Source of the DNA: Eubacterium sp.
GTDB lineage: Bacteria; Bacillota; Clostridia; Lachnospirales; Lachnospiraceae
Assembly (NCBI GenBank): GCA_021769425.1
Contig: JAETSX010000055.1
Span: 1 to 32,760 of the forward strand
Direction of reading: 5' to 3'
DNA length: 32,760 bases
Position 1 is the first letter of the stretch; each line of letters opens with the position of its first letter. The notes beneath the pieces are model-generated. The model did not search any database and was not told the origin of the DNA. It was given only the letters and a program-made list of their open reading frames with translations. This document shows, one piece after another, positions 1 to 32,760 of the stretch. The translations under genes and the position numbers were made by a program.

Positions 1-20
1 GACTTATTAATATTTTCCAT
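1..20 (-). CDS. 5' end of an unidentified gene running off the window, possibly an insertion-sequence gene
   Basis: Only the first codons are visible (ATG at 18-20, reading MENINK). A good ribosome site (GGGAGGG) lies just upstream and a TATAAT-like box sits further upstream inside a hairpin. The gene starts only about 90 bases beyond the point where the neighbouring ABC permease is broken, so it probably belongs to DNA inserted into that permease gene. A hairpin overlapping the ribosome site is reminiscent of IS200-type leaders, but six residues cannot identify a family. Confidence 0.4.
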
Positions 21-31
21 GGCTTTTCCCT

Positions 32-70
32 CCCAAAAGATATGTTCTTAATTATAGCATATCTTTCGGG
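32..70 (-). promoter_or_regulatory. Hairpin leader with TATAAT box upstream of the left-edge gene
   Basis: The arms at 32-44 and 58-70 are complementary at 12 of 13 positions and enclose a 13-base loop. On the minus strand the loop carries TATAAT, and the downstream arm runs into the GGGAGGG ribosome site of the gene starting at 20. Folding could hide part of that ribosome site. It could be a promoter palindrome or an RNA leader hairpin of a mobile element; which one is not decidable here. Confidence 0.45.
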
Positions 71-76
71 AGTAAT

Positions 77-655
77 TCATCTATTTTGGCAAATTTTATT
101 GCTCGTGAGTATATATCCGGTCCATCTCCATATTAAGGCTATGATAATGACAGCTTTTGCGCTGCCTGCATTTCCCAGGAAATTATATCCTGTATTTAAT
201 ATTCCCAATTTAATCAAAACAGAATTGATAAATCCATCCACACCAAACAGGGAACGGAAAATAATTGCATAAGAAACCAGTGACGTAGCACACGGCAGGA
301 AAATTGCAGTACGGAACAATCCTTTAAACCGAAGATTCTTATTATTCAGCATCTGTGCCAAAATCAACGCCAGAATCAGCATAATAGGCACCTGGATAAT
401 CAGATAGAAAAATGTGTTTCCAAGAGATGTCATAAAAACCTTGTCTTTAAACATCCTGATATAATTGTCAATCCCGCCAAATCTCAGATCATTTGCTTTT
501 CCTTTCTGGAAAGACAGGATAAAGGCCTGTATCATAGGCCAGAAACTCATAGCTGCTATCATGAGCGTTGCCGGTGTTAAAAAAGCCCAGCCGGTCAGGT
601 TCTGCCGTTTGCTTAACGACATTTTTTTCTTTTTGGGTTCGCTTGCCTGACTCAC
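77..655 (-). pseudogene. Sugar ABC transporter permease (MalF/UgpA type), 3'-truncated
   Basis: This is the N-terminal two thirds of a binding-protein-dependent sugar permease. It has a basic cytoplasmic start, a first membrane helix (residues LTGWAFLTPATLMIAAMSFW) and further helices. Intact family members have about 290 residues; this one reaches only about 190. The family-like sequence ends at WRWTGY, near position 113, and is followed by an unrelated tail and a stop, so the later helices and the EAA loop that contacts the ATPase are missing. I place the start at the GTG at 655, preceded by AAAGGGGG with a 7-base spacer; an upstream in-frame TTG lacks a ribosome site. It lies 89 bases after the binding-protein gene and is presumably in its operon. 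As it stands the product should be non-functional. Confidence 0.8.
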
Positions 656-744
656 ATATTTACCCCCTTTAGTTTCAGCCGGGGGCCGCAAATGCTGACC
701 CCCGTGACTGTTTTTATGTAACTAAATCATACTATTTCTAATAC

Positions 745-2130
745 TTACTGTTCCATAAGTCCTTCCACTGTGCTCTGTGCAATCTCAAGCTCAGCGTCGA
801 TGTCAGATCCGCCTACCACATTCTGAATCGCTGTTGCGATAGCGTCTCTTCCTTCATAGTAATAAACACCTGTATTGTTGCTTGGGCATTTGCTTGCATA
901 CTCAGTGATCTTCTTAAATACAGCATCTCCGCCGTAGAATTCAGAAGGCTCTGCATATACTTCAGAATCACCTGCCGGCAGATAAGTAGCTAATGCGCCG
1001 GAACTTGGAAGAATGGTCTCATATAATTCAACACTTCCTGCAAATGTAGATTTCAGGAAATCTTCTGCCAGTTCCACGTTCTTGCAGTTGCTGGTAATTG
1101 CCCAGGAAGATCCTCCGTTATTGGAGTAGTTGGTTGCTCCCTCAACGCCAACCAAGCTTGGCATATTGGTCAGTCCCCATTTTCCGCTCTGATCTTCTGC
1201 GGACTGGATGGAAGCCATAATCCAGCATCCGTTGATGGTTCCAGCCACTGTCTCAGTTGTAAGCGTCTGAACATATTCATCCCAGCTGTTTACAAGCTTG
1301 CAAACGCCTGTTTCCACTAACTGCTGATAAGTTTCCATAACCTTCTTCAGAGATTCATTGCCAACCATTGCAGGCTTTCCTTCATCATCAAATAATGAAG
1401 CGCCGCAGGACTGAAGCATCATCATGATAACGTCAGACTCGGTAGACTGGCAGGAAAGCAAAGGTTTGCCGGTCTTTTCCAAAACAACCTTACCTTTTTC
1501 CAGATATTCATCCCAGGTAATATCTGTGAAATCATCCAGAGTAAATCCAGCTTCTTCTAAAATATCTGTTCTGTAGCATGCTACAACAGCGCCATTGTCA
1601 AAAGGAACGCCGTAGTTCTTGCCGTCTATTACAGAATAAGCAGTTTTTGCTTCGCCAAACTGGCTGAAATCAATGCCGCTGTCTGTTAAATCGGTAAATG
1701 CTTCCGGGAAAGAGATTACATTCTTCTGGAAAGCGTTATCCTGTACCAGCATAATGTCCGGCAAAGTATCCAGCGCACCGCCGGTTGCTGCTGTTGTCAG
1801 TTTCTTCTGAATATCATCCCAGGGAGTTTCCACTACGTTCACGTTGAATTCCGGATGATCTGCCTGATAAACCTTACCAGCCTCTTCCATTGCATAAATA
1901 TTGAACTTCGGATCCCAGCACCATACAGTTAATGTGTTTTCATCTCCGCTTGCTCCCTCAGCGTCATCGCCCGCATCGGCATCGGCATTGGCATCATCGC
2001 CTGCATTGGCATCTTCACCCTGATTTGCATCTGTCTCCTGGTTGTTGCCTCCACCGCTGTTGCCGCATCCAGCCAACATACTTGCGGTCATTGCTGCACA
2101 GAGCAATGCAGTTATGAATTTTTTCTTCAT
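745..2130 (-). CDS. Sugar ABC transporter substrate-binding lipoprotein
   Basis: A 461-residue extracellular solute-binding protein of the family-1 (MalE/UgpB-like) class. It has a lipoprotein signal peptide with lipobox LAGC (Cys22) and then an Asp/Ala/Gly-rich acidic linker to about residue 65 that would hold the binding domain off the membrane. The rest looks like a periplasmic-binding fold (WCWDPKFN near the start, then the NVVETPWDDIQKKL region). The start has a strong ribosome site (GGGAGGG, 7-base spacer). It heads an operon with the truncated permease. Its promoter region carries LacI-type operators, and a LacI-family gene lies just upstream, so that regulator is the likely controller. 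The sugar ligand cannot be told from the sequence. Confidence 0.9.
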   Translation of the reverse strand: MKKKFITALLCAAMTASMLAGCGNSGGGNNQETDANQGEDANAGDDANADADAGDDAEGASGDENTLTVWCWDPKFNIYAMEEAGKVYQADHPEFNVNVVETPWDDIQKKLTTAATGGALDTLPDIMLVQDNAFQKNVISFPEAFTDLTDSGIDFSQFGEAKTAYSVIDGKNYGVPFDNGAVVACYRTDILEEAGFTLDDFTDITWDEYLEKGKVVLEKTGKPLLSCQSTESDVIMMMLQSCGASLFDDEGKPAMVGNESLKKVMETYQQLVETGVCKLVNSWDEYVQTLTTETVAGTINGCWIMASIQSAEDQSGKWGLTNMPSLVGVEGATNYSNNGGSSWAITSNCKNVELAEDFLKSTFAGSVELYETILPSSGALATYLPAGDSEVYAEPSEFYGGDAVFKKITEYASKCPSNNTGVYYYEGRDAIATAIQNVVGGSDIDAELEIAQSTVEGLMEQ

Positions 2131-2181
2131 ATTGTTTCCCTCCCATTTTTGAAAAACATTATTTTTTAGTGCAGCCGCTTG

Positions 2182-2201
2182 TTGCGCAATCGGTTGCTCA
2201 A
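2182..2201. promoter_or_regulatory. LacI-family operator 1 over the transcription start of the sugar operon
   Basis: TTGCGCAATCGGTTGCTCAA is a 20-base palindrome centred on CG with 16 of 20 symmetric positions, typical of LacI/CcpA-type sites. It sits just downstream of the predicted -10 box, where a bound repressor would block initiation. The core GCAACCGATTG recurs in operator 2. Confidence 0.65.
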
Positions 2202-2209
2202 TGTTTTAT

Positions 2210-2244
2210 AGTTTAACAGACCATCGCTTTGTTGTCAATGTCAA
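2210..2244 (-). promoter_or_regulatory. Predicted promoter of the sugar-binding protein operon
   Basis: On the minus strand a consensus -35 (TTGACA, 2233-2238) is followed after 17 bases by TAAACT (2210-2215). A second TTGACA copy overlaps at 2239-2244. The predicted start falls in operator 1, giving a leader of roughly 70 bases before the ATG at 2130. Confidence 0.5.
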
Positions 2245-2320
2245 CACTTTCTATAATTGCACCTTTATTTTTGTACAATCTGCCCAATATTTTTTCGTCA
2301 ATTTTACCATATTTTTTCTC

Positions 2321-2337
2321 TGCGCAACCGATTGTCC
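2321..2337. promoter_or_regulatory. LacI-family operator 2
   Basis: TGCGCAACCGATTGTCC shares the core GCAACCGATTG with operator 1, read on the opposite strand. The two centres are about 138 bases apart, a spacing compatible with DNA looping by a tetrameric or paired-dimer repressor. Looping is inference; the shared core is visible. Confidence 0.55.
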
Positions 2338-2387
2338 TCCTTGGATTTCCTGAATTTTTCACACATTTTTTGTGCACACTTTTTTCC

Positions 2388-2399
2388 GGTAACGTTACC
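2388..2399. promoter_or_regulatory. Perfect 12-bp CG-centred palindrome, possible third operator
   Basis: GGTAACGTTACC is a perfect palindrome with the central CG typical of LacI-family sites. Its half-site differs from operators 1 and 2, so it could serve another LacI-type protein. Confidence 0.4.
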
Positions 2400-2444
2400 A
2401 TACTGATAAAATCTAACTTTTCCCATATTTTAATATATTTACTA

Positions 2445-2474
2445 AAAAGCATTGGTAAGTTTACCAATGCTTTT
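2445..2474. terminator. Long perfect palindrome, probable terminator between lacI-type gene and sugar operon
   Basis: Fourteen bases (AAAAGCATTGGTAA, 2445-2458) are perfectly complementary to 2461-2474. In RNA this makes a stem of about 12 pairs with a short loop, flanked by T-runs on both strands. It lies downstream of the regulator gene and upstream of the sugar promoter, as expected for a terminator. TTGGTAA/TTACCAA half-sites mean an operator role is also possible. Confidence 0.55.
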
Positions 2475-2530
2475 CTTGCTATATTTATTCTTTTTTACTA
2501 AATTCCTCTCTGTATTTTACTTATTACAGA

Positions 2531-2604
2531 AAAATGCCTGTTACTATGAAAGTCTCCGACTTCCATAGTATGGATGGCCATGCGGCCCGTCGCACGACAG
2601 GCTA
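2531..2604. repeat. Structured intergenic element (copy A of a possible dispersed repeat)
   Basis: A 12-base stem (2542-2553 with 2559-2570, one mismatch that becomes a G-U pair on the minus strand) is enclosed by a GCCTGT/ACAGGC outer pairing and followed by a GGCC-rich segment. The opening AAATGCCTGTTACTATGA closely resembles AAATGCCTTGTTACTTTGA at 5911, suggesting two copies of one element. Function unknown. Confidence 0.4.
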
Positions 2605-2651
2605 AGCATGATGGGGGTTTACTATCTTTTCAGGGTTCGTATCTTCCTGTT

Positions 2652-3668
2652 TTATTTTGTGGATTCTTTCAGTACCACTTCATATCCTAACAGCGTCCGC
2701 ATTTTTACCTGGTTTCCTTCAATGAGTTCCAGTAAAGTTTTACAGGCTACGTTTCCAAGTTCTTTGGCGTCAAAATACAGTGACGTGATCGAAGGAAAAT
2801 TATTTTCCAGAATAGAACTGTAATAGAAAGATGCCACTTTTACCTCCTCCGGCACTCTGATGTTTTCTTTCTGAAGCTTATTCAGAACATGAATGCACAC
2901 GGCGTCATCCAGACACACAATACAGTCCACCCTGCAATCCAGCAGTTTTTCCACGCCCAATTCAATCATCATGTCCTTTTCGACATTTACATGAATAATA
3001 TTCTGGTCAATGGGCACGCCTGCCATTTTATAGGCATCCATGTATCCCTGCAGTCGGCTCTGAGTGACCACATGGGATTCTATTCCGCCAATCAGTCCAA
3101 TCCGCTTCATCCCTTTCAGCAGCAGAATGGAAATCAGCTCCCTGCATGCGCTCTGATGGTCGTTATCTACCTGCACCACATCTTTATAATAGGTGCTTCC
3201 CACTGTTACAAAAGGAATTTCCTGGGATTTCAGGTATTCAATGTGCACGTCCTTGGTAAAGGTGCGCATCAGTATGACGCCGTCTACTTTATGATTTTCC
3301 ACCATCCGCATCAGTTGAGCGCAGTCATTTTCTTTCCCTATGGTAAGCAGCACATCATAATCCATGCTGACCGCCGTCTCCTGAACCCCGATCAGGCAGG
3401 TCTGAAAAAAAGGCAGATCCACCACCGTATAGTCCTCCGGCAGTAAAATCCCAATATTATAAGTTTTTAACTGCGCCAGCCCCTTTGCAAGCACGTTAGG
3501 CTTATAATTATGCTCCTGAATAAAATCCAGAACCCGCTGCTTTGTCTCCCTCCCAATTCTCCCTTTTCCGGAAATCGCTCTGGAAACGGTGGTTTTGGAC
3601 ACCCCCAGCGCCTCCGCCACATCTGAAATTGTCAATTTCTTCTCATGCTCTTTTATCTGTTGTTCCAT
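2652..3668 (-). CDS. LacI-family transcriptional regulator
   Basis: A 338-residue DNA-binding repressor or activator. The N-terminus carries the LacI helix-turn-helix (LTISDVAEALGVSKTTVSRA) and hinge (NYKPNVLAKGL), followed by a periplasmic-binding-protein-like sensor domain (GILLPEDYTVV, then GSTYYKDVVQVDND). I prefer the ATG at 3668; a GTG at 3686 is in frame but badly spaced from any ribosome site. The gene begins about 20 bases after the L,D-transpeptidase stop, so it may share that transcript. It faces the sugar operon, whose upstream region holds two matching CG-centred palindromes, making it the obvious candidate regulator. The inducer is unknown. Confidence 0.9.
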   Translation of the reverse strand: MEQQIKEHEKKLTISDVAEALGVSKTTVSRAISGKGRIGRETKQRVLDFIQEHNYKPNVLAKGLAQLKTYNIGILLPEDYTVVDLPFFQTCLIGVQETAVSMDYDVLLTIGKENDCAQLMRMVENHKVDGVILMRTFTKDVHIEYLKSQEIPFVTVGSTYYKDVVQVDNDHQSACRELISILLLKGMKRIGLIGGIESHVVTQSRLQGYMDAYKMAGVPIDQNIIHVNVEKDMMIELGVEKLLDCRVDCIVCLDDAVCIHVLNKLQKENIRVPEEVKVASFYYSSILENNFPSITSLYFDAKELGNVACKTLLELIEGNQVKMRTLLGYEVVLKESTK

Positions 3669-3688
3669 GCCGCACCCCGTTGACACTG

Positions 3689-5539
3689 TTATGCTTCTTC
3701 TTTTTCCTTCTCCGTTTTCTTTAATTCCTCTATTTTCTGTTCCGCATCTGTCAGTATATTGTAATTCCCCACCTTTGCTCTGGCTGCCTCCGACAGGCCG
3801 TTGTACTGGTTTCGGATATTCTCTATCGTTCCCTTCATATCTATTGTTATTTCCTGGCCTGCCAGCTGATTGATGGCATCAATGACAGGCTGAGCCTCCT
3901 CCTGGGCCTGCTGGTCTGCCGCCGCTTCTGCCTCAAGCTGGGCAATTCTGGCCTCCGCCGCTTCTAAAGAACCATAATTGCTGACATAGCCTTTGGCTGA
4001 GCCGTCCAACCCATTGTACTGGTTTCTGGCATTGATCACGGCGTCTTTGCTCTCTAAGGTAACCTCGCCTAAACTGTCAATTAACGAAATCACGGACGCC
4101 GCCGCATCCTGCGCTTTCGCTTTCGCGCTCTCAGAGCCAGGCAGATGATACACCAATACGGCACATCCCGCCTCAATATTGTCAAACAATGTCTGGGCCG
4201 CGCTGTAAGGCATGTTGACACAGCCGTGGGAACCTCCCCTCTTATAATAGTTTCCGCCGAAATCCCTGCGCCAGTTGGCATCATGGAAACCTACACCCCC
4301 GTTAAAAGGCATCCAGAAAGATACCGGCGTGGCATATCCCTCCCCCCGAAGGGTTTTATCCCGCTGTTTATAGTACAGTCCGAAAGCCCCGGGCGGCGTG
4401 CTCCATCCCTTTGCATCATTTCCGGATACAAAATCCGTCTCTAACACCAATGACCCGTTTTTATAATAGTGCATATGCTGGGCTGTCAGGTTCACTTCCA
4501 CATAGGTATCTCCATAATCATTGCCGGTTCTGCTGTTTGCCGTCTGGGAATAGGCCGGCTCTTTCGTCACGGTTTCCCCCTTTTTGATATGCTCTTTCAG
4601 AGCTTCTGCCTCTGCTTCTTTATCTATCTTCCACCCATAATCCCCTCCGCTTACGGTCACTTCAGCTCCATAGGAGGATTTCAGCGATTTGGATCTGCCT
4701 GCTGTATTATATGTATCCGCCAGATTAGCAATATATTCTTCTATTTTTTCCTGTGAAATCTTTGCTTTATACTTTTCATCCGCTGAAATCCACTGGCTGA
4801 TGGTTTTCCCATCCAGAACTTCTTTGCTGTCTCCAAAATCATAGGTGACCGAGGTCTGCACGTACCGATTCATGGTTTCTGCCAGGTTTACTACTTTTTT
4901 AGATTCACTGGTATATTTAGGCTTTACATAACATTCCTCTTCCGCCAGTGAAATCTGATCCTGAAGATTCAGAACGGATTTTTCCAACACTTCAAAAAAC
5001 TTCTCTTCATCCACGACGGTTCCTTCTTCTTCCGGAATAATGGTATAGCCGTCTTTTTCTGAATAATCTGAAATAACAGCATTCTCCGCCTTCCTCATCT
5101 GGGATTCATCCATAAGCTCCAGCTTCTCCGCTTCCTGGCGGAGAGCGTCCTTGTCGTATTCCACCATGGTTTCCACTTCTATCTCAGAAGATCCGAACAG
5201 GTATGCCGGCCAGAAGAATTCTTTCTGCTTTCTCAGTTCAATCTCCAGCCTGCCGTCAAATACCGGCCTCAGGCTGATATTCGCTCCCTGGATGACCTCC
5301 GGCGTTCCCTCTCTCGGTTCCAATTCAATCTGATATCCGTCAATTTCTTCTTTAATCAGCCGTTCCACTGCTTTTACGTTTCTGCCGGATGCCGAAACGC
5401 CGTTAATTGTCGTTCCCGGAAGAAAATGTTTACTGAAAAACACTGCAATCCCCAGATATGCCGTTAAAAACAGTAAAAAAATAAATCCGGCAATCATAAG
5501 CCCTTTGTGTTTCGTGTTTGTTTTCTTTGCTGTACTCAT
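3689..5539 (-). CDS. Membrane-anchored L,D-transpeptidase (YkuD) with C-terminal repeats
   Basis: A cell-wall enzyme expected to make 3-3 peptide crosslinks or attach proteins to peptidoglycan. Numbering from an upstream ATG at 5557, one membrane helix spans residues 19-41, two putative peptidoglycan-binding-like regions follow (about 45-340), and the YkuD domain lies at 350-471 with catalytic SHGCVN (Cys446) and His425. After the catalytic domain come two related repeats of about 60 residues (484-543 and 556-615), each with RNQYNGL followed by a V-NY-L-AE pattern. This tail is unusual for the family. I choose the ATG at 5539 (AGAGAGG, 8-base spacer) over 5557. It has its own promoter and may carry the downstream lacI-type gene on the same transcript. 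Confidence 0.9.
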   Translation of the reverse strand: MSTAKKTNTKHKGLMIAGFIFLLFLTAYLGIAVFFSKHFLPGTTINGVSASGRNVKAVERLIKEEIDGYQIELEPREGTPEVIQGANISLRPVFDGRLEIELRKQKEFFWPAYLFGSSEIEVETMVEYDKDALRQEAEKLELMDESQMRKAENAVISDYSEKDGYTIIPEEEGTVVDEEKFFEVLEKSVLNLQDQISLAEEECYVKPKYTSESKKVVNLAETMNRYVQTSVTYDFGDSKEVLDGKTISQWISADEKYKAKISQEKIEEYIANLADTYNTAGRSKSLKSSYGAEVTVSGGDYGWKIDKEAEAEALKEHIKKGETVTKEPAYSQTANSRTGNDYGDTYVEVNLTAQHMHYYKNGSLVLETDFVSGNDAKGWSTPPGAFGLYYKQRDKTLRGEGYATPVSFWMPFNGGVGFHDANWRRDFGGNYYKRGGSHGCVNMPYSAAQTLFDNIEAGCAVLVYHLPGSESAKAKAQDAAASVISLIDSLGEVTLESKDAVINARNQYNGLDGSAKGYVSNYGSLEAAEARIAQLEAEAAADQQAQEEAQPVIDAINQLAGQEITIDMKGTIENIRNQYNGLSEAARAKVGNYNILTDAEQKIEELKKTEKEKEEA

Positions 5540-5632
5540 ATATTCTGCCTCTCTCATCTGCAGTTTTTCCTGCTTTTAGCTTATGTGAAAAACTCCTGAA
5601 ACATACGGAATTTCTTACATACTCTATGTACC

Positions 5633-5660
5633 ATTATAATTCTATTTTCCGTAAAGTCAA
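5633..5660 (-). promoter_or_regulatory. Promoter of the L,D-transpeptidase gene
   Basis: TTGACT (5655-5660, minus strand), a 16-base spacer and a perfect TATAAT (5633-5638). The predicted leader is about 90 bases. Confidence 0.65.
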
Positions 5661-5687
5661 ATGATTTCAATATTCAAAATTTAACAG

Positions 5688-5716
5688 TTGATTTTTGTCT
5701 TTTCCTGTGCTATAAT
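5688..5716 (+). promoter_or_regulatory. Promoter of tRNA-Pro
   Basis: TTGATT (5688-5693), exactly 17 bases, then TATAAT (5711-5716), placing the start a few bases before the mature tRNA 5' end. Confidence 0.75.
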
Positions 5717-5727
5717 GGACAGGTATT

Positions 5728-5802
5728 CGGGGTATGGCTCAGCTTGGCTAGAGCGCACGGCTGGGGGCCGTGAGGTCGCAGGTTCGAATCCTGTTACCCC
5801 GA
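5728..5802 (+). tRNA. tRNA-Pro (anticodon GGG)
   Basis: A complete cloverleaf. Acceptor arm CGGGGTA pairs with TACCCCG, with discriminator A at 5802. The anticodon stem CACGG/CCGTG encloses the loop CTGGGGG, giving anticodon GGG. The T-loop is GGTTCGAATCC. CCA is not encoded. It reads Pro CCC/CCU. It is the only plus-strand gene in the window and has its own promoter and downstream terminator. I see no sign of an integrated element in its 3' end. Confidence 0.93.
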
Positions 5803-5859
5803 TTTTTGTTTTGCAATTATAAAAACAAATTTATTCCGTTGGACATCCTTTTGAAAAAG

Positions 5860-5900
5860 GAACCTCTGCAGTGCATTGATACACTGCAGAGGTTCTTTTT
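5860..5900 (+). terminator. Rho-independent terminator after tRNA-Pro
   Basis: A 14-bp perfect stem (5860-5873 with 5882-5895, GAACCTCTGCAGTG and its complement) with an 8-base loop, followed by TTTTT. Confidence 0.8.
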
Positions 5901-5964
5901 ATATCATAGGAAATGCCTTGTTACTTTGAGACGCTAAAGTCTATGACTTTCCTATGATATAAAA
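5897..5964. repeat. 17-bp perfect inverted repeat with inner hairpin (copy B of the possible dispersed repeat)
   Basis: TTTTATATCATAGGAAA (5897-5913) is perfectly complementary to 5948-5964. Inside, AAAGTC/GACTTT (5936-5941 and 5945-5950) forms a second hairpin. The segment from 5911 resembles the element at 2531. It may be a small non-coding element or a repeat family such as a MITE-like sequence. Confidence 0.45.
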
Positions 5965-6155
5965 ATATTATGCGCAGGGTCTGCCCCAGCGAAGCGAGGG
6001 TACTCGCACGAGAGGTATGATGCCGCTAACGCGGCCGTGCTCGGCGCGGCAAAGTGTCCAAGCCCCTCATGAATGAGGGGCTTGGGAGCTGATGTGGGCT
6101 TGCCCGCTTCGTTCTCTATGCCGGGGCGTTGCCCAGTTAGTGCAAGGGATGGCGC
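5965..6155. other. GC-rich structured intergenic region, no gene seen
   Basis: No convincing reading frame. It contains a perfect 12-bp hairpin (CAAGCCCCTCAT at 6059-6070 with 6073-6084), a GCGG/GGCC-rich stretch at 6022-6050, and possible long-range pairing between CGAAGCG near 5990 and CGCTTCG near 6106. Composition is clearly more GC-rich than the AT-rich flanks. It could be a structured RNA, a repeat, or the terminator region of the PAP2 gene. Confidence 0.4.
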
Positions 6156-6167
6156 TTTTGTATTTTA

Positions 6168-6848
6168 CTAGCTGTTTATCTCAGGATACCGCCGCTGGTA
6201 CACGCGCCTCCTGCCGGCCAGCAGTTCTCCGCCGTACACCAGAGTATACATCACAATGGCCATAATGCAGCCGGTAATCACATCGAAAACAGAATGCTGT
6301 TTCAAAAACATGGTAGATGCAACAATAGATACCATCACGACAAAAGAACTTCTCCGAATCCACTTTTTCTCTCTCAGCTTCTCGCTGTGCATAACGGAAA
6401 GATGCACTCCGATGGAATTATACACATGAATGCTGGGAAACAGATTTGTAGGCGTATCTACCATATATAATCCCTTTACCAGCGTGACAAAGATATTATC
6501 CCGTTCAAATACCCTTGGGCGCAGATAATGCCCGTTGGGATATATTGTGGACACCACCAGGAATACCGTCATGCCTACAAACAGAAAAATGCAGAGCTTG
6601 TAGTAATCCTGCACATCCTTATAAAAGAAATATGCTATTGCCAATGCCACATACCCAAACCATAAGAAATAGGGCACAACAAAGATCTCCAGAAACGGAA
6701 TATAATCGTCTATCGGCATATGTATCACATGAAACCGTCTGGTAACTGTCTGCTCTAAATAGGCAAACCAGGCCAGATAAATGATAAAATACGATAAAAT
6801 CCATCCATGCCGGTAACGATACAGCAGCTCTTTCATTGTTTCTTTCAT
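6168..6848 (-). CDS. PAP2-family membrane phosphatase
   Basis: A 226-residue integral membrane protein with about six hydrophobic segments and the PAP2 signature: LRPR (about 109-112), FPSIHVYNS (Ser139, His141) and KQHSVFD (His185, Asp189). Family members remove phosphate from lipids such as phosphatidic acid or undecaprenyl pyrophosphate, or transfer phospho-head groups. The PSIH form resembles the inositol-phosphotransferase-like subgroup. The substrate cannot be assigned. The start is supported by GGGTGG upstream, and the gene has its own promoter at 6889-6917, so it is probably monocistronic. Confidence 0.85.
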   Translation of the reverse strand: MKETMKELLYRYRHGWILSYFIIYLAWFAYLEQTVTRRFHVIHMPIDDYIPFLEIFVVPYFLWFGYVALAIAYFFYKDVQDYYKLCIFLFVGMTVFLVVSTIYPNGHYLRPRVFERDNIFVTLVKGLYMVDTPTNLFPSIHVYNSIGVHLSVMHSEKLREKKWIRRSSFVVMVSIVASTMFLKQHSVFDVITGCIMAIVMYTLVYGGELLAGRRRVYQRRYPEINS

Positions 6849-6888
6849 AATACCACCCTTTTACTTTCTGTCTGAATTATCTCACTGG

Positions 6889-6917
6889 ATTATAGCACAG
6901 GAAATCCCGGGAAACAA
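6889..6917 (-). promoter_or_regulatory. Promoter of the PAP2 gene (extended -10)
   Basis: TTGTTT (6912-6917, minus strand), 17 bases, then TATAAT (6889-6894) preceded by TGC, an extended -10 element. Confidence 0.6.
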
Positions 6918-7013
6918 TGAGTTTTTCGGGATTTAAGAAATTCTTATAAATTATGACGGAAAACATAGAATTCCGAAAGAAAGAACACAGCATTTTTCTT
7001 GGAATACGGACAG

Positions 7014-7040
7014 AAATGCAGGAAAATCATTCCTGCATTT
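7014..7040 (-). terminator. Hairpin downstream of mtnN, probable terminator
   Basis: AAATGCAGGAA (7014-7024) pairs perfectly with 7030-7040 around a 5-base loop, just past the mtnN stop. There is no long T-run, so it may stabilise the transcript or terminate weakly. Confidence 0.45.
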
Positions 7041-7055
7041 CCTGTATATTATAGA

Positions 7056-7754
7056 TCAGATTTCCGGCAGCATATGTTCCACCAGTCTGGCGGAATGGGC
7101 TGCCGCCGCCTTTTCAAAAGAGGGGTAATCCATCTGGGCGCTGTCGTCTGCCTTATCGGAAATGGCCCGGATAATCACAAAAGGCACATGGTTCAGATAT
7201 GCAGTATGGGCAATGGACGCTCCTTCCATTTCCACGCAATATCCCTGGAAATTTTGGATAATGCTTTCCTTTACCTGCTTATCGCTGATAAACTGATCTC
7301 CGCTGACAATTCTTCCCCGGTAAACGCCGATATCAGGGTTCACTTCCTTACAGCAGGATACCGCAAGCTGCGCCAGGTGCTGATCCGCTTTAAACGCCAG
7401 ACAGCCCATCTGAGGCACTTCACCCAAGGGATAGCCGAATACCTGCACATCCACATCATGGTGAAGGGCATCGGTAGACACTACAATATCCCCGATATTG
7501 ATTTCATTTTTCAAAGAACCGGCAACGCCTGTATTGATGATATGGGACACCTCAAAGGAATCACACAAAATCTGTGCGCAGACTGCCGCATTTACCTTTC
7601 CGATTCCGCTTCTTACAATCACCGCCGGGGTATTGTTTAATTTTCCTTCCAGAAATTCCATGGAAGCCTTCTCCATCCTGCGGTGAATTTCCATTTTCTC
7701 TTTCAGCGCTTCCACTTCCAGTTCCATGGCGCCGATAATCCCTACTTTTTTCAT
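7056..7754 (-). CDS. mtnN: 5'-methylthioadenosine/S-adenosylhomocysteine nucleosidase
   Basis: A 232-residue cytosolic enzyme that cleaves adenine from S-adenosylhomocysteine and methylthioadenosine. The family motifs are clear: GIIGAMELEVEAL at the N-terminus (Glu11 or Glu13, matching the catalytic Glu12 region of E. coli), VEMEGASIAH, and the catalytic Asp region SDKADD. Length is normal. The start has AGGAG with a 6-base spacer. It lies 65 bases downstream of luxS in the same direction, so the two sequential steps from S-adenosylhomocysteine to homocysteine plus the AI-2 precursor are encoded together. Confidence 0.96.
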   Translation of the reverse strand: MKKVGIIGAMELEVEALKEKMEIHRRMEKASMEFLEGKLNNTPAVIVRSGIGKVNAAVCAQILCDSFEVSHIINTGVAGSLKNEINIGDIVVSTDALHHDVDVQVFGYPLGEVPQMGCLAFKADQHLAQLAVSCCKEVNPDIGVYRGRIVSGDQFISDKQVKESIIQNFQGYCVEMEGASIAHTAYLNHVPFVIIRAISDKADDSAQMDYPSFEKAAAAHSARLVEHMLPEI

Positions 7755-7819
7755 TCTGTTCTCCTATTCCTGTACAGCCGCACCCCAAAGATACAGCCCC
7801 TTGCGGGCTCCCCGGATAC

Positions 7820-8299
7820 TTATTCCGGATACACCAGATGCTTTTGATCAATGCCATACAACGTATTGTTTAAGTAACGGTCTGCCAGATACTTGGCCAT
7901 TCCAAGATTCATATCCAGATAATTGCCGCAGTCCTTAGGGCTTGCCCCCGGCACTTCCCCCTGGTAGTCACGGATAAATTCATACATATCTGTCACCAGT
8001 TTCACAACGTCTGAGGATTCATAATCGCCTGCTAAAAGCAGATAAAACCCAGTCCGGCACCCCATGGGGCCGAAATACACAATTTTCTCCTTATATTCCG
8101 GTTGGTTGCGCAGATAAGTAGCCGCCAGATGCTCTATGGTATGTACCTCTGCCGTATTCATCACCGGCTCGTCATTGGGGGATGTCATCCGCAAATCAAA
8201 GGTAGTCACCACTTCACTTCCGATATGATCCTTTCTGGAAACATAAATTCCCGGTTCCAATTTAATATGATCTATGGTAAAACTTGCTATTTTTTCCAT
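7820..8299 (-). CDS. luxS: S-ribosylhomocysteine lyase (AI-2 synthase)
   Basis: LuxS splits S-ribosylhomocysteine into homocysteine and DPD, the precursor of autoinducer-2. From the ATG at 8299 the protein has 159 residues, the usual family size; the frame is open further upstream, but GGAGG five bases before this ATG decides the start. Metal ligands His53 and His57 (HTIEH) and Cys124 (KDCGNYL) and the catalytic pair Glu56 and Cys81 (GCRTG) are present. It sits between the HAD gene and mtnN in one operon. Confidence 0.96.
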   Translation of the reverse strand: MEKIASFTIDHIKLEPGIYVSRKDHIGSEVVTTFDLRMTSPNDEPVMNTAEVHTIEHLAATYLRNQPEYKEKIVYFGPMGCRTGFYLLLAGDYESSDVVKLVTDMYEFIRDYQGEVPGASPKDCGNYLDMNLGMAKYLADRYLNNTLYGIDQKHLVYPE

Positions 8300-8395
8300 G
8301 ATTTCCTCCATTCTGTGCGTCCTGCATTCCATGTCCTGTTTCGGCAAACAAAACAGACTGCTAATATAAGAGCTCACATGCTCCTGCATGTTATA

Positions 8396-9037
8396 CTATG
8401 ATTTAAAAAACTTTTCCGCCAAATCCGGAAGCTGAGACAGCTCTGTAATATAAGGAACTTCCTCCTGAACGGAGCCGTAGCCGGTTCTGGCATGGATGAA
8501 CGGAACCTCTGCTTCCACTGCGGCATAATAATCTCCCTGAACATCCCCCACATAAACAGACTGTTCCAGTTGGTTCCGTTCTACTACCATGCGGATATTG
8601 CGCCCTTTCTCTCTTCCAGTCCTGCCAAAGCATTCAAAATCATCGAAATATTCTTCCAGCTTATGATACTCTAAAAACGCTTCAATATATCCTGCCTGGG
8701 AATTGCTGACAATATACAGATGATATCCCCTGTCCTTCAACTTCTGAAGCGTCTCCTCCAGTCCCGGCATCAGCACACCGCCATGGCTTCTAATGTATTC
8801 ATTTTCCCTCATACAGCAGTAGGCCAGCATTTCCCGCCGTTCTTTCATGGGAAATTCTGAGAAAAGAATGTCTGAAATCTCATACATGCTCTTCCCCATT
8901 ACCCCCTGAATCATATCTGCTGTTATTACTTTCTCTATGTCGAAATGCTCGTCCAGGGCTTTTTCCCAGGACTGCGCCACTCCTTCGGATGAATCCCACA
9001 GAGTTCCATCCAGATCAAATAAAATACCTTTCTTCAT
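8396..9037 (-). CDS. HAD-superfamily phosphatase (phosphoglycolate phosphatase-like)
   Basis: A 213-residue haloacid-dehalogenase-fold hydrolase. Motif I is FDLDGTLWDS (nucleophile Asp8, Asp10), motif II is IVSNSQAG, and the C-terminal acidic motif is VYVGDVQGDYYAA. The helical cap after motif I fits subfamily I (PGP/beta-phosphoglucomutase-like). The physiological substrate is not clear. I choose the ATG at 9037 (AGGAGG, 8-base spacer) over an in-frame upstream start at 9058. It is the first gene of the apparent HAD-luxS-mtnN operon. Confidence 0.87.
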   Translation of the reverse strand: MKKGILFDLDGTLWDSSEGVAQSWEKALDEHFDIEKVITADMIQGVMGKSMYEISDILFSEFPMKERREMLAYCCMRENEYIRSHGGVLMPGLEETLQKLKDRGYHLYIVSNSQAGYIEAFLEYHKLEEYFDDFECFGRTGREKGRNIRMVVERNQLEQSVYVGDVQGDYYAAVEAEVPFIHARTGYGSVQEEVPYITELSQLPDLAEKFFKS

Positions 9038-9081
9038 GTATGGTTCCTCCTTCTGCATCAGACTGCCGATACGCTTTTTCT

Positions 9082-9110
9082 ATTCTAGCACGTTTTTTTC
9101 ACAAAGTCTA
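9082..9110 (-). promoter_or_regulatory. Predicted promoter of the HAD-luxS-mtnN operon
   Basis: TAGACT (9105-9110), 17 bases, then TAGAAT (9082-9087) on the minus strand, leaving a leader of about 40 bases before the HAD gene. Confidence 0.5.
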
Positions 9111-9141
9111 TATGACATCTGCCCGCAGCCCATGTTTTTTT

Positions 9142-9218
9142 GTAACAGTTCAGCCTTCGCCTTCACTGTTACCGAATCCAGCCCATTTAAAGTTTGCTTT
9201 CAGCAAAGGGCTGGATTC
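9142..9218. repeat. Two adjacent intergenic hairpins
   Basis: The first stem is GTAACAGT (9142-9149) with 9165-9172. The second is an 11-bp perfect stem GAATCCAGCCC (9174-9184) with 9208-9218, whose loop contains another TTTGCT/AGCAAA hairpin (9193-9207). Neither is followed by a proper T-run. They fill the gap between the XRE gene and the HAD operon promoter. This looks like an intergenic repeat element or a small structured RNA. The rest of 9219-9307 shows nothing recognisable. Confidence 0.45.
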
Positions 9219-9307
9219 CTGGCTCAATCTACACATTCTCACGGACTTTGCAGCAAGGCCTGGTCCGGCCGCAAATCACGGAAATATCTGACCCTTCCCA
9301 GGTCTTG

Positions 9308-10219
9308 CTATCTGTGTTCTGATTTTTGTCCGCCCAAAATTAATGCCGCCATTCCGCAGAGCATTCCGCCCACAGGAAACGCTACCCAGCAAATATTCCA
9401 CAAATGAAACACAAAGCCCGCAATGAAAAACAGTATCGTTGCCAGAATCATGATGCAGCCGCACCATATTCCGATTTTCTGTCCGTTTTTCTTCCATTCA
9501 TTCTCCAGATTGTTTTCCCTATTATATCCTGCCACATCAACATCATACTTGGCATTTCCCAGTCCGGTGTGCACCAAAAGTCCCACGCCCATGGCCGCCA
9601 GAAACAGAAAGATTCCATAATAAAATTCCTCTCTCATTCCCGTCCGCAGCGGAAGCTCACCGCCGTTCATTGCTATCAACACGCCTATCAGAATCATTCC
9701 CAGGCCCGCCGCAATCCGGTGAGGGAACTTCTCTGCAAATTTTTCTTTTTCTTCTTTTGTATAAAAGTCGGCGATTACCGGATGGCTCCTGCGGTAAACC
9801 TCATCTTTCGCTCCCGCTGTCACAAGAACCAGAACTGCCACAATAATAATGGAAAAAAAGACCGTATCCATAACAACCTCCGGCGTTCTTCCAAACCCCT
9901 CCAGCAGCTCATACACTGCCACTGCAAGGATCAGGCCCATTACGCCCAGAGAAATATTCTTTCTGCGTTTTTCCATATGGTTCTCATACCCCTGGCTGTC
10001 AGAAATTTCCAGTTCCGCCGCATTTTTTCGGAGCAATGTGTCCATGTCACAGGAAAAGAAATCGCAGAGCTGCAGAATCTTTTCCATTTCCGGATAAGTG
10101 GCTCCGGCCTCCCATTTTGAGATGGTCTGACGGGACACTTCCAACTGTTCTGCAAACTGCTCCTGGGTCATGTTTTTTTGTTTTCTGTAAAACTGCAGAT
10201 TTTCTCCAAATACACTCAT
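9308..10219 (-). CDS. XRE-family regulator with a multi-helix membrane domain
   Basis: About 303 residues. An N-terminal helix-turn-helix (MTQEQFAEQLEVSRQTISKW) covers roughly the first 65 residues and is followed by six or so hydrophobic segments. This HTH-plus-membrane architecture is common in Firmicutes and is thought to sense membrane or envelope state, but no ligand can be named. I choose the ATG at 10219, 7 bases from AGGTG; an ATG two codons upstream (10225) almost touches the ribosome site. It follows aspS in the same direction but is separated from it by about 175 bases containing a possible operator. Confidence 0.85.
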   Translation of the reverse strand: MSVFGENLQFYRKQKNMTQEQFAEQLEVSRQTISKWEAGATYPEMEKILQLCDFFSCDMDTLLRKNAAELEISDSQGYENHMEKRRKNISLGVMGLILAVAVYELLEGFGRTPEVVMDTVFFSIIIVAVLVLVTAGAKDEVYRRSHPVIADFYTKEEKEKFAEKFPHRIAAGLGMILIGVLIAMNGGELPLRTGMREEFYYGIFLFLAAMGVGLLVHTGLGNAKYDVDVAGYNRENNLENEWKKNGQKIGIWCGCIMILATILFFIAGFVFHLWNICWVAFPVGGMLCGMAALILGGQKSEHR

Positions 10220-10286
10220 TTTCATTCACCTTTCTTCTTTCCGCCGGCCGGCGTCTGTTTTCCCATTGCGCTGTTGGTGAAGTTAT

Positions 10287-10308
10287 TTTACAATATCATT
10301 CATGTAAA
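10287..10308. promoter_or_regulatory. Imperfect palindrome upstream of the XRE gene, possible autoregulatory site
   Basis: A 22-base TTTACA...TGTAAA dyad with 14 symmetric positions, containing a TAAAAT-like box on its minus-strand side. Autoregulation by the XRE protein would be usual, but this is inference. Confidence 0.3.
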
Positions 10309-10396
10309 GTCTGCATCTTTGCTGTTGCTTTTGGAGATTTTGATGTAAAGCTGCGGTTGCATTTGCCTGCGCAGGGTTGATCTATAGCCATTTACT

Positions 10397-12202
10397 TTAG
10401 TGATTCACATCAATAAAGTCTTTCCTATGAAAGGACAAAGACAGTTCTTCCAACTGCTCTTTTTCCACCGCTCCCGGCGCGTCTGTCATCAGGCAGGAAG
10501 CATCCTTCACCTTGGGGAATGCAATCACATCGCGGATGGAATCGCACTGCATCATCAGCATCACCATGCGGTCCAGTCCGTAAGCAAGCCCTGCATGAGG
10601 CGGAACTCCATATTTAAAGGCATTCAGCAAAAATCCGAACTGTTCATAGGCCCGCTCTTTGGTAAAGCCCAGCACCTCTAACATTTTTTCCTGAATATCA
10701 TCCTGATGGATACGGACGGAACCGCCGCCCAGCTCCGTGCCGTTTAATACAATATCGTATGCCTTGGCGCGCACTGCCCCCGGATCGGAATCAATCTTAT
10801 CCCAGTCCTCTTCCATGGGCATAGTAAAGGGGTGATGCATGGCCATAAAGCGGTTCTCTTCCTCAGACCACTCCAGCAGCGGAAATTCTGTCACCCAGAG
10901 GAAATTGTACTGGTTTTTGTCCATAAGGCCCAGTTCTCTGGCAAGTTCCAGGCGGAGAGCGCCCAGCACATCCCAGACTATTTTATTCTTATCTGCGGCA
11001 AACAGCAGCAAATCTCCCGGCTCCCCCTGCATCTGTTCCACCAGAGTTTTCAGCTCTTCCTCTGTCATAAATTTTGCAAAGGAGGACTTATAGGAACCGT
11101 CCTCATTGACCGCAAGGTAAGCAAGACCTTTGGCCCCGTAGCCTTTGGCAAATTCCACCAGCTTGTCAATTTTCTTCCGGGGCATAGCGCCCTGACCCTT
11201 GGCATTGATGCCCCGGACGGAGCCGCCCTGCTCCAAAGCCCCGGTAAATACGCCGAAGCCGCAGCCTTTTACTGTCTCTGAAACATCTGTCAGTTCCATG
11301 CCGAAACGGGTGTCCGGCTTGTCGCTGCCATATCGATCCATGGCCTCCTGCCAGCTCATTCTTGGAATAGGCAGGGGAACCTCCACGCCAATGGCCTCCC
11401 GAAATACATATTGCAATAAACGTTCATTGACATCAATCACATCATCCACATCTACAAAAGACAGCTCCATATCCGCCTGGGTAAATTCCGGCTGACGGTC
11501 TGCCCGCAAATCCTCGTCCCGAAAACACCTTGCAATCTGAAAATACCGGTCATAACCGGAGCACATTAATAGCTGCTTAAATAACTGGGGAGACTGGGGC
11601 AGCGCATAGAATGTCCCCGGATGCACACGGCTGGGCACCAGATAATCCCTGGCTCCTTCCGGCGTGGATTTGGTGAGAATCGGCGTTTCGATCTCCAGAA
11701 ATCCTTCCTGGGCCATAAAATTTCTCAAAAGCATTGCCACCTTGCTCTTCATCATCAGATTCCGCTGAATATCCGGCCTGCGCAAATCCAGATACCGGTA
11801 GCGGAGACGCATGTCCTCTTTGGTCTGGGAATTTTCTTCAATGGGGAAGGGCGGCGTCTCAGATTCTGACAAAATGCGGATGCTTTCAGCAATTACTTCG
11901 ATATCCCCTGTTTTCAGATTCTCATTGACAGCAGCCGTCCTCTTTTCCACAGTTCCTGTCACAGCGATTACAAATTCACTCCGCAAAGATTCCGCCTTGG
12001 CAAATCCTTCGCTTCCCACCTTGGGCTCGTCAAATACAATCTGAAGCAGGCCGGAACGATCCCGCAAATCTATAAAAATCAAACTTCCCAAATTTCTTCG
12101 CTTCTGCACCCAGCCCATCACAGTTACCTGCCGGCCGATATTGCTGCTTGACACTTCTGTGCATCTGTGGCTTCTGTGCAGCCCTTTCATTGACTCTGCC
12201 AT
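10397..12202 (-). CDS. aspS: Aspartyl-tRNA synthetase
   Basis: A 601-residue bacterial-type class IIb enzyme that charges tRNA-Asp. The N-terminal anticodon-binding OB fold (VTVMGWVQKRRNLGSLIFIDLRD) is followed by the catalytic domain with motif 2 RCFRDEDLRADRQPEFTQ and motif 3 GLAYGLDRMVML, and the bacterial GAD insertion lies between (MELTDVSETVKGCGFGVF region). Length is normal. The ribosome site AGGAGG lies 7 bases from the ATG. It follows hisS by 159 bases, an arrangement common in Clostridia, so the two are probably co-expressed. Confidence 0.97.
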   Translation of the reverse strand: MAESMKGLHRSHRCTEVSSSNIGRQVTVMGWVQKRRNLGSLIFIDLRDRSGLLQIVFDEPKVGSEGFAKAESLRSEFVIAVTGTVEKRTAAVNENLKTGDIEVIAESIRILSESETPPFPIEENSQTKEDMRLRYRYLDLRRPDIQRNLMMKSKVAMLLRNFMAQEGFLEIETPILTKSTPEGARDYLVPSRVHPGTFYALPQSPQLFKQLLMCSGYDRYFQIARCFRDEDLRADRQPEFTQADMELSFVDVDDVIDVNERLLQYVFREAIGVEVPLPIPRMSWQEAMDRYGSDKPDTRFGMELTDVSETVKGCGFGVFTGALEQGGSVRGINAKGQGAMPRKKIDKLVEFAKGYGAKGLAYLAVNEDGSYKSSFAKFMTEEELKTLVEQMQGEPGDLLLFAADKNKIVWDVLGALRLELARELGLMDKNQYNFLWVTEFPLLEWSEEENRFMAMHHPFTMPMEEDWDKIDSDPGAVRAKAYDIVLNGTELGGGSVRIHQDDIQEKMLEVLGFTKERAYEQFGFLLNAFKYGVPPHAGLAYGLDRMVMLMMQCDSIRDVIAFPKVKDASCLMTDAPGAVEKEQLEELSLSFHRKDFIDVNH

Positions 12203-12301
12203 AATTCTTCCTCCTAATTTTTGTTTCTATTTTCTGCTGTAAAAAAGATTAGTTTTTCTTTTATATAATCACATTTGAAAATTTTTCGCCTTTGACTAAG
12301 A

Positions 12302-12363
12302 AACTGCAGCGTTTCATCTGCATTTTCATCTGTATTCAAATAAAAAAGTTAACTGCAGCGTTT
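12302..12363. repeat. 13-bp direct repeat between hisS and aspS
   Basis: AACTGCAGCGTTT occurs at 12302-12314 and 12351-12363, the second copy overlapping the hisS stop codon. Each contains a CTGCAG palindrome. It could be a small duplication or a pair of protein sites. No T-box or terminator is evident in this 159-base gap. Confidence 0.4.
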
Positions 12364-13624
12364 AATCCCGGTTAAAAAATTCTTCTATTTCTGTATAACC
12401 TTCGGCTGTCAGTTTTTCTTTCTGGAATTTCTTATTCTTATTCATCCGGGCCACCAACACCTGCTTACCGGCTTTGCGCTGCTCCTGGGCCTTTGCAATT
12501 ACCTGGGCCAGTTTATCTTTCGGATAATTCTTTTCTATCAAATATGCAATCCGTTCTGTCTGGCCGGGCACCTGGAACCCGCTTTCCAACAGCAGCAGGA
12601 TAATCCGCTCAAACCCGATGGAAAATCCGCAGGCAGGCACGTCGCTTCCGGTAAATTTCCCAATCATCTTATCGTAACGTCCGCCCCCGCCGCAGCTTCC
12701 GCCGAACTGGGGCATAGCGATTTCAAAGATTGTTCCCGTATAATAAGACATGCCCCGCACCAGTGTGGGATCAAAAACCAGATCAAATTCCGCTTCTTTG
12801 GCGTCATTGACGCAAGCCGCAATCTCTTTCAGATTGTCCGCCGCGTCCTTTTCCAGAAAATCTCCCAGCTTTTGCGCCAGATAGGATACTCCCTCTGCCA
12901 CATCTTCTTTTCCCTGGATGCTCTGAAACAATTCCAGGTATTTGTCGATGGAATCTTTCTCAAACCCGCTCTTGTCCAGCTCCTTCGCCACTCCGTCCAA
13001 GCCGATCTTGTCCATTTTATCCAGGATAATAAAAACCGTATCGTAAGAGTCCTCGGAAAATCCGCTGTATGACGCCATAGCCTTCAAAATTCGCCTTTCA
13101 TTGATACGAATCTGGAAATTTTTGAAGCCTAACCGTCCAATTGTGGCAGTGGTTGCAAGAATCAATTCAATTTCTGCAAGATTGCTGGGTTCTCCCAAAA
13201 TATCAATGTCACATTGCATAAACTGACGGTATCTGCCCCGCTGGGGACGGTCTGCCCGCCAGACATTCCCCATCTGCAGCGCTTTAAAGGGAGCCGGCAG
13301 GTTATTGGAATTATTGGAATAAAACCTTGCCAAAGGCACGGTCAAATCGTAGCGCATCCCATAATCCACCAGGTCATTTTCATTCTGTGCTGTCTCCAGC
13401 TTCAGTTTTTCTCCTCTTTTGAGCACTTTGAAAATCAGCTTCTCATTCTCTCCGCCCTGCTTATTGCTGAGATTTGCAATATTTTCCATACAGGGAGTCT
13501 CAATGGGAGTGAATCCAAAGCTGCGGTAAGTCTCTTTGATCACATTCATTACATAATCCCGGATCTGCATTTCTTCCGGTAAAATATCTTTCATGCCGTT
13601 TACAGGCTTTTTTGCCAATGCCAT
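12362..13624 (-). CDS. hisS: Histidyl-tRNA synthetase
   Basis: A 420-residue class IIa enzyme that charges tRNA-His. It has class II motif 2 in RGRYRQFMQCDIDILG, histidine-specific motifs LVRGMSYYTGTIFE and GGGGRYDKMIG, and a C-terminal anticodon-binding domain. The start MALAKKPVNGMKDILP has AAGGAGG nine bases upstream. It has a strong promoter at 13735-13764 and is likely the first gene of a hisS-aspS unit. No T-box leader motif is seen upstream, although T-box control of these genes is known in Firmicutes. Confidence 0.96.
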   Translation of the reverse strand: MALAKKPVNGMKDILPEEMQIRDYVMNVIKETYRSFGFTPIETPCMENIANLSNKQGGENEKLIFKVLKRGEKLKLETAQNENDLVDYGMRYDLTVPLARFYSNNSNNLPAPFKALQMGNVWRADRPQRGRYRQFMQCDIDILGEPSNLAEIELILATTATIGRLGFKNFQIRINERRILKAMASYSGFSEDSYDTVFIILDKMDKIGLDGVAKELDKSGFEKDSIDKYLELFQSIQGKEDVAEGVSYLAQKLGDFLEKDAADNLKEIAACVNDAKEAEFDLVFDPTLVRGMSYYTGTIFEIAMPQFGGSCGGGGRYDKMIGKFTGSDVPACGFSIGFERIILLLLESGFQVPGQTERIAYLIEKNYPKDKLAQVIAKAQEQRKAGKQVLVARMNKNKKFQKEKLTAEGYTEIEEFFNRD

Positions 13625-13734
13625 TTTCCGTTTCCTCCTTATTTTATGCCGCTGTTAAAGCAGGCAGCCCTTACTTTCTGTGCCGCTGTTTATGCAGACC
13701 TGATTGTTCTGGCTTACTTCTGCATTTACAGAGT

Positions 13735-13764
13735 ATTATAACTTTTTGCAATACGCTGTGTCAA
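13735..13764 (-). promoter_or_regulatory. Promoter of hisS
   Basis: Perfect TTGACA (13759-13764) and perfect TATAAT (13735-13740) on the minus strand with an 18-base spacer, giving a leader of about 100 bases. Confidence 0.75.
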
Positions 13765-13928
13765 TTGTTTTTCCCCGGCGACCGGCCCTGACGTTTCAAA
13801 TTAATGCTCCTGTTCATGCCTATGGCGCTCATAGTAACAAATCTGGGAAACAGCGGTAAAATCCTTTGAACCTGCCTCCTGCAGAAGAAAATTATATTCA
13901 AAAAACTAACGCCTCCGGACAAAAATAT

Positions 13929-13958
13929 GACCGGGAACTTAATTTTAGATTCCCGGTC
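13929..13958 (-). terminator. Terminator closing the T7SS/PP2C block
   Basis: GACCGGGAA (13929-13937) pairs with 13950-13958. On the minus strand it is followed by ATATTTTTGT. It lies about 230 bases past the PP2C stop and is the first convincing terminator downstream of the whole T7SS block. Confidence 0.65.
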
Positions 13959-14068
13959 TGCGGTATTTATGCTGTCTTACCCTTTATTAACCAACCCTCA
14001 AAAATCTCTCCAAACAGTGGAGCGACTGTAATGGCAAGACTTTCCCTCCGCGCCAAATAAAGCAACTT

Positions 14069-14122
14069 TTACAATTTCATTTCATCAATCGCTTCACCTG
14101 TCTGGGCTATCGGCTTGCTCAA
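14069..14122 (-). CDS. Possible 17-residue small ORF or gene remnant after PP2C
   Basis: An AAGGAG ribosome site (14132-14137) precedes a TTG start at 14122 by 9 bases, encoding a peptide that ends GEAIDEMKL. A second TTG at about 14032 also has a GGAGGG site and opens another very short frame. These could be leftovers of a decayed gene or real small peptides. Neither resembles anything I recognise. The rest of 13765-14190 holds the terminator and nothing else identifiable. Confidence 0.2.
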   Translation of the reverse strand: MSKPIAQTGEAIDEMKL

Positions 14123-14190
14123 AACTTCATTCTCCTTAAATGTGTTATTCTTTCAGGCCTCGGGGTATCTGCCTGATAGAAAAGCTGTCT

Positions 14191-14973
14191 TTAACGCTGC
14201 GGAACATTATTGTCGCTCACTTTACAACAGATCATAGTCACATTATCTTTCCCTCCTGCAGAAAGCGCTTGCTCCAGCAGTATTTGAATCATTTGGGTCG
14301 TTTTTTTTTGTTCTATTAAAACTTTTTGAATTACCGGCTCCGGCACCATATCCGTCAGCCCGTCGCTGCAAATCAAAAATACATCTCCATTCCGCATTCC
14401 CATTCCGACAATATGAGGATCCAACAGAATTTCTTCCCTTGGCATTCCTAAAAACTGTGTCAGCACGGGATGCCTGTTTTTCAGCCCTGATAATCTCAGC
14501 GCCTTTTCATCCGTATGCTTTTCAGATATCAATTTCAGGCTGCCGCCGCGCAGAATATACGCCGGGCTGTCTCCTACATTCATCAGATATGCATATTCCG
14601 TATGAAAAAATAGTATGGTAGCTGTAGTTCCAATATGCCCAAGCCTGCCCTGTTCCGCTTTCCAGCAGACCTGACGGTTCAACGTTTCTGTTATATGTAA
14701 AAGAATCGATTTCTCAACCCTTGGAATCCGGCATATCTCCCGGAACTTTTCTGCGGCTGTATAAGAGGCCGCCTCCCCGGCATTTTCTCCGCCCATACCG
14801 TCAAATACCGCCACCGCTTTTACTTTTTCTGCGGTAACTGTTTCTGTCAGCATTCCGCTCATACTTCCGTGCTCCATATCTAAAATATTATTTTGGAAGT
14901 AAAAATTGTCTTCATTCTTATCCCTGACTTTTCCCTTATGGCTGATGCATGCCATTTCAATTGCGTATCCCAT
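14191..14973 (-). CDS. PP2C-family Ser/Thr protein phosphatase
   Basis: A 260-residue metal-dependent phosphatase expected to reverse phosphorylation by the PASTA kinase at the other end of the block. The PP2C motifs are intact: KVRDKNEDNF (Asp22), VFDGMGG (Asp58), LICSDGLTDM and GGKDNVTM, together giving the Mn/Mg-binding aspartates. No signal or membrane segment, so cytosolic. Its start lies inside the end of the preceding FHA-protein gene (17-base overlap, ribosome site GGAAGGAAG), implying translational coupling. Such kinase-phosphatase pairs usually sit next to each other; here they bracket an entire secretion locus. Confidence 0.93.
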   Translation of the reverse strand: MGYAIEMACISHKGKVRDKNEDNFYFQNNILDMEHGSMSGMLTETVTAEKVKAVAVFDGMGGENAGEAASYTAAEKFREICRIPRVEKSILLHITETLNRQVCWKAEQGRLGHIGTTATILFFHTEYAYLMNVGDSPAYILRGGSLKLISEKHTDEKALRLSGLKNRHPVLTQFLGMPREEILLDPHIVGMGMRNGDVFLICSDGLTDMVPEPVIQKVLIEQKKTTQMIQILLEQALSAGGKDNVTMICCKVSDNNVPQR

Positions 14974-16786
14974 TTATGTCTTCCTTCCTTCGGAAAATTT
15001 CGACAGAAAATTCCTCATCGGCAAGCATTACCGTATCTCTATGATTCAGTCTTACAGGCGTCCCTTCTTTCACCTGTTCTCCCCTTACATAAGTGCCGTT
15101 GGCAGAACCAAGATCGGAAAGATAATATGCATCCTTCTGCCAGAATATGCAGGCATGCTTCCGGCTGACTGCCTGGTTGCCCGAAACAAAAAAATCTGCC
15201 TGTTTGGGATTTTTTCCAATGATATATTCCGGCTTATCCACTATTGCCTCCTGCCCGCTGCCCACCTGCATCAGTTTAAGGCCTTCGGCTCTCCTGGAAA
15301 ACACTTGACGATTTTTTTTCACAGATGCCCCGTTCTCACGATAATAAGACAACCCTATGGTCTTTTCCTGATCCTCGGGCTGATGCAACGCCTCCTGCCA
15401 GGATAATTCCCTTCCTGAAGCGCTCCGCCGTGCTGCCAGCCTTTTGTCTTTTTCATCCATACCATCAGAATCCGTCTGGGGTCCTGGCTCTGCCGTCTCT
15501 TGCAAACCAGCATTCTCTGGACTGGATGAAAAACTCGGGGATACCATTGCTGCTGTATTGCCTGCCGAATCTCCGCTTCCCATTTGCCTCAAACATTCTT
15601 TCTTTTTATCCTTATGGTTTAGTATCAAAAGGATCAGAAGCCAGATGCACAGCAGTGCAATCAGCCCTGCCAAAACATAAATCAATTTCTGTATTTTTCC
15701 CATTTCAGGAATCAGTTTATCCCTAGCTTCCTGCAGTTCCTGGCATACCTGCTGTATTTCCTCCGGCTGAAATTTTTCCTGTTCTGTTAATTGTTCCGCT
15801 TTTGCAAGGGCTTCCCCCAATGCTTTCAAAGAATCTTTTTTATAATTTCCAGCCTGATATAATTCCAGACATTCCATCCGTAAACTTTCCAGTTTCTGCT
15901 TTAGTCCATCATTTTTTCTGCTGCTGTAATCTATTGCAAAATTATCCAGAATCTCAGCCACTTTATTGACAGGCAGCGCATAATACCTTCCTGAATCCAC
16001 ATCTGAGTACTGAAAACAATTGATTCCAATTACATAACCCTCTGCATCCAGAAGAGGGCCTCCGGCATTTCCTTCCAGTACTGCGGCAGAATGCTGGATA
16101 TAGGGTTCCCCATTCTGATTAGAAGCCTTATCCTGAATGCTTCCCTGATACACTTCCACCTCTTCTTCTGAAAATTCCAATTCTGTAATATCAGTAGGAA
16201 AACCCAAGGTAAAAACAGTATCTCCTGTAACAGGCAATGAACTGTCCCCTAATTTGAGCTCCGATTTCTCATTCACAACGCTGTCCAGGCTCAAAATGCA
16301 AAAATCCAATTCCCCGCTTTGGGTCAATATCTGCGCTTCGGCTGTAACATCACCCCGAATGACGATCTGAACTGAGTCTGCCAGTTGGGAGCTGCCTGTC
16401 TTCACGCCGTTTTCTTTACAAAATGCCTTCTTCTCTTTATTTGTACTTTTAAGGATACCAGCATTTGTCACAATAAAGGCCCCATTTTCTCCATTACTGA
16501 TTAAAAAACCACTTGCAGACTTCATTTTGTAAAATTTCCCGTTTCCGTCAGTAAAACCGGACAAAACCTCTACGATTCCTTTCTTCGCTTCGCCGATAAC
16601 GTCTTCTCTTGGAACTGTTTCTTCCTGGGCTAAGGTCTGCCCTCCGGCGGCGCTGAATAAAACAAATTCATCAGCAGCTCCTGTTTCTCCCCGTGCTGAC
16701 GCCTGCAGAGGGCAAAAAAGACAGACGAAAAAAAGCAAAAATACCAGGAAATTTACTCTCATCATGTATTTCTTATTCATTTTCAT
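14957..16786 (-). CDS. Trypsin-like pseudoprotease with membrane helix and cytosolic FHA domain
   Basis: A 609-residue membrane protein with a signal peptide (residues 1-32), an exported trypsin/DegP-like domain (about 60-285), a helical segment (290-362), a single membrane helix (about 368-390), a low-complexity linker and a C-terminal FHA domain (about 515-600, with YIIGKNP, SRKH and SANGTYV). The protease motifs are recognisable but dead: the usual TNAH reads TNAG (His to Gly110) and GNSGGP reads GNAGGP (Ser to Ala241), while Asp161 remains. It therefore probably binds rather than cuts, coupling an outside ligand to phospho-threonine recognition inside. It is translationally coupled to the PP2C gene, and its FHA domain is a natural reader for the PASTA kinase. 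Confidence 0.87.
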   Translation of the reverse strand: MKMNKKYMMRVNFLVFLLFFVCLFCPLQASARGETGAADEFVLFSAAGGQTLAQEETVPREDVIGEAKKGIVEVLSGFTDGNGKFYKMKSASGFLISNGENGAFIVTNAGILKSTNKEKKAFCKENGVKTGSSQLADSVQIVIRGDVTAEAQILTQSGELDFCILSLDSVVNEKSELKLGDSSLPVTGDTVFTLGFPTDITELEFSEEEVEVYQGSIQDKASNQNGEPYIQHSAAVLEGNAGGPLLDAEGYVIGINCFQYSDVDSGRYYALPVNKVAEILDNFAIDYSSRKNDGLKQKLESLRMECLELYQAGNYKKDSLKALGEALAKAEQLTEQEKFQPEEIQQVCQELQEARDKLIPEMGKIQKLIYVLAGLIALLCIWLLILLILNHKDKKKECLRQMGSGDSAGNTAAMVSPSFSSSPENAGLQETAEPGPQTDSDGMDEKDKRLAARRSASGRELSWQEALHQPEDQEKTIGLSYYRENGASVKKNRQVFSRRAEGLKLMQVGSGQEAIVDKPEYIIGKNPKQADFFVSGNQAVSRKHACIFWQKDAYYLSDLGSANGTYVRGEQVKEGTPVRLNHRDTVMLADEEFSVEIFRRKEDINGIRN

Positions 16787-16810
16787 CTCTTTTCATATGA
16801 TTCCATTTTC

Positions 16811-17089
16811 TCACGAATGCTCACTGTCGTTTTTCTTCTCTTCTGCCTCAACCAGAGCGTTTCGAAATGCAAATTCTTCTTCATTCTGCATTCCTACATA
16901 ATAAAGAGTTTCGATATCTTCATTGTTAAAAACATAAAGAGAATCTTTATTTAAATATCCCTCCGGAAACAAACAGCCGGAATAATCATAGGAAACATCC
17001 TGGCAAATCTGGCTTCTTCCTATAATCATCAGTTTTTTCGTTCCCCCATTTAAAGTCACCACAGACCCTATCGGCAAATATTTTTTCAT
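16811..17089 (-). CDS. DUF4176-like small protein (T7SS accessory), copy 2
   Basis: A 92-residue protein beginning MKKYLPIGSVVTLNGGTKKLMIIG, clearly homologous to the protein at 22391-22666 (LPIGSVV and GTKKLM shared, then YDY and PEGYL/PEGFV). Proteins of this kind are frequently encoded beside T7SS substrates; their biochemical role is not established, but a chaperone or adaptor role is often suggested. I choose the ATG at 17089 (GGAGG, 8-base spacer). It starts about 20 bases after the Ala/Gly-rich substrate gene, as if paired with it. Confidence 0.75.
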   Translation of the reverse strand: MKKYLPIGSVVTLNGGTKKLMIIGRSQICQDVSYDYSGCLFPEGYLNKDSLYVFNNEDIETLYYVGMQNEEEFAFRNALVEAEEKKNDSEHS

Positions 17090-17109
17090 TTCTTTTTCCT
17101 CCATTTCCG

Positions 17110-18174
17110 CTATTTCCAGAATCCTGCGCCAAAGTCTGACCAGTCAATCTTTATTTTTCCTCCAATCGGACCTAAGCCCAAATCCAGACCAATTCCAGAT
17201 GTGCTGACCTCTCCTTCTGCCTTTGCCTGCACTCCAATTCCGCCTTCTGCGCCTACGTCAATCTTAACGCCTAAGATAGTAAACCCAGCCGATACCTCCC
17301 CTTTTGCCAGGAATGCTTCTGCACCTGCTCCGGCGCTGGCAGTAACGCTTCCGTCCGCATTGAGGGACACTCCGGCGCTGGCATTGGCTCCGGCGCCCAA
17401 CAGAGAACCTTCTGCATTTCCATGAACATTAAAAGCATCATTTCCTGCTTTTGCGCTTGCGCTTCCGTGAGCCACCTGAGCGGAGGCGCTTGCAGATACC
17501 TCTGCACTCCCTGTCAGCATGCCGTTTTGAAATTGCAGCGTTGCTCCTGCCCCGATGCCTGCCGCAGCCGCAAAAAGCTCTCCGTCTACACTTGCCTCAC
17601 CATATTTTCCGCTGACGGATGCATTTCCTGCCAGAACAGAGCCTGATACATTGGCATTCGCTCCAAGATTAATGTTTCCATCTCCGATGTTCATGTATGC
17701 ATTGGCTTCTCCCATCGCGGAAAGCAAAGACATACTGGCGTTTGTCTCTCCCAGGTTACCGGCATTTGAGACCTCGGCCCCCAACAAGGCATAGGATGCA
17801 GTAATATCAGCTCCCGCATGAAAGCCTCCACCTCCAAATTCTGCGGACGCTCCTGCATGTATATCACTGTCATGAAATGAATATGAGGCTCTGCTGATCC
17901 CTTTTCCTACCACTTCTTTTTCTGCCGCCTGATACTGAGCATATATTTCGGATAATGCGTCTTTTAATTCAATTGTCTGGTTTTTTCCTGATTCTATGCT
18001 GGCAGATACCTGCTGCAGCCTTTTCTCCATAAGTTCTGCCGACAGACCCGAAAGAGCCAGATTAGATGCTGCCTTATCCAGCTTATTTTTTTGCTCATCC
18101 AGCAATTTCGCACATTTGCCCAGCGCACTGATATTTACTTTTATCTTGTCTAATTTTACCTCAACTTCCCCCAC
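17110..18174 (-). CDS. Probable T7SS substrate with helical head and long Ala/Gly-rich repeat domain
   Basis: A 354-residue protein with two parts. The first ~95 residues are helical and match the head of the other long substrate at 21403-22374 (VGEVEVKLDKIK against MAEFEVKINRMK, and ALSEIYAQYQAAE against ALSEIYGAYNAAE), as expected for a WXG100/LXG-like export domain. The remaining ~250 residues are alternating Ala, Gly, Ser and Val with short repeats such as GSASA, AGAGA and AKAEGEV, no cysteines and no clear catalytic motif, ending in KIDWSDFGAGFWK. That pattern suggests a repetitive beta-structure, possibly surface-associated or channel-like. No enzyme toxin is recognisable. A GTG start at 18174 is chosen because AAGGAGG lies 8 bases upstream. 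Confidence 0.7.
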   Translation of the reverse strand: MGEVEVKLDKIKVNISALGKCAKLLDEQKNKLDKAASNLALSGLSAELMEKRLQQVSASIESGKNQTIELKDALSEIYAQYQAAEKEVVGKGISRASYSFHDSDIHAGASAEFGGGGFHAGADITASYALLGAEVSNAGNLGETNASMSLLSAMGEANAYMNIGDGNINLGANANVSGSVLAGNASVSGKYGEASVDGELFAAAAGIGAGATLQFQNGMLTGSAEVSASASAQVAHGSASAKAGNDAFNVHGNAEGSLLGAGANASAGVSLNADGSVTASAGAGAEAFLAKGEVSAGFTILGVKIDVGAEGGIGVQAKAEGEVSTSGIGLDLGLGPIGGKIKIDWSDFGAGFWK

Positions 18175-18272
18175 CTTTCTACCCTCCTTTTGCACTTGAA
18201 AGAAATTTTATTTCATTTCCCTTTTACTCCTTTGTTTTTCTCCCGTTTTTGTATCTGAAAGAAATCCTGTTT

Positions 18273-20471
18273 TTACTTCACTTTCACCTTTTTGGTTTTG
18301 CTCCAACTGCTGTAATATTTAGTTTTTCCAACTTTTACATAAGAACGGAGCCTGACGTAATAGGTCTTTTTGCTGGAAAGCCCTGTCATTACCACCCTGG
18401 ATTTTTTCTTATCAAATTTGCGCCTAAGTGTATAGGACTTAAAGTTCTTTTTAGCAGAAATATGAAGTTCATAACCTTGCGCCTTTTTGTTTTTCTTCCA
18501 GGTAATCTCTATTTTCCGTTCAGCAGGCGATACAGCCTTTGCAATGGCTGTTTTTTTCGGAACCACTTTTATTTTTACCTGCTTTTTCGCAGACTTATAG
18601 TTGGCTGTTTCAGACGCCCGGATAGTAATTACCGCTGTTCCGTATTTCTTAACAGATACTTTTCCTTTTGCTGATATCTTTGCCACCTTCGGATTACTGC
18701 TGACATAACTTAATTTGCCGTCCCCGTTGGTAGAGGCTTTTAAAGTGAATGATTTGCTGCCGTATTCCCTGGTATAAGAAGAAGCCGTGATTTTCTGCGT
18801 TTTCTTTACAATTGGAGGGGTATCCGTATTGTTATTGGGGGTACTTGTCTGGTTATTGTTAGCGGGCGGAGGGGTTATGCTCTGAACTGTCAGCATCGCT
18901 CTGCTGCCTGCCACCTCATAGATTCCATTGCTCACTACGCAGTAATAATACCTGCCGTTTATGCTGGCTGTCACCTGGCTGCCCGGCACCGTATAAGAGG
19001 AGGAAGTCGCACCTGCAATCTTTGTGCCTGTCCCGGCTCCAGATACGGCATAGTACCACTGAAAGGTATAGTTCGTTGGATTTCCGCCAGTCACATTTAT
19101 CAGAAACGTCACGCTCTCTCCCGCTTTCACTGTTGTGGAAGAAGAGGACACTACCGTAGGCGGAGTGTATACCGTTAATTGTGCTCTGCCGCTTACGACG
19201 CTATACTGGCCGTTGCCCACCTCACAGTAATAATATCTGCCGTTTGCGCCTGCTGTCACTTGGCTGCCCGGCACTGTATAATTCGCAGAAACCGCCCCAT
19301 CAATCTTGATTCCCGCCCCATTCTGAGCTGCGGCATAATACCATTGGTAGGTATAATCTACCGGATTCCCGCCGGTTACAGCAACATGGAAAACTGCGCT
19401 TTCTCCTGCTTTTACTTTCTGTTCCAAGGGCGCTGCTACCGCCGGCGCACTGTATACGGTCAACCGTGCGCGTCCGCTTGGCACCTCATAGTCATGGAGA
19501 GTGTCCCGAACCACACAATAATAATAATTTCCATCTAATTCTGGCGTTACCTGTTCTTCTGATAGATAATAAGAGAGAGAAGTCGCTTCTTCAATTTCTA
19601 CTCCCAGACCGTCCTGTGAATCAGCAACATACCATTGGAACGTATAATAATCCTCATAATCACCCTCTGCTGTCACTTCAAAATAAGCGCTTTCCCCTGT
19701 TTTCACATTCTGATCCGACGGTACAGAAACCACAGGCCTTAAATCCACTTCCCAGATCGCATATAATGTTACATTTCCATTCTGCGTATATTCATCTCCC
19801 GGCTGATAAGAAGCCGTCTGCGCATAACTGCTTGCGGACCATCCTTTGAACAAGTACCCCTCCCGGGAAGGCTCCACTGAACTCAATATCAGCGGACTTT
19901 CAGTATACTTTACCTGAGTTTTTGGTTCCCCCGTTCCCCCATTGGCATCATAGGATATGGTATACTCTCCCAGAAGTTCCAGATAAAAAGCATCATTTGA
20001 TTCCGGATCGTAGGTTTCTACTGTTTCCCCATTTGCAAGTGTCAAATCAAAATATAACTTTATGGAACCCTGCTCATTTTTCAGGGACACAGGAATATAG
20101 GCACATCCTTCTTCTGTGTCATAGTAGTAATCTTTACCCTCTGTCACGCATTTTACCGTACTGATGGTATCAGCGCCACCTGCTTCCTTTCTGATATATG
20201 TCCTCACTGTACTGCCGGCAATCTTCTCAGCTTCAATTTGATACTCCAAATAAAACTCTTTATTCCGCTCTATCTTCTCATAAGACGCATTGCCCAATAC
20301 ATTCGCCATCACGTAGTTTCCATTTATTTTATATACTAACTTGCATTGGGCGCCTGCGGCTCTTGCGGTATACTCCGATCTTGCTGCAGCAAAAATAACC
20401 GCCATAAAAAACACAGTAAACATAACTCCCAAAACTCTGTGCCATTCTCTGTTATGTGATTTTAATTTCAT
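18273..20471 (-). CDS. Sec-exported surface protein with InlB-type repeat and three Ig-like domains
   Basis: A 732-residue exported protein. Numbering from an upstream start at 20486: signal peptide to about 45, an N-terminal domain (46-172), an InlB/Listeria-Bacteroides repeat (175-247, YDANGGTG ... GYLFKGWS ... LYAIWEVD), three tandem Ig-like domains (250-346, 349-440, 443-535; each with AGES or TGES, QWY and YYYC), a Pro/Asn linker (536-562), a Big_2-like domain (564-643) and a fibronectin III-like end (650-737) rich in lysine. No LPXTG anchor is present, so it is released or held by charge. The ATG at 20471 has GGAGGG 7 bases away. A Sec substrate inside a T7SS operon is unusual; it may be an adhesin co-expressed with the secretion system. 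Confidence 0.85.
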   Translation of the reverse strand: MKLKSHNREWHRVLGVMFTVFFMAVIFAAARSEYTARAAGAQCKLVYKINGNYVMANVLGNASYEKIERNKEFYLEYQIEAEKIAGSTVRTYIRKEAGGADTISTVKCVTEGKDYYYDTEEGCAYIPVSLKNEQGSIKLYFDLTLANGETVETYDPESNDAFYLELLGEYTISYDANGGTGEPKTQVKYTESPLILSSVEPSREGYLFKGWSASSYAQTASYQPGDEYTQNGNVTLYAIWEVDLRPVVSVPSDQNVKTGESAYFEVTAEGDYEDYYTFQWYVADSQDGLGVEIEEATSLSYYLSEEQVTPELDGNYYYCVVRDTLHDYEVPSGRARLTVYSAPAVAAPLEQKVKAGESAVFHVAVTGGNPVDYTYQWYYAAAQNGAGIKIDGAVSANYTVPGSQVTAGANGRYYYCEVGNGQYSVVSGRAQLTVYTPPTVVSSSSTTVKAGESVTFLINVTGGNPTNYTFQWYYAVSGAGTGTKIAGATSSSYTVPGSQVTASINGRYYYCVVSNGIYEVAGSRAMLTVQSITPPPANNNQTSTPNNNTDTPPIVKKTQKITASSYTREYGSKSFTLKASTNGDGKLSYVSSNPKVAKISAKGKVSVKKYGTAVITIRASETANYKSAKKQVKIKVVPKKTAIAKAVSPAERKIEITWKKNKKAQGYELHISAKKNFKSYTLRRKFDKKKSRVVMTGLSSKKTYYVRLRSYVKVGKTKYYSSWSKTKKVKVK

Positions 20472-20491
20472 TGACAGACCCTCCACAAAAC

Positions 20492-20525
20492 GGTAAGAGC
20501 ACTGAACCTGTTCCGTGCCCTTACC
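20492..20525 (-). promoter_or_regulatory. Hairpin in the gap before the surface-protein gene
   Basis: GGTAAGAGCAC (20492-20502) pairs with 20515-20525 with one G-U pair, about 20 bases upstream of the surface-protein start codon. There is no T-run. It sits in the largest gap within the T7SS block (137 bases) and may shield or process the mRNA. Confidence 0.4.
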
Positions 20526-20608
20526 TTGCTATTGCAACAGTTTCTACTCTATTCTGCCGCCCGTTGTTTTCTTATTTCCTGTAAACAATTTCCAATTTCA
20601 TCAAATTC

Positions 20609-20926
20609 TTACACAATTACATCCGATGACAATGCATTTGCTGCCGCCACATTGGCGTTTTCTGCTTTTGTATACTCCTGCGCCATGGCCTGCAAATCCG
20701 TCACATGTTCATTCACCATAGACACCATGCGGTTAATATCATCCTGAAGCCCCTTAAACTTTTTAACATACGCTGAAGCTGCGTCACCGCTCCATACTTC
20801 CCCGGTGAGCCCTGTCACAATGGTTGTCATCTGGGTGGTCAGATTTTTAATCTGATTGCCGCTGCTCTGAAAAGATGTGGCTGTGCTGGTCAATTTGGAT
20901 GAATCTACTTTTAATACTCCTGTCAT
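20609..20926 (-). CDS. WXG100-family protein (a)
   Basis: A 105-residue helical hairpin protein with VWSGDAASAY at the turn and a C-terminal YTKAENAN helix, which carries a Y-x-x-x-D/E-like export signal. It ends SSDVIV, matching the DDVIV end of the WXG100-like protein at 23006. It is probably exported through EssC as a dimer. The ribosome site is GAGGA. It is the last WXG100 gene before the surface protein. Confidence 0.88.
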   Translation of the reverse strand: MTGVLKVDSSKLTSTATSFQSSGNQIKNLTTQMTTIVTGLTGEVWSGDAASAYVKKFKGLQDDINRMVSMVNEHVTDLQAMAQEYTKAENANVAAANALSSDVIV

Positions 20927-21017
20927 AATGCATTTCCTCGCTTTCTGGTTTTATTTTCTGTTGTTTTTTGCTTCCTGTTCTGTTTTTTATTTCCTGCTTC
21001 TTTTGGTTTTACGGCTC

Positions 21018-21323
21018 TTATTTGTATTTTCTGGTATTGGCCGTGTTCAGATTGGCGCTTTCCGCCTTTTCATAAGTTTTGACAATTTCCTGAAGGCTGC
21101 TGACATACTTTTCAATCGCATTGTAGAAATTATTCATCTGCGTAATGTCCTTACCAAACGCCTTGTGGAATGCATCGTTTGCATCACCTTCCCACATGGA
21201 GTTCAGAGAATTCTCTGTGGAAGTAAGCTGCTCAATCTGCTTTTTCAAACTGCTGTTTAATGTCTTTAACTCCCCTGCCTTGCTTGTGATTGTAGATGTG
21301 TTTACTGTAATTTTGTTTGCCAT
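21018..21323 (-). CDS. WXG100-family protein (b)
   Basis: A 101-residue, all-helical protein with the signature SMWEGDANDAFHKAF at its centre and YEKAESAN near the C-terminus, matching the YxxxD/E type VII export signal. It has a strong ribosome site (AGGAGG). It is the most canonical WXG100 protein of the set and a good candidate for the secreted EsxA-like structural substrate. It lies between the 323-residue substrate gene and WXG100 (a). Confidence 0.92.
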   Translation of the reverse strand: MANKITVNTSTITSKAGELKTLNSSLKKQIEQLTSTENSLNSMWEGDANDAFHKAFGKDITQMNNFYNAIEKYVSSLQEIVKTYEKAESANLNTANTRKYK

Positions 21324-21402
21324 GTCTAAATCCTCCTAAAATTTTTTATTATTACTCCTGCATTTTACTGCCGAAGTAATATCTTCCAAAGCCGCCAATA
21401 CC

Positions 21403-22374
21403 TCATGTATGAGAAAGCGCCCATGGAGTTGTAATCTGATTCCACCAGGAAGAAACCGCATTTCCTACCCCTGATGCAAAATTACTTACCTTTTCCATTC
21501 CGTCCATAACTGCATCAGATACTGTTTCTTTCAAACTCTTTCCTGTAATTGCTTCCGTCACCTGGTCAATGCCAAATACAATCAAGCCTGCGGCTCCTGC
21601 AACTGCCCACACCGGGGCTGCCACACCCGCTACAGCTGCACCTGCTGCAATTGCTGCCGTTAACCCTGCTGTCATTCCAATATCTATTCCGGTTTCCAGC
21701 GCTGTTTCTCCCCAAAACCGCAAGTTTCCAAAACCGCCATCATCCTGAAATTCTTCATAATTGGAATAGAAATTTTCCGCCAGTGTCAGTATATTACCTG
21801 CCCACTTCACTGCATTGGAAGCGGTTTTAAGCGATGCGCCTGTCTCCGCTTTTTTTAATTGATCACTGGCTTTAAACCACCATCCCGGACCGCTTGGATC
21901 CACCGCACCAATTACTGCATCTGCAGAATCTCCCAACATTTTTAAAATATCGAAAGCCGCTTTATCTACTGTCAAATCGCCGCCTATGGCTTTTATGATT
22001 AACTCTGCCATTTTTCCTAAAGGACTGGCGCTCCCTAACACTTCCCACACCATTCCTCCATACCCGGCCGCGTCCGCAACCTTCGCATGTTTCATTTCAT
22101 GCCCATACACGGCAAGTTCCGCTGCATTGTAAGCTCCATAGATTTCACTTAATGCCACCGCCATACTGCTGACTTGATTTGATGCCTGGCATAATTGCTG
22201 CTCCAAACTTTCTAAAGATTTTTTTACCGATCCGTACTGGCTGCCTATGGACGAGTTTATCCCGCTCCGACAATCTGAAACACGGTTTCCTGCCGAAATC
22301 AATTTTTCTGCCAGCCTCTTTTCCTGACCGGCCACAGATTTCATTCTGTTGATCTTCACTTCAAACTCTGCCAT
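21403..22374 (-). CDS. Long T7SS substrate with hydrophobic C-terminal domain
   Basis: A 323-residue protein. The first ~100 residues are helical and homologous to the head of the 354-residue substrate (17110-18174), ending in a SEIYGAYNAAELAVYGHE pattern. The middle part has no recognised motif. A long Ala/Gly-rich hydrophobic stretch (about 233-268) and an amphipathic end (LKETVSDAVM...SSWWNQITTPW) follow. This layout of export head plus hairpin-like hydrophobic segment resembles LXG-type pore-forming effectors, but no toxin family can be assigned and no obvious immunity gene lies next to it. A DUF4176-like gene sits just upstream, the usual companion of such substrates. Confidence 0.75.
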   Translation of the reverse strand: MAEFEVKINRMKSVAGQEKRLAEKLISAGNRVSDCRSGINSSIGSQYGSVKKSLESLEQQLCQASNQVSSMAVALSEIYGAYNAAELAVYGHEMKHAKVADAAGYGGMVWEVLGSASPLGKMAELIIKAIGGDLTVDKAAFDILKMLGDSADAVIGAVDPSGPGWWFKASDQLKKAETGASLKTASNAVKWAGNILTLAENFYSNYEEFQDDGGFGNLRFWGETALETGIDIGMTAGLTAAIAAGAAVAGVAAPVWAVAGAAGLIVFGIDQVTEAITGKSLKETVSDAVMDGMEKVSNFASGVGNAVSSWWNQITTPWALSHT

Positions 22375-22390
22375 ACTCCCTTATCCCACC

Positions 22391-22666
22391 TTATTCTCTG
22401 GTTTTGTAATACGCTTCCAGCTTACTTAAAAACTCCTCTTGCTCCAGGTTTTCATATCCTCTATAAAAAACCTCCCGGATGTCATCCGCTTGGAACAAGA
22501 AGTTAGCTGCCTGCCCCACAAACCCTTCCGGATAAAAAAGTCCCAGATAGTCATATGGCTTCCCCTCCACGTCCTCCTGCATAACGCCGATTACCATTAG
22601 CTTTTTGGTTCCTTCTTTTAAAATGACAACACTTCCTATTGGCAATAATTCTTTTATATTTTTCAT
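22391..22666 (-). CDS. DUF4176-like small protein (T7SS accessory), copy 1
   Basis: A 91-residue protein with LLPIGSVVILKEGTKKLMVIG and YDYLGLFYPEGFVG, closely similar to the protein at 16811-17089. It is 12 bases after the preceding WXG100-like gene and 16 bases before the 323-residue substrate gene. It probably assists that substrate; its exact role in T7SS is unproven. The ribosome site is GGAG. Confidence 0.8.
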   Translation of the reverse strand: MKNIKELLPIGSVVILKEGTKKLMVIGVMQEDVEGKPYDYLGLFYPEGFVGQAANFLFQADDIREVFYRGYENLEQEEFLSKLEAYYKTRE

Positions 22667-22678
22667 TATTTATCTCCA

Positions 22679-22996
22679 TCACTGATAATTTCTTGTCTCA
22701 GCCAGTTCTAATGCCGTTTTTTCCGCATTGTAATTATTCTGAGCAATTGTCCGGAGCGTAGCCGCTGTCTTGGCAAGGCCGTCTGCAACTTTGCGGATAT
22801 TTTCACTCACTGACTGCCCTTTGACTGTATACAGCCTTGCATTATCTCCCTTCCAGTTAGAGGAAATTTCCCGCATGCAGTCCGGCATCTCATGATCCGC
22901 AACCTTGCGGATGTCTTTTGCAATCCGCTCCAGTTCCTCCGCCTGCTTCTTTGCCCTCTGAAAATCCATCTGAATCGAATATGCTGTTTTTGCCAT
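22679..22996 (-). CDS. WXG100-like protein (c)
   Basis: A 105-residue helical protein with SSNWKGDNARLY at the turn and NYNAEKTALELAE at the C-terminus. It lies between WXG100-like (d) and a DUF4176-like gene, with very short gaps. GGAGGAGCT precedes the ATG. Its heptad-rich helices (QRAKKQAEELERIAKDI) suggest pairing with another small protein, possibly (d) or the head of the 323-residue substrate. Confidence 0.83.
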   Translation of the reverse strand: MAKTAYSIQMDFQRAKKQAEELERIAKDIRKVADHEMPDCMREISSNWKGDNARLYTVKGQSVSENIRKVADGLAKTAATLRTIAQNNYNAEKTALELAETRNYQ

Positions 22997-23005
22997 AGCT
23001 CCTCC

Positions 23006-23323
23006 TTACACAATCACATCGTCCGGCAACGCAGATGCAGCCTGCAATGCTTGTTCTTCCGCCTTTTCATAAACGCCGGCCATTTTCTCCAAATCCTCCG
23101 GATGTTCTCCCAGGCGTTTCAGAAGTTTCTTTGCATCTTCATCATTTTCTTTCAGATATCTCCGATGGAAATCACTGGCTTCCCCTTCCCAGTAGGATTT
23201 TGAATTATTCACCAGATTATAGATCCCCTGCCAATGAGACTCTATTTTCTTCACCTGTCCGGAAATTTGCTGCGCCTTTGTTTTCAGCGCATCCGGAGAT
23301 ACTTTTAACTGTATCCCTGCCAA
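23006..23323 (-). CDS. WXG100-like protein (d), TTG start
   Basis: About 105 residues with KSYWEGEASDFHRRY at the turn and VYEKAEEQALQAAS near the C-terminus (YxxxE-like export signal), ending DDVIV. The best ribosome site (AGGAGG, 8-base spacer) selects a TTG start at 23323; an in-frame GTG at 23332 overlaps the ribosome site itself. It is one of three consecutive small helical proteins directly after the EsaB-like gene. Confidence 0.83.
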   Translation of the reverse strand: MAGIQLKVSPDALKTKAQQISGQVKKIESHWQGIYNLVNNSKSYWEGEASDFHRRYLKENDEDAKKLLKRLGEHPEDLEKMAGVYEKAEEQALQAASALPDDVIV

Positions 23324-23335
23324 CTGACCCACCTC

Positions 23336-23635
23336 CTATACCCGGATATTTGCCACAATGTCTCCTACTTTATTTTCACAGGATTCATACTTTGCCCTTG
23401 CATTGGTTTCATAGGAATACATACTCTGCAGATTTTTAATCAGCGTATCCATTCCCCGCATATCATCCCAGAATGCTTTCTTAAATGCTTCGCTTCCCGG
23501 GCCGTCCCACATACTGTCTAACTGAGCAACATTCTTCTTCATATTTTCCAATTCACTCTGAATCCCCCGCAAATGCCCTGCAACGGATTCTGTATCTGTC
23601 CGCAGCCTGTCCGTATTTATTTTTATATGATTCAA
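23336..23635 (-). CDS. WXG100-family protein (e), TTG start
   Basis: A 99-residue helical protein with SMWDGPGSEAFKKAFWDDM at the turn, very like canonical EsxA-type proteins. The C-terminal helix has YESCENK. Initiation is at TTG with AGGAGGGG six bases upstream. It is the first WXG100 gene after EsaB and EssC. Confidence 0.88.
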   Translation of the reverse strand: MNHIKINTDRLRTDTESVAGHLRGIQSELENMKKNVAQLDSMWDGPGSEAFKKAFWDDMRGMDTLIKNLQSMYSYETNARAKYESCENKVGDIVANIRV

Positions 23636-23653
23636 GGCAATCCCCTCCTTCCC

Positions 23654-23902
23654 TTATACCAGCATCAGCCTATTTCCATCCCGAATGCCATTGCCGTACA
23701 AAGTCTGATTTTTATCCAGTGTTTTACGCTGATCCATGGAACACATCATAAATCCCTCTCTCTTTTCCAGAGGCTTCCCATTTACTTTCTTGGACACCAT
23801 TTCACTGATCTCTGCAATGACCTGCCCTACGGGCACATTCTCATCCAGCATGAAATCGTAACTTCCGTCCATGGACGGAATATAAATATCCACTAGTATC
23901 AT
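23654..23902 (-). CDS. esaB: Ubiquitin-like T7SS protein (EsaB/YukD type)
   Basis: An 82-residue small cytosolic protein with a beta-grasp-like pattern (MILVDIYIPSMDGSYDFML, then VGQVIAEISEMV, ending GIRDGNRLMLV). EsaB/YukD proteins are standard T7SSb components that regulate or assist secretion. Its ATG overlaps the EssC stop as ATGA, and its ribosome site AGGAGG lies in the EssC C-terminal codons, so translation is coupled. The homology is judged from size, fold pattern and position. Confidence 0.8.
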   Translation of the reverse strand: MILVDIYIPSMDGSYDFMLDENVPVGQVIAEISEMVSKKVNGKPLEKREGFMMCSMDQRKTLDKNQTLYGNGIRDGNRLMLV

Positions 23903-26900
23903 CCTTTTTTCCTCCTGGCCAGGGGAACTATAACTCTGGAAGTTTCCCCCTCTTCCATCACATCCGGCAGCAGACCGATCCCCGGCTGCTCGGCTTTGCC
24001 TTTTTCTGCAAAACCAAAGGAATCAAAATTCAAAACCGGGTTATCAATGACCTTTCCGCCGAAATGTATTCCCGTCTGATATCCTGCAAAAAGTTCATAA
24101 ATCCGGTGACCTGCCGCAAGAGACCGTTTTTCCAGGGAAAGTTCTCCAATAAAATAAATATGGTGCAGCCGTCCTTTCCCGATTACATTTTCCAAAAATC
24201 CCCACATATTCCGTTCTGCCTGATAAACAAAGGGAATAAACCAACTCAAATCCGAAATAAATATAAAGTAAGGAATCTCTTTGCTCATTTCCTCAAAAAT
24301 TTCTTCTTCCTCATACTCTTCATTCAAAAGCTGATTCTTCCTGATATTTCTCTCCTTAAATACCGGAAGCAGTTCCTGGAAGAAATTGAATATTTCTTCT
24401 TCCGTAGATGCATAGACTGCCTCTGCCACATTTTCATAGCTGCGCAGTTCCCGTCCAGGACTGTCAATCACGCAGACCCTGCTGTTTTTCTCCATCGCCG
24501 CTTGAATACATACTTTCATAAAGTTAGTCTTGCCGGAGCGGGCATGTCCCAACACCAGATAACAGTAATTTCGCCTGAGATCAATCCCATATATCTGTGC
24601 GTTGGCAGAATCATAGCCCACCGGAAGTTTCCCGGAATCATCTGACATCCTCCGGTATTCTTCCAATTCATGAAACTGGAGCCATACCGGTTTCGCCGGG
24701 ATCTCGGGAATCCTGCGGGCTGCATCCCCCTTCCATGCCTGTTTCATTTCCCGGCATTGATCCCGTATTGTTTCTATTCTCTGGTAATCATTTTCCGTTT
24801 CCACAGCCAGAGCCGTCTGGTATTCCAATACCCGGCCCTCAAAAAGAGCAAGCCCCCGGCCCCGGATTCCACTCTCGGGCATCATCTCAATCTGGTTGTT
24901 GTGAAGCAACTCCACATAAGCATATTTATCCTGCAGCGCCAAACACAAGGCAGTATTCATGTTTTCTCCCACCCTTGCCGTAATATCGTTCATGCCGAAG
25001 CCGCCTCCTGACACTACCAGGAAAATTCCATGGCTGACCCCTTCTTTGGAAAGCCGGATTAAAAAATCTTCGTAGGCTTCCTCTGTTTTTTCTTTAAAGG
25101 AAGCATAATTGTCTATCATCAGAATAATTGCTGGAATCACAACTCCATGCACTTTCACATACTGGCTGTAATTGCCCCCTCGGAACAATTGTTTTCTCTC
25201 TTCCAGCATACCCTGAAGCATGTTGAAGAATTTGGAAATCTTATTCAGATCATCTTCATACATAATTCCGCCTGTATGGGGAGCTTCTTCAAAAGCAGAC
25301 ATCATTTTGCTGCTGAAATCCAGTCCATAGAAGTTGATCCATTCCGGCGTATATTTCTGAACCAGCGCATACGCCATAGTCTGCATCATAGTACTGCGCC
25401 CGCTGACAATCGTTCCGCAGATTGCAATATGTCCATCTTTGGAAAAATCAATTTTCAGCGGCATCTGACTCTGATTTTGAGGATCGTCTAATTTTCCGAT
25501 TATGACCTCCAAAGACCATTCCTTTTTCGTCTGTATCCAACAGCCATTCTGAAAGGCGCTTTCTGCATACTCTGGAAATTCATCCAGATAAATCTGTTCG
25601 CCCAATACCGGCATCCAAAGCTTAAGATGGTACTGGTAACCATTTTCCTCTGCCATCGCTGCCAGATGTTCCTTCACTGCATCTAACTGGGTCTTTTCTT
25701 TCCTTTTAGAGCCTTTCACCTTCTGCGCATCTCCACGGACTCCGCTTCCGGCCAATTCTACCCGACCGCTCAAGTTCAGCAGCTTGGCAATCTCCAAATT
25801 GGCATCTGCCGTCTCTTCATCATACACAGCCCCGCTATAGCCTGACTGGAATAATTCATAAACCTCGTCATTTCCCACCTGCAGATAGCAGCGACCGGCC
25901 TGGGTAATGTAAGCCGCATCCGGTTTGTGGAGCATGTCGTTGCTGTCCTGCTTATCCTGCACTCTCAGGCACAGACGAAATTTAGAATTGCTCCAGATAT
26001 TGTCATCCACTGTCCCGCTGGGCTTCTGTGTGGCAAGAATCAAATGCACTCCAAGGCTTCTTCCCACCTGGGCAACACTAATTAATTCCCTCATAAATTC
26101 CGGCTCTTCTTTTTTCAATTCCGCAAACTCATCAATAATAATAAACAGATGGGGAACCGGCAATGACGCTTCGCCGCCTTTGTATAATTTTGTGTACAAA
26201 TTGATGTTATTGACACCATGCTCCGTAAAGACTCTCTGTCTTCTGCGGTTTTCGCTTTTAATGGAAATCATCGCTCTGCGCACCTGATTTCCTGACAAGT
26301 TGGAAATTTGTCCCACCATATGAGGCAGCCCTTCAAACAAGTTTGCCATTCCGCCGCCTTTGTAGTCGATAATGAAAAATCCGATATCATCCGGACTATA
26401 ATTGACCGCCAGAGACATCATATAAGTCTGCAATGTTTCACTCTTCCCGGAACCGGTCGTTCCAGCCACCAACCCATGAGGTCCATGGTATTTTTCATGA
26501 ACGTCAAGGTAGCAGGGCACATCGCCTGCCTTCTTTCCAATTATGCCTCTGATATTGTCATAAGTCCGGTTTTTAGCCCAGAGTTCCCGAATGGGCAAAT
26601 CCTGGGGCCTGCGGATCTGAAACATGTCAAAAAATGTCAGAGTGCCCGGGATTTCCCCGCCTTTTTCCATTTCTTTTACCTGAAGGCCGGACAGATGTCT
26701 GGAAAACCGCTCCAGCTCTTGATCACTGACCTGATCAAAGGTGATTTTCTGCTTCCTGTCCTCACTGGCGGATACCTCATACATTCCCTGAAACTCTTTT
26801 GTATTTTCAATGATAAAGTCGCAGGCATTGGGCAATTCTTCGTACTGCTCTGTCAAAAGAATGGTGGTCAGACCGCAGACATTGTCTTTTTCAAATATGT

Positions 26901-28617
26901 ATTTTGCCAGAAGCTCTCCCTCCAACACCTGAAGGTTGGACACGAACAGCACATAATAAGGCTTTGGAATCTCCCCCTTTTCCCTGTCTTTCTGTTCCCC
27001 GTCCCTGTTACGGAAAATTTTTGTCAATTCATAAAACACGTCACTTGCCTGCTCTTCTTCAGATGCAAGATATCTTGTTTTCTTATCCTCTGACCAAACA
27101 TGAGGCAGCCATTTTGCAAAATTCCAGCTTTCCGCTTCATGGGAATTATTCCTGTCATAGACAAAACTCATCTTCACGTCCGTATAGCAGTTATTGGCTG
27201 CAATCTGAGCCGCTATGCATCTGGATACTTCAACAGCTCCCTTTTTCTCTTCTCCCCCGACAATGCCGATTAAATTATGTTGCCGCAAGTCAAGCGTCAC
27301 CGGCACATCATAAAGCATGCCGTAATTTTCTTTCACTTCTCTGGGCTTTTCCGACAGTTCATCTCTGTAAAGAGAAAATTTCTTTTTGGGAACATCAATG
27401 GAAATCTGAAAAGGCACTGCGCCTGTCCCAAGGCGGTGATTCAGAAAATCTTTATGGGTCACATTCCGGTTCCAGAGAATGCCCCGGCTTCCGTCATAGG
27501 ACAGGCAAGCGGCCGCATCCGGATACATCTCAGCAAGCATTTTTGATGTCTGCTGGTATTTCTGTTTTACTTCCTGGGTCTTTTCAATCAGATATTCACT
27601 GTACGCATCAAACCTGTGCTGGCGCTGCCCCGCCTCTTCTTTTTTCTGATAGCGGATGTTGGCCATTGCCCAGACCACACCGATCACTGCGGAAGACAGC
27701 GACATGATCAGACCAGAATACATATATAAGGAAGAACTTCCCCCGGCATTGCTGGCCGCCGCCATCATTACACAGCCCAAAAGCATTGGCAGCGCCATGG
27801 TAACAGAAGGCCCAATGGTTAAGTAAAGCGGCTGCTGTTTGGTGGGGGTTAACTGGGGAGGCCCCTCAATTTCGATGGCTGCAGCATCCAAATTTTCATA
27901 ATTTCTGGGGGCGCGGTGATACATTGTTTTTCCCCCTGAAGAGAGATGCCTCTCTTCTTGCAGGAAAACCGTGCTCTCTTCATAGGAAGAGTACTTTTCC
28001 AGCTTTTTCTCGTTTATGACAGCTCCGCTTCCTGCTGTATCCACGGCCAGGATATTTCCCAAAAATACCATGGGAAGTCCCATAATATTGATGTATGATC
28101 CCCATTCCAAAATCTTTTCTTTATCCACTCTGTGAGAATCCACATAGATCCCATTAATACTTTTGTTCACAATTTTATAAGAAGTTCCCGATTTTTCTAT
28201 CACGGCATGTTCATGGGAAACCAGCCGCAGATAACTGTACTGGATATCGCTTCCAAAGTCTTTTCCAATAGTAATTTTATCTGTATGTCCTAGCCGGTAT
28301 TTTTCAAACACATGAAATATGGAGTCTACATATTTTACAATAATGGAAACGATTTCTTTTCCCCGGACTGAGAGATTAATTACATCATTGTCTTCTAAAA
28401 GTTCCTCCTGACACTCCTGCTGATTCTTCACCAAAGCATAAAATGAGCTCTTTTTTATCTTCCATTTTTTATCCAGCACCTCCAGATTCAACGTCAGATT
28501 ATCCTTTAAATGAAAAAAATCTTTATCAAGCATAATCTGATAATCTGCATTATTCAGGGCCGGAAGTTGATACTCCTTAAATGCATTTTCCGAATAAACG
28601 GAAAGAACAATATTCAT
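23899..28617 (-). CDS. essC: EssC-type T7SS ATPase with FHA domain and three FtsK/SpoIIIE domains
   Basis: A 1572-residue membrane motor of type VII secretion. An N-terminal FHA-like region (about 1-190, with IGKDFGSD, VSHEHAV and NGIYVD) is followed by two membrane helices (about 265-320) and a linker, then three ATPase domains. Domain 1 is canonical (GTTGSGKSE at 719-727, LFIIIDEF at 824-831). Domain 2 has a changed P-loop, VSGRSTM, with Arg in place of Lys, and DN instead of DE. Domain 3 has GHARSGKTN (1357-1365). Size and order match Firmicutes EssC. FHA domains of EssC bind phosphothreonine-type ligands in related systems, fitting the upstream kinase. The ribosome site is GGAGG in the preceding gene's last codons. 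Confidence 0.96.
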   Translation of the reverse strand: MNIVLSVYSENAFKEYQLPALNNADYQIMLDKDFFHLKDNLTLNLEVLDKKWKIKKSSFYALVKNQQECQEELLEDNDVINLSVRGKEIVSIIVKYVDSIFHVFEKYRLGHTDKITIGKDFGSDIQYSYLRLVSHEHAVIEKSGTSYKIVNKSINGIYVDSHRVDKEKILEWGSYINIMGLPMVFLGNILAVDTAGSGAVINEKKLEKYSSYEESTVFLQEERHLSSGGKTMYHRAPRNYENLDAAAIEIEGPPQLTPTKQQPLYLTIGPSVTMALPMLLGCVMMAAASNAGGSSSLYMYSGLIMSLSSAVIGVVWAMANIRYQKKEEAGQRQHRFDAYSEYLIEKTQEVKQKYQQTSKMLAEMYPDAAACLSYDGSRGILWNRNVTHKDFLNHRLGTGAVPFQISIDVPKKKFSLYRDELSEKPREVKENYGMLYDVPVTLDLRQHNLIGIVGGEEKKGAVEVSRCIAAQIAANNCYTDVKMSFVYDRNNSHEAESWNFAKWLPHVWSEDKKTRYLASEEEQASDVFYELTKIFRNRDGEQKDREKGEIPKPYYVLFVSNLQVLEGELLAKYIFEKDNVCGLTTILLTEQYEELPNACDFIIENTKEFQGMYEVSASEDRKQKITFDQVSDQELERFSRHLSGLQVKEMEKGGEIPGTLTFFDMFQIRRPQDLPIRELWAKNRTYDNIRGIIGKKAGDVPCYLDVHEKYHGPHGLVAGTTGSGKSETLQTYMMSLAVNYSPDDIGFFIIDYKGGGMANLFEGLPHMVGQISNLSGNQVRRAMISIKSENRRRQRVFTEHGVNNINLYTKLYKGGEASLPVPHLFIIIDEFAELKKEEPEFMRELISVAQVGRSLGVHLILATQKPSGTVDDNIWSNSKFRLCLRVQDKQDSNDMLHKPDAAYITQAGRCYLQVGNDEVYELFQSGYSGAVYDEETADANLEIAKLLNLSGRVELAGSGVRGDAQKVKGSKRKEKTQLDAVKEHLAAMAEENGYQYHLKLWMPVLGEQIYLDEFPEYAESAFQNGCWIQTKKEWSLEVIIGKLDDPQNQSQMPLKIDFSKDGHIAICGTIVSGRSTMMQTMAYALVQKYTPEWINFYGLDFSSKMMSAFEEAPHTGGIMYEDDLNKISKFFNMLQGMLEERKQLFRGGNYSQYVKVHGVVIPAIILMIDNYASFKEKTEEAYEDFLIRLSKEGVSHGIFLVVSGGGFGMNDITARVGENMNTALCLALQDKYAYVELLHNNQIEMMPESGIRGRGLALFEGRVLEYQTALAVETENDYQRIETIRDQCREMKQAWKGDAARRIPEIPAKPVWLQFHELEEYRRMSDDSGKLPVGYDSANAQIYGIDLRRNYCYLVLGHARSGKTNFMKVCIQAAMEKNSRVCVIDSPGRELRSYENVAEAVYASTEEEIFNFFQELLPVFKERNIRKNQLLNEEYEEEEIFEEMSKEIPYFIFISDLSWFIPFVYQAERNMWGFLENVIGKGRLHHIYFIGELSLEKRSLAAGHRIYELFAGYQTGIHFGGKVIDNPVLNFDSFGFAEKGKAEQPGIGLLPDVMEEGETSRVIVPLARRKKG

Positions 28618-28623
28618 AATCCC

Positions 28624-28827
28624 CTACCTCCGCTTCTGGTTGGCCAATGCATCATCCAGCCGTTCTTTTTCCTTTTGCATACGCAGTAATTCATTCTGCT
28701 GTTTTCTCACTTTTCGCTTCCGTGACAAAATCACAATCCCGGCCAGCAGCAGAATCAATATTACAATCTCATATCCTGCAATTGCCTGCTGGGACAATAA
28801 CATGTCTTTTATCTTTTCTGCATCCAT
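28624..28827 (-). CDS. Small single-pass membrane protein in the T7SS locus
   Basis: A 67-residue protein with one membrane helix (about residues 19-35, YEIVILILLLAGIVIL) and a basic, Glu/Lys-rich cytosolic coiled-coil tail (ELLRMQKEKERLDDALANQ). It fills the slot between the kinase and EssC with gaps of 9 and 6 bases. Canonical T7SSb has EssA and EssB, both single-pass membrane proteins, near here. This may be a minimal functional counterpart of one of them, but I see no sequence identity to either. No family recognised. Confidence 0.75.
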   Translation of the reverse strand: MDAEKIKDMLLSQQAIAGYEIVILILLLAGIVILSRKRKVRKQQNELLRMQKEKERLDDALANQKRR

Positions 28828-28836
28828 TTGCTCTCC

Positions 28837-31086
28837 TTAATTAATTAAATCCCACTTGTTAATATCTTCTTCATCCGGATCTACAGTAGGCTGAGGCTGT
28901 TCCTGAGGCGCAGCCGGCTCCTGAGGCGCAGCCGGCTCCTGAGGCACAGCCGGCTCTTGGGGCTGCTGAGGTTCCGGTTCCGGCGGATTGTAACTTGGCT
29001 GGCTGTAAGATTTCGGTTTGGGTGTAGGAGTAGGCTCGGGCGTGACTACCGGCGTTTCCTCTGCCGGTTTGGGCCCTTTGCTGATCACAATTTCAACTTT
29101 TGTTCCCGGAGCCGCACTCTCCTCGCCATTTATGCTCTGGCTGACTACAATTCCCGCCTCCACTGCATCGTTATAATCTTCCTCTTCTTTTACCTTCGCT
29201 TTCAGCCCCGCCGCCTTCAGACTTTTTTTCGCCTTTTTCTCCGTCTGTCCTACCACATTGGGCACCTGTACCATTTCTTTTCCTTTGCTTACAATCAGCG
29301 CAACTCCAGTTTCTTCGCCCAATATTTCCCCTGCTTCCGGCGACTGGGAAATTACAATTCCCGCTTCCACCGTATCAGAATAAACGTCTTCTCCAAATTT
29401 CCAGGAAATCCCTGCTTCTTCCAGAACCTTACCTGCTTCCTCTTTCGTTAAATCTATCACTTTGGGTACTTTTACAGGCTCTTTGCCAAGGCTGATTTTC
29501 ACGGAAATGACACTTTTCTTTTTCACTTCTGTCCCTGCTTCGGTATCCTGGGAAATTATATGCCCCTGTGCTACCGTATCGGAATAAGATTCCCCTGATT
29601 TCTGCAGAGCAAGTCCGCTGTCTTCCGCTATCGCCTCTGCTTCCTCATATGTCTTATCCTTTAAATTCGGAGTCTTCGTTCCCTGATTTCCCTGAATCAT
29701 AAAAACGGCAATCAGAATTACAACGGCAAATGCCCCGGCTGCAGCCATGATAATTTTTGAATTCTTTCGGACTCCCGGCATTTTGGCGGCATCCTTTCCT
29801 GCTGCTCCCTTATCTTCTGGCACATTTTCTTTCGCCTTTTCGCTTTCATTCCCTTCCTCTGACTCTGAATGGAGCTCCTTCGTTTTAGGTACTGGCTGTG
29901 TTTCTGCTGCCGTGTCCTCTTCTTTCCCGGCTTCTTCCTGTTCCCGTTGCAGCGCTTCTCCCTCGAGCGGAGAAACAGGCTTTTGCTGTCCAAACAACCC
30001 CTGGGTCCTTTCTCCATTTCCACTGATATCCCCGCCGATCTCGTCCAGGGAAAGGAAATCAATGGAACCTGCATTCCCTGTCCTGTCACCTGCCACAGAA
30101 CTCCAGGAACCGGCCATTTCCCCTGTCATTCCCTCTTCCGGAGAAATAAACTTTATTTCCTGTTCCAGTTTCAGGGCTTCCTGCAATGCATCCCGCATTT
30201 CCTCAGGACTCTGATAACGCTCTTTGGGAGCATATGCACAGGCTTTTAACACAATCTCTGCCAGTTTTCCATCCGCATTGCAGGGCATCGGAAACGCTTC
30301 TCCCCGAAACCGCTTCTCATTGGCTTTCTCCGGGTCTGTATAATGCATTGGCTCCGGAAACGGAGGCAAAAACGGATTCCTGTTATTGTTGAGAAAACGG
30401 TACAGTACGATTCCAAGAGAATATATATCCACACTTGCATTATAATCTTTCCCTTTGTACACTTCTGGCGCCATAAAACTGTAGGTTCCCTTCTTGGACA
30501 ATCCGGAACTGGTCTTCTCCAGTTTCCGTGCAATCCCGAAATCCCCCAGCTTGTATTGTCCCAAGTCAGAAACAAAAATATTTTCTGGTTTTATATCCCT
30601 GTGGATAATCTTATATTTTTGGCACACTTCTAAAGCCTGGCAGATATCAATTCCAAGCTGAATTACATCTTGTACGGTAAAAGGATGTTTTTTCATATAA
30701 TCATATAAAGGCGTCAGCAGCTCCATCCGCAGGTAAATGTCCCATCCCACGCCATCCGGATGAGGAATTACCGTATGATCTTCATAACTGACAATATTGC
30801 TGTTGCCCCGCAGCCTGGACATCAGCACAAATTCTTTCACAATGTCTTCCACCATACCACGGAAAAATAGCGTTGCGCTCTTCTCATCAAAACCACTGTT
30901 CAGATAAGTCGTCAGTTCCCCCTTGCTGACTGGAATTGTAATCACTTTAAGCGCTGATTCATAGGTATGGTCGAATTCTTTTCTTACAATTTTGTATACT
31001 TTTCCGAAAGCGCCTTCACCGATATATTTTTCGACTTCCCATCCAGGCCAGATTTCTCCAATATTCATTATCTTTTCTGTGTCCAC
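28837..31086 (-). CDS. PASTA-domain Ser/Thr protein kinase heading the T7SS block
   Basis: A 749-residue transmembrane kinase. The Hanks-type domain (about 15-300) is intact: GEGAFGKV (23-30), Lys47, HRDIKPEN (162-169), DFG (182-184) and APE (206-208). A Ser/Glu-rich linker, one membrane helix (444-466), three PASTA domains (468-535, 537-602, 605-672) and a Pro/Gln/Glu-rich tail follow. PASTA domains bind peptidoglycan or lipid II in PrkC/PknB. The FHA domains of EssC and of the pseudoprotease are likely phosphorylation readers, and the PP2C at 14191 the eraser. The GTG start at 31086 has GGGGG six bases upstream; an ATG seven codons on lacks a site. It has the same membrane topology as EssB, a pseudokinase in canonical systems. 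A promoter would have to come from the invertible segment. Confidence 0.93.
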   Translation of the reverse strand: MDTEKIMNIGEIWPGWEVEKYIGEGAFGKVYKIVRKEFDHTYESALKVITIPVSKGELTTYLNSGFDEKSATLFFRGMVEDIVKEFVLMSRLRGNSNIVSYEDHTVIPHPDGVGWDIYLRMELLTPLYDYMKKHPFTVQDVIQLGIDICQALEVCQKYKIIHRDIKPENIFVSDLGQYKLGDFGIARKLEKTSSGLSKKGTYSFMAPEVYKGKDYNASVDIYSLGIVLYRFLNNNRNPFLPPFPEPMHYTDPEKANEKRFRGEAFPMPCNADGKLAEIVLKACAYAPKERYQSPEEMRDALQEALKLEQEIKFISPEEGMTGEMAGSWSSVAGDRTGNAGSIDFLSLDEIGGDISGNGERTQGLFGQQKPVSPLEGEALQREQEEAGKEEDTAAETQPVPKTKELHSESEEGNESEKAKENVPEDKGAAGKDAAKMPGVRKNSKIIMAAAGAFAVVILIAVFMIQGNQGTKTPNLKDKTYEEAEAIAEDSGLALQKSGESYSDTVAQGHIISQDTEAGTEVKKKSVISVKISLGKEPVKVPKVIDLTKEEAGKVLEEAGISWKFGEDVYSDTVEAGIVISQSPEAGEILGEETGVALIVSKGKEMVQVPNVVGQTEKKAKKSLKAAGLKAKVKEEEDYNDAVEAGIVVSQSINGEESAAPGTKVEIVISKGPKPAEETPVVTPEPTPTPKPKSYSQPSYNPPEPEPQQPQEPAVPQEPAAPQEPAAPQEQPQPTVDPDEEDINKWDLIN
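28903..28956. repeat. Three tandem 18-bp repeats in the kinase tail
   Basis: CTGAGGCGCAGCCGGCTC is repeated at 28903-28920, 28921-28938 and, with one change, 28939-28956. Each unit is 18 bases, so copy-number changes keep the frame and lengthen the extracellular Pro-rich PQEPAA tail. Confidence 0.85.
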
Positions 31087-31128
31087 TCTATTCCCCCGAT
31101 TCTAAAACATCTTCTGTATACGAACTCT

Positions 31129-31166
31129 CATAATTACCACATAATGGAAATTATGTAGTAATTATG
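31129..31166. repeat. Left recombination site of the invertible segment (extended palindrome)
   Basis: A nearly perfect 38-base dyad: CATAATTAC, C, ACATAAT, centre GGAA, ATTATGT, A, GTAATTATG. Its 31135-31156 part is the perfect reverse complement of 31313-31334. The central GGAA is asymmetric, which gives the site a direction. Confidence 0.85.
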
Positions 31167-31274
31167 CAAGACTCAACGCTGTTACCAAATACTTTCCTAT
31201 ATGCTTCAGAAACATCTTCTAATTTTCAGATAATATATATTGCTGGCACAAAAATAGAAAATAAATGATTCGTA

Positions 31275-31303
31275 TTGAAATACCTGGATTGGGATGATAT
31301 AAT
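31275..31303 (+). promoter_or_regulatory. Strong promoter inside the invertible segment, pointing away from the T7SS operon
   Basis: TTGAAA (31275-31280), exactly 17 bases, then perfect TATAAT (31298-31303). In the orientation given it reads rightward, leaving the T7SS kinase without it and producing antisense RNA to the recombinase. On the minus strand the best alternative (TTGGTA, 16 bases, CATAAT near 31164-31186) is clearly weaker. Confidence 0.8.
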
Positions 31304-31312
31304 TAAAAAACA

Positions 31313-31334
31313 ACATAATTTCCATTATGTGGTA
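31313..31334. repeat. Right recombination site of the invertible segment
   Basis: The exact reverse complement of 31135-31156 over 22 bases, with central TTCC opposite to GGAA on the left. Unlike the left site it lacks the outer CATAATTAC/GTAATTATG arms. Confidence 0.85.
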
Positions 31335-31356
31335 TCTAAACCCAATTTTTGTTACT

Positions 31357-32183
31357 TTATTTATCTTGGTCTATTTTTCCAGGCAGAACCAGCCCTGTAG
31401 CTTCAAGCTGCCTCCTATGCTCATTTACCGAAGCCCGTATGTAAATTCTTGTAGTTTCAATACTACTGTGCCCTAAGATATCCGCCAATTTGGCAATATC
31501 CTTTTCGATTTGATAAAAAGATTTGGCAAACAAATGTCTGAGGTTATGTGGAAATACTTTCTCCTCTTTCACTCCGGCCATTTGGCACAATGCTTTCATT
31601 TCTTTCCATATATTGCTTCGATCCACAGGATTTCCATTGGAAGTCTGAAATACTGGGCCGCTTTTCAGCTTTTTTTTGCTGATATAATACATAAGCTTTT
31701 TCTTCAGCTTCCCCGGAATTAAAATCTGACGGGCCTTTCCCTTACAGAAAATTTCCGCTGTCCCTTTTTTTACGCTGGAAACCGTAATTTCCGGCAATTC
31801 ACTAATCCGTATTCCAGTGGCACAAATGGTTTCCAAAATCAATGACAGCCGTCCCTGGCCTTTCTGTTCTGCCGTCCGAACCAATCTTTCATATTCCTGC
31901 TTAGTAAGATTTTTGCATTCCAGAAGGAAAGATCCCTTTTGGATACAGAACACTTTTACTTTCAATTCATACCAGCCCATGTATTCAAAAAAATTATTAG
32001 CCGCCGCCAAAAAAGAGTTAATACTGCTCAGCTTATACCTCTTACTGCTTTGCAGCATTTCTTTATACTCAATCATCCCTTTCTTACTTAATTCCCGGCT
32101 TCCGAAATAATCTGCCAGTTTCTTGATATCACAAGAGTATTTTCTGATTGTGGCAGGGCTTTTTTCCGCCTCAAATAAATAAT
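31357..32183 (-). pseudogene. Tyrosine recombinase (phase-switch invertase), 5' end removed by an IS
   Basis: A site-specific recombinase of the Xer/integrase family, the presumed enzyme for the adjacent inverted repeats. Counting from an internal ATG at 32076, all catalytic residues are present: Arg90 (ATGIRISEL), a Lys in CKGKARQ, His177 and Arg180 (HNLRH), His203 (LGHSS) and Tyr212 (TRIYIR). Upstream of that ATG the frame stays open and encodes a typical N-terminal core-binding helix (EAEKSPATIRKYSCDIKKLA) right up to the IS end at about 32184, where no start codon remains. The gene has therefore lost its first few codons and native promoter. A product from 32076 would lack roughly 35 residues of the DNA-clamping domain and may be inactive. 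Confidence 0.8.
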
Positions 32184-32760
32184 CCTGAATTATTCACGGC
32201 GGTATGAGCAGGCATAAAATTTGCCGTAGTTACCGTTACAACCTCTTCCAATACCCCACTCTGCCACAAAACAGCCTAAAAATGGGCAGACTTCGAAATT
32301 TTCCATCCTGCCTCTTCCGCAATAGAACTGGATTGCCTGATAGGGTTCCATTTCCAGTGTTGTGACAATAAAGGTGTATAGATGGATCATCTGGCCATAG
32401 GGTTTTTCGATTTTGAAAACCACTCTGCGGGGATGGCTCCATGAGCCGGCCTGGTACAGGAACTCTCCATACTCGACAGCATAGTCCACCTGGTTGAATC
32501 TTGTTGCCCGGTACAATGCCTGGTTTTCCTCTTCCGCTAATCCACGGAGTTTTGCATTCTCCTTGAGCCGGATGGCATATTTGCAGTTTTTGTCCTCAAG
32601 GACTTCATACAGGTCTGGTGATGCAAAACCACTGTCGCCCCGAAGGTAAAGCGGCATATCCGGGAAATCGCAGAGAAATTCATCCAAAAGGGACCCCATA
32701 AAAATATCCGCCTCTTTGCTGCAATACATTGTGCCGTCGCGAAGTTGTGCTTTCAGCAGA
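32184..32760 (-). mobile_element. IS1380-like insertion sequence, partial
   Basis: The element end appears to be CCTGAATTATTCAC at 32184-32197, exactly where the recombinase frame loses coherence. It continues past the right edge. The stop of its transposase lies in this terminal sequence. The exact end and target duplication cannot be fixed without the other end. Confidence 0.65.
32190..32760 (-). CDS. IS1380-family-like transposase, partial and probably 3'-deleted
   Basis: The frame is open to the right window edge (the visible part continues upstream of the Met at 32729 with LLKAQLRDGT). DDE-transposase signatures are LRGDSGFASPDLYEVLEDK and FYCGRGRMENFE, as in IS1380-like elements. In related proteins roughly a hundred residues normally follow the RGRMEN motif; here an unrelated-looking Cys/Gly-rich tail of about 35 residues leads straight into the putative terminal repeat. 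This suggests an internal deletion, so the copy is probably not autonomous. It sits across the 5' end of the recombinase gene. Confidence 0.75.
   Translation of the reverse strand, partial: LLKAQLRDGTMYCSKEADIFMGSLLDEFLCDFPDMPLYLRGDSGFASPDLYEVLEDKNCKYAIRLKENAKLRGLAEEENQALYRATRFNQVDYAVEYGEFLYQAGSWSHPRRVVFKIEKPYGQMIHLYTFIVTTLEMEPYQAIQFYCGRGRMENFEVCPFLGCFVAEWGIGRGCNGNYGKFYACSYRRE

Follow-up and report, generated by a model that had tools for sequence, protein, structure and literature searches.

A probable promoter inverton heading a type VII secretion operon in a Lachnospiraceae genome, and its likely arrest in the OFF orientation

The type VII secretion systems (T7SS) of the Bacillota are machines that export toxins and effectors. 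Variants that include a kinase, a phosphatase and FHA proteins have been classified as T7SSc to T7SSj, and the passages that describe them make no mention of an invertible promoter (PMC11217815). Heterogeneity around T7SS loci has been noted in other forms, with homopolymer phase variants around ESX-1 (PMC11898584) and a Staphylococcus aureus subpopulation that has a rearranged chromosome and lower T7SS expression (PMC6778178). DNA inversions are described in the Clostridia (PMC5903667), and in Clostridioides difficile the tyrosine recombinase RecV flips several switches, its loss locking the cells (PMC5903667, PMC7446863, PMC8890394). In gut Clostridia, inverton group 139 is tied to a tyrosine-type recombinase, invertase group 35, and members of the group are reported to shift orientation in culture (PMC11892184). 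No T7SS under an invertible promoter was found among the titles and abstract openings listed from the open-access literature. As far as searched, a T7SS switched by promoter inversion is undescribed, and a first-pass annotation of the DNA analysed here was aware of none of this design.

That DNA, referred to as the window, is a stretch of 32,760 nucleotides forming the entire contig C63 of a 4.9-Mb Lachnospiraceae genome in 228 contigs. We consider it probable that the element at 31135-31334 is a genuine promoter inverton, a phase-variation cassette that controls a T7SS operon and that is likely frozen in its OFF state in this genome.

An inverted-repeat element ahead of a T7SS operon

Table 1. 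Coordinates of the features of the window
Feature	Position	Strand	Evidence or content
Remaining operon genes	14191..23902	-	YukD, WXG100-type, DUF4176, Ig/repeat, trypsin-FHA, PP2C
EssC-type ATPase, N-terminal FHA domain	23899..28617	-	TIGR03928, 1107.9 bits against a cut-off of 778.4
PASTA Ser/Thr kinase, first operon gene	28837..31086	-	Domain matches
Left (operon-side) arm	31135..31156	none	Perfect reverse complement of right arm
Invertible segment, 156 bp	31157..31312	none	Between arms; homologous segments of relatives in both orientations
Weak promoter-like site TTGGTA-N16-CATAAT	31161..31188	-	9/12; faces operon as assembled
Promoter-like sequence TTGAAA-N17-TATAAT	31275..31303	+	11/12 consensus bases
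Right (recombinase-side) arm	31313..31334	none	Perfect reverse complement of left arm
Tyrosine recombinase, 5'-truncated	31357..32183	-	PF00589, 9.7e-27, 94.3 bits against a cut-off of 27.1
IS1380-family element, cut by contig end	32184..32760	-	PF13701, 2.4e-41

The T7SS operon occupies 16.9 kb of the minus strand (Table 1). It begins with the kinase gene, whose GTG start codon lies 48 nt from the left arm, and the first-pass annotation was thus right to place the first T7SS gene just outside the repeats. A gap of 219 bp separates the kinase from the ATPase, which contains FHA and FtsK/SpoIIIE domains, and the rest of the operon encodes YukD, five WXG100-type proteins (four above the PF06013 cut-off and one below), two DUF4176 proteins, one Ig/repeat protein, a trypsin-FHA protein, a PP2C phosphatase and two proteins without a match. 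A Pfam scan of 28 window proteins gave no match to EssA, EssB or EsaA, which makes this system a kinase/phosphatase T7SS variant and not the classical T7SSb.

The two 22-bp arms are exact reverse complements, as had been claimed, and form the longest perfect inverted repeat of its spacing in the window (40-500 bp from start to start); comparable repeats reached at most 14 bp across 100 Markov-shuffled windows. Each arm is by itself nearly palindromic, the left one containing the site ACATAAT-GGAA-ATTATGT, and this property would also suit a chance or static feature that never inverts, such as the palindromes of a regulator. Such an explanation is highly improbable given the length of the repeat relative to the shuffles, its linkage to a recombinase family with spacer matching, and the homologous elements found in both orientations, among which the two contigs of genome G424 described below count most heavily against it. 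No exact site of the ACATAAT type was found elsewhere in the window's genome beyond the two arms, and a comparison with viral contigs gave neither an exact match to the arm nor a relative of the kinase.

Between the arms lies a promoter-like sequence with a TG preceding its -10 box. It is the top site of a scan that showed no enrichment overall (5 sites found, 4.6 expected), and its score was reached by none of 200 inverton shuffles. The first-pass annotation had noticed this consensus-like promoter and had overlooked its direction: it points away from the operon and would read antisense into the 3' end of the recombinase. Because the predicted promoter is directed away from the operon, the assembled state is read as OFF. 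Only this orientation is present in the window's one assembly, with no reversed copy of the inverton. After a flip, the -10 box would end at 31166 and the predicted transcription start would by arithmetic fall about 73 nt ahead of the kinase GTG. The OFF state may leak, since the weak site, as assembled, is directed at the operon, and this site may itself be a chance occurrence.

We propose that the neighbouring recombinase, a member of a Lachnospiraceae/Clostridia family, would recombine the arms and flip the segment between them. In the ON state transcription would begin close to the operon-side arm, with the promoter driving an operon that runs from the kinase through EssC, YukD and the WXG100 genes to the PP2C gene; in the OFF state, as assembled, it would fire away from the operon and into the recombinase gene.

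Control of the whole 17 kb is suggested by the common direction of all the operon genes and by the lack of any internal promoter-like site above 10/12. Alternatively, the inverton could control the kinase alone, or only a nearby regulator, with the other T7SS genes served by promoters of their own. The gap between the kinase and EssC genes, several internal sites of 9-10/12 and the regulators that come after the inverton in two other genomes (G280 and G424, below) would fit this alternative. However, none of the listed sites of at least 9/12 lies on the minus strand at 28618-28836, the internal sites stop at 10/12, and their total of 35 is somewhat above the 26.5 +/- 4.5 expected. We regard such restricted control as rather unlikely and favor control of the operon as a whole.

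The recombinase gene and its interruption

The adjacent tyrosine recombinase reported in the first-pass annotation is supported by a strong match to PF00589, whereas the loss of the 5' end of its gene to an IS1380-family element had gone unnoticed. The 3' end of the gene faces the inverton. An open frame running from an ATG at 32076 to 31357 includes a complete catalytic domain, with GIR and HNLR motifs that we take to be those of the catalytic domain. Native recombinase codons continue above 32076 up to the IS edge, and these 35 codons include no ATG, GTG or TTG. The edge is placed at about 32184 because six of 16 junction-type matches to the IS end elsewhere in the genome (110-121 bp, starting at 32173-32184) begin exactly there. 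The IS1380 model NF033539 scores 109.8 bits, under its whole-protein cut-off of 180, because the IS frame ends at the contig end. Most of the further IS-end matches in this genome, of which there are at least 16, lie at contig ends, and a heavy load of IS1380-type elements may break other genes of this genome too.

Comparison with relatives, which where named are mostly from Lachnospiraceae and other Clostridia, indicates what was lost. The recombinase frame reaches further upstream in all 29 relatives compared, 28 of them with a methionine there and one (L011) without, and about 15 N-terminal residues are missing from the window protein in an alignment judged by eye. An N-terminal SAM-like domain is matched in the intact relatives L246 and L039 (in L039 just at the cut-off) and is not matched in the window recombinase. 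There is no close paralogue in the window's genome, the next recombinase being only 34% identical, with six further distant matches in total. With its start codon and N-terminal residues taken away by the IS, the recombinase has presumably lost its activity in this strain, and the switch is most likely frozen in OFF.

There are two ways in which the operon might nonetheless be expressed. First, the switch could still turn, either through the truncated recombinase, initiated at a non-standard codon or an internal ATG, or through another recombinase acting in trans, so that the T7SS is on in some cells. The whole catalytic domain and the distant recombinases encoded in the genome are compatible with this, but it is unlikely given that no usual start codon lies between the IS edge and 32076, that the SAM-like domain of the two intact relatives finds no match in the window protein, and that the assembly holds neither another exact site nor a reversed copy. 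Second, transcription from the IS or from the weak site could cross the recombinase remnant and the inverton and enter the kinase gene, in which case the insertion would have made the T7SS constitutive. The transposase, recombinase, kinase and EssC frames are all on the same strand, the 9/12 site at 31188-31161 faces the operon, and no terminator-like site was found at 30900-32300, so IS transcripts could read through. Against this, a promoter in the IS is only putative, and the strong promoter as now oriented fires against IS transcripts, and we consider constitutive expression improbable as well. A switch frozen in OFF is the reading that we prefer.

The first-pass annotation had proposed that the entire T7SS block is switched on and off in subpopulations. 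The invertible cassette, together with an inversion ahead of a related T7SS in another genus (see below), speaks for such a system, but not for switching in this genome today: the OFF orientation, the truncated recombinase, the lack of another site or close paralogue and the lack of a reversed copy all weigh against it, and this part of the claim is unproven and probably wrong.

Homologous cassettes and their orientations

The 109 loci fetched gave 93 recombinase rows, after retaining matches of at least 120 residues and dropping near-duplicates, and including one row from L011 that is only 33% identical. Beside the recombinase 3' end, 43 of the 93 relatives have ACATAA-N6-TTATGT sites as an exact inverted pair. 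No such pair was found in the other 50, where some contigs end inside the element; some relatives (L026 and L029, for example) carry a site pair of another sequence. Forty-five loci have at least two exact sites, 43 of them inverted with matching spacers and two arranged as direct pairs, with no mismatches (L136, with six sites, is counted as one pair). The 4-nt spacers are of 35 different sequences and agree in just 14 of 990 comparisons between loci. Strand exchange by tyrosine recombinases takes place in the spacer and requires spacers to match within a locus but not from one locus to another. Three or more sites are present in L148 (at 1708, 1759 and 1969 of the reverse complement), L017, L018 and L136, so that these elements could take up more than two states or lose part of their sequence. 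In each of four genomes (G057, G074, G177 and G280) the recombinase family is represented six or seven times at E <= 1e-55, and one cell may therefore run several switches.

Promoter direction was scored for 44 invertons, the window's included, giving 27 OFF, six ON and 11 not called; at a shuffle cut-off of 0.05 (n=20) the figures are 15, four and one. Most assembled invertons thus point at the recombinase, and in OFF the promoter would fire antisense into the recombinase gene, a possible form of feedback. Four targets other than T7SS were scanned, corresponding to two surface or secreted proteins, one capsule synthesis locus and one HTH regulator. The nearest relative of the window recombinase, 72% identical and from the same genus (G003), is ahead of a gene for a 980-aa secreted protein, and no EssC match was found in that genome at E <= 1e-60. 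Of the contigs of 31 relatives (L038 omitted), eight stop no more than 400 bp downstream of the recombinase match and one no more than 400 bp upstream of it; this is suggestive of mixed orientation and no more, since paralogous copies also break assemblies.

A search of homologous loci for inverted alleles, proposed in the first-pass annotation, revealed both orientations. Two copies within genome G057 (L084 and L113) match in inverted sense at 94% over 382 bp, with 35 bp beside the recombinase matching in the same sense. Locus L019 is inverted relative to L021 (84%, 81 bp) and L028 (82%, 107 bp), L083 relative to L090 and L217 (80%, about 55 bp), and L097 relative to L111 (74% over 89 bp). 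The promoter calls differ accordingly between L019 and L021/L028 and between L083 and L090/L217, those for L019, L083, L090 and L217 being non-significant. Between L021 and L028 there is likewise an inverted match, over 85 bp, and this stretch must therefore be partly self-complementary.

The clearest case is another T7SS locus. Recombinase matches occur in 74 of 397 family genomes and EssC matches in 91 of 397, and apart from the window only G280 has the two close together (contigs compared by eye); in G277, G346 and G259 they share a contig at distances of at least 295 kb. At most seven recombinase and two EssC candidates were scored per genome, so more such cases may exist. The G280 locus comprises an intact 294-aa recombinase gene, three sites, an HTH gene, a response regulator, a zinc-ribbon protein, an FHA protein and EssC, and the promoter-direction scan gave no call for its inverton. 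A cluster of this kind also occurs in its congener G424, with an EssC 91% identical to that of G280. In both genomes regulators lie between the inverton and EssC, and the inverton may therefore control the T7SS indirectly. Downstream of the G424 inverton are two stretches of about 240 bp (L246:3830-4067 and 4475-4718) that match their own reverse complements at 86% and 80%, respectively, and form long imperfect palindromes.

In G424 the T7SS locus is present on two contigs, C2 and C21. From just past the element to both contig ends the two are 99.99% identical over 37.6 kb and 100% identical over 49.9 kb, and the 99 bp ahead of the element agree fully and run the same way. The element itself is reversed: 231 of 233 bases are identical when one copy is inverted, compared with 150 of 240 aligned columns when it is not. 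The two differences lie towards the outer ends of the arms, where each arm has one marker base that its flank has kept, while inner marker bases have moved with the segment, which places the crossover mid-site. The best reading of C21 is as the second branch of a bubble in the assembly, with both orientations present in one sample. The pair could instead represent a duplication or two near-identical strains, the estimated contamination of G424 being 6%, and would still show both orientations.

The well-supported branches of a tree of 94 recombinases require the T7SS label to change twice, implying two separate recruitments of the cassette to T7SS. Of 392 order-level genomes, 33 (among them that of the window) carry the recombinase at E <= 1e-55; 13 of these were already in the family sample, and EssC was sought in the other 20 together with G003 and G424. 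It was found in two of these 22, adjoining the recombinase in G424 and on a different contig from it in G570. We also surveyed 32 regions upstream of T7SS genes, one of them (L197) being the downstream part of the G280 locus. A perfect inverted repeat of at least 15 bp at inverton spacing is absent in 31 of the 32, the remaining one (L200) having a 15-bp pair, and absence means little in several regions that are short because of contig ends. Among 37 loci (the 32 plus L148, L041 and L073-L075) the recombinase is found only in L148.

Implications and comparison with known systems

With a DNA switch at the head of its operon, a T7SS would be on or off in each single cell by a coin flip, and bulk cultures and single reference genomes may therefore mislead as to whether a species uses the system. 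The two G424 contigs allow a direct test of the claim, and the intact recombinases of G280 and G424 offer a comparison for the truncated one of the window. The spacer-matching rule and the order of recombinase, inverton and target provide a simple handle for finding such switches in assemblies of gut Clostridia. A broader view, which we offer tentatively and to which we give somewhat less than even weight, is that T7SS secretion in gut Lachnospiraceae is bet-hedged, that the cassette has been recruited to it at least twice, that antisense transcription in OFF stabilises that state, and that the IS froze the window's lineage in silence. If so, the insertion would have turned a phase-variable secretion system into a silent one.

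The secretion system itself resembles T7SSe, with which it shares an FHA-bearing ATPase, a YukD-like protein, more than one WXG100 protein (T7SSe calls for at least two), a membrane kinase, a PPM phosphatase and an extra FHA protein (PMC11217815). It differs in that the DUF6382 domain of TseJ/TsfJ, as that source presents them, is not among the window matches; the separate FHA protein of the operon has a trypsin domain and no match to DUF6382. As in the RecV-dependent flagellar and cwpV switches of C. difficile, a small invertible segment lies upstream of an operon (PMC5903667, PMC7446863, PMC8890394), although RecV acts on several switches with other targets, whereas the window recombinase adjoins its own element. 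There is a further likeness to inverton group 139 and invertase group 35, which also combine Clostridia invertons of about 200 bp with a neighbouring tyrosine-type recombinase (PMC11892184). The passages on that group name no T7SS, and it is nonetheless probably the same family as the window cassette.
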